Source of the DNA: Zoogloea sp.
Lineage (GTDB): Bacteria > Pseudomonadota > Gammaproteobacteria > Burkholderiales > Rhodocyclaceae
Assembly: GCF_028689785.1 (NCBI RefSeq)
Contig: NZ_JAQVCN010000015.1
Location: 1-64,000 of the forward strand
DNA length: 64,000 bases
Reading direction: 5' to 3'
The stretch's first letter is position 1. Each line of letters begins with the position of its first letter. The translations under genes and the position numbers were made by a program. Under the pieces are notes generated by a model, which was given only the letters and a program-made list of their open reading frames with translations, had not been told where the DNA came from and did not search any database. Below are positions 1-64,000 of this stretch, one piece after another.

Positions 1-229
1 GCTCTACATGCCCGAGCTCAAGCACCGCATCATCATGCTGCTGTCGTCCAAGAAGCCGTCCGACCTGGCCACCTCGGAAGGCCGCGGAGAGCTCGCCGAC
101 GAGATCAAGGAAGAAGCCAACGACGTACTCGGCTACGCCCCCAACCCGAAGAAGAAAAACAAGCGCAGTCGCCCGGAAGACGACGGGCCGGTGCTTGCCG
201 TGCTGTTCAACCAGTTCATCGTGCAATAA
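1..229 (+). CDS. fliL: FliL flagellar basal-body-associated protein, C-terminal part
   Basis: The frame is open from the window edge and ends 12 bp before fliM, so only about the last 75 residues of FliL are present. FliL is a single-pass inner-membrane protein that rings the flagellar stator and supports torque. The stretch with LKHRIIMLLSSKK followed by EGRGELADEI matches the conserved C-terminal periplasmic domain. Position at the head of a fliLMNOPQR run supports the call. A lysine/arginine-rich segment (KKKNKR) before the final beta strand is a lineage-specific insertion. The start codon is outside the window. Confidence 0.88.
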   Translation, partial: LYMPELKHRIIMLLSSKKPSDLATSEGRGELADEIKEEANDVLGYAPNPKKKNKRSRPEDDGPVLAVLFNQFIVQ

Positions 230-241
230 CGGGGTTTAGCC

Positions 242-1234
242 ATGGCCCAGGACTTTCTCTCCCAGGAAGAGGTGGATGCCCTGCTAAAGGGCGTCACCGG
301 GGAGAGTGACGACACAGAACACGCGGAGGAGAGCTCCAGCGGTGTCCGGGACTACAACCTGGCCACCCAGGAACGCATCGTGCGTGGGCGCATGCCCACC
401 ATGGAGCTCATCAACGAGCGCTTCGCCCGCTATCTGCGCATCGGCATGTTCAACTACATGCACCGCAACGTCGAAGTCTCGGTGGGGCCCATCAAGGTTC
501 AAAAGTTCAGTGAGTTCGTGCGCAACCTGGTTGTGCCCACCAACCTCAATCTGTTCATAGCCAAGCCCCTGCGCGGCACCGGCCTCGTCGTTCTCGACCC
601 GAACCTGGTGTTCCTGGTGGTGGACAACCTGTTCGGTGGCGACGGCCGCTTCCACACCCGGGTTGAAGGCCGCGACTTCACCCCCACCGAACAACGCATC
701 ATCCAGGGCCTGCTGAAAGTCACTTTCGACGAATACGCCAAGGCCTGGGCACCGGTGCAGAAGCTGGAGTTCGAGTACGTCCGCTCGGAAATGAACCCTC
801 AGTTCGCCAACATTGCCACGCCCAGCGAGATCGTGGTGGCGGCTTCGTTCACGCTGGAGTTCGGCGGCTCCCAGGCGGAGATGCACTTCTGCTTCCCCTA
901 CTCGATGCTGGAGCCGATCCGCGAGACGCTCTACTCGACCATGCAAAGCGACCACATCACCCAGGACAACCGCTGGGTAAACATGATGGGCAAGCAGTTG
1001 CAGACGGCCGAGGTCACCGTGGTGGCCCGTCTGGGCACAGCCAAGGCCACCCTGCGGGATATCGTTCACATGAAGCCCGGCGACGTGATTCCCCTCAACA
1101 TCCCGGAAACCGTTCAGGCGGAAGTGGACGGCATACCGTTCATGGAATGCCACTACGGCGTACAACGCGGTCAATACGCCCTCAAGGTCGAACGCTTCCT
1201 GGCCCAGGAAGAAGAAACCGCGGCCAAGGGCTAG
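242..1234 (+). CDS. fliM: FliM flagellar motor switch protein
   Basis: 330 residues, the usual FliM length. FliM forms the C-ring with FliG and FliN and receives CheY-P to reverse rotation. The N-terminal CheY-binding peptide is visible (LSQEEVDALL, residues 6-15), followed by the CheC-like middle domain and a C-terminal SpoA domain (about 255-325) that pairs with FliN. The ATG lies 12 bp after the fliL stop. fliN follows after 9 bp, so the two C-ring subunits are co-translated. No missing segment is seen. Confidence 0.96.
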   Translation: MAQDFLSQEEVDALLKGVTGESDDTEHAEESSSGVRDYNLATQERIVRGRMPTMELINERFARYLRIGMFNYMHRNVEVSVGPIKVQKFSEFVRNLVVPTNLNLFIAKPLRGTGLVVLDPNLVFLVVDNLFGGDGRFHTRVEGRDFTPTEQRIIQGLLKVTFDEYAKAWAPVQKLEFEYVRSEMNPQFANIATPSEIVVAASFTLEFGGSQAEMHFCFPYSMLEPIRETLYSTMQSDHITQDNRWVNMMGKQLQTAEVTVVARLGTAKATLRDIVHMKPGDVIPLNIPETVQAEVDGIPFMECHYGVQRGQYALKVERFLAQEEETAAKG

Positions 1235-1243
1235 GAGCACACC

Positions 1244-1702
1244 ATGTCAGAAACCGACATCCCCGACGAAAACCAGATCAGCGACGACGACTGGGCTGCA
1301 GCCATGCAGGAGCAGGCAGCAGCAGAAGGGCTCACCGACCCGGCCGAGCCAACAGAGGACGACGGCTCCCCCTACCAGGCCAAGCCCGCCAGCCAGCTCT
1401 TTCCCGACTTCGGCCAGGCCGGGACCAAGGGCGGGTCGATCAATGACTACGACATGATCCTGGACATCCCGGTGCAACTTACCGTGGAACTGGGACGCAC
1501 CAAGATCGCCATCCGCAACCTGCTGCAACTGGCCCATGGATCAGTGGTGGAACTCGATGGCCTGGCTGGCGAGCCAATGGATGTGCTGGTAAATGGCACC
1601 CTGATCGCCCAGGGCGAAGTGGTGGTGGTGAACGACAAGTTCGGGATCCGCCTGACCGACATCATCACGCCGGCCGAACGCATCCGCAAGCTCCGCAGCT
1701 GA
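1244..1702 (+). CDS. fliN: FliN flagellar motor switch protein
   Basis: 152 residues: an acidic, low-complexity N-terminal extension (about 1-65), then the compact SpoA domain (about 75-150, with IPVQLTVELGRTKIAIRNLL) that forms the lower C-ring and contributes to the FliH/export-cargo docking site. Length is typical for the beta/gammaproteobacterial form. GGAG lies 8 bp upstream of the ATG. After it the flagellar run is interrupted by 423 bp carrying a minus-strand small gene before fliO. Confidence 0.95.
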   Translation: MSETDIPDENQISDDDWAAAMQEQAAAEGLTDPAEPTEDDGSPYQAKPASQLFPDFGQAGTKGGSINDYDMILDIPVQLTVELGRTKIAIRNLLQLAHGSVVELDGLAGEPMDVLVNGTLIAQGEVVVVNDKFGIRLTDIITPAERIRKLRS

Positions 1703-1736
1703 CCTGCCCCAACCGGGTTGCAGCAGACGTCCGCCC

Positions 1737-1955
1737 TCAACGTACAGGCGCCGCCTCGCCAGCCCTCGGGCGCATCAGCACCGAGCGGATCGGCCGCCGG
1801 TCAGGGGCATTGGCCCGATGCAGCAACCAGCGCTCCCCGAGAATCTGCAAGGCCCGCTGACGCTTGGCCTCGTAGGCGTTATCGGAAGCTGACTCCCCAA
1901 GCTTGTCTTCAGACGCGCCAGCCACCGGCTGGATGTCACGATGCCACAGCAACAT
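1737..1955 (-). CDS. Small conserved-looking protein of unknown function, 72 aa
   Basis: A 72-residue frame reads against the flagellar genes between fliN and fliO. The ATG at 1955 is chosen because AGGAGG sits at ideal spacing just upstream; a longer frame starting at 2027 lacks such a site. The middle, YEAKRQRALQILGERWLLH, is an amphipathic helix with natural composition, and the C-terminus is basic and proline-rich. No domain, signal peptide or membrane segment is recognised. It could be a small cytosolic adaptor, but no function can be inferred. Confidence 0.6.
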   Translation of the reverse strand: MLLWHRDIQPVAGASEDKLGESASDNAYEAKRQRALQILGERWLLHRANAPDRRPIRSVLMRPRAGEAAPVR

Positions 1956-2125
1956 GATCACACCTCCTGAACCCAACACCAGCTTTGATTGATAGCACAC
2001 CGGGCAGTTCATCGACAACAGGCGCAAAGCACAAAAATATGCCCCTTTTGCACGCCTAATCGCCCCATACCCGGACGGATTTCACGGATAAGCTGGCGGC
2101 AGACTCCCCACGCTTCCCGAACCCC

Positions 2126-2542
2126 ATGCACTTCCCGCCTCCAGCTGCAGGCCTGCTTTTCCTGACCGGCTCCGTCATTGCCGCGGACGGCGGCACCTTC
2201 GATGCCACCGGAAGTGTTGTCCAGATGCTGCTCGGGCTAGGCCTGGTAATCGGCCTTCTCTACGCCAGCCTGCATGCGCTGCGCCGGATCGGCGGGGGCA
2301 ACGCTCAGGGGGCGGCCCTGCTGAAGGTGCGCGGCGCAGCAGCAGTCGGCCCCCGAGAGCGGGTCGTACTGGTGGAGGTGGGCGAAAAAATCCTCGTCCT
2401 CGGGGTCTCTCCCGGGCGGGTGAATACCCTTCACACCCTCGACACGGTGGATCTCCCCTCCTCTGGCAACAACGCCTCCCAGCTTGGCGGCAAGGATTTC
2501 CAGACCTGGCTCAAGCAGACCCTCGAACGCCGCCCCCGATGA
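2126..2542 (+). CDS. fliO: FliO flagellar export-apparatus assembly protein
   Basis: 138 residues with a short N-terminal hydrophobic segment and a strong membrane helix (about 30-50, [19 protein letters not shown]), then a cytoplasmic domain with the [23 protein letters not shown] strand pattern characteristic of FliO. FliO is a scaffold that helps assemble the FliP pentamer in the export gate and is not part of the final gate. Its stop overlaps the fliP start (ATGA), indicating translational coupling. The ATG at 2126 has only a weak ribosome site, so the start is less certain than the family call. Confidence 0.87.
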
Positions 2543-3285
2543 AACACCTCATGCCCCTGCTCCGGCGCCTTGCCCCGTTGCTCCTGCTGGCTCCCCTGCC
2601 CGTACTCGCCCAGGCCATGCCAGCCCTCACCACCACTCCCACAGGGGGGGGTGGCACCCAGTACAGCCTGTCCATCCAGACCCTGCTGCTGCTCACGTCC
2701 CTGAGCTTCCTGCCGGCCCTGGTGCTGATGACGACCAGTTTCACCCGAATCATCATCGTCATGTCCCTGCTCCGCCACGCCATGGGCACCCAGACCTCGC
2801 CGCCCAACCAGATCATCGTCGGCCTGTCCCTGTTTCTCACCTTCTTCATCATGTCGCCGGTACTCGACAAGGTCTACACCGAAGCCTGGCAACCCCTGTC
2901 GGAGAACCGCATCACCTTCAATGAAGCCCTCGACCGGGCCACCGTGCCGGTCAAGGCCTTCATGCTCAAGCAGGTCCGCGAACCCGACCTCAATCTGTTC
3001 TCCAAGCTCGCCAAGACACCCCGGGTAGACAAAGCCGAAGATCTGCCCATGCGGGTGGTGATTCCCGCCTTTGTCACCTCGGAGCTGAAAACCGCTTTCC
3101 AGATCGGCTTCATCGTCTTCATCCCCTTCCTGATCATCGACATGGTCGTCGCCTCGGTGCTGATGTCCATGGGCATGATGATGATGAGCCCGGCCATCGT
3201 CGCCCTCCCCTTCAAGATCATGCTCTTCGTGTTGGTGGATGGCTGGAATCTGCTGATCGCTTCCCTTGTGCAGAGTTTCGGATAG
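2539..3285 (+). CDS. fliP: FliP flagellar export gate protein
   Basis: 248 residues. FliP5FliQ4FliR1 form the core export channel of the flagellar type III secretion system. A cleavable signal peptide is seen (about 1-25, ending near PVLAQA), followed by four membrane segments and the family signature around [20 protein letters not shown] and [12 protein letters not shown]. The methionine-rich loop near the C-terminus (SMGMMMMSP) is typical of the FliP M-gate. It overlaps fliO by 4 bp and precedes fliQ by 9 bp. Confidence 0.97.
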
Positions 3286-3294
3286 GAGCGCCCC

Positions 3295-3564
3295 GTGACC
3301 CCCACCACCGTCATTGACCTGGGTCGTCAGGCCCTGGAACTCACCCTGCTCGTCTCGGCCCCGCTGTTCATCGCGGCCCTCGCCACCGGTCTGATCATCT
3401 CCATCTTCCAGGCCGCCACCCAGATCAATGAGCAGACCCTCTCCTTCGTTCCCAAGCTGATCGCCACCTTCATCACCCTGGTGCTGGCCGGGCCATGGAT
3501 GATCACCATGATGACCGACTTCATCCGACGCCTCTTCGAGAACATCCCTGCCATGATCGGCTGA
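3295..3564 (+). CDS. fliQ: FliQ flagellar export gate protein
   Basis: 89 residues with two membrane hairpin helices, the standard FliQ size. The start is GTG at 3295, preceded by TAGGAG; no better ATG exists at the expected N-terminus. The segment LIISIFQAATQINEQTLSFVPK is the diagnostic FliQ loop and inner helix. It lies between fliP and fliR with 9- and 13-bp gaps, as expected for the export-gate operon. Confidence 0.96.
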   Translation: MTPTTVIDLGRQALELTLLVSAPLFIAALATGLIISIFQAATQINEQTLSFVPKLIATFITLVLAGPWMITMMTDFIRRLFENIPAMIG

Positions 3565-3577
3565 CCCTGGCCAGCCC

Positions 3578-4381
3578 ATGCTCACCGTCACCGCGGCACA
3601 GCTCGACGCCTGGCTGGCGCTTTTCGCGTTTCCCCTGGCCCGGGTTCTCGGACTGATCACCGCGGCACCCGTGTTCGGCAATAACGCCCTGCCCAGACGC
3701 ATCAAGCTGGTGGTGGGGCTGGCCGTGGGCATCGGCATCGCACCGGCCTTCCCCGTTGCGGCCAACGTCTCCCTGGACTCCTGGGCCGGGCTGCTCATCC
3801 TCCTGGAGCAGACCCTGATCGGCATCGCCATGGGCTTGGCCATGCGCGTGGTGTTTGCAGCACTCGACCTGATGGGCGAACTCATCAGCCTGCAGATGGG
3901 CCTCTCCTTTGCCACTTTCTTCGACCCCATGGCTGGTGGCCAGACAGCGGTCGTGGCCGAACTCCTGGCCCTACTGGCGACCCTCGTTTTCCTGTCCCTG
4001 AATGGTCATCTGGTGATGCTCGACACCCTGGCCCGGAGCTTCGAATGGCTGCCGATCGGCAGCGGCGATCTGCACAAGGAGGGCTGGATGGTGCTGGTCC
4101 GCTCGGGAAGCACGATCTTCGCCTCCGGCCTGCTGATGGCCCTGCCGGTGGTCACTGCCCTGCTCATCACCAACATCGCCCTGGGCATCCTGACTCGCGC
4201 TGCACCGCAACTGAACCTGTTCGCCATCGGTTTCCCCATCACCATGACAGTCGGCTTCGTCGTTCTGCTGCTCGCGCTCGGGCACCTGGCGCCCCTGCTG
4301 CAACGCTTCTACGACATGGGATTCGACACCATGGCGAGCATCCTCCGCACCCTTCATCAGGCCGCCCCCGGGCTGCAATGA
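3578..4381 (+). CDS. fliR: FliR flagellar export gate protein
   Basis: 267 residues with about six membrane helices. FliR caps the FliPQ helical assembly and contacts FlhB. The N-terminus (FAFPLARVLGLITAAPVFG) and the GLSFATFFDPMAGGQ region are family hallmarks. It closes the flagellar run; its stop overlaps the ATG of a sensor kinase gene, an unusual tail for a fli operon in which flhB or fliS/T is often expected instead. Confidence 0.95.
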   Translation: MLTVTAAQLDAWLALFAFPLARVLGLITAAPVFGNNALPRRIKLVVGLAVGIGIAPAFPVAANVSLDSWAGLLILLEQTLIGIAMGLAMRVVFAALDLMGELISLQMGLSFATFFDPMAGGQTAVVAELLALLATLVFLSLNGHLVMLDTLARSFEWLPIGSGDLHKEGWMVLVRSGSTIFASGLLMALPVVTALLITNIALGILTRAAPQLNLFAIGFPITMTVGFVVLLLALGHLAPLLQRFYDMGFDTMASILRTLHQAAPGLQ

Positions 4382-6219
4382 GCGCCCTGCCCATTGCAGC
4401 GCTGCTCGCCGTCACCGTAGTCGCCCTCATCGCGCTTGTCCTCGGCTGGCGCCAGCTGGGTGCGGCCCGGCGTTCCATGGCCGACCTGACCGCAGCACTG
4501 CAGGCCGAGCAGGCGCGCCGCAGCAGCGCCGAGGACACCCTCGACGCTGCGCACGAACGCTTCTCCGCAGCCTTCCACTGCAGTCCCGACTACATCACCA
4601 TCAGCCGCCTCTCAGATGGCGCCATCCTTGATGTCAACCAGGCCTTCGTCCAGCTTGTCGGCTGGTCGCGGGAAGAGTCCATCGGCACCACCTCCCTGGA
4701 CCTCGGCCTATGGCCGGTCCCCGAAGAACGGATGGCCGTGGTGGAGCGAGTCAGCCAGTACGGCGCCCTGCGCAATTTTCCCTGCACCATCGGCACCCGC
4801 GGAGGCCTGCGGAAGCACTGTCTGCTTAATGCCTCCACCGTGGAGATCGAGGGCCAGACCTGCCTCATTGCCATCGTCCGGGACATCTCCGAGCAGAAGG
4901 CCGCCAACGACGCCCTTCAGGAGAGCCAGGCAAAGTTCTCACGCATCTTCGCATCGGCACCGGTAGCCACCTCCCTGACCCGCTTGGCCGACCGCACCCA
5001 CGTGGATGCCAACCCCGCCTGGGAGAACCTCTTCGGGCTCAAGCGCAGCGCCGTCCTCACCCGTAGCACCGGCGAACTCGACTTCTGGGTAGATACCGAC
5101 GTTTACGACGATCTCTATGCCCGCATTACCCGCGACGAAATCGTGGCCCAGCGGGAGGTCCGCATCCGCCCCCGGGGTCGCGACGAAATTGCCACCTGCC
5201 TGGTTTCCGGGTGCCACCTGCGCATCAATGGCGAAGACTGCGGGCTGTGGTCCCTGGTGGATATCACAGAACTGCGGCGCGCCCAGGCGCACATCGAGGA
5301 GCTCAACGAAGGGCTGGAGCGACGGGTCGCAGAACGCACCGCCGAACTACGGAGCACCCTTGAGACCCTGCACCAGGCCCGGAACGAGTTGGTGCGCAGC
5401 GAAAAGCTGGCCGCCCTCGGCGCCCTCGTGGCGGGTATCGCCCATGAGCTCAACACACCCATCGGCAACAGCGTCACTGTTGCCACTACCCTCGCTGCCC
5501 GCACCGAGGAACTAGCCCGGGAATTCGCCTCCGGCGGGCTGCGCCGAAACAGCTTCGATGCCTTCATGGAGAACACCCGGGAAGCCGGCGAACTACTCAC
5601 GCGCAACCTGCATCGCGCCCAGGAACTAGTCCGCAGCTTCAAGCAGGTTGCCGTCGACCAGAGCAGCGAGAACCGCCGCCCCTTCGAGCTTGGCGAGATG
5701 CTCCACGAGATCGCCGTCACCCTCGGCCCGATGCTCAGGGGCAGCCACTACACCCTCGACATTGCCCCGGCAGAAGCACTCCAGATGGACAGCTACCCCG
5801 GTGCCCTCGGGCAGATCCTCACCAATCTGATCAGCAACGCACTGACCCATGCCTTTGCCGGACGCCCCGATGGCCACATCGCCGTCACTACCCAGGCGGG
5901 CTCCGACAGCGTCCGCATCAGCGTCACAGACAACGGCCACGGAATCGACAGTGCCAGCCTGCAGCGCATATTCGACCCCTTCTTCACGACCCGCCTCGGC
6001 GAAGGAGGGAGCGGGCTTGGCCTGTACATCGTATACAACCTCGTCACCCGTACCTTGGGCGGGCAGATTGACGTTCAGAGCACCCCAGGCAGCGGCACCC
6101 GCTTCACCCTGACATTACCCTGCACGGCCCCTGCCGACGGAGCCCACCAGGACGCCATGGCCATTCCGGTTCATGATCGGCCCTCGCTTAACTTCAAGGA
6201 CTTCGGGCCGATAATCTGA
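4378..6219 (+). CDS. PAS-domain sensor histidine kinase
   Basis: 613 residues. The ATG overlaps the fliR stop (ATGA), so the longer frame reaching back into fliR is rejected. Order: one N-terminal membrane helix (about 5-23), a short coiled coil, two PAS domains (about 65-185 and 190-310), a coiled coil (about 315-350), a HisKA-type dimerisation helix with GIAHELNTPIG (phosphorylated His356), then a HATPase_c domain with N box (NLISNALTHA), DNGHGI and GSGLGLYIV. No receiver is attached, so the partner is probably the adjacent HD-GYP receiver protein. The ligand is unknown; PAS domains suggest a redox or small-molecule signal sensed in the cytoplasm. Confidence 0.88.
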   Translation: MSALPIAALLAVTVVALIALVLGWRQLGAARRSMADLTAALQAEQARRSSAEDTLDAAHERFSAAFHCSPDYITISRLSDGAILDVNQAFVQLVGWSREESIGTTSLDLGLWPVPEERMAVVERVSQYGALRNFPCTIGTRGGLRKHCLLNASTVEIEGQTCLIAIVRDISEQKAANDALQESQAKFSRIFASAPVATSLTRLADRTHVDANPAWENLFGLKRSAVLTRSTGELDFWVDTDVYDDLYARITRDEIVAQREVRIRPRGRDEIATCLVSGCHLRINGEDCGLWSLVDITELRRAQAHIEELNEGLERRVAERTAELRSTLETLHQARNELVRSEKLAALGALVAGIAHELNTPIGNSVTVATTLAARTEELAREFASGGLRRNSFDAFMENTREAGELLTRNLHRAQELVRSFKQVAVDQSSENRRPFELGEMLHEIAVTLGPMLRGSHYTLDIAPAEALQMDSYPGALGQILTNLISNALTHAFAGRPDGHIAVTTQAGSDSVRISVTDNGHGIDSASLQRIFDPFFTTRLGEGGSGLGLYIVYNLVTRTLGGQIDVQSTPGSGTRFTLTLPCTAPADGAHQDAMAIPVHDRPSLNFKDFGPII

Positions 6220-6272
6220 CATTGCCCAAGTCACCGGGACAGGCCCCTGTGCCCCGTCCCCCCGGAGCCCCC

Positions 6273-7319
6273 ATGGCCATCGCCATCGTTGATGACACCC
6301 CCCTCAACCTGACCCTGATCCAGGCGCTGGTCCGCAAGCTGGCCCCGGCCGGCACCGAGATTGTGTGCTTCACCTCACCGCTGGAGGGGCTCAGATGGTG
6401 TGAAAGCCACGAGGCCGACCTGATCATCGTCGACTACATGATGCCCGACCTCAACGGCATCGAATTCATCAAGGCCGTGCGCCAGTTGCACCCGGCCGAC
6501 GTAGTGCCCATCCTGATGGTCACTGCAGCCCACGAGAAGGAAGTTCGCTACCAGAGCCTCACGGCCGGCGCCAATGACTTCCTGACCAAACCCATCGACC
6601 GCCACGAGTTCGATCCCCGAGTGCGCACCATGCTGGCCCTGCGCAGCAGCCACACCCGCCTGCGCACCTGGAACGACGACCTCCAGGCCGAAGTCCGCCG
6701 CCAGACCGCCGACATCATTGCCCGCGAGCGCGAGACCATCGCCCGCCTCGCCCGCGCCGCAGAATTCCGCGATCCGGAAACGGGCGCCCACATCCTGCGC
6801 ATGGCCCACTACTCCGAGCTCATCGCCCAGCGCTTGGGCCTCAAGCCGGAACTGTGCGAGCGCCTCCTGAGTGCAGCCCCCATGCACGACGTCGGCAAGG
6901 TTGGCACCCCCGACCACATCCTTCTCAAGCCCGGGCGCCTCACCGATGAGGAAATGGACATCATGCGGCGCCACGCAACCATCGGCTACGACATCCTCAA
7001 GGGCTCCTCTTCACCGATGATCCAGCTGGCTGCTGAGATCGCCCTCACCCACCACGAGAAATTCAACGGCAGCGGCTACCCCGCCGGGCTGGCCGGGGAG
7101 GCGATTCCCCTGGCCGGGCGCATCGTCGCCGTTGCCGATGTCTTCGACGCCCTCACCTCCGCACGCCCCTACAAGCCCGCCTGGGACATGGAACGAGCCA
7201 TCGACTTCCTCAAAGCCGAACGCGGCCAGCACTTTGACCCAGCCTGCGTCGACGCCCTGCTCGACCGTTGGGCCGACGTACTGGCCGTGCGGGAACGTTT
7301 CCAGGACGAAGAGGAATGA
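6273..7319 (+). CDS. Response regulator with HD-GYP c-di-GMP phosphodiesterase domain
   Basis: 348 residues from the ATG at 6273, which has GGAG 5 bp upstream; an upstream TTG at 6222 would add 17 residues of no recognisable structure. The receiver domain (about 1-120) has the acidic pair (VDD) and phospho-acceptor Asp54 (LIIVDYMMPD). The HD-GYP domain follows with HD at 205-206 (MHDVGK) and HHEKFNGSGYP, the residues that bind metal and c-di-GMP, so hydrolytic activity is expected. Placed between two kinases with near-zero spacing, it probably converts their phosphorylation state into lower c-di-GMP, favouring motility. Confidence 0.9.
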   Translation: MAIAIVDDTPLNLTLIQALVRKLAPAGTEIVCFTSPLEGLRWCESHEADLIIVDYMMPDLNGIEFIKAVRQLHPADVVPILMVTAAHEKEVRYQSLTAGANDFLTKPIDRHEFDPRVRTMLALRSSHTRLRTWNDDLQAEVRRQTADIIARERETIARLARAAEFRDPETGAHILRMAHYSELIAQRLGLKPELCERLLSAAPMHDVGKVGTPDHILLKPGRLTDEEMDIMRRHATIGYDILKGSSSPMIQLAAEIALTHHEKFNGSGYPAGLAGEAIPLAGRIVAVADVFDALTSARPYKPAWDMERAIDFLKAERGQHFDPACVDALLDRWADVLAVRERFQDEEE

Positions 7320-10300
7320 TCAGCCTCCTCAGTCGCCTGGCGGACCGCGCGGGGCTCCACTCCCTCGGCCAGCAGCTCACCCTGCTGTTCGCCCTGCTGC
7401 TGACCCTCTCCGTCTCCGCCTACTCGCTCTACACCGGTTTCGACCAGGCCAACTACGTCGAACGCCTCGAACGAGCCCACGCCGACGAACTGACCCAGCA
7501 CCTGGCGGCAGCACTAGAGCCTCACGTTGCCAGCAACGACCGTCGCGGCATCACCGAGCACCTGCAGGACATCTCCAGCAACTCAGCCATCCTGCGGCTA
7601 ACCGTCACCGACCGGCAGGGCAACCCGCTGGCCAGCGTGCGGCGGACCACCGACACCGCGCCCCTTACCGCAGAACCGGACAGCGACACCCCCATTCCCC
7701 TGCCGGAGCAGGGGCGCCAGGCCGGCAGCGTCGAAGCCCAGGCCGGTAGCTCGGTAATCGAGGCCTGGGTCGGCATCGGTGACAAGGCCCCCATCGGCTG
7801 GCTGCGCAGCGAGATTCATCCGGCTGCAGCCAACGACAGTCTGCAGCACATTCTCATGGACAGTGTCCTGGCCGGCCTGCTGACACTGCTGATCAGCACC
7901 GCGGCCATCCTGATCTTCCTGCGTCCTCCCCTGCGCAGCCTGGAGCGTGCCACCGCCTTTGCCGAAGCCATGGAGAACTGCCAGGGCGACACCCTCAACG
8001 AACCCACCTCTGTCGTCGAAATCCGCAAGCTTGTGGACGCCCTCAACTGGACCTCCATCCGGCTCTTCGACGGCCAATCCGCGCTGGCAGCCAGCGAACT
8101 GCGCAACCGCGCGATTGCCGAGGCAGCCCTCGACTGCATCATCACTGTCGATGCCCTCGGGCGCATTCTCGAGTTCAACCCGGCCGCCGAGCGCACCTTC
8201 GGCATCTCCCGGGCCGATGCACTGCATCAGCCGGTCTCCGAGCTTCTGTTCCCCGAACGGCTGCGTGACACCCACTCCGCCAGGCTGCGCGAGCTTCTCG
8301 AATACCCACCCTCCGACACCCAACGGCAACGCATCGAGACCCTGGCCCGACGCTACAACGGCGATGAGTTTCCAGTGGAAATGGCCCTGGTCACCGTGGA
8401 CGGCGGCGGCAGCCGCCTGATCACCGCCTACCTGCGGGACATCAGCGAGCGCAAGGAGACGGAGCGGATCATGCGGCAGGCCAAGGAGTCGGCCGAGGCC
8501 AACAGCCGCTCCAAAAGCGACTTCCTGGCCAACATGAGCCACGAGATCCGTACGCCCATGAACGCCATTCTGGGGATGACCGACCTGGCCCTGGAAACGG
8601 AACTTGACGAGGAACAGAAGGAGTACCTGACCTTGGTGAAAAGCTCCGCCAACTCCCTGCTCGGCATCATCAACGACATTCTCGACTTCTCGAAGATCGA
8701 GGCCGGCAAGCTCGACTTTGAGCACATCGACTTCAGCCTGCGGGACTGCGTAGCGCTGGCCGTCCGGACCCTCCAGCAGCGGGCCGCCGAGAAGGACCTG
8801 CTGCTCAGCGTCCAGGTCGCTCCCGAAGTCCCCGACAGCCTGATCGGCGACCCTCACCGGCTGCGCCAGGTCCTGATCAACATGATCTCCAATGGGATCA
8901 AGTTCACTGCTGAAGGCAGCGTCAGAGTCATCGTGCAGGCAGGGCCGGTGATAGAAGACGGGGTTTCCATCGAATTCAGCATTCAGGACACGGGGATGGG
9001 CATTCCCCCCGAAAAGCAGGGGCTGATCTTCGAGGCCTTCTCCCAGGCAGATACCTCCACGACACGGCGCTACGGCGGCACCGGCCTCGGGCTTACCATC
9101 AGCGCCCAGCTGGTCCAGGCCATGGGCGGCCAGATCAGTGTGGACAGCCCCCCCGGCGCAGGGAGCACCTTCCGCTTCACGGCCCACTTCGAACTGGGCC
9201 AATGCACGGCCGGCACCGATGAGCGCGCCCACCTGGAAGGCCTGCCGGTACTCATCACCGTGGACAACCCCTCCGAGCGCGCAACCCTCATCGAACTCCT
9301 GAGCCAGTGGCGGATGGCCCCCACCTGCGCACCCGACGCCAGCACCTGCCTGCGCGAGCTGACCCAGGCTGCCAGCAACGGCCTGCCCTACCGGGTGGTC
9401 ATCCTCGGTACCCAGCTACCCGATGCCGAGGGCTTCTCCCTGGCCGAGACGATTCCCCAAACAGGCATCCCTCAGCCCTGCGTGATCATGCTGGCCGGGG
9501 AAGGCCGCCGCGGCGACGGGGCCCGCTGTCGGGAGCTGGGCATCGCCGCCTACCTGCCCATGCCGGTTGAGGCCTCCGACCTGCTCAACGCCATCCTGCT
9601 GTCGGTCGACCCCCTCGACGAGCGCCCGCTGATCACCCGCCACACGCTGCGCGAGCAACGCCGCCAGCTGCGCATCCTGCTGGCAGAGGACAACGTGGTG
9701 AACCAGACCCTGGCCATGCGCCTGCTGGCCAAGCTGGGGCATCACGTGGAGGTGGCGAACAACGGCGAAGAAGCGCTCGCCCTGCATGCCGCGGGGCGGT
9801 TCGATGCCATCCTGATGGATGTGCAGATGCCCGTGATGGGCGGCTTTGAGGCCACCGTCGAGATCCGCGGGCGGGAAGCCGCGGGCATGCCCTATACCCC
9901 GATCATCGCCATGACCGCCCACGCCATGAAAGGCGACCGGGAACGCTGTCTGCAGGCCGGCATGGACGGCTACCTGTCTAAACCGGTACACGCCCCCGAT
10001 CTGGTGGAAGTGCTGATTCACCACACCGGCCACAATGACCCAGCCCCGGTCACTGAATCCCCCCCTGTGGGCGGCCCGGTGTTCGATCGGGAACAGGTGC
10101 TCGCCAACCTGGGCGATGACGAAGATCTACTCGCCCAGCTGATGGTCATGTACAGCGAGGACGAACCCCGTCTGCTGGCCGACGTCGAGGCCGCGGTCAC
10201 CGCGGGTGATGCTGAGGCCCTCCATGGAACGGCCCATGCACTGAAGGGTGCGGTATCCAACTTCTGCGCCAGCCGGGCCCAGGCCAAGGCTCAACAGCTC

Positions 10301-10405
10301 GAACGCATGGGGCGTGAGAAAAACCTCGAACAAGCGCCGGCAGCCCTACGCGAGCTGCATCAAGAGCTTGCCGCCCTGCGCGAGGCCTTCGGCCAGTACT
10401 GCTGA
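7316..10405 (+). CDS. Hybrid sensor histidine kinase (HAMP-PAS-HisKA-HATPase-REC-REC-HPt)
   Basis: 1029 residues. The ATG overlaps the previous stop and has GAGGA immediately upstream. A membrane helix near residues 20-40, a periplasmic region of about 135 residues and a second helix near 180-200 precede a HAMP-like segment, a PAS domain (about 260-380), HisKA with [10 protein letters not shown] (His409), HATPase_c, two receivers and an HPt domain with HALKGA (His974). The second receiver has the acceptor Asp835 (ILMDVQMP). The first reads [10 protein letters not shown] and lacks the acceptor aspartate, so it is a pseudo-receiver. The layout resembles BarA/ArcB-type phosphorelays. Confidence 0.9.
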
Positions 10406-10449
10406 ATCCACCGCTCACCGCAGGAAGCCTCCCGCGGCAGCACCAGGGC

Positions 10450-10848
10450 TCAATGGGCGCTGGTGCCCTTGGCCTGGATCAGCTCGACCTTGTATCCATC
10501 CGGGTCTTCCACGAAAGCAATCACCGTGGTGCCGTGCTTCATCGGGCCGGCTTCGCGCACCACCTTTCCGCCACGCGCCCTGATGGCATCACAGGCGGCA
10601 TAGGCGTCGGGCACCTCCAGGGCGATGTGGCCATAGGCCGTGCCCAGTTCATAAGCATCCACCCCCCAATTGTGGGTCAGTTCGAGCACGGCACCGGCAG
10701 ACTCCTCCTGATAACCGACGAAAGCCAGAGTGAACTTGCCCTCGGGATAGTCGTTGCGACGCAGCAGGCGCATGCCGAGAACCTCGGTGTAAAAGGCGAT
10801 GGAGCGGTCGAGATCGACCACACGGAGCATGGTATGGAGCAGGCGCAT
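10450..10848 (-). CDS. gloA: Lactoylglutathione lyase (glyoxalase I)
   Basis: 132 residues, the single-module bacterial GloA size. It isomerises the methylglyoxal-glutathione hemithioacetal to S-lactoylglutathione. The paired beta-alpha-beta-beta-beta modules are clear, with metal ligands expected at [12 protein letters not shown], the ALELTHNWG glutamate, GHIALEV and KVELIQ. It is the last gene of a minus-strand run and lies 17 bp downstream of the YgjP-like peptidase gene; no functional tie between them is evident. Confidence 0.93.
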
Positions 10849-10865
10849 GGTGCTAATCCTTGGGT

Positions 10866-11591
10866 TCAGAGATGGGGAAGACTCGCCGCCGCATCCCGGA
10901 GCGCGCGGCGGGCCGCAGGGTGCTCGGGGTACAACGACGTGACAAGGGACCAGAATCGTGGTGAGTGGTTCATTTCGATCAGATGGGCCACTTCATGGGC
11001 CACCACGTAATCGATCAAGGCCAGGGGCAGGTGGATCAGGCGCCAATGCAGGCGGATACCGCTGTGACTGCTGCAGCTGCCCCAGCGGGTACGGGCATTG
11101 GACAGCCCGACGGGCGGAACCGGCAGCCCCAGGCGCGCGCAGAACTCCTCGACCCGATTGCCGAACAGGAGCAGGGCACGCTGCTGCAAGGCCCTGAGAA
11201 GCAACAGACGCGGGTCAGCCCCGGCACGCAGGGCCAGCTCCAGTGTCGGTGCCTCCCCGGCCTCATGCCAGCGGACCTGGTTGTTGCCCTCCCCCAGGCG
11301 CAGGCGGCAGGGCTGCCCGAGATAAGGCAGCACGGCCCCCTCGCCGATCTGGAAAGGTGGCGTGGCGGCCTCGGTTGAGCGGGCGCGGACACTCAGCTTT
11401 TCGATGATCCAGACGGCGTGGCTGCGCATGAAAGCCTCGGCGTCGCCGAGGCGCGCGCGCAGCGGCACACCAACAATCAGCCCTCTGTGGTCAATACGCA
11501 GGCCGAGGGTCTTGCGAGCACTCCGACGCAACAGGTAAGGCACTCGCTGACCATTCAGGACGATCTCGCGGGTCTCGACAGCCGCACTCAC
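10866..11591 (-). CDS. YgjP-like (DUF45) metallopeptidase
   Basis: 241 residues. The N-terminal half is the beta-rich YgjP region ([18 protein letters not shown]), and the C-terminal half is the zincin-like domain with [19 protein letters not shown], giving the HExxH zinc site plus a downstream histidine. The segment TRWGSCSS is also diagnostic of this family. Cytosolic, no signal peptide. Its start overlaps the plsC stop by 4 bp, so it is probably translated with it. Substrates of this family are poorly known. Confidence 0.88.
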
Positions 11592-12337
11592 GCCGCAGCG
11601 GTGTCCTTGTTGCGCAGCTCGCGATAGTGGTGGGGGAAGAGCCGCCTCATCTCGGCCTCGACCCAGGCCTCCGCCTTGGCGTTGATCTGCTCGGCATTCA
11701 GGCCGGTGGTGTCGATCACCGGCCCGATACTCACCACCACCTCGCCCGGCGTCTTGAAAAAGGCATTGCGGGGCCAGAACTCACCGGCGTTATGGGCCAC
11801 CGGCACCACGGGGGTTCCGGTCTGGGCTGCCAACCACGAGGCACCAGCCTTGTAGCGTTTCTTGCTGCCAGGCGCCACCCGGGTGCCTTCGGGGAAAATG
11901 GTGACCCAGAAGCCGTGGGCAAGGCGGTCACGCCCCTGCTCCTCCACCTGGGTCAGGGCATCCTTACCGGCGGCGCGGTCGATGGCGATCATCGGCATCT
12001 GGGAGATGCCCCAGCCAAAGAACGGCACCTTATGGAGTTCCCGCTTCATCACAAAGACCATGGGCGGAAAAATGTCCTGCAGCATGATGGTTTCCCAGGC
12101 CGACATGTGCTTGGAGATGACAATGGCCGGGCCGGCCGGGATGTTCTCACTGCCGATCAGCCGGTACGGAATGCCCAGCACATGCTTGATGACCCAGGCC
12201 ATGATGCGTGGCCAGCCACGGATCAGCTTGTGGCGGGTCTTCGGACCGAAGGGAAAGGTGGCCATGCCGATCAAGGCGTACAGCGGCGTGAAGATGGCCA
12301 GGGCCACCATGAACAGGAGGTTACGGATCAGGACCAC
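11588..12337 (-). CDS. plsC: 1-acyl-sn-glycerol-3-phosphate acyltransferase
   Basis: 249 residues. PlsC acylates lysophosphatidic acid to phosphatidic acid at the inner membrane. An N-terminal membrane helix precedes the catalytic block KHMSAWET (HX4E instead of the textbook HX4D, a variant I associate with betaproteobacterial PlsC) and the substrate-binding motif FPEGTR. It lies 9 bp downstream of gmhB and overlaps the peptidase gene, within a phospholipid/LPS-precursor and glycyl-tRNA synthetase cluster. Confidence 0.92.
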   Translation of the reverse strand: MVLIRNLLFMVALAIFTPLYALIGMATFPFGPKTRHKLIRGWPRIMAWVIKHVLGIPYRLIGSENIPAGPAIVISKHMSAWETIMLQDIFPPMVFVMKRELHKVPFFGWGISQMPMIAIDRAAGKDALTQVEEQGRDRLAHGFWVTIFPEGTRVAPGSKKRYKAGASWLAAQTGTPVVPVAHNAGEFWPRNAFFKTPGEVVVSIGPVIDTTGLNAEQINAKAEAWVEAEMRRLFPHHYRELRNKDTAAA

Positions 12338-12346
12338 GGGTTTCTC

Positions 12347-12880
12347 TCAGGCGGTTAGGTGCGCGACCACGGCCGCCAGGTCAGGGAATATCTCGGTGCC
12401 TTCAGGCAAATCGGGGTCGAGCGCGGTCTTGCTGCCCTTGCCGGTTTTCACCAGGTAGGGCTTGCAGCCCACGGCCATGCCCGCCTGCAAGTCGCGCAGG
12501 CTATCGCCAACCACCGGCATGCCCTTGAGATCGACATTGAAGCGCTCAGCGATCTCGATGAACATGCCCGGCTTGGGCTTGCGGCAAGAACAGGTTGAGT
12601 CGGCGGCATGGGGGCAGAAGAAGATCGCATCCAGCCGCCCGCTCACCTGGCCGAGAGCCTTGGTCATTTTCTCATTGATGGCATTGAGGGTGTCCATGTC
12701 GAAAAGCCCGCGCCCGACCCCGGACTGGTTGGAAGCCACCACCACCCGCCAGCCCGCCTCGTTGAGGCGGGCAATGGCTTCAAGGGAACCGGGGATCGGC
12801 TTCCATTCGTCCGGCGACTTGATGAACTGGTCGGAGTCGAAATTGATGACGCCGTCCCGGTCGAGCACGATGATCTTCAT
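12347..12880 (-). CDS. gmhB: D-glycero-beta-D-manno-heptose 1,7-bisphosphate 7-phosphatase
   Basis: 177 residues, HAD superfamily. It removes the C7 phosphate during ADP-heptose synthesis for the LPS inner core. Motif I is LDRDGVIN, motif II SNQSGVGRG, and the zinc-binding loop is FFCPHAADSTCSCRKPKPG with three cysteines and a histidine, followed by VGDSLRDLQAG. The gmhB position next to glyS and plsC recurs in betaproteobacteria. A direct ATG start lies 9 bp after glyS. Confidence 0.93.
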   Translation of the reverse strand: MKIIVLDRDGVINFDSDQFIKSPDEWKPIPGSLEAIARLNEAGWRVVVASNQSGVGRGLFDMDTLNAINEKMTKALGQVSGRLDAIFFCPHAADSTCSCRKPKPGMFIEIAERFNVDLKGMPVVGDSLRDLQAGMAVGCKPYLVKTGKGSKTALDPDLPEGTEIFPDLAAVVAHLTA

Positions 12881-12889
12881 GGCTTGCCC

Positions 12890-14974
12890 TCAGGCAGACA
12901 GGCGGGAGATGTCGGCCACCTGGTTCATCAGGCCGGCGAGCTGCTGGAGCAGGGCCAGACGGTTCTGACGGATCAGCGGCTCCTCGGCCATCACCATCAC
13001 CTCATCGAAGAAGCGGTCCACCGCGGTGCGCAGGCCGGCCAGCACGCGCAGGGCGTCGGTGTAGGCCTCGTTCTGGAAGTGGGATCGGGCCAGCGGAGCC
13101 ACGTCGGTAATGGCATGGAACAGCGCCTTCTCGGCGTCCTCGACCAGCAAGGCCAGGTCAGGCTCACCGATATCACCCTCAGCCTTCTTGAGGATGTTAA
13201 CGATGCGCTTGTTGGCAGCAGCCAGAGCCGCGGCTTCGGGCAGTTGCTGGAAGGCCAGCACCGCATCCAGCTTCGGTACCACGAGATCGATGCGGGTCGG
13301 CTTGAGGGCCAACACGGCATCCACCACGTCCTGGGCATGACCGGCGTCGCGCAGGGTGTTGCGCAGGCGCTCAAGCATGAAGTCGTAGAGCGGCCCCGCC
13401 ACCTCGGCGCTCAGCCGCCCCGGCGTGAAGCTGGCGGCGGACTCGGCGATCAGCTCGGCCAGATCCAGGGGCAGAGGCCCTTCCATCAGGATGCGCAGCA
13501 CGCCGAGGGCAGCCCGGCGCAGGCCGAAAGGGTCCTTGTCACCCGTGGGAATCTGGCCGATGCCGAAGAAGCCGCTCAGGGAATCGAGCTTGTCGGCCAG
13601 GGCCAGGGCCCGGCCGATGTTGCTGTCAGGCAGGGCATCGCCGGCAAAACGCGGGCGATAGTGCTGCTCGATGGCCTCAGCGACCACCGGAGCAGCCCCT
13701 TCGGCGAGGGCGTAGTAACGGCCCATGGTGCCCTGCAGCTCGGGGAACTCGCCAACCATGTCGGTCAGCAGGTCGGCCTTGGAGAGCAGCGCGGCGCGGT
13801 TGGCCAGGTTCTCGTCGGCACCGAGCAGTCCGGCTACCTTGCGGGCAACGATGGACAAGCGCTGGACACGATCACCCACGGAACCGAGCTTGTTGTGATA
13901 CACCACCGCATCCAGCTTGACCACGCGGGAGGTGAGCCCAGCCTTGATGTCCTGCTCGAAGAAGAAACGGGCATCGGACAATCGCGGGCGCACCACGCGC
14001 TGGTTGCCGGTGATGATGTTGGACGGGTCGGCCAGCTCCATGTTGGAGACGATCAGGAAGCGGCTCTTCAGCTTTCCGTCGGCATCGAACAGGGGGAAGT
14101 ACTTCTGATTGGCCCGCATGGTTAGGATCAGGCACTCCTGGGGCACGGCCAGAAACTCGGCCTCGAACTCCCCGACATAGACGGTGGGGTGCTCGACCAG
14201 GGCAGTCACTTCGTCGAGCAGATCGGCGTACTCACCAAGAGTGGCGCCCTGACGGCCCGCCTCCGTGACCAGCTGCTTCTCGATGTTGGCCCGGCGCTCG
14301 GCAAAGTCGGGGATGACCTTGCCTTCGGCCAGCAGGGTCGGCTCGTAGGCATCGGCGGTGGCGATCTCGATCTCGCCACGGCTCATGAAACGGTGCCCCT
14401 TGGTGGTGCGTCCGGACTGGATGTCGAGCACCGAGCCCGGCACCACGTCGGCACCGTGCAGCAGGGTCAGCTTGTGGGCGGGGCGCACGAAGGTCGCGTC
14501 ACCGTCACCCCAGCGCATCACTTTGGGGATGGGCAGCTGCTTGAGGGCGTCTTGCACGATGCCACCGAGCACATCGGCCAGCTTCGCACCGGCCACCGTA
14601 GAGGTGTAGAACAGGGCTTCGGCCTTGCCGTCCATACGGCGCTCGAAGCTGGCCAAGGCTGACAGGGGAATGCCCTTGGCCTCAAGCTTCTTGCTCAGGG
14701 CCGGGGTCGGCTGGCCGTCGGCGGTGAGCGCCACAGAGACAGGCATGATCTTCTCTGTCACGTCCTTGGCGCTTGCTTCGGCGACCACATTGGAGATGGT
14801 CACCGCCAGGCGGCGCGGCGTGGCGAACCAGCGGAAGTCACCATCTGCCATCGCCAACCCGCGGGTGCGCAGGCCGGTCACGATGCCGTTGGAAAAAGCC
14901 TGGCCCAGCCTGGGCAGGGCTTTGGGTGGGAGTTCTTCGGTGAGCAGTTCTACGAGCAGGGTCGCGCTGGTCAT
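12890..14974 (-). CDS. glyS: Glycyl-tRNA synthetase beta subunit
   Basis: 694 residues. Together with GlyQ it forms the bacterial alpha2beta2 glycyl-tRNA synthetase. The start at 14974 ([20 protein letters not shown]) shares one base with the glyQ stop; an upstream extension of this frame into glyQ is a shadow. The N-terminal [12 protein letters not shown] and the [17 protein letters not shown] segment typical of GlyS are present, and the C-terminal anticodon-binding region ends normally. Equimolar expression with GlyQ is implied by the overlap. Confidence 0.96.
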
Positions 14975-15882
14975 CACGCGGCCTCCTTCTTGAGCATCGG
15001 GAAGCCGAGGGCTTCGCGGGAGTTGTAGTAGGCTTGGGCCACTTCGCGGGCCAGGGCACGCACGCGACCGATGTAGGCGGCGCGCTCGGTCACGGAGATG
15101 GCACCGCGGGCGTCGAGCAGGTTGAAGGTGTGGGAACACTTCATCACCATCTCGAAGGCCGGCAGCACCAAGGGCACGGCCATCAGGCGCTTGGCCTCGG
15201 CTTCGTATTCGCCGAACAGGCGGAACAGCCACTCCACGTTGGAGTGCTCGAAGTTGTAGGTGGACTGCTCCACCTCGTTCTGGTGATAGACATTGCCGTA
15301 GGTGACCGGTGTACCGTCGGGGCCGATGGACCACACCAGGTCATAGACGTTCTCGACGCCCTGCAGATACATGGCCAGGCGCTCAAGACCGTAGGTGATC
15401 TCGCCCAACACCGGCTTGCAGCTCAGCGAGCCCACTTCCTGGAAATAGGTGAACTGGGTGACCTCCATGCCATCCAGCCAGACCTCCCAGCCCAGGCCCC
15501 AGGCGCCCAGGGTGGGGGATTCCCAGTCGTCCTCGACGAAGCGAATGTCGTGGGCATTGGGATCGATACCCAGAGCCCGCAGGCTGTCGATGTAAAGCTC
15601 CTGAATATTGGCCGGAGAGGGCTTGAGCACCACCTGGTACTGGTAGTAATGCTGCAGGCGGTTGGGGTTCTCGCCATAGCGGCCATCCTTGGGGCGGCGG
15701 GAGGGCTGCACATAGGCGGCGTTCCAGTGCTCCGGGCCGATGGAGCGCAGGAAGGTGGCCGTGTGGAAGGTGCCGGCGCCGACTTCGATGTCATAAGGCT
15801 GGAGCAGGGTGCAGCCGTGCTCGGCCCAGAAGTTCGAGAGGCGCAGGATGATCTGCTGGAAAGTCGGTTTTTGGACGGACAT
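14974..15882 (-). CDS. glyQ: Glycyl-tRNA synthetase alpha subunit
   Basis: 302 residues. This class II subunit carries the catalytic core for glycyl-adenylate formation. The start at 15882 gives the classical N-terminus ([24 protein letters not shown]); longer upstream frames are not supported. [12 protein letters not shown] and [19 protein letters not shown] are GlyQ signatures. It heads the minus-strand run glyQ-glyS-gmhB-plsC-peptidase-gloA; the 243-bp spacer to the divergent chemoreceptor gene must contain promoters for both. Confidence 0.97.
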
Positions 15883-16125
15883 GGGCGCTCCGCGGCACGG
15901 GCCGCGCGAATTTGGGCAAAACGCGGATTTTACTGGGTTTCCACTGAGTTTGAACGCCTGATGGCACGCTGGGCGGCAAAGCCCGGCGCAGCAAGCCTCC
16001 CCTGTCACCGACGAAATCTGTAAAGGAAATGTAGGGACGACCGTAAATAATGCACAACTAATAAACACCGACGCCCTGGCGGCCGGTGATCCACCTAGAG
16101 CTCCGCCCGTCGCTGAGGAACCACC

Positions 16126-17751
16126 ATGAGTCTCGACAATCTTAGCGTCGCCACGCGTATGCGACTGCTCGTCGCCCTTGCCCTTGTAGGCCTCTCCATC
16201 CTATGCGCGGTAAGTCTCGCGCATCTGCGCACCAGCATGCTTGAAGACCGCAAGCTCCAGACCAGGCTCCTTGTCGAGAACGGCAGCGGAGTGATCGAGC
16301 ACTTTTACAAACAGCTCCAGGCTGGCGCGATGAGCGAGGCAGACGCCAAAAAGGGGGCCATCGAAACCCTGCGCACCATGCGCTACGACAAGACCAACTA
16401 CCTGTTCGTGGTCGATCAACGCAGCCACTATGTGCTGATGCCCCCCAAACCCGAACGGGAAGGCACCGACGCCAGCGACCTCAAGGATGCCAACGGCAAA
16501 AGCATCATCGTCGAGCTGGTGCGGGCAGGCGGTACCGGTGGCGGCTTCGTGGATTACTGGTTCCCGAAGGCCGGGGAGACTGAAGCGCAACCCAAGCTGT
16601 CCTATGCCCTGCCCTTTACCTCCTGGGGCTGGATCCTCGGCACCGGCATCTATATCGATGACGTGGACCGGGAGTTCCGCAGCATCGCCCTGCTCCTCGG
16701 CGGCATCTCTGCCATCATGCTGATCGTGCTCGGCCTGGCTGGCTGGAGAATCAGCACCAGCGTCACCGCCCAGCTCGGCGGCGAACCCGGGCAAGCCACG
16801 GCAGTGATGCAGCAGGCCGCCGCCGGCGACCTCACCGCGGCCGTCGGCAATCCCCGCGACGGCAGCATGCTCAAGGCCTTGGCCAGCATGGTGGGCGCCC
16901 TGCGCTCGATGATGGGCGAGATCAATGAGGGCGCCAACCAGCTCGTCCATAATGCCGACCACATCACCCGCGTATCCTCCGAAGTCGCCGATGCCGCCGT
17001 ACGCCAGTCGGATGCCACTGCCGCCATGGCCGCAGCCATGGAGGAGCTGACCGTCAGCTCCAGCCATATTTCTTCCAGCGCCCTGGAGACCGAACAAAAC
17101 TCCCAGGAAGCCATGCGCCTTGCTGCCGAAGGCAGCGAACGTGTCGGTCAGGCCTCCGAGGCGATCCGCAAGATGTCCGAGACGGTCACCAGCGCGTCGG
17201 GGCGCATCCTGGCCCTGGAGGAGCGCATCGGTCAGGTCTCGTCGATTGCCAACGTGATCAAGGAGATCGCCGGACAGACCAATCTGCTGGCCCTCAATGC
17301 CGCCATCGAAGCCGCCCGGGCTGGCGAGCAGGGCCGCGGTTTTGCCGTGGTGGCGGACGAAGTGCGCAAGCTGGCCGAGCGCACCTCATCAGCCACCACC
17401 GAGATCGAGCAGATGATCTCCGGCATCCAGGGCGACACCAGCAGCGCGGTGGATGCCATGAATGCGGCCCTGCCCGAGGTGGACCAGGGTGTCGCCCTGG
17501 CAGCCGCGGCCGCCGAAGCCCTGCAGGCCATCGAAGCCGGTGCCCGCCAGACCCTCACCCGGGTGCGTGAGATAGCCGACGCCACCCGGGAGCAAAGCGC
17601 CGCCAGCACCTCCATCGCCCAGCGCGTCGAGGAGATCTCGAACATGGTCGAGAGCACCTCGGAGAACATCCGCGGCGCCGCCGATGCCGCTGTGGGCCTG
17701 GAGCGCATCGCAGTCAGCCTGAAGGACCAGATCGCGCGCTTTCGGGTATAG
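16126..17751 (+). CDS. Methyl-accepting chemotaxis protein with periplasmic Cache domain
   Basis: 541 residues. Helix TM1 (about 10-30) and TM2 (about 185-205) flank a single-Cache sensor domain containing [21 protein letters not shown] and [25 protein letters not shown] segment and the long four-helix signalling domain follow, with the invariant hairpin tip [43 protein letters not shown]. The protein ends QIARFRV without a CheR/CheB-tethering pentapeptide. Single-Cache receptors of this layout often sense small carboxylates, but the ligand here is unknown. Confidence 0.92.
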
Positions 17752-17798
17752 GAAGAAGCACGCGCGCCGGGCAGATCCGGACAGCACAGCACCAAGCA

Positions 17799-17822
17799 GA
17801 AGGGGGCCTCGCGGCCCCCTTC
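17799..17822. terminator. Hairpin between convergent genes
   Basis: A perfect 10-bp inverted repeat (GAAGGGGGCC, loop TCGC, mirrored) lies between the convergent chemoreceptor and trpB-type genes. There is no clear T-run on either side, so it may act as a bidirectional stabilising or weak terminating hairpin. Confidence 0.6.
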
Positions 17823-17844
17823 CCGTTCACCTGAACGCGCTATC

Positions 17845-19218
17845 TCAGGCTTCGACCTTCGGCAGGCCGGCAAGGGCAATGGCCAGAGCCTGCTCGTCGT
17901 AGGGCTGGTCGGTGAGCTTGCCCGACAGGTAGTTGGTATACGAGGTCATGTCGAAATGACCATGACCCGACAGGCAGAACAGGATGGTCTCGCTCTTGCC
18001 TTCCGCCTTGCAGCGCAGGGCCTCGTCGATGGCGCCGCGGATGGCGTGGGTGGATTCCGGCGCGGGGACGATGCCTTCGCTGCGCGCAAACATCACCCCG
18101 GCCTCGAAGCAGGCGGTCTGGTGTACGCCCCTGGCCTCGATCAGGCCCAGCTCCTTCACATGGCTGACCAGCGGCGCCATGCCGTGGTAACGCAGGCCGC
18201 CGGCGTGCAGCCCGGGGGGCGTGAAGTCGCTGCCCAAGGTGTGCATCTTGACCAGCGGGGTCAGGTGGGCGGTATCGCCGAAGTCGTAGGCATACTTGCC
18301 ACGGCTGAGGGACGGACAGGCCGACGGCTCCACGGCCACGATGCGGCGCTTCTTGGCGTTGGGGCCACCACGCAGTTGCAGGCCGATAAAGGGAAAGGCG
18401 ATACCGGCAAAGTTGGAGCCGCCGCCCACACAGCCCACCACCACGTCCGGATCGTCACCGGCCATCTCCATCTGCAGGATGGCTTCCTCGCCCACGATGG
18501 TCTGGTGCAGCAGCACGTGGTTGAGCACCGAGCCCAGGGCATACTTGGTGTCGTCGTTCCTGGCCGCCACCTCCACCGCCTCGGAAATGGCGATACCGAG
18601 GGAGCCGATGTGGTCCGGGTACTGGGCCAGCACGGCGCGGCCGTACTCGGTTTCTGCCGAGGGCGATGCAATGCAGCGCGCCCCCCAGGTTTCCATCAGC
18701 GCACGCCGGTAAGGTTTCTGATCGTAGGAAACACGCACCTGGAACACCGTCACATCCAGCCCGAAGAGCCCGCCCGCGTAAGCCAGGGACGAGCCCCACT
18801 GGCCGGCACCGGTTTCGGTGGACAGGCGTTTGACGCCTTCCTGGGCGTTGTACCAGGCCTGAGGCACGGCGGAGTTGGGCTTGTGGCTGCCGGCGGGGGA
18901 CACTCCCTCGTACTTGTAGTAGATCTTGGCCGGGGTGCCGAGGAGCTTCTCCAGCCGGCGGGCGCGGAACAGGGGGCTGGGGCGCCACTGGGTCAGCACC
19001 TCACGGACTGGCTCGGGGATATCGATCCAGCGCTCGGTGGACATCTCTTGGGCAATGATCGCGTTCGGGAAGATCGGCGCCAGATCGGACGGGCCCAGCG
19101 GCTGCAGGGTGCCCGGATGCAGCGGCGGCGGCAAAGGCACCGGCAGATCGGCGGCGATGTTGTACCAGGCCCTGGGCATACGGTCTTCGTCGAGCAGATA
19201 CTTGATCTGGTCGCTCAT
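17845..19218 (-). CDS. TrpB2-type tryptophan synthase beta chain-like protein
   Basis: 457 residues, PLP-dependent fold-type II. The long N-terminus ([26 protein letters not shown]) is diagnostic of the TrpB2 clade rather than canonical TrpB. The Schiff-base lysine is in GSHKPNSA (Lys113) and the phosphate loop is CVGGGSNF. TrpB2 joins indole and serine to tryptophan, often without TrpA, and may salvage indole. It stands alone, with no trpA adjacent. An AGGAGGAT ribosome site supports the ATG at 19218. Confidence 0.9.
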
Positions 19219-19297
19219 GGCTATCCTCCTGAGTTGTCTTGGTTTTATGGGTCGAAAGCGGAAAACGGCGCGGGCGGACCAGCTCCGCCCTGGTGGG

Positions 19298-19699
19298 TCA
19301 GGCGGCGGCCAGATCCTCGAGGCTGAGGCTCCAGCGGCTCATTAGAAAGCGCAGCAGGGTCTCTTCGCCCTCGCTCACGCTGCCGTCGCTCTTGGCCAGA
19401 ATCAGCATGGCGGACAAGGCCACCTTCTGCAGGGCCGGATCGGTGAGATCGTCGGCGAGGCGGGCCAGGCGGTGGTCCTCAAGCAGGAAGACACGCTCCT
19501 GCTCGGCTTCGTTGATCACGTCACGACAACAGTCCAGCAGGACCTGGATCAGGGTGTCCCGGTCAACGCCCAGCAGGGCCGCCGTGTCGTTGTGCTTGAT
19601 CCAGTCCACCTCCCGGTTGTCCAGGCGGCCATCGGCAAGGATCGCCATGGCCACCAGACGGGCTAGGGCTTCGGGACTGTTCGTAGGATAGGAGCGCAT
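19298..19699 (-). CDS. TerB-family tellurite-resistance/DnaJ-associated domain protein
   Basis: 133 residues, all-helical. Acidic helix pairs ([23 protein letters not shown] and [22 protein letters not shown]) repeat the TerB-like pattern, with aspartates at metal-ligand positions in both halves (ADGRLD, SDGSVS). Many chromosomal TerB singletons are not linked to tellurite resistance. It lies alone between the TrpB2 and lnt genes; its role cannot be set from context. Confidence 0.75.
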
Positions 19700-19754
19700 G
19701 GTTCGGGGATGTTCTGTCTTTGAATGGGCGAAGCGCGATGATACGCTCTCCGCC

Positions 19755-21248
19755 TCAGCTCCGCCGCCACCCGACGCATACCAGCAGAGCCAGAGCCGCC
19801 AGCCCCACCGCCAACCCGTTGCCCCAGCGGGCGTAAGGCGTCAGCCCCTGGTGGCCCCGCACCTCCACCACCAGCCCGCCAGCCTGGAAGGCCGGCAGCA
19901 CTGCCTCCACCGCGCCATTCGCCTGCACCAGCGCGGTCATTCCCGTATTGGTGGAGCGCAGCATCGGCCGCCCCGTCTCGAGGGCCCGCATGCGGGCGAT
20001 CTGCAGGTGCTGGGGCTGGGCAAAGGAATCACCATACCAGGCCAGGTTGGAGATGTTGAGCATCAGCGTGGCCTCCGGCAGGCTGCGGATCAGCTCCTCG
20101 CCGAACACATCTTCATAGCAGATATTCACGGCCACTTTCTGCCCAGCCAGTGCCAGGGGCGGCTGACGCTCGGCGCCCCGGGTCTGATCGGCCATGGGGA
20201 TATCCACCAGGCTGTAGAACCAGTGGAACAGCGGCGGTGAGTATTCACCGAAGGGCACCAGATGCTGCTTGGCATAGTGCCCCGCCGGCGAGAGGCCAAG
20301 GCTGATCGCCGCGTTGTAGATGCGGCCGGCACCATCACGGGTGAAGGTGCCGAGGATCACGTCGCCCCCGTTACCGGCAGCAATGCGCCGCAGCTCGTCC
20401 AGATAGCCCGTGGGCAGATGCTCCACCAACAAGGGCAGGGTGGTCTCGGGGAGGACGGCGATATCGGCCGGGTGGTCGCGGAGCAGGTCGAGATTGACGT
20501 CGAGCCAGCGCTGCAGCATCTCGGGGCGCCACTTGAGGCTCTGTTCGATGTTGGTCTGCAGCAACGCGACCTTCACCGGCGCCCCGACGGCTTCCGTCCA
20601 CGCAACCTGGCGCAGCCCGGCCCCTGCCGCAAGCACCGTGAGCACCGCCAGTAGCGGCCCGCGTCGGCGCCCAAGCAAGGCCTGGCATGCCCACGCTGCC
20701 GCCAGGGCGAGCAGCCCACCCACCCCGAAAACCCCGAGCACCGGCGCGAACCCTGCCAAGGGGCTGGGCGGGCTCTGACTATAACCACTGACCAACCACG
20801 GAAAACCGGTGAACATCCAGCCCCGCAGCCATTCGGTGAGCAACCACAGAGCAGCAAAGAGGACCGCGTCGCCCCATGCCCTGCCCCGCCGCAAAGCGGA
20901 AAACAGCGCACCGGCCAGGCCGGCATACAAGGCCATGCCGGCACAGAAGAGCAGGACAGCGGAAGCCGCCAGGGGCATGGGCATGCCACCAAAGCGATGG
21001 AGGGCGATGTAAACCCAGGACACCCCACCCAGCAGCGCTCCCAGCCCCCAGGCAAACCCGATGGAGAACCCATGCCGTGCCCTCCGCGTGCGGGGTGCAT
21101 CTGCCAGGCTGGGCGGAGAGAACGGGTCGAGCAGTCCGTACAGCACAGCCAGGCTCAGGAAAGCCAGGGGGAAGAGTTCGAACGGGGCGTAAGCCAGCAC
21201 CGACGCGCCCCCCGCCAGCAGGGCCAGGCCCTGTCGCCAGACAGCCAT
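19755..21248 (-). CDS. lnt: Apolipoprotein N-acyltransferase
   Basis: 497 residues. Lnt transfers an acyl chain from phospholipid to the N-terminal cysteine of lipoproteins. About six membrane helices (1-200) precede a periplasmic nitrilase-fold domain with the catalytic triad: Glu in VLPETTLP, Lys in HYAKQHLVPFGEY and Cys in VNICYEDVFGE. A last helix closes the C-terminus. Its start shares one base with the corC stop, as in the widespread miaB-phoH-ybeY-corC-lnt arrangement, all transcribed leftwards here. Confidence 0.95.
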   Translation of the reverse strand: MAVWRQGLALLAGGASVLAYAPFELFPLAFLSLAVLYGLLDPFSPPSLADAPRTRRARHGFSIGFAWGLGALLGGVSWVYIALHRFGGMPMPLAASAVLLFCAGMALYAGLAGALFSALRRGRAWGDAVLFAALWLLTEWLRGWMFTGFPWLVSGYSQSPPSPLAGFAPVLGVFGVGGLLALAAAWACQALLGRRRGPLLAVLTVLAAGAGLRQVAWTEAVGAPVKVALLQTNIEQSLKWRPEMLQRWLDVNLDLLRDHPADIAVLPETTLPLLVEHLPTGYLDELRRIAAGNGGDVILGTFTRDGAGRIYNAAISLGLSPAGHYAKQHLVPFGEYSPPLFHWFYSLVDIPMADQTRGAERQPPLALAGQKVAVNICYEDVFGEELIRSLPEATLMLNISNLAWYGDSFAQPQHLQIARMRALETGRPMLRSTNTGMTALVQANGAVEAVLPAFQAGGLVVEVRGHQGLTPYARWGNGLAVGLAALALLVCVGWRRS

Positions 21249-22090
21249 CAGCCGCCAATCGCCTCGGGGTCAGGCATGCGTTCGACGAGCAGGGAATGAA
21301 CGCGCCGGCTGTCGGCCCGCAGCACCTGAAAACGCAGGCCTTCGAGCTCGACGATCTCGTTGCGCTTGGGCAGACGCCCCAGCTTGCGGATCAGCAGGCC
21401 GCCGACGGTATCGTATTCGGCATCGCTGAAGGTGGTGGCGAAGGCTTCGTTGAAGTCTTCGATCTCGGTCGCCGCCTTGACCCGGTACCGCCCGGCCTGA
21501 TCGAGGCGGATGTTGTCGGCGGTCTCGTCGAAATCGTATTCGTCCTCGATGTCGCCAACGATCTGCTCAAGCACGTCCTCGATGGTGACCAGCCCGGCCA
21601 CACCGCCATACTCGTCCACCACGATGGCCATGTGATTGCGGCTGACCCGAAAATCCCGCAACAGCACGTTGAGGCGCTTGGACTCCGGCACGAAGACGGC
21701 CGGGCGCAGCATGTCACGCAAATTGAAAGATTCGCCGGCAAAGACGCGCAGGAGATCCTTGGCCAGGAGGATGCCGGCCACGTCGTCCTTGTTCTCACCG
21801 ATGACGGGAAAACGGGAATGGGCCGCGCCGATGGCGAAGCGGGTGATGTCCTCGACAGAATCGTCGAGACAGACAACGTCCATCTGTGCCCGCGGGACCA
21901 TCACGTCCCGCACCTGCATCTCGGAAACCTGCAGGGCACCTTCAATGATCGCCAGTGCATCCGCATCAAACAGATTGCGGTCGTGGGCGGAATGCAGGAG
22001 GTGCAGCAACTCTTCCCGGTCTTCCGGCTCCCGGGTCAGGAGGGCGGAAAGCCGTTCAAGCAAGGACGGTTTACTACTGGAGGGTTCCAT
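21248..22090 (-). CDS. corC: CorC/HlyC-type CBS-domain transporter accessory protein
   Basis: 280 residues from the ATG at 22090, chosen because family members begin shortly before SLLERLSALL; upstream codons to 22156 fall in an inverted repeat and look non-coding. Two CBS domains (about 60-185, with VMVPRAQMDVV and FPVIGENKDDVAGILLAKDLL) are followed by the CorC_HlyC domain (VGGLLIRKLGRLPKRNE). This is the soluble short form, implicated in magnesium/cobalt homeostasis. No strong Shine-Dalgarno is seen, so the start is moderately sure. Confidence 0.9.
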   Translation of the reverse strand: MEPSSSKPSLLERLSALLTREPEDREELLHLLHSAHDRNLFDADALAIIEGALQVSEMQVRDVMVPRAQMDVVCLDDSVEDITRFAIGAAHSRFPVIGENKDDVAGILLAKDLLRVFAGESFNLRDMLRPAVFVPESKRLNVLLRDFRVSRNHMAIVVDEYGGVAGLVTIEDVLEQIVGDIEDEYDFDETADNIRLDQAGRYRVKAATEIEDFNEAFATTFSDAEYDTVGGLLIRKLGRLPKRNEIVELEGLRFQVLRADSRRVHSLLVERMPDPEAIGG

Positions 22091-22112
22091 AAAAAAGGTG
22101 GATGAGAAATGG

Positions 22113-22159
22113 GCCATGGGCGATGGAGACCGCTGCTGCATCCCTCCATCGCCCATGGC
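22113..22159. repeat. 16-bp perfect inverted repeat between ybeY and corC
   Basis: Arms at 22113-22128 (GCCATGGGCGATGGAG) and 22144-22159 are exact reverse complements around a 15-base loop. Lying just upstream of corC inside an operon, it could form a strong mRNA hairpin. It is not related in sequence to the REP-like elements elsewhere in the window. Confidence 0.8.
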
Positions 22160-22178
22160 GCATTGCTCACCTCACCAC

Positions 22179-22661
22179 TCAGCGCTCCCCCGCGTACGGG
22201 TCGGCATAGCCCAGACTGGCCAGAATCTGGCGTTCCCGGGCTTCCATGTCGTCGGCTTCGGCGTCTTCCAGGTGGTCAAAACCTTGCAAATGCAGCATAC
22301 CATGCACGGATAAGTGGGCGTAATGCGCGTCCAGGGCCTTGCCCTGCTCGGCAGCCTCCCGCTCCACCACCTGCCGGCACAGCACCAGATCGCCCATCAG
22401 GGGCAGGCCTTCGGGCAAGGGCATGTCATCCCCCTCACCATAGGCGAAGGTCAGCACATTGGTGGCGTAATCCTTGCCACGGTAGTCCCGGTTCAGCTCG
22501 CGCGCCTCCTCCTCGTCGACGATGCGCACGGTAACGCGCGCCGCACCGGGCTCGGCGGCGCGCAACCAGCGGCGAAATTCGACCCGGGAAGGTACGCCGT
22601 CGCGGTTACAGGCGTATTGCACGGACAAGTCGAGGCGGCGGGGCAGCTTGATGTCGCTCAT
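22179..22661 (-). CDS. ybeY: Endoribonuclease YbeY
   Basis: 160 residues. YbeY is a zinc-dependent RNase needed for 16S rRNA 3' processing and ribosome quality control. The metal site [15 protein letters not shown] gives the H-x3-H-x5-H signature near residue 120. The conserved [17 protein letters not shown] segment precedes it. The start overlaps the phoH stop by 4 bp, the usual phoH-ybeY coupling. Confidence 0.95.
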
Positions 22662-23662
22662 TGTTGCTGGGTCTGCTGTTGCTGATTGTTGTGTTGGGGC
22701 ACTGCCTGCGCCGCACTACGCTGGCCGTGCTTCTCATAGGCATCGACGATGCGGGCTACCAGCGGGTGGCGCACCACATCCTCCTTGAGGAAGCGGGTAA
22801 AGGCCACCCCACGCACGTCGGCCAGCACTTGCGCAGCCTCCGCCAGGCCGCTCTTCTGGCCGCGGGGCAGGTCCACCTGGGTCAGGTCGCCGGTGATCAC
22901 CGCCCGGGAGCCAATACCGATGCGGGTCAGGAACATCTTCATCTGCTCCGGCGAGGTGTTCTGGGCCTCGTCGAGGATGATGAAGGCCCGGGACAGGGTA
23001 CGGCCACGCATGAAGGCCAGAGGTGCGATCTCGATGCAGCCGCGCTCGAACAGCTTGGCCACCCGCTCGAAACCCATCAGATCGTAGAGGGCGTCATAGA
23101 GCGGGCGCAGATAGGGGTCAACCTTCTGGGCCAGATCGCCGGGCAGGAAACCCAGGCGCTCCCCCGCCTCCACCGCCGGGCGGGTAAGAACGATGCGCTC
23201 CACGTGCTCGCGCTCGAAGGCATCCACGGCGCTCGCAACAGCCAGGTAGGTCTTGCCGGTACCCGCAGGGCCGATGCCAAAGGTAATGTCATGCTCCTGG
23301 ATCTGGCGGATGTAATCCACCTGCCGGGGCGTGCGGCCGTGCAACTCGCTCTTGCGGGTCATCAGCACCGGCGCGGGCCCACCGCCCTGGCCCAGCTTGA
23401 CCACCTCGATCAGGCCCAGCTGGATGTCATCCACCGACAGGGCCTCGTCGGATTTCTCGTAGAAGTGGCGCAGGGCACGCGCCGCATGATGCATCTGGGG
23501 TGCCGCGCCATGCAGCGTGAAACGCTCGCTGCGGCGGGCGATAGTGACGTCGAAGGCGGTCTCGATCTGACGGATGTTCTCGTCAAGCGCCCCGCACAGA
23601 TTGGCGAGGCGCACGTTGTCGAGGGGATGCAGGACGATTTCCGTGGGCTTCATTGGCCGCAT
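22658..23662 (-). CDS. phoH: PhoH-family ATPase (YbeZ)
   Basis: 334 residues from the ATG at 23662; an in-frame ATG at 23653 ([10 protein letters not shown]) is an equally good start because neither has a clear ribosome site. The Walker A motif is [13 protein letters not shown], Walker B is [10 protein letters not shown], and the middle [19 protein letters not shown] is the PhoH signature. YbeZ partners YbeY in rRNA maturation. The C-terminal tail is a glutamine-rich run absent from the core domain. Confidence 0.94.
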
Positions 23663-23708
23663 GCTGCCAGACTGAAGCCCGCCGGGGAAGGGAAAACCAT
23701 CAAATTCG

Positions 23709-25043
23709 TCAATCCCGCGTCACGATCTCGCCGCGCAGAGAATGGGGCAGCGCCGAAACGATGCTCACATCAACAAAGTGCCCGACCAGACGCGGGTTGC
23801 CGGCGAAGTTGACCACCCGGTTGTTATCGGTGCGGCCGGCAAGCTCGTTCGGATCCTTCTTCGATGGCCCTTCAACGAGGATGCGCTGCACCGACCCGAC
23901 CATACCGGCACTGATCGTCGCGGCATGCTCCTCGATGCGCTTCTGCAGGCGCGACAAACGCGCCAGCTTGACGTCCTGGGGCGTGTCGTCGGCCAGATCG
24001 GCGGCTGGGGTGCCCGGGCGGGAGCTGTAAACAAAGCTGAAGGACGTGTCGAAGCCCAGATCCTCGATGAGCTTCATGGTGGCCTCGAAGTCCGCCTCGG
24101 TCTCGCCTGGGAAACCGACGATGAAATCGGACGACAGGGAGATGTCCGGCCGCGCCGCGCGCAGCTTGCGCACCAGCGACTTGTATTCGATCACCGTGTA
24201 GCCCCGCTTCATGGCCGCCAGCACCCGGTCGGAACCAGCCTGCACGGGCAGGTGCAGGTGCGACACCAGCTTGGGCAGGCGGGTGTAGGCGTCCACCACG
24301 CGCTGGGTCATCTCCCGGGGATGGGAAGTGGTGTAGCGGATGCGCTCAATGCCGGGGATGTCATGCACGCACTCCAGCAGGAAGGCAAAGTCGGCCATCT
24401 CGCCGTCTTCCCCGTCCACAGGCGCACGCCAGGCGTTCACGTTCTGCCCCAGCAGGGTCACTTCCTTGACGCCCTGGGCCACCAGCCCCGCCACCTCGGC
24501 CAGCACATCGGCCAGGGGGCGGTAGATCTCGTCACCCCGGGTGTAGGGCACGATGCAGAAAGTGCAGTACTTGGAGCAACCCTCCATGATCGACACGAAG
24601 GCGCTCGCCCCCTCCACCCGGGCCGGCGGCAGGTTGTCGAACTTCTCGATCTCGGGAAAGGAGATATCCACCTGGGAACGCCCCGACGCCTTGCGCTCGG
24701 CGATCAGCTTGGGCAGGCGATGCAGGGTCTGAGGCCCGAACACCAGGTCGACGTAAGGGGCCCGCGCCACGATGGCCTCCCCCTCCTGGCTGGCCACGCA
24801 GCCGCCCACACCGATGATCAGATTGGGGTTCTTCTGCTTGAGGTGCTTGACCCGCCCCAGATCATGGAAGACCTTTTCCTGAGCTTTCTCGCGCACGGAG
24901 CACGTATTGAAGAGGATCACGTCCGCCTCTTCGGGGTTGTCCGTCTTCTCCAGCCCATCAGCCGCCCCGAGCACATCCGCCATCTTGTCCGAGTCGTACT
25001 CGTTCATCTGACAACCGAAGGTGCGGATATAAAGCTTTTTCAT
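23709..25043 (-). CDS. miaB: tRNA-2-methylthio-N6-dimethylallyladenosine synthase
   Basis: 444 residues from the ATG at 25043 ([21 protein letters not shown]); a GTG/ATG extension to 25067 is less likely. The N-terminal UPF0004 domain holds three cysteines for the auxiliary 4Fe-4S cluster. The radical-SAM loop is [18 protein letters not shown] (CxxxCxxC). A C-terminal TRAM domain ends the protein. MiaB methylthiolates i6A37 of UNN-reading tRNAs. It is divergent from the tRNA-Met gene and heads the miaB-phoH-ybeY-corC-lnt string. Confidence 0.96.
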
Positions 25044-25049
25044 CACGTG

Positions 25050-25078
25050 TTGACCAAGAACCATCAAACCCCTATTAT
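25050..25078 (+). promoter_or_regulatory. Sigma-70-type promoter of tRNA-Met
   Basis: TTGACC (25050-25055) and TATTAT (25073-25078) are separated by exactly 17 bp, with a start expected near 25085, about 8 bp before the tRNA. The region overlaps the 5' end of miaB; the same bases read TATAAT on the other strand. Confidence 0.75.
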
Positions 25079-25092
25079 AGCGGGCTTCGGTT

Positions 25093-25169
25093 GGTGATGT
25101 AGCTCAGATGGTTAGAGCGATGGATTCATAACCCATAGGTCGGCGGTTCGACTCCGCCCATCACCACCA
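25093..25169 (+). tRNA. tRNA-Met (CAU), elongator
   Basis: A 77-nt cloverleaf with encoded CCA. The acceptor strands GGTGATG and CATCACC pair over 7 bp, the D arm is GCTCAGATGGTTAGAGC, the anticodon CAT is at 25127-25129, and the T arm GGCGGTTCGACTCCGCC is intact. The first base pair is G-C, so this is the elongator rather than the initiator type. It is the integration site of the downstream element; its 3' half from 25122 is duplicated at 38580-38627. Confidence 0.96.
25122..25169 (+). repeat. attL: 48-bp tRNA-Met 3' half
   Basis: Identical over 48 bp to 38580-38627, spanning from the anticodon arm to the encoded CCA. The base before it differs (T here, C at the right copy), as does the base after. 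This is the expected footprint of a tyrosine-integrase recombination into a tRNA gene whose function is restored by the incoming copy. Confidence 0.93.
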
Positions 25170-25185
25170 ATAAATTCAAGCACTT

Positions 25186-25213
25186 AGGCCAATCCTCCGG
25201 GGTTGGCCTTTTT
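25186..25213 (+). terminator. Rho-independent terminator after tRNA-Met
   Basis: Stem AGGCCAATCC/GGGTTGGCCT with a TCCG loop, followed by TTTTT. A near copy lies at 38642-38670 beyond attR, so both tRNA-end copies are followed by matching terminators. Confidence 0.88.
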
Positions 25214-25225
25214 GCTTTTGGCGGT

Positions 25226-25247
25226 CATTGCTCCCCCATTGCTCCCG
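25226..25247 (+). repeat. Left copy of terminal tandem 10-mers, putative integrase arm sites
   Basis: Two tandem copies of CATTGCTCCC one base apart, identical over 22 bp to 38442-38463 at the other end of the element. Location just inside both att sites and the tandem form fit arm-type integrase binding sites. Confidence 0.6.
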
Positions 25248-25296
25248 TAGCGTTCAACACCGATGCATGAGGGGAACCCGCCCGCCATCGCCATCA

Positions 25297-25323
25297 AAGA
25301 AAAACCCGCCACTTGGGCGGGTT
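25297..25323 (-). terminator. Rho-independent terminator, leftward end of element operon
   Basis: Read on the minus strand: stem AACCCGCC/GGCGGGTT followed by TTTTTCTTT. It would stop leftward element transcripts before they reach tRNA-Met antisense. It lies about 90 bp inside the element's terminal repeats. Confidence 0.8.
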
Positions 25324-25342
25324 CCTTGTTGTCGCTTCATCC

Positions 25343-25366
25343 TGGTGCGGACGGAGAGATCCGAAC
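25343..25366 (-). other. Fragment resembling the 3' end of a tRNA-Leu
   Basis: On the minus strand the bases read TTCGGATCTCTCCGTCCGCACCA-like sequence, matching the T-loop, T-stem 3' strand and acceptor 3' strand with CCA of a leucine tRNA. The 5' half of the T stem does not pair, so no cloverleaf forms. It may be an attachment-site relic carried from another integration site. Confidence 0.4.
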
Positions 25367-25385
25367 CAACACCCTTGAAGCCCCA

Positions 25386-25595
25386 TCACCACCTCGGATC
25401 ATTCGCCGCCACGCTATCCAGCTTCGCGCACGCCCAGCGCCTGATCCGTAGCAGTGCCTCCGCCCAACTCCGGGGCGTCAGTAGCCGCCAAGCCGCTTCA
25501 GGATGCGGCCAGATCCGACGCACCCGGAACATGAGGATGTCGGGCTGCGACAGGTCCGCCGGGTTGGCCTCGTGGCCCACCTGGTACAGAACCAC
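25386..25595 (-). pseudogene. Probable remnant of a phage-type gene, unknown function
   Basis: This frame reads VVLYQVGHEANPADL and MFRVRRIWPHPEAAWRLL, then WAEALLRIRRWACAKLD, with natural composition. GTG at 25595 is the only plausible start, but the same frame stays open, without any ATG, back to the stop of the next gene (about 25750), including the hairpin at 25670-25688. I read it as the C-terminal part of a larger element protein that has lost its start, though translation coupled to the upstream gene cannot be excluded. No domain is recognised. Confidence 0.4.
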
Positions 25596-25669
25596 GTAGG
25601 CCGGCAGCCCGGAGCGCCGGGCGGTACTGGTTCGATCCGAGTACCGTTGAAGGTGGTCAGAACCAACGA

Positions 25670-25688
25670 ACCCGCCACGTGGGCGGGT
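25670..25688 (-). terminator. Hairpin downstream of the 252-aa unknown gene
   Basis: ACCCGCC/GGCGGGT stem on the minus strand followed by a T-rich but interrupted tract (TTCGTTGGTTCT). It shares its stem sequence with the stronger terminator at 25297-25323. It may be an attenuating hairpin rather than a full terminator. Confidence 0.45.
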
Positions 25689-25740
25689 CGGTCGGTTGAG
25701 AATCGCCCTTACAAGGCGAATGTCGGCGCCGATGTCGCTG

Positions 25741-26499
25741 TCAGCTCAAAAAGAGGCGGCCCCTTGCGCCGTCAAGCGGTACAAGGCTGCCAATCGTCTT
25801 CGCCAGAAAGGCTTGATACCGCTCGTCTAGCCTTGCGGCACATCCCCGCACACGACTTTTGTTTGCGATCGATAGCGTAAGGGCGGACGCGGGGCAAGGG
25901 TTTATCCGCTCAAACGTTAGAGCCCACGTGCCACGACCGACCATCTCAAGCGTCCACTTGAAGCCGTCGCCGAATCCACTCCTGCGCTCTCCGGTGGCTG
26001 ATGTCTTTCTACCCTTTGGAAAGTCCTCTGCCTGAACGGCTCCGTGCTTGATCATCGCGGCCTTCGTTCCCCTGATGGTCAATTTGTTGTTGTCCAGCGA
26101 GGAGGTGCGCGATAGACCATCAAACTCGTCCAGCGACAGAACGTCGATCGCGCTGACGACGTCCGAACTTTTGGCGGTTCTTTCGACGTTGCGTTCCTCG
26201 ATCTTGTCTCGAAGGAATACGGTGTAAAGCGATGCACCTACGCGCCAAATGTATCGTGCGTCATTGGCTGAATCGACATACTTGACATTGCCATCCGTTG
26301 GAAAATCATCGCCCGGCCAGTACCCGCCCCGCGCCACCTGATCGCGGGTGCCTGTGATGACGACCGCACCCACATAGCGCCGTATCTCCAATTTGCTTGC
26401 AGGCGATTTTGCTCGAGAGGGCGCACCCGCCGTCCGGCTTCCGCCGCGCTTCGGTGATCCGTTGGTATCAGCCGGGGCGTGCTTGCGTGCGGCGCTCAT
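25741..26499 (-). CDS. Element protein of unknown function, 252 aa
   Basis: 252 residues starting at an ATG with GGGAGGG 6 bp upstream. A basic, disordered N-terminus (about 1-35, rich in Lys, Ser, Ala and Pro) precedes a mixed alpha/beta region (EIRRYVGAVVITGTRDQ, RYIWRVGASLYTVFLRDKIEER, LTIRGTKAAMIKHGAVQ). No signal peptide, membrane segment, cysteine pair or catalytic motif is evident. Neighbours are element genes of unknown role. It is somewhat less GC-rich than the host genes. Function not recognised. Confidence 0.65.
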   Translation of the reverse strand: MSAARKHAPADTNGSPKRGGSRTAGAPSRAKSPASKLEIRRYVGAVVITGTRDQVARGGYWPGDDFPTDGNVKYVDSANDARYIWRVGASLYTVFLRDKIEERNVERTAKSSDVVSAIDVLSLDEFDGLSRTSSLDNNKLTIRGTKAAMIKHGAVQAEDFPKGRKTSATGERRSGFGDGFKWTLEMVGRGTWALTFERINPCPASALTLSIANKSRVRGCAARLDERYQAFLAKTIGSLVPLDGARGRLFLS

Positions 26500-26581
26500 G
26501 CTGCGGCCCTCCCAGCGAAGGCCAGGGCCGGGCCGGCGAAGCGGCGGATGGTGTGGTACAGGGCGAAGCGGGTCCGGGCGC

Positions 26582-27010
26582 TCATTGGGTCACCCCGCGC
26601 AGCATGTCGATGGCAGCTTTCTCGGCTTGCGTACGAGATTCATTGGCGAGGCGCTGCGCCTCGTCGCGTGCAGCTAGGTCTGCTTCGGCGTAGCTTTCGA
26701 GTCCTGCGCCTTCTTGGCCCGGATCTTCATGAGCGCAAAGGCCGCGGCCTTCTTGCGCTGCTCGGGGTTGAGCTTGCTCAGGCGCTCCCTGACTTTCTCG
26801 AAAGCCTGTGCCGTCGATGGCTTCATTGATATCCCCCTCAGAAAACCCCAGTGCGCGCATTTGTTCGTCTGCGGAGAGTATGCGCGCATCGGCCAGATCA
26901 ATATCAGGCCGAACGGAAAACAGCGAAGCCCCTTGGGGCGCGCAGGGGAAGAACGGGTGTTTTGCGGTGAAGGGGCTGGGCGTGGAGAGGCCCGGAGTGG
27001 TGGCGTGCAT
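26582..27010 (-). CDS. C4-RNA-controlled element protein of unknown function, 142 aa
   Basis: Start at 27010 is fixed by AAGGAG 7 bp upstream. The N-terminal part (about 25-60, SLFSVRPDIDLADAR) resembles short DUF3077-like proteins found on plasmids and prophages; this is a weak similarity from memory. The last 35 residues (YAEADLAARDEAQRLANESRTQAEKAA) form a natural helix. The central part is glycine- and proline-poor in sense only in the +1 frame, where a 50-residue ORF beginning MKPSTAQAFEKVRERL (26674-26826) looks more protein-like. Either a nested gene or a frameshift is possible. A C4-like RNA precedes it. Confidence 0.55.
   Translation of the reverse strand: MHATTPGLSTPSPFTAKHPFFPCAPQGASLFSVRPDIDLADARILSADEQMRALGFSEGDINEAIDGTGFRESQGAPEQAQPRAAQEGRGLCAHEDPGQEGAGLESYAEADLAARDEAQRLANESRTQAEKAAIDMLRGVTQ
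26674..26826 (-). CDS. Small overlapping ORF, 50 aa, lysine/arginine-rich
   Basis: An ATG inside the preceding reading frame (codons NEA read as ATG AAG) opens a 50-residue frame: MKPSTAQAFEKVRERLSK, then LNPEQRKKAAAFALMKIRAKKAQD. Composition is strongly helical and basic and more natural than the overlapping frame over the same bases. No ribosome site stronger than GGGGGATAT is present upstream. It could be the real product here, with the other frame's tail reached by frameshifting, or a separate coupled gene. Confidence 0.45.
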   Translation of the reverse strand: MKPSTAQAFEKVRERLSKLNPEQRKKAAAFALMKIRAKKAQDSKATPKQT

Positions 27011-27059
27011 GGTGGAGCTCCTTGGTTGCGGACTGCAATTCCGCTGCCCACCGCCAAGC

Positions 27060-27135
27060 GGGCGAGCGGATCCGTGCAGGTTGGCGGACCGGAACCAAGG
27101 AACCGGCAGGGTTTCCCCTCCCGCACGGCCCGCCC
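27060..27135 (-). ncRNA. C4-type antisense RNA
   Basis: On the minus strand an outer stem (GGGCG/CGCCC, then CCGTGC/GCACGG) encloses an AGGG-GAAA-CCCT hairpin and a CCGG-closed loop TTCCTTGGTT, the layout of phage P1/P4 C4 RNAs. The loop is complementary over 9 nt (27093-27101) to the Shine-Dalgarno region of the downstream gene (27019-27027). A second unpaired segment CCGCCAA (27081-27087) is complementary to 27051-27057 in that gene's leader. C4 RNAs repress a co-transcribed downstream gene in exactly this two-contact way. The call rests on motif recall and complementarity, not on a covariance search. Confidence 0.72.
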
Positions 27136-27160
27136 ATAGGCGCTACCATGCTGCGGACGT

Positions 27161-27182
27161 AAAAAAACCGCTCAGGGCGGTT
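27161..27182 (-). terminator. Rho-independent terminator upstream of the C4-like RNA
   Basis: Minus-strand stem AACCGC/GCGGTT with a 5-base loop, followed by seven T. It would end leftward transcripts before the C4 region, implying that C4 and the genes beyond have their own promoter between about 27160 and 27140. The rest of 27183-27390 shows nothing I can name. Confidence 0.75.
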
Positions 27183-27390
27183 GTCCGCCTTGGTATTCCA
27201 GGCCGCCAAGCCTGCGCCGCTGCTGTTTCAGCGGCAGTGGAAGACTATCCGGCCAAGTGCCTAGCGTCAACGGGAGTATTGCCCTCAATCTGGCGCCCAA
27301 TCCGCCGGTGCGTGATGTCAAGAAGCATTTTTCACAGAAACGGCGTGAGCAATCTCGCTGCGTTTCGTCACCCGGAAGCCTATTGTCATG

Positions 27391-27405
27391 TATCCGATAC
27401 GGATA
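27391..27405. promoter_or_regulatory. Operator-like palindrome before the only rightward element gene
   Basis: TATCCG and CGGATA arms flank ATA, about 30 bp before the gene at 27435. It could be a repressor site. An AAAAGGG run follows. Confidence 0.4.
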
Positions 27406-27434
27406 AAAAGGGCGGCATAGTGACTCGGCAGATA

Positions 27435-27776
27435 ATGGAGCGGATGTTGGTGCACCAATACCCGCACTCGATGCGGCACCTTCAGCAGCTGATCATGGAT
27501 GCAGAACGGTGCCAACAAAACCACGGGAAAAAAGGTTGGTTCGGCGGCGACAAGTATCTGCCTGCGCTTGAGCGCTTCCAGAACACGCTGGGGCGCTGTA
27601 TGGTCGCCCTTGTGGATGACGGCAAGCTCGCGAGCTTGAACGATCCTATCGCCACCATCGAAGCGGTGAACGCTGCGATGGGGATGTTTCAGTTGGCCTA
27701 TGACAACTGGCCGGATGGGTTCTCGTTTTGGCGCAGTTATCACGCAGCCTACCGACTTCATCCGCCGCAGATATAA
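27435..27776 (+). CDS. Element protein of unknown function, 113 aa (only rightward gene)
   Basis: 113 residues from the ATG at 27435; GTG at 27420 and ATG at 27444 (with GGAG upstream) are alternatives. Segments MRHLQQLIMDAERCQ, KGWFGGDKYLPALERFQNTLGRCMVALVDDGKL and MGMFQLAYDNWPDGFSFWRSYHAAY give a helical, tryptophan-containing protein with natural composition. It is the only gene on the plus strand within the element and lies tail-to-tail with an excisionase-like gene. In many temperate elements such an opposed gene is regulatory or a cargo (defence or immunity) gene, but no family is recognised. Confidence 0.6.
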   Translation: MERMLVHQYPHSMRHLQQLIMDAERCQQNHGKKGWFGGDKYLPALERFQNTLGRCMVALVDDGKLASLNDPIATIEAVNAAMGMFQLAYDNWPDGFSFWRSYHAAYRLHPPQI

Positions 27777-27788
27777 GCTGCCAATCTG

Positions 27789-28049
27789 TCAGCCACGAAC
27801 TGCGATATCGCTCTCCCGGCGGATTCGTGCCGCCAGGCCTTCCGCATCCGCTACCCTGGTCTTCCCCCGCTTCATTGCCGTCTGGCTGCCGATCTGCTGC
27901 TCCACGTAGCCCAGCACATCCCGTTCCATCAGCACGTAGGCCCGGCCGATCCGCGCGGCTGGGATCTTGCCGTCATTGATCATCCGCCCCAGGGTGACCG
28001 GGTGGATCTTCATCAAGGCAGCGGCGCCCTGCAGGTCGAGGGTGGTCAT
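27789..28049 (-). CDS. Excisionase/MerR-like helix-turn-helix protein, 86 aa
   Basis: 86 residues from the ATG at 28049, which has AAAGGAG upstream and overlaps the preceding stop; the longer frame to 28262 is rejected. LDLQGAAALMKIHPVTLGRMINDGKIPAARIGRAYVLMERDVLGYVE is a winged helix-turn-helix of the excisionase/HTH_17 family, in which the wing (IGRAYVLMERD) follows the recognition helix. A basic tail follows. It could promote excision or regulate the operon. Confidence 0.8.
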   Translation of the reverse strand: MTTLDLQGAAALMKIHPVTLGRMINDGKIPAARIGRAYVLMERDVLGYVEQQIGSQTAMKRGKTRVADAEGLAARIRRESDIAVRG

Positions 28050-28225
28050 TCGGTTGCTCCTTTCTTCGTGGTGTCCGCTTCGGCCTCGCGCTTCAGCTTG
28101 CGCCCGTGCATCACCTTGAGTGACCCCACCAGCTTCTTCCGCTCCTCCTGCGTCAGCCTGGCGAGCGCCGCCCGGCCCTGCTCGATCTGATTGCCGTTCA
28201 TCGGGATCTTGAATCTTTCCGCCAT
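28046..28225 (-). CDS. Small basic element protein, 59 aa
   Basis: A 59-residue frame (MAERFKIPMNGNQIEQGRAA, then LARLTQEERKKLVGSL and KVMHGRKLKREAE) fills the space between the virion-like gene and the HTH gene. GGAGGTG lies 9 bp before the ATG, and the stop overlaps the next ATG (ATGA). Basic and helical; function unknown. It continues the pattern of tightly coupled small genes in this element. Confidence 0.72.
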   Translation of the reverse strand: MAERFKIPMNGNQIEQGRAALARLTQEERKKLVGSLKVMHGRKLKREAEADTTKKGATE

Positions 28226-28228
28226 CGA

Positions 28229-30136
28229 TCAATTCACCTCCGTTGCGCCCGTTCCGTCCCACTTCACACGCCGACCGTCGGCCAGCACATAGACCATCCC
28301 GGCCTTGCGCTGGGCCTTGTCGGCCGGCATGGGATTGGCCTGCTGTCCTGATGGCTCCGCCGCCTGCCCAAGCCCTGCCGCCCGCAGCATCGGCTCCGCC
28401 CAGGTCTCAAACGGAACAGGCTTTCCGTCGGCAATAGGCTGGGATGCTCCGTACTGCTTGCCCAGTTCGGCAATCAGGTTCATCCGGGCCTTCACCATTT
28501 CGCTGTCAGCTCTCGGAGGCTCCCGCCCCGACAGATCCCGGATCTGCTGCGCAATCGCGCTGCGCTCTTCCGGGGTCTTGGCGGCTTCGTAGCGGGCCTG
28601 CAGTTCTTCCTGGCGTCGCGCGGCCCGGGTCTGGAAGCCCTGCGCTTCGCGCTTGAGGCCAAGTTCCTCGTTTGCAATGCCCTGGCGGTTCAGCGAATCT
28701 TGCACCTTCATTGCAAGCTGTCGTTGATCATTCTCCTGCTGGTCCGCGGCTTCCTGGCGCCCACTCATGTAGTTCAGCGCGGCAATTCGTGATGCGGCCT
28801 TGTTAGAAAAGAGCAATTCCCGCACAGCCTCATCCGGCGTCCGCTGACGGAACCCGATGCCGTTGCCGCCGTTAAACGCGATCTCGTCGCGCAGCGATGT
28901 CATACCGGCCCGGATCTGGTTTTCCCGCTGCAGGATGCCCATCACGTCGGGGCCGCCGATCCCGTTGGGCTGAAAGCCCAGGCCCGGCCCCGACGGCGCC
29001 GCGCCGGCCGCATCACCCCGCATCGACGCAGGCCGAAATCCTCCCACCGGGTTGCCCTTCATCTCAGCCACGGCCTGGCCCGGGTCGATGTTGGTGAAGA
29101 GCGGCGACTTCCCCGGCTGGTTGATGCGCTGCACGCCGTTGGTGTTCTCAACGGGCGTCACGGTGTAGGGAACGGGGCCGGCGTCCATGTAGCTCTTGGC
29201 AGGATCGGTGACGGGCTTGGTGTCAAGATTTGCTGCCGTGGCGGCGGGCGTTGTCGGGGCTGGGGCTGCGGGCGCGGGAGTCGCCGCCGGGGCCGGGGTC
29301 GGCTTGGAGTCCTCGATCCCAAAAAGCCCTTTTCCAAACTCGACCGCCGGCTGCATTCGCCGCGCCGTCGTGTTCATGCTGTCTTCCATCGCCGCGGGGA
29401 TCATCGCTGCCGTCCCGCGCAGGGTGGCGCCGGCGGCCTTCGCATAGTTCCCCTTGTCGGCGTTCTCGTTCCAGGCGTTACCGATCTGGCCGGCAACCAT
29501 CCGGGTCTGGCTTCCGTCTGCCAGCAAGGAGGCGCCCGGGACTGCCCGGGATGCATCGCCGATCCGCGTACTCATGTCCGCATTGGACTGGGCGTAGATG
29601 TTGCCGGCCCGCTCCGCCTGGTTGCCCGGGTAGGTGTTGGTCGGGCTGGTGGCAAGCGGGCGCTTCTTGTTCGGGTCTTCGACCATGCCGCCGTCGGCAA
29701 AGAACAGCTCCCGGGTAGATGCGTCGTCGCCGTCACTGCCGCCTTGCTCGCCGGCGGGGGTGTGGGTCGCCGCCTTCATGCCCTCCAGCACCTGCACGCC
29801 GATGGCGTGGACCTGCTCCGGAGAAAGGCGAAACTCGCCGTTGCTCAGATTGACGGGCACCTTGGACGTGGGGCCGAAGCCCATTCCCGGAATGTTCGGC
29901 GCCTTGGGCTTGCTGCCAGGGCGGAACCCTACCGCGCTCAGGGCTTCCGGGCCGATCTGCTGCGTGCTGTCCGCCGGCATGATGTAGGTGCCTTCCGGAA
30001 CAGAAGTCTTCACCGAGTCGGAGGTGCCCGTGCCCGGGCCACGCACCAGCCCGCCGGCCCGGAAGCCCCGCGCGGAAGCGTCATCAGGGGGTGCGGCGGG
30101 TGGGGCTTGATGGGGGCGTTTCTGAAATCCGTACAT
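28229..30136 (-). CDS. Virion-associated/structural-like element protein, 635 aa
   Basis: 635 residues from the ATG at 30136 (GGAG 8 bp upstream). Near residues 25-50, GGLVRGPGTGTSDSV and EGTYIMPADSTQQIG form the glycine-rich motif seen in phage tail, internal-virion and tape-measure-like proteins. A Pro/Ala-rich linker (about 285-315, TPAPAATPAPAAPAPTTPA) and a long helical region with REAQGFQTRAARRQEELQARYEAAKTPEERSAIAQQI follow. The C-terminus ends in a small YVLADGRRVKW domain. In podovirus-like phages such proteins are ejected with DNA. It is the only structural-type gene seen in the element. Confidence 0.65.
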   Translation of the reverse strand: MYGFQKRPHQAPPAAPPDDASARGFRAGGLVRGPGTGTSDSVKTSVPEGTYIMPADSTQQIGPEALSAVGFRPGSKPKAPNIPGMGFGPTSKVPVNLSNGEFRLSPEQVHAIGVQVLEGMKAATHTPAGEQGGSDGDDASTRELFFADGGMVEDPNKKRPLATSPTNTYPGNQAERAGNIYAQSNADMSTRIGDASRAVPGASLLADGSQTRMVAGQIGNAWNENADKGNYAKAAGATLRGTAAMIPAAMEDSMNTTARRMQPAVEFGKGLFGIEDSKPTPAPAATPAPAAPAPTTPAATAANLDTKPVTDPAKSYMDAGPVPYTVTPVENTNGVQRINQPGKSPLFTNIDPGQAVAEMKGNPVGGFRPASMRGDAAGAAPSGPGLGFQPNGIGGPDVMGILQRENQIRAGMTSLRDEIAFNGGNGIGFRQRTPDEAVRELLFSNKAASRIAALNYMSGRQEAADQQENDQRQLAMKVQDSLNRQGIANEELGLKREAQGFQTRAARRQEELQARYEAAKTPEERSAIAQQIRDLSGREPPRADSEMVKARMNLIAELGKQYGASQPIADGKPVPFETWAEPMLRAAGLGQAAEPSGQQANPMPADKAQRKAGMVYVLADGRRVKWDGTGATEVN

Positions 30137-30291
30137 GGGGCTGTCTCCGCGAAATGTCTCTGCACCCATTTTTCGGCAGTGAGCCAACAGCTCCAATCCC
30201 CAGAAGGGGGAGTGGCTGATTCCTGCTGTGCATGGCTGCGTGTCGCTTCATGCAGCATCGGTGGCGAGATGCGCTCTTGGCCTGCTCTGAA

Positions 30292-30854
30292 AGGTACGGC
30301 CGTGCCGTAACCTTGCCCTCTGTAACCTTTGTTTCCGTGGATACCTGACTGGATACCCTGCCCCTGGATACCGGGCCGGAGGGATCGCGACCTGAAGTTT
30401 TCTGAAGTGGTGAGCTCTCTCCGGCGGTTTCAAAGGGTGCGATTTGCTGTTACATCGGCTGTTACAGCCTGATCTGTTACGGCGCCTTTCCATGGCAACC
30501 GAGTTGGCAACCAGGGTTTTGGCAACCCGCGTTTTCGTGGAAACCGCCTTGGAAACCTCCGATTTGGAAACCGTGCTTTCCATGGATACGAAGCTGGATA
30601 CCGGCGCCTTGGATACCGCGACGCCTGGACCATCGGGCTCGAAGCTGGTGCTGGCCTGTGCATTGGCGCCGATGATCTGCATCGGCCGACCAATCACCGA
30701 TTCGGTGCGAACCGGGCTGCGAACCTCTTCCCTGCGAACCGCTTTCTTGAGGGCCACCGATCCCGTGGTAACCAGCCTGGTAACCGCGCATCTGGTAACC
30801 GTCGATTCCTTGCGTACCACACTGCGTACCGCCAGCTTGCGTACCTGATCCGCC
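30292..30854. repeat. Modular array: nine 45-bp modules, each repeating one 9-mer three times (spacers 3, 6, 9 bp)
   Basis: Read on the plus strand, each module is W-3-W-6-W-9, where W is NTG-XXX-ACC. Module starts are 30292, 30337, 30447, 30492, 30537, 30582, 30705, 30765 and 30810. The triplet XXX is constant within a module but changes between them: GTA, GAT, TTA, GCA, GAA, GAT, CGA, GTA, CGT. The first module is degenerate, and TTA lacks ACC. Gaps after modules 2, 6 and 7 exceed 45 bp; the gap after 6 holds a CCGATG/CATCGG hairpin (30669-30685). The 9-bp inter-module spacers often end TTTCC. On the minus strand the modules spell Gly-X-Gln..Gly-X-Gln.Gly-X-His, but one module gives a stop codon three times. 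No known repeat family recognised. Confidence 0.9.
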
Positions 30855-30875
30855 CCGATTCAGGTCCGGAATCGG
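30855..30875. repeat. 7-bp inverted repeat at the array edge
   Basis: CCGATTC (30855-30861) and GAATCGG (30869-30875) immediately abut the last module of the array, between it and the HGGxSTG gene. It may bound the array as a transcript hairpin. The other flank (30137-30291) shows no gene. Confidence 0.5.
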
Positions 30876-30905
30876 AGTGGGAAAACGCTAAGTTTTGCTA
30901 GCCCC

Positions 30906-31220
30906 TCATGGGCTTCGCTTCGCCTTCGGCAGAAAACCGTTCATGGCAGCCCTGGCCCGGCCCGCATCGGACGTGGGGCCGGTGCTGAGCCCACCATGGA
31001 GCTTGCACCGGCCGTTCTCCCAAAGGTCCGTCCGCTTGCAGGGTGTGCCGGCCCGAGTCTTCGCACCGCAGGTGAGCCCCTGAAGATCCTCGGGGAGCGC
31101 AGGGAAAGCCGGGGGCGGATGCCCGTAGCCCCGGGCTCGCCAGGCTGCGCCGATCTCCGCACTGGCTTGGCAATAGGCCCGCCAGCGGGCGCGGCGTACC
31201 TTGTTCAAATCGATGCCCAT
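30906..31220 (-). CDS. HGGxSTG-motif zinc-binding element protein, 104 aa
   Basis: 104 residues. GGAGG precedes the ATG. The core reads LTCGAKTRAGTPCKRTDLWENGRCKLHGGLSTGP, with three cysteines and a histidine that can bind zinc and the HGGxSTG signature. Such small proteins are common in prophages, often near packaging genes, with unknown biochemical role. It lies upstream of the modular array, and then of the virion-like gene, on the same strand. Confidence 0.82.
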   Translation of the reverse strand: MGIDLNKVRRARWRAYCQASAEIGAAWRARGYGHPPPAFPALPEDLQGLTCGAKTRAGTPCKRTDLWENGRCKLHGGLSTGPTSDAGRARAAMNGFLPKAKRSP

Positions 31221-31261
31221 TCCCTGCGCCTCCTACTTCAGCCAGTGCCTGGTGTCCTTCC

Positions 31262-31717
31262 TCATTCGTCGAGTGCGCTGGATGTCGCCTTCTGTCGCGC
31301 CTCCAACTCGTGGATCTTGAGACGCAGATCGGCCACGACCTGAACGATGGTCTGCTCGGTGTCGATCCCGATGAACTGCAGTGCGGCTCCGGCCTGGACA
31401 CCTGCCAGGGTCCGATCTTCGCGAGGGGTGAGCGTCAGCACTTCATCCCCGATCTCGATCTTCACCAGGCCATCGGGCATCACGGTTTTTGAGATCGGGC
31501 GCGCTGGCGGGTGGATCACCGCCGGGACGAACACACCGCGGCTTTTCCGGATCAGTAGCCCGTCATCCACCAGGGTGGCGAGCCGGTCATCAATGATCGT
31601 GAGGGTCAGCCCGGTGAGCTCCCGCAGCGCTTCGCGGGTGACCATTTGTTGGGCGTTATGCATGTCCTGCACCGCGTCAAGGATCTGCTGCTTCGTTGTG
31701 CGCTGGATTGCGGCCAT
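31262..31717 (-). CDS. Winged-helix-like element protein, 151 aa
   Basis: 151 residues. GGAGG precedes the ATG, which shares a base with the upstream stop (TGATG). The N-terminal region (TTKQQILDAVQDMH, VTREALRELTGLTLTIIDDRLATLVDDGLLIRKSRGVFVP) is a typical winged helix with the wing at GLLIRKSRGVFVP. A beta segment (LVKIEIGDEVLTLTPRE) and a C-terminal coiled coil (VVADLRLKIHELEARQ) follow. Probably a DNA-binding regulator of the element; the target is unknown. Confidence 0.7.
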   Translation of the reverse strand: MAAIQRTTKQQILDAVQDMHNAQQMVTREALRELTGLTLTIIDDRLATLVDDGLLIRKSRGVFVPAVIHPPARPISKTVMPDGLVKIEIGDEVLTLTPREDRTLAGVQAGAALQFIGIDTEQTIVQVVADLRLKIHELEARQKATSSALDE

Positions 31718-31875
31718 CAGTGTGCCTCCTGAGTCTGTTGCATCGTGGTGCCTTGGTGGAATCGTGGGTTCGTGAAAATCGGGCCGCTGGTGCGTTTTTC
31801 TGGGGTGGGGTGCGGCATGCCCATGTCCGACCCCTCAAAAATCGAAGGGCGGGGCTTTCTCGTCGGCCCGGTCAT
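31717..31875 (-). CDS. Small element protein, 52 aa
   Basis: 52 residues (MTGPTRKPRPSIFEGSDMGM and PIFTNPRFHQGTT) coupled at both ends: its ATG overlaps the dnaB-like stop (ATGA) and its stop overlaps the next ATG. AAAGGA lies 9 bp upstream. Proline-rich and probably unstructured. Coupling is the main evidence that it is translated; function unknown. Confidence 0.6.
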   Translation of the reverse strand: MTGPTRKPRPSIFEGSDMGMPHPTPEKRTSGPIFTNPRFHQGTTMQQTQEAH

Positions 31876-33251
31876 GCTTCGAATCCTTTTGATCGCCCCG
31901 GCTTTCTGGGGTGAGTCGATTCGGGGTAGGGGCCGTCGAAGTCGGAGAACCGCATCCGCGGGCCATCCAGGGCCAGCAGGCATTCACCGGTCGGGCCGTT
32001 GCGGTTCTTGCGGATCAGCAGGTGGGCGATGCCTTCCCACTCCGGGGCGTCCTTGGGCATCGACTCGCGGTGGAGCATTCCGACAATGTCCGCGTCCTGC
32101 TCGATTTCGCCCGAGTCCCGCAGGTCGGCCAGTGTGGGCTTCTTGTCCAACCGCCCCTCGCTGGCCCGGTTGAGCTGGGCCAATGCAATTACCGGCACCC
32201 GCAGTTCCTTGGCCATGGCCTTCAGCCCACGGGAGATGCTGCCCACCTCTTGCGCCCGGTTGTCACCGGTGCCGCGCATCAGACCCAGGTAGTCGATCAC
32301 CACCAGCCCCAGTCCGTGGGTGCGCTGGATGCGTCGTGCCTTCGCCCTGACGTAGGGGACGCCCACGGCCGGCGTATCGTCGATGAACATGGGCCAAGCC
32401 ATCGAGGCGCCCACGGCTGCGCTCATGCGGTCCCAGTTGTAGCGGTCATCTGTGCCGGCACGCATTTCCTGCACCGATACGCCGGATCGGGCCGCCAGGA
32501 TGCGGGCGGCTATCTCGCGGCGGGTCATCTCCAGCGTGAAGAACGCCACTGGCGTGCCGCCGGCTGCGACGTGGGCGGCGATGTTGCAGCCCGCAACGGT
32601 CTTGCCGACGCTGGGGCGGGCGGCCACGATCACCAACTGCCCGGGCTCCAGCCCGCCGGTCATCTCGTCGAAGCGGTGAAAGCCGGTTCCAAGCCCGGCG
32701 AGCTTTCCGCCATGCTCCATTCGCGCCTGAACGTCGGCGACCACATCACAGAGCGCATCCTGCAGGCGGATCGGCTCTGTGCCGGTGTGATCGACAAGGG
32801 CCTGCATGCTGGCTTCGGCCTCCGCGGCGATTTCCGCAGGGGACCGGCCAGCAGGCGTGGCGCAGGCGGCCAGAATGTCGGCTGCCGTCTGCTGCAGTCC
32901 ACGCAGGGTGGCCCGCTCCCGGATTGTTCGGGCGTAGGCCTTCGCGTTGCTGGCGAGGAATCCGCAGTTCCCCAGCTCCCCCAGGTAGGCCACGCCGCCG
33001 GCGCGGTCTGCCTCGCCCCTGGCTTCCAGGGCGTCGAAGACCGTGAGCAGATCCACTGCTCGGCCAGAGTCGTGAAGAGCCTTGGCCGCGGCGAAGATCG
33101 TTCGATGGTCGGCCCGGTAGAAATCCGCAGCACTCACGGCGCCTTCGATGCGGTCGAGCACTCGCGCTCCATCAACCAGTATGGCGCCAAGCAGGCCTTG
33201 CTCCGCTTCGATGGAGTGGGGCGGCAGGTTGCGCAGGTCGGGGGCGCTCAT
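31872..33251 (-). CDS. Replicative DNA helicase, DnaB type (element-encoded)
   Basis: 459 residues from the ATG at 33251, which shares a base with the preceding stop; an upstream GTG is less likely. The DnaB N-terminal domain begins LPPHSIEAEQGLLGAILVD. The RecA-like core has Walker A ARPSVGKTVAG, Walker B VVIDYLGLM and the DLRDSGEIEQDADIVGMLHR block. A hexameric helicase that, with the adjacent replication protein, would open and copy the excised element. It is shorter than and distinct from chromosomal DnaB in the N-terminal collar. Confidence 0.93.
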   Translation of the reverse strand: MSAPDLRNLPPHSIEAEQGLLGAILVDGARVLDRIEGAVSAADFYRADHRTIFAAAKALHDSGRAVDLLTVFDALEARGEADRAGGVAYLGELGNCGFLASNAKAYARTIRERATLRGLQQTAADILAACATPAGRSPAEIAAEAEASMQALVDHTGTEPIRLQDALCDVVADVQARMEHGGKLAGLGTGFHRFDEMTGGLEPGQLVIVAARPSVGKTVAGCNIAAHVAAGGTPVAFFTLEMTRREIAARILAARSGVSVQEMRAGTDDRYNWDRMSAAVGASMAWPMFIDDTPAVGVPYVRAKARRIQRTHGLGLVVIDYLGLMRGTGDNRAQEVGSISRGLKAMAKELRVPVIALAQLNRASEGRLDKKPTLADLRDSGEIEQDADIVGMLHRESMPKDAPEWEGIAHLLIRKNRNGPTGECLLALDGPRMRFSDFDGPYPESTHPRKPGRSKGFEA

Positions 33252-34084
33252 CAGATGCACCCCCGAAACATGGCTTCCCGCTGAGCCGGTACCGAGGGCG
33301 TGGCCGCCGCTGGCTCATTTTCATACTTGCCTTCGAGGATCTTCACGAAGTTCGAAGGCGTGACGATCCACTCCAGATCGATCTCAAACGGACGGCGCCC
33401 TGGCGTCGAGGTCTTGCCCGTCAGAAAGTCGGACTCGGCGATGTAGCCAAAGAACTTGGCCCACCAGTCGAGGCTCTGGCGCTTGGCTTCCTCCTTCCAC
33501 CTGGCGCGGAGCTTTGCCTTTCTGGTGTCGTTCCAGGATCGGACATGACGGCCTGTCGGCAGAATCTCGTGGTACAGGTCCATGATCGCCTGATGCGGGC
33601 AAGGGTCGGCAGCTTTGCTGCTGACAGGGGGCTCGTCCCCTACCTTGGTCTGTTCACTGGTCTGTTCTATGGTCTGTTCTTTGCCCGTTCCCGATTCCGG
33701 TACCCGCAAGCGTGTACCCGATTCCGGTACCCCTCCCGTCCCCGATTTCGGAACCGTTCCGTAATTCGGAACCGTTCCGGTTTCGGGTACCGTTTCCGCG
33801 TCAATCAAGTCGGGAACCGTGATTGCGTAACGGGTCGATTTCGAGTGACCGCCTTTGCCATCTTTGCGCAGCCAGCCCAAGCGCTCGAGGTCGGTGGTTG
33901 CCGTCGAAACGTGGCAGACGCTCATGCCGCAGCGTTCAGCGATCTGTGCACGCGACGGCCACACGATGTCCGTGTTCTTGTTTCGGAACGAGAAGAGCAC
34001 ACCAAGGACGCGCATCTGCTTGAGCGTCAGGCGCTTGTCGGCCCAGACTTCAACCGGGACTATTGAAAAGATCGCCGTGGCCAT
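33251..34084 (-). CDS. Phage-type replication initiation protein with N-terminal HTH
   Basis: 277 residues from the ATG at 34084. The N-terminus (VEVWADKRLTLKQMRVLGVLFSFRNKNTDIVWPSRAQIAERCGMSVCHVSTATTDLERLGWL) is the helix-turn-helix of phage O/DnaA-N-like replication proteins. A linker follows with five VPxxGT-type repeats (VPETGT, VPNYGT, VPKSGT, VPESGT twice). The C-terminal helical domain (ALRARWKEEA-like, WWAKFFGYIAESDFLTG) is probably the helicase-loading part. Its stop is fused to the dnaB start, the classic initiator-helicase pair. Confidence 0.82.
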   Translation of the reverse strand: MATAIFSIVPVEVWADKRLTLKQMRVLGVLFSFRNKNTDIVWPSRAQIAERCGMSVCHVSTATTDLERLGWLRKDGKGGHSKSTRYAITVPDLIDAETVPETGTVPNYGTVPKSGTGGVPESGTRLRVPESGTGKEQTIEQTSEQTKVGDEPPVSSKAADPCPHQAIMDLYHEILPTGRHVRSWNDTRKAKLRARWKEEAKRQSLDWWAKFFGYIAESDFLTGKTSTPGRRPFEIDLEWIVTPSNFVKILEGKYENEPAAATPSVPAQREAMFRGCI

Positions 34085-34086
34085 CG

Positions 34087-34248
34087 CTACAGGCCCGCCT
34101 TCCTTGCAGCCCGAAGGCATGCCTGGGCGTACTCGACCGGAGACAGCCCAGCTCGGCGAAACTCTGCCTTCAGAGCCTCATAGCGCTGGACGGCCGCATC
34201 CACTGACCGAGCCAGCTTGACCCTCTTTCGCTTCGGGGGCGCCCTCAT
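34087..34248 (-). CDS. Small basic element protein, 53 aa
   Basis: 53 residues (MRAPPKRKRVKLARSVDAAV, then YEALKAEFRRAGLSPVEYAQACLRAA) with a basic N-terminus and two helices. ATGA overlap with the upstream HTH gene and a 2-bp gap to the replication gene show translational coupling. Possibly a small DNA-binding accessory protein; no family recognised. Confidence 0.65.
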   Translation of the reverse strand: MRAPPKRKRVKLARSVDAAVQRYEALKAEFRRAGLSPVEYAQACLRAARKAGL

Positions 34249-34538
34249 TCGAGTCCCCCTTCTGCCTGGAAACCCGGAGCCGGCCAAAGCGGTACGCCAA
34301 GCGAGTACAGCGCAACATTGCGCCGGATACGGCCACGAAACTCCACTGCAGGCAGGAGCGTGGTCACGACGTTGAATCCCTGGGCGCGCAGATCGTAGAC
34401 ACGAGCGGCAGCTTCGGGGATGGCAAGCTCCGCGGTCAGACGGAAGGACAGCACAGACCCTTCGCTGCGCAGCAGCTCAAGCACCTCGGCGCATTGCCCG
34501 GTGACGGCTGGCGGCCTATGATCGCGGGAGGGAGTCAT
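34245..34538 (-). CDS. HTH-type element regulator, 97 aa
   Basis: 97 residues from the ATG at 34538, which shares a base with the upstream stop. The helix-turn-helix lies in QCAEVLELLRSEGSVLSFRLTAELAIPEAAARVYDLRAQGFNVVT. The tail RNVALYSLGVPLWP is typical of short prophage-encoded winged HTH proteins. It sits second in the replication operon and probably regulates it or assists initiation. Confidence 0.75.
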   Translation of the reverse strand: MTPSRDHRPPAVTGQCAEVLELLRSEGSVLSFRLTAELAIPEAAARVYDLRAQGFNVVTTLLPAVEFRGRIRRNVALYSLGVPLWPAPGFQAEGGLE

Positions 34539-34768
34539 CACGCCACCTCGCCGCGGGCCAGTGCATCTATCTGATCGACGGGCCAAGCCAAAAACCGGTT
34601 GGCGCGCTTGACCGGCCGGACGCCGTAGTACGCGCCATCGCGGCACAGGGCGGCGCGCAGGGTCTGGGGACGGACGCCGAGCATTGCGGCGGCTTCTTCG
34701 GTGGAGTAGGTGTGCAGGATCGACGCACAGTCCGTGCGCCGGGTGCTGGGGATGGTTACGGCTTGCAT
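34538..34768 (-). CDS. Excisionase-like HTH protein, 76 aa
   Basis: 76 residues from the ATG at 34768 (GGAG 9 bp upstream; an earlier ATG at 34786 is less favoured). STEEAAAMLGVRPQTLRAALCRDGAYYGVRPVKRANRFLAWPVDQIDALARGE is an HTH_17/excisionase-type winged helix. It is the first gene of the leftward replication operon, directly after a repeat-rich control region, a usual place for a repressor or Xis-like protein. Confidence 0.78.
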   Translation of the reverse strand: MQAVTIPSTRRTDCASILHTYSTEEAAAMLGVRPQTLRAALCRDGAYYGVRPVKRANRFLAWPVDQIDALARGEVA

Positions 34769-34832
34769 CGCGGTTTCTCCGTGCATTGATCACGGAAACC
34801 ACGATATTTAGCGGCGTTGCTCGGCGAAAATC

Positions 34833-34914
34833 CGGCGGAATGCTGGCGGAAAAGTGGCGGAAGTTTGACGCATTCCGCCGACCCTCGCCTGCTTTGCTGG
34901 CGGGAAAGTGGCGG
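34833..34914. repeat. Origin-like control region: 20-bp direct repeats plus 11-bp inverted repeat
   Basis: TGCTGGCGG-AAAGTGGCGG type repeats at 34841-34860 and 34895-34914 match at 19 of 20 bases. CGGCGGAATGC (34833-34843) is mirrored at 34870-34880. The cluster of GCGGAA motifs sits next to an AT-rich patch (near 34801-34812) and directly upstream of the HTH/initiator/helicase operon, as expected for an iteron-type origin or operator. Confidence 0.6.
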
Positions 34915-34915
34915 A

Positions 34916-36298
34916 TTAGTCGAAGTCGCCTGTCAGCAGGTGCCTTGAGTCACGGGAGCGGGCCGGAAGGTTGTTTGCAAGTTTTCGCGCGCACCTAGAC
35001 CAATCCCACCCAGCGGGGCATTGCTCGTTAATCCACCAGCGAGCGGCAAGATATGGATTGAATTTACCACGCCCCACTCTTGCCAATGCCAGACCGTTGC
35101 GAGCGGCACGCTCGGCGTATTTCGCCCACTTCTCGTTGTCGGGGAACATAGCCTCAAGCTGCGCACTTCCCACTGAATCAAACAGGCCCTCAAGCTCCTG
35201 CTCATAATCTCTCGGCTCGCCCCCAGCCCCATGGAGCGCACCTCCCGGCGCCCGCTCAATCCGTCGCGCTTCCGCTTCGATCCGCTCGTCCTCCAGGCGC
35301 TTGACCTCGGCTGCGGACTCTTCCTGCCGCTTGCGGACGGCCTCCTGCTGGGCGCGCAGCTCGGCGGCCTGGCGGTCAAGTTCAGCGCGCACCTCCCGGG
35401 CCTTGGCCTCCTGGGCCTCACGCTGGCGGGCGATCTCGGCACGCTCGGCGGCAAGGCGGCCCCCTTCAGCGGCACGCTCCTCCGCGGCCTTGCGCTCTTC
35501 ATCTTGGCGGCGCGCTTCAGCCTCGGCACGCAGGCGGGCCAACTCTTCACGATTGGCACCCGCGCTGACGGGCTGCTCGGGAGTCTGCGGAAGCGGCTCC
35601 AATAGCTGGCGGACCATCGCGCCTCTCCATTGAGCGGCTTTCGCAGCGGCTTCCGACTTAGCTATTTGAGTGCGCTTACGCAGGTCTGCAAGAGACTCGA
35701 CCACCAGTGCGCGCCGCCGGCTTGCCTCTTCGGGGGAAATGTCGCGGGCGAAGACACCCTGGCTGTGATTCTCTTCTCGCTCCGCTTCATCAAGCTGTTC
35801 AGTAAGCGAGTATGCCAACTCCTGAGCCTCGATATCGGGCAGGCCGACGATCTGCTGGGCGCGTTCGGCTTCGACATAGGCTGCGCGAAGAGCTTGGCGC
35901 GGCAACTTTTTTCGAACCCCTCCCAGCTTCGATAGTTGATCTTCATCGAGCTGCCCAATTCGGCCTAGCCTCTCTTGGATGTAATTGCCAACTCCATAGA
36001 GCAAAAACGCAGCCAGTTCTTTCGCAGTAAAGGGGACTGGCAATAGTGGCGCAGCTTCCGGGTCCGTGTCGTCCTCAGTGTCACAGGCGGGGTTCCACTC
36101 GAATACATTCCCCGCCTCGATACCCTCCCCGCCTGAAGGGAACAGACCGATATAGGTTTCCGAAACATAAACTCCGGGGGTATGGCCGTCGTCTCGAAAC
36201 TCGAGAAATTCATAACCACCAGACTGGTTGTTGACCAGCTCCACGATGAACGTGGCGGTTTCCTTGCCAAACTGGCGGTAGGGCTGATGCTCCTGCAT
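34916..36298 (-). CDS. Unknown coiled-coil element protein, 460 aa
   Basis: 460 residues. AAGGAG lies 5 bp before the ATG. The N-terminal part (TATFIVELVNNQSGGYEFLEF) looks like a small beta domain. The centre (about 235-355) is a long charged coiled coil rich in Arg, Glu and Ala (ARLRAEAEARRQDEERKAAE). The C-terminal domain (FPDNEKWAKYAERAARNGLALARVGRGKFNPYLAARWWINEQ) is helical with conserved-looking tryptophans. No membrane segment, ATPase or nuclease motif is visible. It lies between the toxin-antitoxin pair and the origin-like repeats; function unknown. Confidence 0.75.
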   Translation of the reverse strand: MQEHQPYRQFGKETATFIVELVNNQSGGYEFLEFRDDGHTPGVYVSETYIGLFPSGGEGIEAGNVFEWNPACDTEDDTDPEAAPLLPVPFTAKELAAFLLYGVGNYIQERLGRIGQLDEDQLSKLGGVRKKLPRQALRAAYVEAERAQQIVGLPDIEAQELAYSLTEQLDEAEREENHSQGVFARDISPEEASRRRALVVESLADLRKRTQIAKSEAAAKAAQWRGAMVRQLLEPLPQTPEQPVSAGANREELARLRAEAEARRQDEERKAAEERAAEGGRLAAERAEIARQREAQEAKAREVRAELDRQAAELRAQQEAVRKRQEESAAEVKRLEDERIEAEARRIERAPGGALHGAGGEPRDYEQELEGLFDSVGSAQLEAMFPDNEKWAKYAERAARNGLALARVGRGKFNPYLAARWWINEQCPAGWDWSRCARKLANNLPARSRDSRHLLTGDFD

Positions 36299-36397
36299 CT
36301 GCGCTCCTTCGTGCGCCCTTCAATGGGGTGCCGCGCCAGGCGGGTGAAGGTGTCCCGCTTTTCGGTTGGCCGACCTAGGCGCGGCGGTGGTGCTCGG

Positions 36398-36685
36398 TCA
36401 GGCGGTCAGCGCCTCAATGACGGCGGCCGGGTTATGCTGAATGACGTTCAGCAGGACCAGCGCGGGGCCATGCGGGGCGCGGTCGCCTCGCTCCCAATGA
36501 CGCAGGGTCGCCGTCGAGAACCCGAAGCGGGCGGCGAACTGCTCCTGCGTCATGCCCACCTTGGCGCGAAGAGCCTTCACGTCCACCGGGCGTGGGCGGT
36601 GGATGCGGGTTTGCGGTGCGCGGCCTTCGGCGTGCTCGATGGCTTCCAGCAGGCCACGCTTGATGCTGTCGAATGCGGTGCTCAT
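36398..36685 (-). CDS. XRE-family antitoxin (HigA-like)
   Basis: 95 residues from the ATG at 36685. The HTH_3 domain reads VKALRAKVGMTQEQFAARFGFSTATLRHWERGDRAPHG in the C-terminal half, with a short N-terminal helix (FDSIKRGLLEAIEHAEG) likely to clamp the toxin. The start overlaps the toxin stop (ATGA). Toxin-first order is typical of HigBA-like modules. It would repress its own promoter and may stabilise the element. Confidence 0.85.
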   Translation of the reverse strand: MSTAFDSIKRGLLEAIEHAEGRAPQTRIHRPRPVDVKALRAKVGMTQEQFAARFGFSTATLRHWERGDRAPHGPALVLLNVIQHNPAAVIEALTA

Positions 36686-37023
36686 GGTCGTTTTTTCCTC
36701 CATGCTTCGATAAGTATTCCGACCAGTTCCGCAAGCTCGTTGCGCTCGCCCTTGGTCAGATTGGCGCGGTCGCCCTTGGCGAACAGCGTCAGCAGGTACA
36801 GCGGCATGCCTTCATCGTGGAAGTAGTAGATGATTCGCACACCTCCGCTTTTTCCCTGCCCGCCGCGTCGCCATCGCAGCTTGCGCACGCCTCCCGTGCC
36901 TTCCATCAAATCACCGTCCTTGGGGTGTTCTGCCAAGTAACGGATGACGTCTTGCCGCTCTCCCTCGCTCAGAAGCTTGTCGGCAGTGCGGATGTATTCG
37001 GACAGTTCAGCAACGGTCAGCAT
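36682..37023 (-). CDS. RelE/HigB-family toxin
   Basis: 113 residues. VRKLRWRRGGQGKSGGVRIIYYFHDEGMPLYLLTLFAKGDRANLT is the RelE/ParE fold core of the subgroup that pairs with short XRE antitoxins. Members usually cut mRNA on the ribosome. It lies between the integrase and the antitoxin gene, so it travels with the element. Strands and C-terminal helix appear intact, suggesting a functional toxin. Confidence 0.87.
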   Translation of the reverse strand: MLTVAELSEYIRTADKLLSEGERQDVIRYLAEHPKDGDLMEGTGGVRKLRWRRGGQGKSGGVRIIYYFHDEGMPLYLLTLFAKGDRANLTKGERNELAELVGILIEAWRKKRP

Positions 37024-37057
37024 GGGTTTGATTGTAATCCAATGGGACGGCTAGTGT

Positions 37058-38404
37058 TCATGCTTTCACCACCCGCAGCCCGGCCGGTTGTTCTTCCCTC
37101 GGCTGCTCGATGCCGGCCTGTTCCAGAATCCAGCCTTCAATCTTCGCGTGCCACATGCGCAGCAGGTCGAGCGGACGGCGGCGGTAGTGCTTCTCTGCGG
37201 TGGCACTGGGCTTGTGCCCCATGATTTGCGCAACGATGCCGGCGGGCACCTCCACCCACTCGGCCAGGGTGCCAAACGAACGGCGCAGGCCGTGGATTGA
37301 GAGGGGCGGAAGGCCTGCTGCCAACAGCGCCTTGTTGTGGGCAATGCGTGGCTCTTGGAGCCTTCCATCTTCGGCCGTGGTACTGGAGAACACCCACTCA
37401 TTCCGGCGCGGCAGAGACGCCAGCAACGCGGCCACGTAGGGTGTCAGCGGGATGGTGCGCTCTCCCTCCACCTTGTCCTTGATGGTGATGGACTTCCACT
37501 GAAAATCCACGTCAGCCCACTGGATGCCCGCCACCTCCTCCCGGCGCGCTCCAGTCAGCAGAGCCGTTTGCAGATACGCGGCGATGACGGGGTTTTGAAT
37601 CTGGCAGACGTGCGAGAACCACGCCGGCAACTGCTCCCGCTGAAGGCAATCATCCTTTGCCGCCTTCTTCGGCAGCGCTTCCTTCGCCTGGCGGGCGGCG
37701 CAAGCATCCGCATGGACTTGGCTGCGGTACTCGGGACGGTCGGCGCACCAATTCAGGAAGGCGCGTAGCAGCCCAAAAGCAAGCCGGGCGTGGGTCGGGC
37801 GGCGGTCGGCTTCCTCCTCCAGCCACACGCGCACCCGGTCGGCGTCAATCCGGGCCAGGGGAAGCAGCAGCAGCGGGCGCAGGGCTCCGGGCAGGGTCAA
37901 ATTGCTTTCCCCCTTCCTGCGGCCTCTGGTGCGCAGCTCGCCCCCTTCCTTGCTGACATTCTCATGGTCACGAATGTGCGGCTCGCTCCACTTGGCACGG
38001 CGGGCCTCGATGTAGGCATTCCAGGCCTCCAGTGCAGGCGATTCGATGCGCTCGGCTTCGCGCTTGGCGGCCTCGTCAGCGGCCTTCTTGGCTTCGATGG
38101 CGGCCAGCTTGTCAGCTTTCTCCTGGCGCGGGTCGATGCCCTGGTCAATCAGCGCTTGGAGGCGGCGGGCCTCGGTGCGGGCGTCGTCGAGGTTCCACAC
38201 CTTCACGTCGCCGATGGTGACGCGCAAAGGGGCCTTGTGGAGCTTACCGGCGAACACGAAGGACTTTGCCCCGGCGGGTGTCACTCTGACGCTGAGTTGC
38301 TTGGGGTCGTCATCGAACACATAGACCGCTTGGCTGCCAGTCGGTGGGGCCAGTTTGCGGATGCGGTCGAGGGTCAAGCGGATGCGTGAAGTGTCGCGGG
38401 CCAT
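37058..38404 (-). CDS. int: Tyrosine-type integrase
   Basis: 448 residues from the ATG at 38404 (AAGGAG 8 bp upstream); the longer frame runs into the terminal repeats. An N-terminal arm-binding domain of the P4-integrase type (QLSVRVTPAGAKSFVFAGKLHKAPLRVTIGDVKVWNLDDAR) precedes a core-binding domain and catalytic domain: Arg in LLTGARREEVAGIQW, HGLRRSF, and the nucleophile Tyr in AEKHYRRRP. It sits 175 bp from attR. It would recombine attP with the tRNA-Met 3' end. Confidence 0.95.
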   Translation of the reverse strand: MARDTSRIRLTLDRIRKLAPPTGSQAVYVFDDDPKQLSVRVTPAGAKSFVFAGKLHKAPLRVTIGDVKVWNLDDARTEARRLQALIDQGIDPRQEKADKLAAIEAKKAADEAAKREAERIESPALEAWNAYIEARRAKWSEPHIRDHENVSKEGGELRTRGRRKGESNLTLPGALRPLLLLPLARIDADRVRVWLEEEADRRPTHARLAFGLLRAFLNWCADRPEYRSQVHADACAARQAKEALPKKAAKDDCLQREQLPAWFSHVCQIQNPVIAAYLQTALLTGARREEVAGIQWADVDFQWKSITIKDKVEGERTIPLTPYVAALLASLPRRNEWVFSSTTAEDGRLQEPRIAHNKALLAAGLPPLSIHGLRRSFGTLAEWVEVPAGIVAQIMGHKPSATAEKHYRRRPLDLLRMWHAKIEGWILEQAGIEQPREEQPAGLRVVKA

Positions 38405-38441
38405 GGTCGTTGCTCCTTGGTGCCGGGAGCAAAAGAGATTC

Positions 38442-38463
38442 CATTGCTCCCCCATTGCTCCCG
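38442..38463 (+). repeat. Right copy of terminal tandem 10-mers, putative integrase arm sites
   Basis: Tandem CATTGCTCCC pair identical to 25226-25247. Nearby are a further TTGCTCC (38409-38416 region) and an inverted GGGAGCAA (near 38425-38432), all within the integrase leader, so integrase binding could also autoregulate int. Two CCCATCAAC copies (38476-38484, 38549-38557) lie further towards attR. Confidence 0.6.
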
Positions 38464-38579
38464 ATTCTAGCAACACCCATCAACATCGTTCAATGCAGAA
38501 AGAGCACACAATCCATATTTTTCAATTAGATATGTGATTTTATGAACCCCCATCAACGCCGAAAAATGCGATCACCTTC

Positions 38580-38627
38580 GGATTCATAACCCATAGGTCG
38601 GCGGTTCGACTCCGCCCATCACCACCA
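38580..38627 (+). repeat. attR: 48-bp tRNA-Met 3' half
   Basis: Exact copy of 25122-25169, lacking the 5' half of the tRNA, so it encodes no functional tRNA. By the usual logic this is the displaced original chromosomal tRNA 3' end. Confidence 0.93.
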
Positions 38628-38641
38628 CAGATTCAAGCAAA

Positions 38642-38670
38642 AAGGCCAATCCGCAAGGGTTGGCCTTTTT
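38642..38670 (+). terminator. Ancestral tRNA-Met terminator beyond attR
   Basis: Stem AAGGCCAATCC/GGGTTGGCCTT followed by TTTTT, nearly matching 25186-25213. It belongs to the chromosomal tRNA 3' flank. The stretch 38671-38799 beyond it shows no gene. Confidence 0.88.
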
Positions 38671-38799
38671 GCTTTTCAGACCGTGCGGTCACCGAACAGC
38701 CAGAGTTGGGCGCATCCCGACGTTAGCCACCTCTACCGGCGACGATAGTTCTTTTCGGCGGTCGCTGACACGCCGTTTCCCCACACCAGGAATACGTGC

Positions 38800-39042
38800 T
38801 CAGCTCTCCCACTCCCGATGCCGCACCAAACACCCGCGGATCCGCTCCACGGTCTCCTCTACCGGAGCCTTTCTCGATACCTCCAGCCCCAGATCCCGGG
38901 CAATGGCGTTCACCCTCGCCGGATTGAGAGGGATGCCGCCCCGGTCAATGGCGTCTATCAGCTGGCGAGCCCGGCCGATCTCCGTTAGCGGCGCGGCGCG
39001 CTGGAAACGCTGACGAACCCACAAAATGAAGCCGGCCTTCAT
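38800..39042 (-). CDS. Small unknown protein coupled to LRR kinase, 80 aa
   Basis: 80 residues (LWVRQRFQRAAPLTEIGRARQLIDAIDRGGIPLNPARVNAIARDLGLEV). Its ATG overlaps the kinase stop (ATGA), so it is translated with it. It is helical and soluble with no catalytic motif. The pairing suggests a partner, substrate or regulator of the kinase, but the family is not one I recognise with certainty. Confidence 0.7.
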   Translation of the reverse strand: MKAGFILWVRQRFQRAAPLTEIGRARQLIDAIDRGGIPLNPARVNAIARDLGLEVSRKAPVEETVERIRGCLVRHREWES

Positions 39043-40370
39043 TGCCCACCCCGCAAGGTCGAGAGCGCCCCCACCAGCTCGGCAAAGAGGGGCCTGGCGC
39101 CGGGGTCGAGGTGCAGGCAGCGGTCGCGCAGGGCAACCAGTGCCGGCATGACGGCGCCAGCAGGATCACTGTCGTCGGAGTGCTCGATGAGCTCCTCCAG
39201 CAGGCAGCCGAAGGCCCGCACCTCCAGGCGCTGCAACCCATCGGCCAGCGCGCGATCGTCCAGGGGAATGAATGACGCCGCCCCAAAATCCCCCAGCAGC
39301 GCCTTGCCATCGGGCCGGTGCAGAATGTTGTGGGCGTAGAGGTCGCCGTGCAGAATGCCCCGGGCATGCAGATGAGCAGCCACCGCAGCCATGTCGGCCG
39401 CCAGGCGCAGAGAGGCCGCCGCGGAAAGAGTCAGCCCGGGCGTGTATACATCCCGGGTGCATGAGGCGCGGCTGGGCGGCCCGGCGAGGGTGGAAAAGCC
39501 CGGATCGACCCGCTCCATCACCAACCCTTCGATACCCTCCGGATGGCCCTGCAGGCGCCCCAGCACCGGGATGAGGCCAACATGCCGGCCGCTGTCCAGA
39601 CACACCACCATCTCGTTGCCGGGCAGACCGTCGCTGGTGACGGCGCCCTTGAAGCACTTCACCGCCACATCCCGCGCGGCACCGTCGGCATCCCAGCGGG
39701 CCTGATGGATCACGCCTGAAGCCCCCTCACCCAACACCTGCTGCAGCATCAGCTCGCTCCAAGGCAAGCCGGGCACCTGGATGCACGCCTTGCGGGCAGC
39801 CTCCAGCCCGGCGCAGAAGGGATTGCCGGCATACGCCAGCCAGCTCAGGCGAGGCATCTTCAGCAGCCAGTCAGGCAGCTCGACAAGCCGGTTTGCAGCA
39901 ACACGCAGGAGCTCCAGGCGGGCACACCGGGCCAGCTCCACCGGCAGCGTTTCAAGCAGGTTGCCCGCCAGCATCAGCTTCTGCAGCCGCCCTCGGCGCC
40001 CGATGGACGCAGGCAGCTGCCTGATGCGGTTGTCGGTGAGGATCAGCCAGCGCAAACGGGGCGGTAGCGCCTCGGCAGGCACACTTTCGATGCGACACGA
40101 CTTGAAACCCACCATTTCGAGCTGTGGGCAGCGCCCCAGCACCTCGGGGAGGACGCGAAAGGGGTTGCCGGAGCAGAACAGCACGCGCAGGCGATGCAGG
40201 CGCGGCAGATCATCCGGCAGGCTGTCCAGCTGGTTGCCCGACAGATCCAGCACCTCCAGGCTGTCGGCGAAATCAAAGATCTCGTCGGGGAAATTGGTCA
40301 GACCAGAAGACAGGCGCAGTTCACGCGCTCCATGCAGACGCCCGGCGCGCAGCTCATCAAGGGTATCCAT
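39039..40370 (-). CDS. Leucine-rich-repeat protein kinase
   Basis: 443 residues from the ATG at 40370. About eight LRR units occupy residues 15-200 (SLEVLDLSGNQLDSLPDDL, LRWLILTDNRIRQLPASI, LQKLMLAGNLLETLPVEL). A protein-kinase-like domain follows: glycine loop LGEGASGVIHQARW, VAVKCF lysine, HGDLYAHNIL in place of the HRD loop, and GDFGAASF. Cytosolic, without signal peptide or membrane helix. Catalytic residues Lys, Asp, Asn and the DFG Asp are retained, so it is probably active. LRR-kinase fusions are eukaryote-like in style and scattered in proteobacteria. Confidence 0.9.
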   Translation of the reverse strand: MDTLDELRAGRLHGARELRLSSGLTNFPDEIFDFADSLEVLDLSGNQLDSLPDDLPRLHRLRVLFCSGNPFRVLPEVLGRCPQLEMVGFKSCRIESVPAEALPPRLRWLILTDNRIRQLPASIGRRGRLQKLMLAGNLLETLPVELARCARLELLRVAANRLVELPDWLLKMPRLSWLAYAGNPFCAGLEAARKACIQVPGLPWSELMLQQVLGEGASGVIHQARWDADGAARDVAVKCFKGAVTSDGLPGNEMVVCLDSGRHVGLIPVLGRLQGHPEGIEGLVMERVDPGFSTLAGPPSRASCTRDVYTPGLTLSAAASLRLAADMAAVAAHLHARGILHGDLYAHNILHRPDGKALLGDFGAASFIPLDDRALADGLQRLEVRAFGCLLEELIEHSDDSDPAGAVMPALVALRDRCLHLDPGARPLFAELVGALSTLRGGQ

Positions 40371-40401
40371 CGGCAATCAGATCGGCAGCCAGAACACAGA
40401 C

Positions 40402-41226
40402 CTACGGCACGCCGGCATCGCTCTCGCCCAGCTCGCGGCCCAAGCCAGGCTTGGTCAGCCGCCGCGCCACCCGGGCCCGGGACTCGCGCTCCTCGTGACG
40501 TGCCCGCGCCACCATGCTCTCGCGGACGAAGTCGATGTGCGCCCGCACGGCGGCCGAGGCGGCAGCGGGATCGCGGTTGCGAATACCGTCCCAGATCGCC
40601 CGGTGCTGATCACGCAGCTTCAGCCAGTCGCCGTCCTGGCGTCGCAAGTGACGCAGGTTGCGGTCAATGTGATCGTTGATGACCCGAAACAGGCTTGCCG
40701 TCAGATGACCGAACATGACGTTGTGGGCCGCTTCGGCAATGGCCTGATGAAAGGCCAGATCAGCCTTCACCTGCTGCTCCAGGACTTCCGGCGAGGTACC
40801 CTGGGCAAACAACGACTCCACTTGGGCAAAGGTATCACCGATGCGCAGCAGGTCGGCCTCGGTGGCGCGCTGGGCCGCCAGGGACGCGGCCTCACACTCC
40901 AGCATGCCGCGAAATTCGAGCAGATCCGCCTGGATGTTGGGGTGCTGGGCGAGCATGTCGTGCCAGGGGTCGGTAAAGCCCACATCGAGCCGGTCGGTCA
41001 CGTAGGTGCCGCCGCCCTGCCGGCTCTGCAGCAGCCCCTTGGACACCAGTTTCTGGAGCGCCTCGCGCAGGGACGGACGTGACACGCCCAGTTCAGCCGC
41101 CAACTCCCGTTCAGGCTGAAGGCGGTCACCGGGCTTCAGGGCACCATCCAGGATGCGCCGCTCAAACTCGTGGGCGATGGTGTCGGAAAGGCGCTGGACC
41201 GCCAGTTTGCCATTGGCCATGTACAT
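40402..41226 (-). CDS. lldR: FCD-family GntR transcriptional regulator of the lactate locus
   Basis: 274 residues from the ATG at 41226; the ATG at 41220 is an alternative. A GntR winged helix (LQPERELAAELGVSRPSLREALQKLVSKGLLQSRQGGGTYV) is followed by an all-helical FCD effector domain with histidines for metal and ligand binding. LldR/PdhR/GlcC-type regulators sense lactate, pyruvate or glycolate. It is divergent from the lutACB genes, and two TTGGT-N3-ACCA sites lie between them. It therefore probably represses the locus until lactate binds. Confidence 0.86.
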   Translation of the reverse strand: MYMANGKLAVQRLSDTIAHEFERRILDGALKPGDRLQPERELAAELGVSRPSLREALQKLVSKGLLQSRQGGGTYVTDRLDVGFTDPWHDMLAQHPNIQADLLEFRGMLECEAASLAAQRATEADLLRIGDTFAQVESLFAQGTSPEVLEQQVKADLAFHQAIAEAAHNVMFGHLTASLFRVINDHIDRNLRHLRRQDGDWLKLRDQHRAIWDGIRNRDPAAASAAVRAHIDFVRESMVARARHEERESRARVARRLTKPGLGRELGESDAGVP

Positions 41227-41236
41227 GCCACCTTGA

Positions 41237-41249
41237 TTGGTCAGACCAA
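41237..41249. promoter_or_regulatory. LldR-type operator, regulator-proximal
   Basis: TTGGTCAGACCAA, a perfect TTGGT/ACCAA palindrome with a 3-base centre, lies 11 bp upstream of the regulator start codon. It matches the known FCD (LldR/PdhR) operator form and would allow autoregulation. Confidence 0.75.
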
Positions 41250-41410
41250 AATTCTAGGTTGCCACCCCGAAGACCACAAGCCACCCACCTTTCCGCCCCC
41301 ACCCCGCCGCTATAGGTTTACCCCTATAACCCCATGAAATCAATCCTTTGAGTGCACCCCCCAATTGACGCGAAGAACATCGAAGCGTACATTTCCGTAC
41401 ATCCGATTAA

Positions 41411-41423
41411 TTGGTCTTACCAC
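41411..41423. promoter_or_regulatory. LldR-type operator, lut-proximal
   Basis: AATTGGTCTTACCAC contains the same TTGGT-N3-ACCA pattern about 80 bp before lutA. The two sites are 174 bp apart centre to centre, which would allow looping as described for E. coli lldPRD. Confidence 0.75.
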
Positions 41424-41503
41424 TTTACCGGAAAATCCAATACCACAGACAGTCAGGCCCGCTGCGACACCCCTCGTCGCGCACCGGCAGAACTGGAGGA
41501 GAC

Positions 41504-42346
41504 ATGAGCAAGGCCCCCGAGATGGCAGGCGCTGGTCACGGCACGCGCAGCTACCCCCCGCGACCAGAAGCGGTGTATTTCTACGGCACCTGCCTCGTGG
41601 ACATGTTCGTCCCCGAAGCCGGCATGGACGCCATCACCCTCCTGGAGCGGGAAGGCGTACGTGTGATCTTCCCCGACAACCAGACCTGCTGCGGCCAGCC
41701 CGCCTACACCAGCGGCTTCCCCGACGAAGCCCGCCAGGTGGTCGAATCCCAGCTCGATCTCTTCCCTGGCGACTACCCCATCGTGGTGCCCTCCGGCTCC
41801 TGCGGCGGCATGATCCGCTGGAACTGGGAGAAGGTCGTCGCCAGCGATCCAGCCCTCAAGGCCCGGGCCGCCGCCATCGCCGAACGCACTTTCGAGTTCG
41901 CGGAGTTTCTGGTGCATGTGCTGGACTTCAAGCGCCCTGATCAGGGCCCCGCCGTCACCGTGGCCCTGCATACCTCCTGCTCGGCCCGCCGCGAGATGGG
42001 CACCCTGCTGGTCGGCCGCGAGCTGCTCGCCCGCCTGGACAACGTGACCCTGGCCATCCACGATCACGAATCCGAATGCTGCGGCTTCGGCGGTACCTTC
42101 TCCCTCAAGCACCCGGACGTATCCACCGCCATGGTCAGCGACAAGGTCGCCTCCCTCAAGGCCACCGGCGCCTGCCAGATGGTCACTGCCGACTGCGGCT
42201 GCATGCTCAACATCACCCGCCGCGCAGCCCGGGAAGATCTGGATGCCGGCCGCACCACGCCGTCCCTGCCCGGCGAGCACCTGGCCACCTTCCTGCTCCA
42301 GCGCACCGGAGGCAGTGAGACCACCCGCAAGGAAGACGCCCGATGA
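41504..42346 (+). CDS. lutA: LutA/LldE iron-sulfur lactate utilisation subunit
   Basis: 280 residues from the ATG at 41504 (GGAGGAG upstream). Two CCG domains carry cysteine sets: NQTCCGQPAYTSGFPDEA with SCGG, and HTSCSARREMG with ESECCGFGGTFSLK and CGCMLN. With LutB and LutC it oxidises L-lactate to pyruvate in the cytosol/membrane periphery without the FMN enzyme LldD. First gene of the lactate operon; overlaps lutC by 4 bp. Confidence 0.93.
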   Translation: MSKAPEMAGAGHGTRSYPPRPEAVYFYGTCLVDMFVPEAGMDAITLLEREGVRVIFPDNQTCCGQPAYTSGFPDEARQVVESQLDLFPGDYPIVVPSGSCGGMIRWNWEKVVASDPALKARAAAIAERTFEFAEFLVHVLDFKRPDQGPAVTVALHTSCSARREMGTLLVGRELLARLDNVTLAIHDHESECCGFGGTFSLKHPDVSTAMVSDKVASLKATGACQMVTADCGCMLNITRRAAREDLDAGRTTPSLPGEHLATFLLQRTGGSETTRKEDAR

Positions 42347-43017
42347 GCGCCCGCGATCGCATCCTTGCCAAGCTGCGTGGCGCCCGCCCCGCCGAACCCC
42401 TGCCCCGCCCCGACCCGGCCCCCCACTACGCAGCCCGGGCTCGCAACGAATCGAAGGCCGAAGCGCTGACCCGCTTCCGCGCTGCCATTGAAGGCTTCCA
42501 CGCTGATGTGCATGTCACCACCGAAGCTGACTGGCCTGCCCTGCTCGCCCGCCTGTGCGCCGACAAGGGCGTGGGCACGCTCCTTTTCGGGGCTCAAACC
42601 CCGGCCGGCCGTCGCCTAGAACCCGCGACGTTTGCCGGCACCACCCTGCGCCCCTGGGCCGGTCAGGTGGAGGACATCAAGGCCGATCTGTTCCACCGGG
42701 TCGACGCTGGCTTCACCCAGACCCGCGGCGCCATCGCCGAGACCGGCAGCCTGATCCTGTGGTCGTCCGCCGACGAACCGCGCACCCTGTCGCTGGTCCC
42801 GCCGATCCACTTCGCCCTGCTCGACGCGGCCCACATTCACCCCACCTTCTACGACGCCCTGGTGAGTGAGAACTGGGCAGCAGGGCTGCCCACCAACGCC
42901 CTGCTGATCTCGGGCCCGTCCAAGACCGCCGACATCCAGCAGACCCTGGCCTACGGCGCCCACGGCCCGAAGGAGCTGATCGTGCTGGTCATCAATGCCG
43001 AAGGAGACCTGCAATGA
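42343..43017 (+). CDS. lutC: LutC/LldG lactate utilisation subunit
   Basis: 224 residues, LUD domain. RGAIAETGSLILWSSADEPRTLSLVPPIHFALL is the family core. Unlike LutA and LutB it has no cluster-binding cysteines. It is needed for the LutABC lactate oxidation complex, perhaps as an assembly or regulatory subunit. It overlaps lutA and lutB by 4 bp each, so the three are made together. Confidence 0.92.
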   Translation: MSARDRILAKLRGARPAEPLPRPDPAPHYAARARNESKAEALTRFRAAIEGFHADVHVTTEADWPALLARLCADKGVGTLLFGAQTPAGRRLEPATFAGTTLRPWAGQVEDIKADLFHRVDAGFTQTRGAIAETGSLILWSSADEPRTLSLVPPIHFALLDAAHIHPTFYDALVSENWAAGLPTNALLISGPSKTADIQQTLAYGAHGPKELIVLVINAEGDLQ

Positions 43018-44474
43018 GCGCCCAGGCCAACACCACCGGCAAAGACGCCGGCCAGCCCATCGCCTTCGTCTCCGCCCAGGCCCTGCGGGCGCGCATGCAC
43101 GACGCGGTGAATGACCCGCACCTGCGCACAAGCTTCCGCGGCGCCATGGACTTCCTGATGGCCAAGCGCGCCGCCCAGTTCCCCGATGCGGACGAGCTGG
43201 ACTCCCTGCGCAGCCTGTCCGAGTCCATCCGCCAGTACAGCCTGTCGAAGCTGCCCGACCTGCTCGAACAGCTCGAAGCCAACCTGACCCGCAACGGCGT
43301 GCAGGTGCACTGGGCCGAAACCCCTGAAGAAGCCAACGCCATCATGCTGGGTATCGCCCAGCGCCATCAGGCCAAGCTGATCGTCAAGGGCAAATCGATG
43401 GTCAGCGAGGAGATCGAGTTCAACCACGCCATGGAAACTGCCGGCGTAGGCGCCCTCGAATCGGACATGGGCGAATACATCGTCCAGCTCGCCGGCGAAA
43501 AGCCGTCCCACATCATCATGCCGGCGATCCACCAGACCAAGCAGCAGATCGCCAAGCTGTTCGCCGAGCACATCCCCGGCGTCGATTACACCGACAACGT
43601 GGATGCCCTCATCCAGATCGGCCGCCGGGTGCTCCGCGAAAAGTTCGAAGTCGCCGACATCGGCCTCTCCGGCGTCAACTTCGCCGTGGCCGAGACCGGC
43701 ACCCTGTGCCTCGTCGAGAACGAAGGCAACGGCCGCATGTGCACCACCGTACCCAAGGTGCACATCGCCATCACCGGCATCGAGAAAGTGGTCGAGAAAC
43801 TGGAGCACGTCGCCCCGCTGTTCTCCATCCTCACCCGCTCGGCCACCGGCCAGGCCGTGTCCACCTACTTCAACATGATCTCCGGCCCGCGCCGGGGCGA
43901 AGACAAGGACGGCCCCGAAGAGGTGCACCTGGTGCTCCTCGACAACGGCCGCAGCCAGGCCTACGCCGACGAACAACTGCGCAAGACGCTGCAATGCATC
44001 CGCTGCGGCGCCTGCATGAACCACTGCCCGGTCTACACCCGGATCGGCGGTCACGCCTACGGGACCACCTACCCCGGTCCCATCGGCAAGATCGTCTCGC
44101 CCCACATGATGGGGCTTGAGCAGACCCACCTGCTGCCCACCGCCTCCAGCCTGTGCGGTGCCTGCGGCGAGGTCTGCCCGGTGAAGATCCCCATCCCCGA
44201 ACTGCTGATCCGCCTGCGCGGCGAAGCCAACAGCGAACCCCACGCCAAGCCCGCCATGCGTGGCCAGGGCGCTGGGCACAGTACGCTGGTGAGCTTCGTG
44301 TGGCGCATGTGGGCGCGGGTCCACGCCCGCCCCGGCAGCTACCGGGCCTTCAGCTGGCTGGCCACCCGCTTCCGCGCCTTCACGCCCACGCGGCAAGGCG
44401 GCTGGACGGCGGCCCGCACACCTCTGCAACCTGCCCCGCGAAGGCTCCGAGACATGGTCAAAGACCGACGCTAG
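43014..44474 (+). CDS. lutB: LutB/LldF iron-sulfur lactate utilisation subunit
   Basis: 486 residues. The LUD domain (about 60-300, with GVNFAVAETGTLCLVENEGNGRM) is followed by a two-cluster ferredoxin domain: CIRCGACMNHCPVYTRIGGHAYG and CGACGEVCPVKIPIPELL. The C-terminal DUF3390 tail ends the protein. It is the electron-transfer subunit of LutABC. A REP-like palindrome follows within 8 bp of the stop. Confidence 0.94.
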   Translation: MSAQANTTGKDAGQPIAFVSAQALRARMHDAVNDPHLRTSFRGAMDFLMAKRAAQFPDADELDSLRSLSESIRQYSLSKLPDLLEQLEANLTRNGVQVHWAETPEEANAIMLGIAQRHQAKLIVKGKSMVSEEIEFNHAMETAGVGALESDMGEYIVQLAGEKPSHIIMPAIHQTKQQIAKLFAEHIPGVDYTDNVDALIQIGRRVLREKFEVADIGLSGVNFAVAETGTLCLVENEGNGRMCTTVPKVHIAITGIEKVVEKLEHVAPLFSILTRSATGQAVSTYFNMISGPRRGEDKDGPEEVHLVLLDNGRSQAYADEQLRKTLQCIRCGACMNHCPVYTRIGGHAYGTTYPGPIGKIVSPHMMGLEQTHLLPTASSLCGACGEVCPVKIPIPELLIRLRGEANSEPHAKPAMRGQGAGHSTLVSFVWRMWARVHARPGSYRAFSWLATRFRAFTPTRQGGWTAARTPLQPAPRRLRDMVKDRR

Positions 44475-44476
44475 CG

Positions 44477-44512
44477 TGGATGGGCGACTGAAGTCGCCCC
44501 TACACGTCGCCC
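44477..44512. repeat. REP-like palindrome after lutB (single unit)
   Basis: GGGCGACTGAAGTCGCCC (44482-44499) is an 18-bp stem, followed by CTACACGTCGCCCC. It belongs to the same family as the paired elements at 47356-47421 and 58742-58827. Confidence 0.8.
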
Positions 44513-44561
44513 CGCCATACCCCCCGAATCTCAACCCAATCCCTGCCCGGGAGGCCCCGTC

Positions 44562-47342
44562 ATGTCCGCACTCATCGACGCCCTGCGCAAAACCCTCTCC
44601 ACTGACCGTGTCATCACCGACGAACTCCGCCGCCTTGCCTATGGCACGGACGGCAGCTTCTACCGCCTGATTCCCGAGGTGGTGGCAGTGGTCAATAACG
44701 AAGGCGAGGTATGCAAGGTGGTAGAGCTGGCCCGCCAGCACGGGCGTCCGGTCACCTTCCGGGCCGCGGGCACCAGCCTGTGCGGCCAGGCCGTCACCGA
44801 CGGGGTGCTGGTGCTGCTGGGTGAAGGCCTGGCCACCTGCCGCATCGCCGCCGACGGCAACAGCGTAGAGGTGGGCACAGCCATGATCGGCGCCGAGGTG
44901 AACCGCCGCCTCGCGCCCCTGGGCCGCAAGATCGGCCCCGACCCCGCCTCCATCAACGCCGCCAAGATCGGTGGCATGGCGGCCAACAACAGCTCCGGCA
45001 TGTGCTGCGGCACCGCTCAGAACAGCTACAACACCCTGACCTCGATCCGCGTACTGCTGGCCGACGGCACCCTGCTCGACACCGGAGAGCCCGCCAGCGT
45101 CGCAGCCTTCCGGATCAGCCATAAAAGCCTGCTCGACCACCTCGCAGCCCTGGCCGACCAGGTGCGTGCCGATAAAGCCCTGGCCCAGCGCATCCGCAGC
45201 AAATACAAAATCAAGAACACCACCGGCTACAGCCTCAACGCCCTGGTGGACTACAGCGATCCGGTGGACATCCTGGCCCATCTGATGATTGGCTCCGAGG
45301 GCACTCTCGGCTTCATCTCCCGCATTACTTACCAGACCGTCCCCGAATACGCCCACAAGGCCAGCGCCCTGGCGTTCTTCCCCGACATGGAGACGGCCTG
45401 CCGCGCCGTGGCCGGGCTCAAGTCGCGCCCGGTGGATGCGGTGGAGCTGCTCGACCGCGCCTCCCTGCGCTGCGTCGCCGACAAGCCGGGCATGCCCGCC
45501 CTGCTCAAGACCCTGCCCGACGGTGTCACCGCCCTGCTCATCGAGACCCGCGCCCCCAACGCCACCGAGCTGCAGGTCCGGATCACCTCGGTGCTCGAAG
45601 AGCTGCACGCCTACCCCCTCATCGAAGCCCCCGCCTTCACCACCGACCCGGCCGAAATCGAACGCCTGTGGAACGTGCGCAAGGGCACCTTCCCCGCCGT
45701 CGGCGCAGTGCGCAAGCCTGGTACCACGGTGATCATCGAGGACGTGGCCGTCGCAGTGCCCGACCTGGCCGCCGCCTGCCTCGATCTCCAGCACCTCTTC
45801 GCCAAGCACGGCTACCACGAGGCCATCATCTTCGGCCACGCCCTGGAGGGGAACGTGCACTTCGTGTTCACCCAGGACTTCGGCATCGAATCCGAAGTGG
45901 CCCGCTACGCCGCCTTCATGGATGACCTGTGCCAGGTGCTGGTGGCCAAGTACGACGCCTCCCTCAAGGCCGAGCACGGCACCGGCCGCAACATGGCCCC
46001 CTTCGTCGAGCTGGAATGGGGCGCCCAGGCCTACACCCTGATGAAGGAGATCAAGACCCTGTTCGACCCGGAGGGCCTGCTCAACCCCGGCGTCATCATC
46101 AATGACGACCCCGCAGCCCACCTCAAGCACCTCAAGCCCATGCCCGCCGCCGGCCAGCTCTACGCCCCGGTGGACCGCTGCATCGAATGCGGCTTCTGCG
46201 AGCCCCAGTGCCCATCCCACGGACTCACCCTGTCGCCCCGCCAGCGCATCGTCGGCTGGCGCGAACTGTCGCGCCGCCAAGCCGCCGGCGAGGCCCCCGG
46301 CCAGCTCGGCGAGGACTACCTCTACATGGGCCTCGACACCTGCGCCACCTGCGGCCTGTGCTCCACCGCCTGCCCGGTGGGCATCGAGACCGGCGCCCTG
46401 ACCCGTGCCGTGCGTGGTGAAAAGCTCTCCAGCGTGGCCCGCAGCCTCGGCCAGGTGGCCGCCAACCACTTCGGCGCCACCCAGGCCCTGGCCCGCACGG
46501 CCATCAAGGCCGGCCACCTCGCCGAAGCCATCGTCGGCACCCAGGCCTTGTCGCGCCTCACCGGCGGCGCCTGGAAGGCCCACATGCCGACACCCCAGCC
46601 ACTGGGCCGCGCCTCGCGCAGCCGCGGCGACAAGGTCGTGTACTTCCCCACCTGCGCCGGCCGCATGTTCGGTGCCGACACCCCGGAACACGCCCTCTCC
46701 GCCACCGTCATCCGTGTGCTGGAGCGGGCCGGCTACGCCCCCATCGTGCCCGACGACGTCAACAGCCTGTGCTGCGGCCAGTCCTTCGCCAGCAAAGGGC
46801 TGGAGGCCGACGCCGACCGCAAGTCGGCCGAGCTCGAAGCTGCCCTGCTCAAGGCCAGCAACAACGGGGAATACCCCATCGTGCTCGACGCCAGCGCCTG
46901 CTCCCTGCGCATGAAGACCTTCCTGGCTCAGCGCCTAAAGGTGTACGACCTGGTCGAGTTCGCCCACGACGCCCTGCTGCCGCGCCTGATGCTGCACAAG
47001 AAGGCCGACCCGGTGCTGGTGCACCTCAACTGCTCGGCACGCCGCATGGGTTTCGAAAGCAAGCTCAGGCAGCTCGCCAGCGCCTGCGCCGATCAGGTGG
47101 TGCTGCCGGCCGAGGTGAAGTGCTGCGGCTTCGGCGGCGACCGCGGCTTCGTGGTGCCCGAACTCAACACCCACGCCCTGCGCAAGCTCCACGCCGACGT
47201 GCCGGCCGGCTGCTGTGGCGGCTACTCCAGCAACCAGACCTGCGAGATCGGCCTCACCAACGCCACGGGCCTGCCCTACCGCTCCATCGTCCATCTGCTC
47301 GACGAATGCAGCGCAGAGGCCAGCCGCCTGGCCACCTGCTGA
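44562..47342 (+). CDS. FAD/Fe-S oxidoreductase, D-lactate dehydrogenase (Dld-II) type
   Basis: 926 residues. An FAD-binding PCMH domain (about 40-270; AAGTSLCGQAVTDGVLVLL, NNSSGMCCGTAQNSY, GSEGTLGFI) and the FAD-oxidase C-terminal domain are fused to two 4Fe-4S motifs (CIECGFCEPQCPS, CATCGLCSTACPVG) and two CCG domains (CSARRMG, CCGFGGDRGF, CCGGYSSNQTCEIGL). This GlcD-GlpC-like fusion matches respiratory D-lactate dehydrogenases of the Dld-II class. Its place between lutB and lctP supports lactate over glycolate. GAGG precedes the ATG. Confidence 0.9.
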   Translation: MSALIDALRKTLSTDRVITDELRRLAYGTDGSFYRLIPEVVAVVNNEGEVCKVVELARQHGRPVTFRAAGTSLCGQAVTDGVLVLLGEGLATCRIAADGNSVEVGTAMIGAEVNRRLAPLGRKIGPDPASINAAKIGGMAANNSSGMCCGTAQNSYNTLTSIRVLLADGTLLDTGEPASVAAFRISHKSLLDHLAALADQVRADKALAQRIRSKYKIKNTTGYSLNALVDYSDPVDILAHLMIGSEGTLGFISRITYQTVPEYAHKASALAFFPDMETACRAVAGLKSRPVDAVELLDRASLRCVADKPGMPALLKTLPDGVTALLIETRAPNATELQVRITSVLEELHAYPLIEAPAFTTDPAEIERLWNVRKGTFPAVGAVRKPGTTVIIEDVAVAVPDLAAACLDLQHLFAKHGYHEAIIFGHALEGNVHFVFTQDFGIESEVARYAAFMDDLCQVLVAKYDASLKAEHGTGRNMAPFVELEWGAQAYTLMKEIKTLFDPEGLLNPGVIINDDPAAHLKHLKPMPAAGQLYAPVDRCIECGFCEPQCPSHGLTLSPRQRIVGWRELSRRQAAGEAPGQLGEDYLYMGLDTCATCGLCSTACPVGIETGALTRAVRGEKLSSVARSLGQVAANHFGATQALARTAIKAGHLAEAIVGTQALSRLTGGAWKAHMPTPQPLGRASRSRGDKVVYFPTCAGRMFGADTPEHALSATVIRVLERAGYAPIVPDDVNSLCCGQSFASKGLEADADRKSAELEAALLKASNNGEYPIVLDASACSLRMKTFLAQRLKVYDLVEFAHDALLPRLMLHKKADPVLVHLNCSARRMGFESKLRQLASACADQVVLPAEVKCCGFGGDRGFVVPELNTHALRKLHADVPAGCCGGYSSNQTCEIGLTNATGLPYRSIVHLLDECSAEASRLATC

Positions 47343-47355
47343 AGATGAAGTGCTT

Positions 47356-47421
47356 TAGGGGCGGCTTCAGCCGCCCACGGACTCTGATCGGACACCTGCG
47401 GGCGGCTGAAGCCGCCCCTAC
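47356..47421. repeat. Inverted pair of REP-like palindromes (BIME-like)
   Basis: GGGCGGCTTCAGCCGCCC (47359-47376) and its inverted form (47400-47417) flank a 23-bp spacer, so the whole unit is a large palindrome starting TTTAGGGG and ending CCCCTA. It is located between the FAD oxidase and lactate permease genes. Confidence 0.85.
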
Positions 47422-47529
47422 CGCCCCAACCACCCAATAAAAGCAGCACCACACGCAGTACCGACGACACCGCAGCAACGGCAATACCCATATAGCCATA
47501 CCACCGCATTCACCAAGGAGGAAACACGA

Positions 47530-49176
47530 ATGCAACCCTGGATGCAGATTTACGACCCCTTGGGCAACCTCTGGTTGTCCTCGCTGGTCGCCGCACTACC
47601 CATCATCTTCTTCTTCGTCGCGCTGGCCGTGCTGCGCCTGAAGGGGCACGTGGCCGGCACCATCACCGTGGCCATCGCCCTGGCCGTGGCCATCTTCTTC
47701 TACAAGATGCCCGTAGAGATGGCACTTGCCTCGGCCGGCTACGGCTTCCTCTACGGCCTGTGGCCCATCGCCTGGATCATCATCGCCGCGGTCTTCCTGT
47801 ACAAGATCACCGTCAAGACCGGCCAGTTCGACATCATCCGCGCCTCGGTAGTCTCCATCACCGATGACCAGCGCCTGCAGATGCTGCTGGTGGGCTTCTC
47901 CTTCGGCGCCTTCCTGGAAGGTGCTGCGGGCTTCGGCGCCCCGGTGGCCATCACCGCCGCCCTGCTGGTGGGCCTGGGCTTCAACCCCCTCTACGCCGCC
48001 GGCCTGTGCCTCATCGCCAACACCGCCCCGGTGGCCTTCGGCGCCATGGGCATCCCCATCATAGTGGGCGGCCAGGTCACCGGCATCGACCCCTTCAAGA
48101 TCGGCCAGATGGCCGGCCGCCAGCTGCCGCTGCTGTCCGTCATCGTCCCGTTCTGGCTGGTGGCCATGATGGACGGCTGGCGCGGCATCAAGGAAACCTG
48201 GCCCGCCATCCTGGTGGCCGGCCTGAGCTTCGCCGTCACCCAGTTCTTCACCGCCAACTACATCGGACCGGAACTGCCCGACATCACCTCCGCCCTGGTC
48301 AGCCTGATCTGCCTGACCATCTTCCTGAAAAACTGGAAACCCAAGCGCATCTTCCGCTTCGACAACCAGCACCACACCGAACTGGGCGAAGACAGCCACC
48401 ACAGCTTCGGCCAGATCGCCAAGGCCTGGTCGCCCTTCGTCATCCTGACCATCATGGTCACCATCTGGAGCCTCAAGCCCTTCAAGGCCCTGTTCGCCAA
48501 GGACGGCCCCCTGTACTCGCTGGTGTTCCAGTTCCCGGTGCCCATGCTCGACAAGCTGGTCATCAAGATGGAGCCCATCGTTGCCAAGGCCACGCCCTAT
48601 GCGGCGGTATATAAGCTGGACATCCTCTCCGCCACCGGCACCGCCATCTTCCTGGCGGCCCTGATCAGCATGTTCGTGCTGGGCATGCGCGGTGGAGAGG
48701 CCACCAAGGCCTTCAAGGAGACCGTGGTCGAACTGAAGCGCCCGATTTACTCCATCGGCATGGTCCTGGCCTTCGCTTTCGTGGCCAACTACTCCGGCCT
48801 GTCCGCCACCCTGGCCTTGCTGCTCGCCGGCACCGGCGGCCTGTTCCCGTTCTTCAGCCCCTTCCTGGGCTGGCTGGGCGTGTTCCTCACCGGCTCCGAC
48901 ACCTCGTCCAACGCCCTGTTCTGCTCCCTTCAGGCCACCACCGCCCACCAGGTCGGCGTGTCCGACACCCTGCTGGTGGCCGCCAACACCACCGGTGGCG
49001 TCACCGGCAAGATGATCTCGCCCCAGTCCATCGCGGTGGCCTGCGCCGCCGTGGGCCTGGTCGGCAAGGAGTCGGACCTGTTCCGCTTCACCGTCAAGCA
49101 CAGCCTGATGTTCGCCACCATGGTGGGCATCATCACCACCCTGCAGGCCTATGTATTTACCTGGATGATCCCCTGA
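47530..49176 (+). CDS. lctP: L-lactate permease
   Basis: 548 residues with about 12-13 membrane helices. The family segments [52 protein letters not shown] and [17 protein letters not shown] are present. It imports lactate (and often glycolate) with protons. AAGGAGG lies 7 bp before the ATG. It completes the lactate locus and ends at a strong terminator. Confidence 0.95.
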
Positions 49177-49227
49177 TCCATCCAGCGCTTTCTTCAGTAC
49201 GGGGATGATGCGTCCCCTGGGAGCCTC

Positions 49228-49260
49228 GACGGCGGCCGGTAAAACGGTCGCCGTCTTTTT
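49228..49260 (+). terminator. Rho-independent terminator after lctP
   Basis: GACGGCG/CGCCGTC stem (49228-49234, 49249-49255) with extra GGCCG..CGGT pairing inside, followed by five T. Confidence 0.88.
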
Positions 49261-49400
49261 ACGTGCCCCCCGACAGGCCGTGATGGAGCGCACACCCAGG
49301 CTCATCCACCGCTCGACACGCTTGCGGCCGCCACCTGGAATCAGCCACTCTATGCGCCAGGCGCCACCTCGAAGCGCCACCGAAGGAAACCCCCAGCAGC

Positions 49401-50714
49401 ATGGAACGGCAACTCGAAAACCGGCTTCTCAAATGCGTCGACCTGCTCCTCGACGCCGTCTTCCTCGTGGACGAGGGCGGGCGCATCGTCTACGTCAATG
49501 CCGCCTGCGAGGGCATCCTCGGCTACATGCCGGCCGAGATGATCGGCCGGTTCATGGCCGATTTCATCCTCCCCGAGGACCGAGCCCTGACCGCCCGGGA
49601 ATCCGCCCAGGTGATGGCCGGTCATGCCCGAGTCGGTTTCGAGAACCGCTATCTTCACAAGGACGGTCACACCGTGCACATCATGTGGTCGGCCCGCTGG
49701 TCCGAGGCCGACCGCCTGCGCATCGGCGTAGCCCGGGATGTCACGCGGCAGAAGCGTGCCGAGGCTTTCCAGATCACCACCTACGCCGTCTCCGAAGCTG
49801 CCCACCAGGCCACCGACCTGGACAGCCTCTTCGAATGGATCCACGCCATCATTGCCGGGCGGGTCCCTCTGGCGGGGCTGGCCGTGGCCATCCGCCCTCC
49901 TCACAACGGTGAGCTGAGCTTTCCCTACCAGAAAGGCGAGGGAGGCCTGTCGCCCATCCTCGACGAAGCCCGGGCCCGGGCCCTGTGCGCCCGGGTCATG
50001 ACCGAGGGGACTGCACTGCACCTCAGCACCGACACGCTGGAGCTGGCCTCAGCCGGCCAGAGTCCGCGCTACGCCTCATGGCTCATCCTGCCCCTGGTCA
50101 CCCGCCAGGAGGCCATTGGCGCCCTGGTGCTGCAGGCCCCCGCCGGCGCCCGCTACGATGACGCCGACCGGGAACTCCTGCACTTCGTCTCGGCCCAGGT
50201 GGCCACCGCCATCGAACGTGGCCAGCTCAAGGCCGAGCTGTTGCCGGCCGCCCAGTACGACGAGCTCACCAGCCTCCCCAACCGGCGCCTCTTCCACGAC
50301 CGCCTCAACACGGCCCTGGCCCGCAGCAGGCGCAAGCAGCGCAGCATGGCCCTGCTCTACATCGACATCGACGATTTCAAGCACGTCAACGACACCCTCG
50401 GCCACGCCGCCGGCGATCTGCTCCTGCAGCACATCGCCCGCCGCCTCGAAGGCTGCGTACGCAAGGCCGACACCGTGGCTCGCCTGGGGGGTGACGAATT
50501 CGTGGTGATCCTGGAAGAAGTGCATGGCCCCGGCGATGCCCGGGAGGTCGCCGACAAGATCCGCAGTGCGCTGCGGGACAACATCCGCATCGACGACCGC
50601 CTGCTGCGCACCGAAGCCAGCATCGGCATCGCCATCTACCCGGAGAACGGCACTGACGCCGAAGCGCTGCTGAAGCAGGCCGATGGCGGCATGTACCGGG
50701 AGAAGAAGGGCTGA
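49401..50714 (+). CDS. PAS-GAF-GGDEF diguanylate cyclase
   Basis: 437 residues, cytosolic. A PAS domain (about 8-125, LLDAVFLVDEGGRIVYVNAACEGILGY), a GAF domain (about 130-265) and a GGDEF domain follow. The cyclase signature is ARLGGDEFVVILEE, with DIDDFKHVND at the substrate site, so GTP-to-c-di-GMP activity is expected. No RxxD inhibitory site is clear directly upstream of GGDEF. It stands alone between two hairpins; the signal may be redox or metabolite through the PAS domain. Confidence 0.92.
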   Translation: MERQLENRLLKCVDLLLDAVFLVDEGGRIVYVNAACEGILGYMPAEMIGRFMADFILPEDRALTARESAQVMAGHARVGFENRYLHKDGHTVHIMWSARWSEADRLRIGVARDVTRQKRAEAFQITTYAVSEAAHQATDLDSLFEWIHAIIAGRVPLAGLAVAIRPPHNGELSFPYQKGEGGLSPILDEARARALCARVMTEGTALHLSTDTLELASAGQSPRYASWLILPLVTRQEAIGALVLQAPAGARYDDADRELLHFVSAQVATAIERGQLKAELLPAAQYDELTSLPNRRLFHDRLNTALARSRRKQRSMALLYIDIDDFKHVNDTLGHAAGDLLLQHIARRLEGCVRKADTVARLGGDEFVVILEEVHGPGDAREVADKIRSALRDNIRIDDRLLRTEASIGIAIYPENGTDAEALLKQADGGMYREKKG

Positions 50715-50719
50715 GCTCC

Positions 50720-50771
50720 GGAGCCCCCGGCAGGGCGCAGCAAGCCCTGCTGCTGGCCTGCCGGGGGCTCC
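50720..50771. terminator. Large hairpin after the diguanylate cyclase gene
   Basis: Arms GGAGCCCCCGGCAGG (50720-50734) and its exact complement (50757-50771) give a 15-bp stem, with a smaller GGGC..GCCC hairpin in the loop. No T-run follows; it may protect the 3' end. Confidence 0.65.
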
Positions 50772-50939
50772 TCGACCTCGAAACTGAAGCGCTTGCCCAG
50801 GCTCGGGCCAGAACGGCAGGCATCGACGCGGATGCGCTGCCGCCCCCCTGATGTGTGATAAGAATATGAAGGAAAATTTGCTGCGGACCAGGGGAGCGAC
50901 GGAGGATAATACGGCACCTCCGATCTTCCGCTTTTTGAC

Positions 50940-51716
50940 ATGGCTGCCTACATCACCGAGAAAGTCCTCAGCGTCCATCACTGGAACGACACCCTGTTTT
51001 CCTTCACCACCACGCGGGATCGCTCGATCCGCTTTGAAAACGGCCAGTTCGTGATGATCGGCCTGGAGGTGGACGGCAAGCCACTGACGCGGGCCTATTC
51101 GATTGCCAGCGCCAACTACGAAGAGACTCTGGAGTTCTTCAGCATCAAGGTGCAGAACGGCCCCCTCACCTCACGTCTGCAGCATCTGCAGCCGGGTGAC
51201 GACCTGCTCGTGTCACGCAAGCCCACCGGCACCCTGCTGCTCTCCGACCTGTTGCCGGGCCGATATCTCTACCTGTTCTCCACGGGCACCGGCATGGCGG
51301 CCTTCATGAGCGTGATCCGCGACCTCGATGTGTACGAGCGCTTCGAAAAAGTGATCCTGATCCACGGTGTACGCCAGGTGAGCGAGCTGGCCTACCACGA
51401 CTACATCACCAAGGAGCTGCCGCACCACGAATACCTGGGCGAGGCCATCTCCGAGAAGCTGATCTACTACCCCACCGTGACCCGCGAGCCCTTCCGCAAC
51501 CAGGGCCGCCTGACCGACCTGGTGGAGAGCGGCAAGCTCTTCGAGGACATCGGCCTGCCGCCCCTCGACCCGGCGGTTGACCGGGCCATGATCTGCGGCA
51601 GCGCCGCCATGCTCAAGGACAGCCGGGCCATGCTCGACAAGCGCGGCTTCCGCATGTCCAAGCGCATCGGCGACCCGGCCGATTACGTGATCGAGCACGC
51701 CTTCATCGAGAAGTAA
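50940..51716 (+). CDS. fpr: Ferredoxin--NADP+ reductase
   Basis: 258 residues, the bacterial subclass I/II size. The FAD-binding beta barrel has RAYSIASANYEE, the NADP domain has LFSTGTGMAAFMSVIRD and LIHGVRQVSEL, and the C-terminus ends YVIEHAFIEK. It exchanges electrons between NADPH and ferredoxin/flavodoxin, often in oxidative stress. Monocistronic, closed by a strong bidirectional terminator. A GGAGG..CCTCC hairpin (about 50904-50921) sits in the leader. Confidence 0.93.
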   Translation: MAAYITEKVLSVHHWNDTLFSFTTTRDRSIRFENGQFVMIGLEVDGKPLTRAYSIASANYEETLEFFSIKVQNGPLTSRLQHLQPGDDLLVSRKPTGTLLLSDLLPGRYLYLFSTGTGMAAFMSVIRDLDVYERFEKVILIHGVRQVSELAYHDYITKELPHHEYLGEAISEKLIYYPTVTREPFRNQGRLTDLVESGKLFEDIGLPPLDPAVDRAMICGSAAMLKDSRAMLDKRGFRMSKRIGDPADYVIEHAFIEK

Positions 51717-51738
51717 GCACCTGCTTCGCACACACAAA

Positions 51739-51778
51739 ACCGGGGCGTGCCGCACAAGGGCACGCCCCGGTTTTTATT
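51739..51778. terminator. Bidirectional Rho-independent terminator
   Basis: ACCGGGGCGTGCC (51739-51751) pairs with 51759-51771. TTTTTATT follows on the plus strand, and the minus strand has a T-run from AAAA at 51736-51739. It serves the convergent fpr and porin genes. Confidence 0.92.
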
Positions 51779-51785
51779 ACCGGGC

Positions 51786-52634
51786 TCAGAAGGCCTTGGT
51801 GACGCTCACGAAGAACTTCTCCTTGGCAATGTCGTGCTTCGAGGTGCCGTTGTTGAGGCTGTAGTAGCTGCGATAGGCGTCGGGCTCGCTGGTCGCCGAA
51901 ACGAAGGCACCGGCGCTCCAGCCGTCAGGCAGGGCCTTGGTGATGCCGAGCTTGTAGTAGCTGATGTCCAGGCCGGTGGCGTGGGCGATGACCTGGCGGC
52001 CGATCTGGCCGCTGAGGTTCCAGCCTTCGGCAATGTCGTAGGCGGCGTTGAGCTCGTAGAAGTGGGAACCGCGGGTGTTGCCGGTGACGCCGGCGCTGGC
52101 GTCGCCGAAGAAGCCGCCGTTGGTCGGGGAGTTGTTGGTGCTCCAGCCGAAATACTCGGTGAGGTTGCGGCCGGTCTTGAAGGTGAGCCACTCGTAGCTC
52201 AGGGCAATGTAGGCCTCCATGGTGTTGAGGCTGTTGGAGCGGTTGTAGCCGGCAAACACCGAATCCGTCCAGTTGCCGCCCGGGTAGGTGTAGTAGATCA
52301 GGCCGGCGTCGTAGCCGACGGTATCGGCAATCTTGCCCCGGTAGCCGCCGTAGAAGTCCATCTCCACCGCTGCACCGGGCAGCCAGTGATCGGAGACGTT
52401 GGAGGCGAAGAAGCCGGCATAGACGCCGGAGGTGTGGGCCGCCTCGACGCTGAACTGCAGGGCCGGCTTGCCCCAGGTCTGGGTCTGGCCGCGGAAGATG
52501 TAGTCGCTGACGAAGCCGAGGCTGACCGGTACGGTCCACGCGGATTCATCGGCGGCCAGGGCCGGGGTGGCGGCGCCGAGGCCGGCACAGGCGAGGCACA
52601 GGGCGGCCGAAGCGCGCAGGGAAGCGTGGGACAT
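51786..52634 (-). CDS. TorF-family putative outer-membrane porin
   Basis: 282 residues. A signal peptide (about 1-27, cleaved near ATPALA-AD) is followed by beta-barrel strands starting VPVSLGFVSDYIFRGQTQTWGKPALQ, the TorF/Gcw_chp signature. It ends in aromatic SVTKAF, as outer-membrane barrels do. AAGGAG precedes the ATG. It lies next to the ethanolamine genes on the same strand and may provide an outer-membrane route for their substrate; this is an inference from position. Confidence 0.87.
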   Translation of the reverse strand: MSHASLRASAALCLACAGLGAATPALAADESAWTVPVSLGFVSDYIFRGQTQTWGKPALQFSVEAAHTSGVYAGFFASNVSDHWLPGAAVEMDFYGGYRGKIADTVGYDAGLIYYTYPGGNWTDSVFAGYNRSNSLNTMEAYIALSYEWLTFKTGRNLTEYFGWSTNNSPTNGGFFGDASAGVTGNTRGSHFYELNAAYDIAEGWNLSGQIGRQVIAHATGLDISYYKLGITKALPDGWSAGAFVSATSEPDAYRSYYSLNNGTSKHDIAKEKFFVSVTKAF

Positions 52635-52682
52635 GGGGTTCTCCTTGAAGTAAATGGCGAGCTGAAAGGTCGGGTTGAAAAT

Positions 52683-53480
52683 CTAGGCGCCCAGGCCCAC
52701 GGCGGGTCGGGCGGTATCGGGCAGGGCGGTGTCGCTGTCGTCCTTCAGATCGACACCAGTGCGCCCCAACTTGAGGGCACCGGCAATCAGGAAGGCGAGT
52801 TTGCGGGCAGCCTCGGGGTAGTTCAGCCCTTCCGGGCGCACGTTGGAGATGCAGTTGCGCTGGGCATCGGTGAGGCCGGGCCGGGGGCGGGCGGTGAGAT
52901 ACAGGCCCAGGCTGTCGGGCGACGACAGCCCCGGGCGCTCGCCGATCATGACCACCACCTGCCCGGCGCCCAGGGCCTGACCGATCTCGTCCCCCAGGGC
53001 AACCCGAGCCTCGCTGGCGATGATCACCGGCAGGCCGGGCAGGTCGGGAAAATAGGGCTGCAGCGCCTGCAGCAGAGGCAGCCCGTGGCGGGCAACCGCG
53101 AGCGATGACAAGCCGTCCGCCAGCACCACCGCCAGCCGCGGTCGGGGCGCCCACAGGGACGGGCCCCGGTCGCCCAGCAGGGCCAGGCTTTCAGCGGCCA
53201 GGCAGCGCCCCCGGTCGGGGCGGCGCAGATACATGCTGCGGTCCGTGGCCTGGCTGGACACGGCCAGGCTGGCAAAGCCGGCGTCCTGCAGATCAGCCTG
53301 CAAGCTGGCCACGTCGAGGGCCTGATGCACCGCGTCCCGGGCCTGGGCGTGGGCGGTGCCAAAACGCAGGACTTCGCGGGTGGGCAGGCTGACCCCGGCG
53401 CGGCCCAGAGCCACCCGGGCGCGGGTCAGGCCCTGCAGGCGCTGCCAGGGGTCGGGGGTAAGGATGGCGGGCTTGCTCAT
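52683..53480 (-). CDS. eutC: Ethanolamine ammonia-lyase small subunit
   Basis: 265 residues. EutBC splits ethanolamine to acetaldehyde and ammonia using adenosylcobalamin. Family segments include LRFGTAHAQARDAVH, VLADGLSSLAVARHGLPLL, MIGERPGLSSPDSLGLYLT and RNCISNVRPEGLNYPEAARKL. It follows eutB after 12 bp. No carboxysome-like shell genes accompany it, so this is the short, shell-free degradation route. Confidence 0.95.
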   Translation of the reverse strand: MSKPAILTPDPWQRLQGLTRARVALGRAGVSLPTREVLRFGTAHAQARDAVHQALDVASLQADLQDAGFASLAVSSQATDRSMYLRRPDRGRCLAAESLALLGDRGPSLWAPRPRLAVVLADGLSSLAVARHGLPLLQALQPYFPDLPGLPVIIASEARVALGDEIGQALGAGQVVVMIGERPGLSSPDSLGLYLTARPRPGLTDAQRNCISNVRPEGLNYPEAARKLAFLIAGALKLGRTGVDLKDDSDTALPDTARPAVGLGA

Positions 53481-53492
53481 GGTCTTATCCCC

Positions 53493-54875
53493 TTACAGCG
53501 TGGCCGCCAGAGCCAGCAGGGCCTGCTGCTCGCCCTGGGGCAGCAGATTGCCGCGGAAATCGGCGATGCCCATGCGCTCCAGCCAGTCCTCGAACTCCGG
53601 TGCCCGGCGGCGATCCAGCACCCTGCGCACATACAGGGCGTCGTGGAAAGAGGTGCTCTGGTAGTTGAGCATGATGTCGTCGGCCCCCGGCACACCGATG
53701 ATGAAGTTGATGCCGGCCACTCCGAGCAGGGTCAGCAGGGTGTCCATGTCGTCCTGATCAGCCTCGGCGTGGTTCGTGTAGCAGATGTCGCAGCCCATGG
53801 GCAGGCCCAGCAGCTTGCCGCAGAAGTGGTCCTCCAGCCCGGCGCGGATGATCTGCTTTCCGTCGTAGAGGTATTCCGGCCCGATGAAGCCGACCACCGT
53901 ATTCACCAGCAGCGGCTGGTAACGCCGGGCCAGGCCGTAGGCGCGGGCCTCCAGGGTCTGCTGGTCGGCGCCATGGTGGGCGTTGGCCGACAGGGCGCTG
54001 CCCTGCCCCGTCTCGAAGTACATCACGTTGTTGCCCACGCTGCCGCGGCCCAGGGCCAGGGCGGCGGCATTGGCCTCGTCGAGCAGGGCGGCGCTGACGC
54101 CGAAGCTGCGGTTCACCGCCTCGGTGCCGCCGATGGACTGGAACACCAGATCCACCGGGGCGCCCTTGTCAATGGCGCGGAGCGTGTTGGTGACGTGGGT
54201 GAGCACGCAGCTCTGGGTGGGCACCTCGTACTGCTCCCGAAAATCGTCGATCAGGCGCAGCAGGGTGGTGATGGCGGGCAGGCTGTCGGTAGCCGGGTTG
54301 ATGCCGATCACCGCATCGCCAACGCCATAGAGCAGGCCGTCGAGCATGGACGCGGCAATGCCCCGCGGGTCGTCGGTGGGGTGGTTGGGCTGCAGGCGCA
54401 CAGCCAGCCGGCCGGGCAGGCCGAGGGTGTTGCGGAAGCGCGTGACCACCTGGCACTTGGCGGCCACCAGGATCAGGTCCTGGTTGCGCATGAGCTTGCT
54501 CACCGCCGCCACCATTTCGGGGGTGAGGCCCGGCGCCAGGGCCTGCAGGCTGGCACTCTCGGCCGCATCGGAGAGCAGCCAGTCGCGGAACTCCCCCACG
54601 GTCAGGCCGGCCACCGGGGCGAAGGCAGCGGTGTCATGCCCGTCGAGGATCAGGCGCGTCACCTCGTCGTGCTCGTAGGGCACCACGGCCTCCTGCAGGA
54701 AGCGGGCGAGGGGCAGGTCGGCCAGCACGATGCGGGCGGCCATGCGCTCTTCTTCCGAGGCGGCGGCGACGCCGGCCAGCATGTCGCCCGAGCGGGCCGG
54801 GCTGGCCTTGGCGAGGAGGGTCTTCAGGTCGCCGAACACATGGCGACGGAATCCGAGGGTGCAGGCGTAGGTCAT
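53493..54875 (-). CDS. eutB: Ethanolamine ammonia-lyase large subunit
   Basis: 460 residues, the full catalytic alpha-subunit length. The TIM barrel carries GLPGRLAVRLQPNHPTDD, IGINPATDSLPAI, YFETGQGSALSANAHHGADQ (substrate glutamate region) and MGCDICYTNHAEADQDDMD. Partner of EutC in cobalamin-dependent ethanolamine cleavage. It lies 96 bp after the permease gene and is transcribed with it. Confidence 0.96.
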   Translation of the reverse strand: MTYACTLGFRRHVFGDLKTLLAKASPARSGDMLAGVAAASEEERMAARIVLADLPLARFLQEAVVPYEHDEVTRLILDGHDTAAFAPVAGLTVGEFRDWLLSDAAESASLQALAPGLTPEMVAAVSKLMRNQDLILVAAKCQVVTRFRNTLGLPGRLAVRLQPNHPTDDPRGIAASMLDGLLYGVGDAVIGINPATDSLPAITTLLRLIDDFREQYEVPTQSCVLTHVTNTLRAIDKGAPVDLVFQSIGGTEAVNRSFGVSAALLDEANAAALALGRGSVGNNVMYFETGQGSALSANAHHGADQQTLEARAYGLARRYQPLLVNTVVGFIGPEYLYDGKQIIRAGLEDHFCGKLLGLPMGCDICYTNHAEADQDDMDTLLTLLGVAGINFIIGVPGADDIMLNYQSTSFHDALYVRRVLDRRRAPEFEDWLERMGIADFRGNLLPQGEQQALLALAATL

Positions 54876-54971
54876 GGTCTTGTTCTTCGTCTGTAGTCAT
54901 CCTGCATCTGCATCGCGCCGGCCCCCGAGCTGGCGGGCGCCGGATCGCATTTGCAGGTTCTGTGCCAGCAC

Positions 54972-56360
54972 TCAGCCTTCGGCCCGGGCCAGCTCGGCAA
55001 AGGGCAGCTCCTCGCGCTGCTTGTGGGTGAGCTGGAAGTAGCCGTAGCCCAGGGCCAGGATCGCCACGAAAACGCCGGTGAGCAGCGGGTTGAACCAGGC
55101 CACGGTGCCCAGGCAGATCAGTGCCCCCACCAGGGCCACGGCCGGGAACACCGGGTAGAAGGGCACCTTGTAGGGCCGCGCCAGGCGCGGCTCGGTGGCA
55201 CGCAGCTTGAACAGGGCGGCCATGCTCAGCACATACATCAGCAGGGCGCCGAGCACCGCCATGGTGACGATGTTGGCGGTCAGGCTCTGGCCACCAAAGG
55301 ACAGCAGCTCGTCACTGAAGATGGCGGCGATACCCACCACGCCGCCAGCCAGAATGGCCCGGTGGGGCGTCTTGAAGCGCGGATGGACCACCCCGAACCA
55401 GGCCGGCAGGTAGCCGGAGCGGGCCTGGGCGTAAATCTGGCGCGAGTAGCCCAGAATGATGCCGTGGAAGGACGCCACCAGGCCAAACAGGCCCAGCCAC
55501 ACCAGCATGTGCAGCCAGCCACTGGACTCGCCGACGATGGTCTTCATGGCCTGGGGCAGCGGATCGTTGATGTTGGCCAGCTTGGTCCAGTCGCCCACGC
55601 CACCGGCAAATACCATCACGCCCACGGCCAGCACCACCAAGGTGAGGATGCCGCCCGTGTAGGCGATGGGGATGGAGCGTTTCGGGTCCTTGGCCTCTTC
55701 GGCCGCCATGGCGACGCCCTCGATGGCCAGGAAGAACCAGATCGCAAAGGGGATGGCGGCGAAGATGCCGGGGACGGCGGCGAGGGAGAACTCGTCCGCA
55801 CCGCCCCAGCCGCCCTTGGTGAAATTGGCCAGCGAGAAGCCCGGCGCCACCACCCCCATGAACACCAGCAGTTCGAAGATGGCGAGCAGGGTCACGAAGA
55901 GTTCGAAGGTGGCCGCAATGGTCACCCCGACAATGTTGAGGCCCATGAACACAATATAGGCGCCCACCGCGGCGATCTTCGGATCGAGGGCCGGATACTG
56001 CACGTTGAGATAGGCACCGATGGCCAGGGCAATGGCCGGCGGGGCAAACACGAACTCGATCAGGGTGGCCATGCCCGCCACGTAGCCGCCGGCGGGGCCG
56101 AAGGCGTGGTAGCTGTAGGCAAAGGGGCCGCCGGCGTGGGGAATGCTGGCGGTCAGCTCGGTGAAGCTGAAGATGAAGGTGCCGTACATCACGGCCACCA
56201 TCACGGTGGTGACCAGAAAGCCCAGGGTGCCCGCCGAGGCCCAGCCGAAGCTCCAGCCGAAGTACTCGCCCGAGATCACCAGCCCCACGGCGATCCCCCA
56301 CAGCTGCCAGGTGCCCAGGCTGGCCGACAGGCCATGGGCGGTTTGCTTGTTCGCGCTCAT
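54972..56360 (-). CDS. eat: Ethanolamine permease (APC family)
   Basis: 462 residues with 12 membrane helices. LGTWQLWGIAVGLVISGEYFGWSFGW at the N-terminus and IPHAGGPFAYSYHAFGP are typical of the Eat/EutH-independent APC ethanolamine transporters. First gene of eat-eutB-eutC, divergent from an AraC-type regulator. It has no signal peptide; the first helix starts near residue 15. Confidence 0.93.
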   Translation of the reverse strand: MSANKQTAHGLSASLGTWQLWGIAVGLVISGEYFGWSFGWASAGTLGFLVTTVMVAVMYGTFIFSFTELTASIPHAGGPFAYSYHAFGPAGGYVAGMATLIEFVFAPPAIALAIGAYLNVQYPALDPKIAAVGAYIVFMGLNIVGVTIAATFELFVTLLAIFELLVFMGVVAPGFSLANFTKGGWGGADEFSLAAVPGIFAAIPFAIWFFLAIEGVAMAAEEAKDPKRSIPIAYTGGILTLVVLAVGVMVFAGGVGDWTKLANINDPLPQAMKTIVGESSGWLHMLVWLGLFGLVASFHGIILGYSRQIYAQARSGYLPAWFGVVHPRFKTPHRAILAGGVVGIAAIFSDELLSFGGQSLTANIVTMAVLGALLMYVLSMAALFKLRATEPRLARPYKVPFYPVFPAVALVGALICLGTVAWFNPLLTGVFVAILALGYGYFQLTHKQREELPFAELARAEG

Positions 56361-56651
56361 GATTCACTCCAGGAAAATTGATGGGTGAATCGTGACCCAC
56401 ACGGCCCGCCTGCATCTATCAAGTTTCAGCACCGCAATAGCAATTTTCGGCACCGCTGCAGAATGCCTGCAATACACGGGCAAGAATCTGCACCAGGCCT
56501 GTGCCTGTGCGCCACTTCATGCACCAACAGGGGTCTGGAGAGCGCCCTGGCAGGCTGCCGGACGCCCCCTGGGGTGGGCCCCGGCACGCGGCGGGGGCGA
56601 CGGTACGCGGCTTGCTAAGACAGTGCATATATTTTCCGTGCAGGAAACCCC

Positions 56652-57623
56652 ATGACCGCCATCGCCCCCCCTCCATCCGCCCAGGCCCACCCCCTGCGAC
56701 GGGTGACCCGCTCCCGGGACGCGGACGAGCAGGCCCACAACCTGTCCCAGTGGGACCAGCGCTACGATCAGCTCACACCAGGCAGCTTCGAGGGCGCGGT
56801 GACCGAGCTGTGGCTGCCCCGCACCCAGGTCTTCGTCGAAACGGCCAACCGCCAGCTGCGCCAAACCTGCGCCGCCTGGCCCCGCTCGGTGTGGTTCGGC
56901 ATCCCCGCCGCCCGGGACGGCATGATGAGCCTCGGCGGCAAACCCCTGTCGTCCCGGGCGGTGTGCATCCGCGATGGCGGCGCCGAGTTCGACCTGCTCA
57001 CCGCTCCCGACTTCAACCTCTTCGGCGTGGTGGTGGACCGCCTGGCTTTCGCCGACTACCTGGACCGCCGCAACCACCAGGACCTGGATCGCCTGTTACT
57101 GCAGGGCGACGTGCTCCACCTGCCCCCCGGCCGCAAGGAGACCCTCATCGCCACCCTCGCCGACATCCTCGCCGACGCAGACACCCCCGCCGCACCGGCC
57201 AGCGCCGACGCCCTGCAGCTGCGCATCTTCGGCGCCCTGGCCGGCATGTTCGAGGAACGCGACAGCGCCCCTGCCGCCCTCAGCCGCAGCCGCCTGCTGC
57301 ACCAGCAGGCCGTGGACAAGGTGCGCCAGTATGTCCTCGACCACCCGGAGCAGCCCCCCACCATCCCCGAGCTGTGCGCCCACTTGCACCTGAGCCGGCG
57401 CGCCCTGCAGAACTGCTTCGAGGACGTCACCGGCATGCCGCCCCTGGCCTACATGCGCAGCCTGCGCCTCAACGCCGTGCGCCGGGCACTGCGCTACGGC
57501 GACGGCCTCCGGCCCATCTCGCGCATCGCCTACGACTGGGGCTTTACCCACATGAGCCAGTTCGCCCGGGACTACAAGCGCCTCTTCGGCGAACTCCCCT
57601 CGGACTCCCTGCGACAGGGCTGA
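56652..57623 (+). CDS. AraC-family regulator, probably of ethanolamine genes
   Basis: 323 residues from the ATG at 56652. The N-terminal cupin-like domain (FVETANRQLRQTCAAWPRSVWFGIP) precedes a C-terminal HTH_18 domain: IPELCAHLHLSRRALQNCFEDVTGMPPLAYMRSLRLNAVRRALRYGD and IAYDWGFTHMSQFARDYKRLFGELP. The overall form resembles EutR, which activates eut genes with ethanolamine and cobalamin. Divergent from eat across 290 bp, where promoters and binding sites must lie; I could not define them. Confidence 0.85.
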   Translation: MTAIAPPPSAQAHPLRRVTRSRDADEQAHNLSQWDQRYDQLTPGSFEGAVTELWLPRTQVFVETANRQLRQTCAAWPRSVWFGIPAARDGMMSLGGKPLSSRAVCIRDGGAEFDLLTAPDFNLFGVVVDRLAFADYLDRRNHQDLDRLLLQGDVLHLPPGRKETLIATLADILADADTPAAPASADALQLRIFGALAGMFEERDSAPAALSRSRLLHQQAVDKVRQYVLDHPEQPPTIPELCAHLHLSRRALQNCFEDVTGMPPLAYMRSLRLNAVRRALRYGDGLRPISRIAYDWGFTHMSQFARDYKRLFGELPSDSLRQG

Positions 57624-57631
57624 CACCCCGT

Positions 57632-57712
57632 GGGGTCGAATTTACTCGACCGCGGACGGTGGTGAGCACCATGCCGATGATCAACGTACCGCGGTCGAGT
57701 GAATTCGACCCG
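57632..57712. repeat. Inverted REP-like pair with TCGA-type stems
   Basis: GGTCGAATTTACTCGACC (57634-57651) and GGTCGAGTGAATTCGACC (57693-57710) face each other across a spacer beginning CGCGGAC and containing TGCCGATGATCAA. Spacer elements are shared with 58742-58827, although the stem sequence differs. Confidence 0.8.
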
Positions 57713-57777
57713 ACAAGGGCGCCGGCATCTGCCCGCCCCGCTACACTAGCCTGCCCAAGCCCCCTCATCGCCTTGCC

Positions 57778-58647
57778 ATGCCCCACGCCCCCTCAGCGCC
57801 CTCCTGCCCCGCCGGCACGCCGCGCGCTCTCCATGCCGACGCGCCCCTGCCTGCCCATCGACCCCTGCCGGTGTACCGGGTGGACGGCGCACAGGCGAGC
57901 ACGGGCGTCGACGAAGTGATCGAGGAAGTACCGGTGGCCCTGGTGTTCAACGGTATCTCCCACGCCGTGCTGCTGGCCACACCCACCAACCTGGAAGACC
58001 TGGCCCTGGGCTTCAGCCTCAGCGAGGGCATCCTGGCGGAACGCAGCGAGCTCTACGATGTAGAGAGCCTCGCCGGCCCGCTGGGCATCGAGCTGCGCCT
58101 GGAGGTCGCCTCCAGCCGCTTTGCCGCCCTCAAGGAACGCCGGCGCAACCTGGCCGGGCGGACGGGCTGCGGGCTGTGCGGCGTGGAGAGCCTCGACGCC
58201 CTGGCCCGTCCGCTGCCCCCGGTGCCCCCCCACGCAGCACTCGGTGCCGCGACAGTGGCCACCGCCCTGGCCGAGCTGCCCGGCTGGCAGGGCTTGCGCC
58301 AGCTCACCGGCGCCGTGCACGCGGCGGCCTGGGTGGATGCCGACGGGCACATCCGTGCCCTGCGCGAAGACGTGGGCCGCCACAACGCCCTCGACAAGCT
58401 CCTCGGCCACCTGGCCCGAACAGGTGCGGATACCCGCAGCGGCTTCGTGCTGGTATCGAGCCGGGCCAGCTACGAGATGGTGCAGAAGGTGGCGATACGG
58501 GGCATCGGCTGCCTGGTCGCCGTCTCCGCCCCCACCGCCCTGGCCGTCAAACTGGCCACCGAAGCCGGCCTCACCCTGGCCGGCTTCGCCCGGGGCGAGC
58601 GCCTGGTGGTGTACAGCCACCCGGCCGGGCTGGGGATACCGGCCTGA
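57778..58647 (+). CDS. fdhD: FdhD sulfurtransferase for formate dehydrogenase
   Basis: 289 residues. FdhD transfers sulfur from IscS to the bis-MGD cofactor of formate dehydrogenases. The cysteine motif is GRTGCGLCGVESL (CxxC). The cofactor region LREDVGRHNALDKLLGHL and SSRASYEMVQK complete the signature. No fdh structural genes lie nearby, so it acts in trans. The ATG at 57778 leaves a proline-rich, disordered first 30 residues; a later start is possible. Confidence 0.93.
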   Translation: MPHAPSAPSCPAGTPRALHADAPLPAHRPLPVYRVDGAQASTGVDEVIEEVPVALVFNGISHAVLLATPTNLEDLALGFSLSEGILAERSELYDVESLAGPLGIELRLEVASSRFAALKERRRNLAGRTGCGLCGVESLDALARPLPPVPPHAALGAATVATALAELPGWQGLRQLTGAVHAAAWVDADGHIRALREDVGRHNALDKLLGHLARTGADTRSGFVLVSSRASYEMVQKVAIRGIGCLVAVSAPTALAVKLATEAGLTLAGFARGERLVVYSHPAGLGIPA

Positions 58648-58741
58648 TTTCCGGCGGCTGTGCTGCCCCATGGCTGCAACCTCGTCATCCACGGACACCG
58701 TGCCTTTGCGGATGCCACATCACGGGTGACTGGTGCGACGG

Positions 58742-58827
58742 TAGTGGCAACTTCAGTCGCCCGCGGACTTCGATCAACAGCGTGCCGATGAATCAAACCA
58801 TGATGGGCGAGTGAAGTTGCCCCTATA
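58742..58827. repeat. Inverted REP-like pair after fdhD
   Basis: GGCAACTTCAGTCGCCC (58746-58762) and GGGCGAGTGAAGTTGCCCC (58805-58823) face each other. The spacer starts GCGGACTTCGATCAAC and holds TGCCGATGAATCAA, close to the spacer at 57632-57712. Confidence 0.8.
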
Positions 58828-58884
58828 GGTCGCCCCTGGAGAAGAGGCCACATCAGGCATCAGACGACGCGTCAAACCAAAACA

Positions 58885-58910
58885 CAAAGGGCGGCCAAAG
58901 CCGCCCTTTG
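58885..58910. terminator. Hairpin terminator between fdhD and DAHP synthase
   Basis: CAAAGGGCGGC/GCCGCCCTTTG, 11-bp stem with loop CAAA, between convergent genes; A and T bases at its foot suggest bidirectional action. Confidence 0.75.
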
Positions 58911-58930
58911 CTGTCCGTACGGTCCGCCGC

Positions 58931-60013
58931 TTACTCCACGTCGGCGCGCTTCACGCGGCGCTGGCGCACCGATTCGGCGAGGATCTCCAGCACTTCCAGA
59001 CTGTCTTCCCAGCCGATGCACGCGTCGGTGATGCTCTTGCCGTACTCCAGCGCTACGCCCGGCTTCAGGTCCTGACGGCCTTCCTTGAGGTGGGACTCGA
59101 CCATCACGCCGATGATGCGATCTTCACCATTGGCCAATTGGGCACCCACGTCCTTCGCCACGTCCACCTGCAGCTTGTGCTGCTTGCGGCTGTTGGCGTG
59201 GGAGAAGTCCACCATCAGCTTACCGGTCACGCCCGACGCGGCCAGCTCCTTGCAAGCGGCGTCGACGCTGGCGGCGTCGTAGTTGGGGCCCTTGCCGCCG
59301 CGCAGAATCAGGTGGCAGTCCTCGTTGCCGGAGGTAGACACGATGGCCGAATGCCCGGCCTTGGTCACCGACAGGAAATGGTGGGGCGACTGGGCGGCCT
59401 TGATGGCATCCACGGCGATGCGGATGTTGCCGTCGGTGCCGTTCTTGAAACCCACCGGGCAGGACAGGCCGGAGGCCAGCTCGCGGTGCACCTGGCTCTC
59501 GGTGGTGCGGGCCCCGATGGCCCCCCAGGAGATCAGGTCGGCGATGTACTGGGGGGTGATCATGTCGAGGAACTCGGTGCCGGCAGGCAGGCCCAGCTCG
59601 TTCACTTCCCACAGCAGCTTGCGGGCAATGCGCAGGCCATCGTTGATGCGGAAGCTGTTGTCCATGAAGGGGTCGTTGATCAGGCCCTTCCAGCCCACGG
59701 TGGTGCGGGGCTTTTCGAAGTAGACACGCATCACCACCAGCAAGTCGTCCTTCAGGCGGTCGGCCTCGGCCTTGAGGCGGCGGGCGTATTCCATGGCCGC
59801 TTCAGTGTCGTGGATGGAGCAGGGGCCGATGACCACCAGCAGGCGATCGTCGGCACCAAACAGGACGCGGTGAATGGCAGTGCGCGCCTCGAAAGCCGTT
59901 TCCGCCGCCTTGGGGGTGGCGGGAAATTCCCGCAGCATGTGGATGGGCGGGGCCAGTTCCTTGATGTCCTTGATCCGGACATCGTCGATATGGACTTTCG
60001 AAGAGGCGTGCAT
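58931..60013 (-). CDS. 3-deoxy-7-phosphoheptulonate synthase (class I)
   Basis: 360 residues from the ATG at 60013 (AGGA 8 bp upstream); the upstream extension is rejected. It joins PEP and erythrose-4-phosphate as the first step of aromatic synthesis. Signatures: LLVVIGPCSIHD, VMRVYFEKPRTTVGWKGLINDP, GFKNGTDG, SGNEDCHLILRGG and VDFSHANSRKQH. Of the AroF/AroG/AroH type; the feedback specificity cannot be read confidently, so no isoform symbol is given. Monocistronic. Confidence 0.95.
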   Translation of the reverse strand: MHASSKVHIDDVRIKDIKELAPPIHMLREFPATPKAAETAFEARTAIHRVLFGADDRLLVVIGPCSIHDTEAAMEYARRLKAEADRLKDDLLVVMRVYFEKPRTTVGWKGLINDPFMDNSFRINDGLRIARKLLWEVNELGLPAGTEFLDMITPQYIADLISWGAIGARTTESQVHRELASGLSCPVGFKNGTDGNIRIAVDAIKAAQSPHHFLSVTKAGHSAIVSTSGNEDCHLILRGGKGPNYDAASVDAACKELAASGVTGKLMVDFSHANSRKQHKLQVDVAKDVGAQLANGEDRIIGVMVESHLKEGRQDLKPGVALEYGKSITDACIGWEDSLEVLEILAESVRQRRVKRADVE

Positions 60014-60111
60014 GGTCAATCCTGTCGGCTTGCTTTTGAGTGAATCGATGATTCTAGCCCATGGCCCCGGCCCGAGGCCATGTCGGGTCACTCAGGGCAC
60101 CCGCCGTAGCC

Positions 60112-61986
60112 CTACAGCATGACCTGGGTTCCCAGCTCCACCACCTGGTTGGCGGGCAGTTTGAAATAGGTGGCCGCGCCTTCCGACTGGCGCATCATCC
60201 AGGCGAACAGCCCGCAGCGCCACGCCGGCATCTTGCCGGGCCCGTCCACCACGCTGGAGCGGGCGACGAAGTAGGTGGTGGTCATGGGTTCGAGCACCAG
60301 GCCCAGGGGTGCGGCCAGGGCCAGGGCGGCAGGCACGTCGGGCTCCTCGCGAAAGCCGAAGCGGGCATCCACGTTGTAAATGCCGTCGGTGATCCGGGTG
60401 ACGCGGACCCGCTCCCGGTCGTCGATGCGCGGCACCTCCTCGTTCACCACGTGCAGAAACACGGTGCGCTCGTGCATCACCTTGTAATGCTTGAGGTTAT
60501 GGAACAGGGCACTGGGCACCAGGGACGGCTCCGAGGTGAGATACACGGCCGTGCCGAGAACATGGGGCACATCAGGCAAGGGGCCCGTGATGAAGCCGGC
60601 CATGGGCACGTCGATGCAGCCCCGCTGCTCGGCCAGCAAGCGGCTGCCCTCCTTCCAGGTGGTGAGCATCAGGAAGATGCCGGCGCCCAGGGCCATGGGC
60701 ATCCAGCCGCCTTCGCCGAGCTTGGTCAGGTTGGCACTGAAGAACAGCAGTTCAAGGGCGCCGAACACGGCCATGGCGGCCAGCAGCCGGATGCGCCCGC
60801 GCACATCCGACACCATCAGGATGAACACCGTCAGCAGGGTGGTGATGATCATCGTGCCCGACACGGCAATGCCGTAGGCCGCCGCCAGGGCGCCGGAGGA
60901 ACGGAACTCCAGCACCAGAATGATCACCGCCACCAGCATCAGCCAGTTCACCACCGGCACGTAGATCTGCCCGCGCTCGGTGTCGGAGGTGTGCAGGATG
61001 CGCAAGCGCGGCAGATAGCCCAGGCGGGTGGCCTGCAGCGTCATCGAGTAGGCGCCGGTGATGGTGGCCTGGGAGGCGATCACCGTTGCCAGGGTGGCAA
61101 GGCCCACCAGGGGCAGCAGGAACCAGTCGGGTGCCAGCAGATAGAAGGGGTTCTCGATGGACACCGGGGCCCGCAGCACCAGCGCTCCCTGGCCGAAGTA
61201 GTTGAGCATCAATGCCGGCCACACCAGCCCGTACCAGGCCAGCCGCACCGGACGGGGGCCAAAGTGGCCCATGTCGGCATACAGGGCCTCACCGCCAGTG
61301 AGGGCCAGGAACACCGCAGCGAGCAGGATAAAGGCCACGTGGGGTTTGTCGATGGCAAAGGCAAGGGCGTAGCGCGGGTCCACCGCCCGCAACACCTCCG
61401 GGGTCTGCACGATGCTGGCCACGCCCAGCACCGCCAGGGTGAGGAACCACAGCACCGTCACCGGCCCGAAATAACGCCCGACCTGCCCGGTGCCATGCTT
61501 CTGGATCATGAACAGCCACACCAGGATGCCCACGGTGATGGGCACCACGTAGTGCTCCAAGTGGGGCATGGCCACGCTCACCCCCTCCACCGCCGAGAGC
61601 ACCGAGATGGCCGGGGTGATGATGGCGTCGCCATAGAACAGGGCGGCGGCAAAGATCCCGGTGCCCACCGCGAGCCTGGCCCACAGGGGCGTCGGGGCAT
61701 CCCGGTGGGCCCGGGCGGTCAGGGCCAGCACCCCGCCCTCCCCTTCATTGTCGAAGCGCAGCACCACCCACACGTACTTCAGGGAGACGATCACCAGCAC
61801 CGCCCAGAAGAAGGCAGACAAGGTAGCCAGCACATTGGCTTCGCTGGGGTCGATGCCATGGGCGCCGGAGAAGGCCTCCTTGAAGGCATAGAGCGGGCTG
61901 GTGCCGATGTCGCCATAGACGACCCCCAGGGCAGCCAGGGCGAGTGCAGCCGTACTGCTGCGGGAATCGGTGTGGGTGGTGTGCAT
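60112..61986 (-). CDS. kup: Low-affinity potassium uptake protein Kup
   Basis: 624 residues with about 12 membrane helices and a C-terminal cytosolic domain. The N-terminus AALALAALGVVYGDIGTSPLYAFKEAF is the KUP/HAK signature, and YGDAIITPAISVLSAVEGV is also conserved. It is a K+/H+ symporter. It follows kdpE by 27 bp on the same strand, making a kdpD-kdpE-kup string without kdpFABC downstream. Confidence 0.95.
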   Translation of the reverse strand: MHTTHTDSRSSTAALALAALGVVYGDIGTSPLYAFKEAFSGAHGIDPSEANVLATLSAFFWAVLVIVSLKYVWVVLRFDNEGEGGVLALTARAHRDAPTPLWARLAVGTGIFAAALFYGDAIITPAISVLSAVEGVSVAMPHLEHYVVPITVGILVWLFMIQKHGTGQVGRYFGPVTVLWFLTLAVLGVASIVQTPEVLRAVDPRYALAFAIDKPHVAFILLAAVFLALTGGEALYADMGHFGPRPVRLAWYGLVWPALMLNYFGQGALVLRAPVSIENPFYLLAPDWFLLPLVGLATLATVIASQATITGAYSMTLQATRLGYLPRLRILHTSDTERGQIYVPVVNWLMLVAVIILVLEFRSSGALAAAYGIAVSGTMIITTLLTVFILMVSDVRGRIRLLAAMAVFGALELLFFSANLTKLGEGGWMPMALGAGIFLMLTTWKEGSRLLAEQRGCIDVPMAGFITGPLPDVPHVLGTAVYLTSEPSLVPSALFHNLKHYKVMHERTVFLHVVNEEVPRIDDRERVRVTRITDGIYNVDARFGFREEPDVPAALALAAPLGLVLEPMTTTYFVARSSVVDGPGKMPAWRCGLFAWMMRQSEGAATYFKLPANQVVELGTQVML

Positions 61987-62013
61987 GGAATGACTCCGCG
62001 GGAGAGCTGTCGA

Positions 62014-62700
62014 TCAGAGCTGAAACCGGTAGCCCACCCCGGTCTCGGTGAGAAAGTGGCGCGGCTGCGCCGGATCGTCTTCGAGTTTGTGGCGCAGGTG
62101 GCCCACGTAGATGCGCAGGTAGTGGCTGTTGTCCCCCGTCGCCTGGCCCCACACCGCCTGCAGCAGCTGGCGGTGGGTCATGACCTTGCCGGGGTTGGCG
62201 GCCAGCACCGCCAGCAGGCGGTATTCGAGGGGCGTGAGGCGCACCAGCTCACCCCGGCGCAGCACCTGGTGCAGGGAGAAATCCACCTCCACCTCGCCAA
62301 ACACCACCCGGGCGGCCTCGGCGTCGGGCCGCCCACGGCCCCGACGCAGCAGCGCCCGCACCCGGGCCAGCAGCTCGCCGATGGAGAAGGGCTTGGTCAG
62401 GTAGTCGTCCGCCCCGGCATCGAGCACGCCGATCTTGTCGTGCTCGGTGGAGCGGGCCGACAGTACCAGCACTGGCGCCGACGACCAGGCCCGGAAATCC
62501 GCCACGAAAAGGCTGCCATCCCCATCGGGCAGGCCCAGATCGAGGATCACCAACCCGGGCTGGCAGCGCCCGGCCTCGACCAGCCCCTCGCGCCGGGTCT
62601 CCGCCTCGCTCACCCGCAGCCCCTCCTTCTCCAGGGCTCCACGCACGAAGCGCCGGATCTGACGCTCGTCCTCAATGAGCAGAATCATCGCGTCATTCAT
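62014..62700 (-). CDS. kdpE: KdpE response regulator
   Basis: 228 residues from the ATG at 62700, which overlaps the kdpD stop; the longer frame is a shadow of kdpD. The receiver has the acceptor aspartate in LVILDLGLPDGDG and K in YLTKPFSIGEL. The OmpR-type winged helix (LTPLEYRLLAVLAANPGKVMTHRQLLQAVWG, YVGHLRHKLE) ends the protein. It normally activates kdpFABC at low potassium; here it may also control kup. Confidence 0.93.
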   Translation of the reverse strand: MNDAMILLIEDERQIRRFVRGALEKEGLRVSEAETRREGLVEAGRCQPGLVILDLGLPDGDGSLFVADFRAWSSAPVLVLSARSTEHDKIGVLDAGADDYLTKPFSIGELLARVRALLRRGRGRPDAEAARVVFGEVEVDFSLHQVLRRGELVRLTPLEYRLLAVLAANPGKVMTHRQLLQAVWGQATGDNSHYLRIYVGHLRHKLEDDPAQPRHFLTETGVGYRFQL

Positions 62701-64000
62701 GCGCCCTCCCCCTCCAGCACCAGGGCCTCGGACTCGATGGGCGGCGGGTTGCCCAGGGGCAGGCAGAAGGCCACGCAGCCACCGCCTTCCGGCGGATTGA
62801 AGGCGCGGATACTGCCCCCGTGCGCCTCGATGATGGCCCGGCAAATGGCCAGCCCGATGCCCATCCCGGGCTCCGCCGTCTCGGGCTGACCGCGTTCAAA
62901 CAGCTCGAATACCCTGTCCAGCTTGTCCGGCGGAAAACCGCTGCCGCCGCTCGCCACCTGCAGCTCCACCGTCGATGCACCGGTGGTGGCCGAAAGCACG
63001 ATGGGCGCCCCCGGCGGCGAATACTTGGTGGCGTTCTCCAGCAGGTTGCAGAAAACCCGTTCGATCAGCACCGCGTCAAGATCGAGCAAGGGCAATTCGG
63101 CAAGCCCCGACACCCGCAGCGGATGCCCGTCCAAGGCCTTGCCGAGCAGTTGCAGGCTGGCCCCCACCACCTCCTCCACCGGCTGCCACTCCTTGCGCAG
63201 GTGGACCGGCCCGCTCTGCAGGCGGGCCATGTCAAGGAGGTTGCCGACCATGCCATTGACCCGCAGCGCCTGGTCACGGATCGCCCCGGCGATGTCCCTG
63301 GCCTCGTCGGGCAGGGGCGGCGAGCCCACCACCAGAGAGTCGGCCAGCCCGTAGAGCGCCGTCAGCGGCGTGCGCACATCGTGGGACAGCGCCGACAGGA
63401 TCGAGCTGCGCAGCCGCTCCGACACCGCCTCCACCTGGGCCGCCTGGGCCACTTCAACGAAATGCAGGCGTTCCACCGCCGTGCTCACCAGAGCCGCCAG
63501 CGCCTCCAGCAGGGGGCCGATGTCCTCGTCCCCCTCCTCCAGCGCCACCATCAGTACGCCCCGGTTGCGGGTCGCCCCGGCCAGCGGAAGGGCATGCACA
63601 TGGCGCCCCGAGCCGTCACCGGCAGGCACCCGCAGGGGGCGCAGGCCGCTACGGGCCTGCGTCAAGAGCACCGAAGCGGTCTCCAGGAAGGGGCCACTGC
63701 GCTCACGCACCGCCAGCAGCCTCTCGTCGGGCGCCGGCAACAGCAGGCGACAGGGCGCCTGCCATTGATCCTGCAGAAAGCGCGCCACCGACTCGTCCAC
63801 CTGCTCCACCGCCACGGCACCGGCCAGCTCCCGGGCCAGGCCATACAGACCCTGGGCCACCCGCTCCCGGCGGGCTGCCTCGCTGGCCATCAGGCGCAGA
63901 CCGGCGGTGAGCTGGCCGACCAGCAGCGAAACCACCAGCATCACCACGAAGGTCAGCAGATGCGGCGCATAGCTAACCTCAAACGAGAAACGCGGTGGCA
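62697..64000 (-). CDS. kdpD: KdpD sensor kinase, C-terminal part (runs off the window)
   Basis: The frame is open to the right edge, so the N-terminal KdpD/Usp region and most membrane helices are missing. Visible: the last DUF4118 helix (PHLLTFVVMLVVSLLVGQL), a GAF-like domain, HisKA with ILSALSHDVRTPLTALYG, and HATPase_c with N box FCNLLENATKYSPPG and a GMGIGLAICRAI G2 box. The G1 box reads VASGGSGFPP: the aspartate that normally contacts the adenine is a serine. The ATP-binding consequence is unclear. Overlaps kdpE by 4 bp. Confidence 0.92.
   Translation of the reverse strand, partial: PPRFSFEVSYAPHLLTFVVMLVVSLLVGQLTAGLRLMASEAARRERVAQGLYGLARELAGAVAVEQVDESVARFLQDQWQAPCRLLLPAPDERLLAVRERSGPFLETASVLLTQARSGLRPLRVPAGDGSGRHVHALPLAGATRNRGVLMVALEEGDEDIGPLLEALAALVSTAVERLHFVEVAQAAQVEAVSERLRSSILSALSHDVRTPLTALYGLADSLVVGSPPLPDEARDIAGAIRDQALRVNGMVGNLLDMARLQSGPVHLRKEWQPVEEVVGASLQLLGKALDGHPLRVSGLAELPLLDLDAVLIERVFCNLLENATKYSPPGAPIVLSATTGASTVELQVASGGSGFPPDKLDRVFELFERGQPETAEPGMGIGLAICRAIIEAHGGSIRAFNPPEGGGCVAFCLPLGNPPPIESEALVLEGEGA

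Follow-up and report, generated by a model that had tools for sequence, protein, structure and literature searches.

Predicted recognition sites for several phage small terminases, arrayed in an integrated element of Zoogloea

The element and its array

The window, a 64,000-nucleotide stretch of a Zoogloea sp. contig (NZ_JAQVCN010000015.1, positions 1 to 64,000), contains a 13.5-kb element inserted at a tRNA-Met gene and bounded at 25122 and 38627. The features of site-specific integration are present: 48-bp att repeats at the tRNA gene, and an integrase (Table 1). The element also has its own replication genes, encoding a DnaB-like helicase and an O-like protein. No terminase, portal, or capsid gene was found among the open reading frames scanned in the window (ten in one scan, nine in another). 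An AlpA-type regulator beside the integrase is a defining PICI feature; the excisionase- or regulator-like helix-turn-helix gene of this element does not adjoin the integrase, and an array-bearing virus record, L469, has an excisionase-type regulator.

Two further genes recur in other array-bearing loci. The late-type gene that adjoins the array has counterparts adjoining the arrays of L613, L614, and L615. The small protein with the HGGxSTG motif is also found in L010, L614, L615, L643, L645, and L646; a tblastn search with this protein against phages returned no match. As side observations, the O-like gene contains two short tandem repeats (33646-33680 and 33736-33786), possibly origin iterons, and two small genes at 36398-37023 resemble, by reading only, a toxin-antitoxin pair.

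Table 1. Features of the integrated element and modules of its array (window coordinates)
Feature	Position	Strand	Basis or remark
att repeat, left; 3' part of tRNA-Met (25093-25169)	25122-25169	+	48-bp exact repeat
Excisionase-like helix-turn-helix protein	27789-28262	-	protein-family scan
Late-type gene, 655 aa, adjoins array	28229-30196	-	phrog_11341; weaker tape-measure match
Degenerate GTA-like module	30292-30327	+	two of three copies, left flank altered; read from sequence
Module GAT, TGGATACC three times	30338-30372	+	perfect
Degenerate "TTA" module, TGTTAC three times at 0/12/27, without ACC	30448-30482	+	read from sequence
Module GCA, TGGCAACC three times	30493-30527	+	perfect
Module GAA, TGGAAACC three times	30538-30572	+	perfect
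Second GAT module	30583-30617	+	one mismatch, in first copy
Module CGA, TGCGAACC three times	30706-30740	+	perfect
Module GTA, TGGTAACC three times	30766-30800	+	perfect
Module CGT, TGCGTACC three times	30811-30845	+	perfect
HGGxSTG small protein, phrog_6177	30906-31220	-	family match and motif
DnaB-like replicative helicase	31872-33260	-	protein-family scan
Replication initiation O-like protein	33251-34120	-	protein-family scan
Tyrosine integrase	37058-38476	-	protein-family scan
att repeat, right	38580-38627	+	48-bp exact copy of 25122-25169

The preliminary description, made from the sequence alone, proposed nine modules, each with its own triplet in three copies at offsets 0/12/27. Six of these are perfect: an 8-mer, TG-XXX-ACC, stands three times at those offsets, all on the plus strand (30338-30845), its copies direct and 12 and 15 bp apart. 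A seventh has a single mismatch, and the remaining two are degenerate. The triplets GAT, GCA, GAA, CGA, GTA, and CGT are thus borne out by perfect modules, whereas the module listed as TTA lacks ACC and is not the phage TTA word, TGTTAACC. The other degenerate module, GTA-like (about 30294-30327), has two copies of the form [C/T]GTAACC, with TG changed to CC or CT; its first copy reads GTACGG and lies 13 rather than 12 positions before the second. The base preceding the 8-mer varies freely, as described. The proposed 45-bp period holds for four consecutive modules (30448-30493-30538-30583) and for the last pair (30766-30811); elsewhere the steps are 110, 123, and 60 bp.

Simulation of 200 Markov-1 windows of 64 kb yielded no such module. 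The minus strand of the window has no perfect module. Just to the right of the CGT module, at 30855-30875, is an inverted repeat, CCGATTC...GAATCGG; the same repeat adjoins the CGT module of L028/L613.

A triple site inside a phage terminase gene

A scan of IMG/VR for three spaced copies of TGGAAACC led mainly, among the matches listed, to one gene on the opposite strand. This gene matches phrog_1206, the terminase small subunit (TerS), with E = 3e-70. The triplicated word sits just after the helix-turn-helix, and does so in many phages, whose TerS proteins form a subgroup of phrog_1206. Further scans (CGA alone, then NNT, NBA, NNS, and HAA) provide a census that is a sample; the words in terS among the matches listed number seven: GAA, GAT, GCA, GTA, TTA, CGA, and CGT. 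HAA words at the triple spacing gave no match. Same-word triples with other words also occur, at least five among the matches listed (TCC twice, TGA, GCC, and ACC); the four that were inspected lie outside terS. A GTA triple is also present in an unrelated repetitive protein (L392, L459).

The site is regular within the subgroup. Three identical in-gene copies were found in 280 of 300 unique TerS frames, most of which had been retrieved via the DNA word itself. The fairest check comes from 80 loci retrieved for their peptide similarity to seven TerS proteins: the exact site is present in 79 (51 GAA, 28 GAT), and the other locus has a single mismatch. This set represents the GAA and GAT classes only, the helix itself served as one of its two search peptides, and the DNA scans had also matched 50 of the 79 sites. 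Beyond the subgroup the site is lacking. A phrog_1206 search detected the family in 11 of 300 genomes of the order and in 5 of 369 of the class; the exact triple site was present at one of 13 loci from the order, several of them weak matches, and at none of the five from the class. The triple site therefore marks only a subgroup of phrog_1206, and distant family members are without it. Fifteen named phage records span this range: six have the exact site (HK639, GF-2, and ST11-VIM1phi8.1, CGT; Cruim01, GAA; PSTCR7lys, GCA; USP_25, GAT), two have one mismatched column (SEN34, PseuP_222), three have two (AP1, FBPa19, ENT1), and four have no site.

The array in the window matches this in-gene site in its words, their triplication, and the 0/12/27 spacing. 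All six of its perfect words are among the seven terS words (probability for random words, 9e-8). On the plus strand of the window, 20 of 23 occurrences of the seven words lie inside the array; on the minus strand there are six occurrences, none inside. The notion that each module holds a separate word in triplicate thus acquires a counterpart: each word corresponds to one phage small-terminase class.

A helix-word code

Each word is paired with the TerS recognition helix. The classes are GAA, [ST]HTAINKR; GAT, THGA[IV]NKR; GCA, SHTAIQK or [ST]HQAISKR; GTA, SH[VA]A[IV]; TTA, SHV[AST]I; CGA, [TS][DE]TAIRKR; and CGT, [ST]EGA[IV]RKR. Two simple rules describe this correspondence. Helices with HT or DT go with A as third base of the word, and those with HG or EG with T; TA accompanies V (or A) in the helix, GA accompanies N, CG accompanies R, and GC accompanies Q, S, or G. 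Read with a simple helix pattern, one of the 61 CGT genes has SVVTISKK, and seven of the 280 genes gave no helix.

Helix and word change jointly, even between TerS proteins whose backbones are up to 92.5% alike. A tree of 164 TerS genes with 47 word changes was built without the helix and word parts; on it, independent pairs agreed in 9/9, 9/9, 9.9/10, and 5/5 comparisons, the last being too few to reach 0.05, and none went against the pattern. (The rows of the tree were reduced from 300 to 229 by dropping genes with no exact site and genes with short ends and identical cores, and then to 164 by dropping near-identical ones.)

The pattern concerns the DNA and not only the encoded protein. Val-Ser results from GAA as well as from GAT, and Val-Arg from CGA as well as from CGT. 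Within each pair the words are synonymous at the codon level, so that conservation extends to the DNA word itself. In the 274 genes with the Val-X motif, a single hexamer per helix class occupies all three places, and the other Val codons of these genes are spread: GTG, 698; GTC, 643; GTT, 598; GTA, 380.

Structure prediction for one TerS gives a helix-turn-helix made up of helices 8-17, 22-29, and 33-43 (block-mean pLDDT 86-91 for residues 11-50), the third of which would start with the variable residues 33, 34, and 37. The model is weak outside the helix-turn-helix; a fold search with it, and a sequence search of the PDB, returned nothing significant. The covariation of helix and word suggests that TerS recognizes the word. 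In lambda-like phages, TerS binds R sites via its recognition helix, and helix and site set packaging specificity (PMC4669245, PMC9026076). By analogy, the in-gene triple site may be the packaging recognition site of this subgroup.

Arrays and their carriers in other genomes

Arrays with several words outside terS were found in elements of the same genus (L613, L614, L615), in loci from Buttiauxella, Rhodocyclus, and Sterolibacterium (L264, L267, L268), in virus records (L010, L451, L461, L469, L476), and in a further pair of genomes from the order (L633 within L655, L634 within L654). Loci were assigned as non-terS for the absence of a terS frame over the site, and several of them fall into groups of near copies: L389/L397/L417, L290/L319, L614/L265, and L461/L469/L476. 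The L654 and L655 arrays each hold six of the seven words, TTA included, mostly in one to three copies and sometimes outside the 0/12/27 order. The 0/12/27 arrangement with changing triplets recurs, although not in every module: mixed-word, incomplete, or differently spaced modules occur in L267, L634, L635, L633, L010, and L613.

Two further regularities emerge. Among 11 loci examined, the eight with at least two exact modules have all of them on one strand. What 39 modules outside terS have in common is a T-rich box and three copies of TGxxxACC; other parts of terS are not conserved in them. The T-rich box and module together measure about 45 bp, which may account for the array period.

Nineteen virus records contain a module outside terS, in three of which (L047, L071, L117) the triple has another spacing. 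TerL, the large terminase, was not found in any of the 12 records below 40 kb, and was found in all seven of 55-73 kb. The smaller and larger records alike may be fragments, and the TerL-bearing ones may represent a prophage beside a satellite. Within the stretch fetched around TerL, a TerS profile located terS beside TerL in one of the seven large records; here GCA is the word both in terS and in the non-coding module.

The gene content of several carriers suggests mobile elements. Along with its array, record G483 (L646, L476) contains a primase, a tape measure (phrog_1107, E = 2e-174), and, by reading, an integrase-like protein. The array of L655 is accompanied by an integrase, primase, and tape measure, and that of L654 by an integrase, a tail assembly protein, and a helicase/primase-like protein. 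In the window and in L613, L614, L615, L451, L643, L644, L654, and L655, the modules are antisense to an adjoining late-type or tail gene, much as the phage site is antisense to terS, an orientation compatible with directional packaging. BLAST of the window array region against phages gave no match, nor did BLAST of two relatives' arrays against E. coli genomes and, for one of them, also against phages.

Some neighboring genes deserve mention. Tape-measure genes are present in the array-bearing elements L646 (15377-18088), L461 (2384-5107), L655 (7117-8796), and L451 (6201-8312), as if setting tail length in hijacked particles; L461 also encodes a Neck1-type protein. In L615, a relative of the window element, a gene for 2544 residues (1160-8791) adjoins the late-type gene, and its product matches virion structural protein and DarB-like antirestriction families. 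A small protein of related appearance is encoded near arrays or modules in L010 (580-1047), L264 (1451-1927), L319 (2822-3259), and L417 (3869-4288), those of L010 and L264 matching phrog_949.

A satellite with packaging sites for several helpers

These observations suggest a model in which the array is a set of predicted binding sites for several phage TerS specificities, borne by a phage satellite and starting packaging by a helper phage. We assign this reading a probability of roughly 0.7. From the sequences we read the array and its words, the gene content, the triple site in terS, and the match of helix to word; from these we infer that TerS binds, that its binding starts packaging, and that the element is mobilized.

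In this model, a subgroup of phages would have its recognition site (the T-rich box, then TGxxxACC three times at 0/12/27) inside terS, with the xxx word paired to the first residues of the TerS recognition helix. The satellite, with integrase and replication genes and with no terminase found, would bear one module per TerS specificity, several in all. Growth of a matching helper in the cell would supply TerS for the corresponding module; once bound there, TerS would recruit the large terminase, and packaging of satellite DNA into helper particles would start. A cos-type phage would require a cut site too. The more general claim, that this terminase subgroup has a natural seven-word recognition code in its own gene and that separate satellite lineages carry most of the words and can be packaged by any of several phages, we consider probable, if somewhat less so.

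Of the roles suggested earlier for the array, a packaging signal and a recognition array are thus the ones that the evidence favors; for a diversifying array, no mechanism that diversifies the words was found. Several observations count against the model: the restriction of the triple site to a subgroup of phrog_1206; the GTA triple in an unrelated protein; the irregular arrays; and TerL in seven of the 19 module-bearing virus records. Moreover, none of 23 host-genus genomes matched phrog_1206, which leaves the element with no known resident helper.

Other readings

The main rival shares the predicted TerS binding and differs in its consequence: the array would be a decoy that titrates helper TerS, blocks phage packaging, and thereby protects host or satellite, while starting no packaging itself. 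A cluster of numerous sites with several specificities would serve such titration, and PICIs are reported to block helper packaging via TerS (PMC9026076). A decoy needs no common direction, however, yet the exact modules of an element share one (tandem growth could also yield this); and integrase, replication, and tail genes are present in several carriers, as would fit mobilization in particles. We regard the decoy as unlikely as the sole explanation, though it could operate alongside packaging.

Far less probable is that the modules are remnants of captured terS pieces, without present function. The spacers do resemble terS (0.38-0.39, against 0.26 for shuffled sequence, in a measure that includes the T-rich box), parts of the window minus-strand frame resemble the terS repeat region, and some arrays contain decayed modules. 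Yet conservation outside terS does not reach the adjoining terS codons and stops at the box and the TGxxxACC copies, and six different intact words in one array favor upkeep.

Slightly less probable again are iterons, at which a protein of the element itself would act in replication or partition. Direct repeats are commonly found near replication genes, and the window element has DnaB and O-like genes. But the word varies by module and fits the phage terS set, the spacing is that of terS, and the replication genes of the carriers are unrelated, the window having DnaB/O where G483 and L655 have primases.

A repetitive protein-coding region is the least credible reading: although a 190-aa minus-strand frame spans most of the array, with seven modules in one frame, the 110-bp step in the window breaks it, the CGA copies of L010 lie 13 and 12 apart, and no peptide common to distant arrays was noticed. 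The earlier judgment that simple protein coding is unlikely stands for the array, but not for the phage triple site, which lies inside an intact terS.

Relation to known packaging systems

Some components of the proposed multi-helper packaging model are of known kinds: covariation of TerS helix and site among a few lambda-like specificities, and satellites with one site. The cosB regions of lambda, 21, and N15 also have short R sites, three in many of these phages, bound by a helix-turn-helix TerS; there, however, the R sites are upstream of terS, with R2 in inverted orientation and with an intervening IHF site (PMC4669245, PMC9026076). In contrast, the phrog_1206 subgroup has three direct copies inside terS, with seven words among the matches listed. 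Nor does the array have the lambda cosB layout (R3-I1-R2-R1, with R2 inverted), as the copies of each module are all direct.

Gram-negative PICIs are likewise integrated satellites without a full set of structural genes that redirect helper TerS, but they rely on the protein Rpp and on a single cos that has no R repeats (PMC9026076; see also PMC6739421). The window element instead has a DNA array with putative sites for several TerS classes. SaPI and P4-type satellites carry the pac or cos site of their helper, to our knowledge for a single helper specificity each. The window element resembles them as a satellite that would bear helper packaging sites; it differs in having several specificities in one array. 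Among the titles and starts of abstracts listed from an open-access library, we found no description of a seven-word terS code or of arrays that cover as many as six of the seven specificities.

If the model is correct, a satellite bearing sites for several terminase specificities would not have to be matched to a single helper and could use several. The helix-to-word code would be readable for this small-terminase subgroup, and a phage terS would then predict which satellites could be mobilized; the array itself would be a sequence signature for finding such satellites.

The seven words may have an eighth companion, GTT. The array of L469 contains TGGTTACC at 0/13/26 with one mismatch (1990-2023), and the distant TerS of phage ENT1 (L631), with the helix NHATILKR, has two GTT copies.
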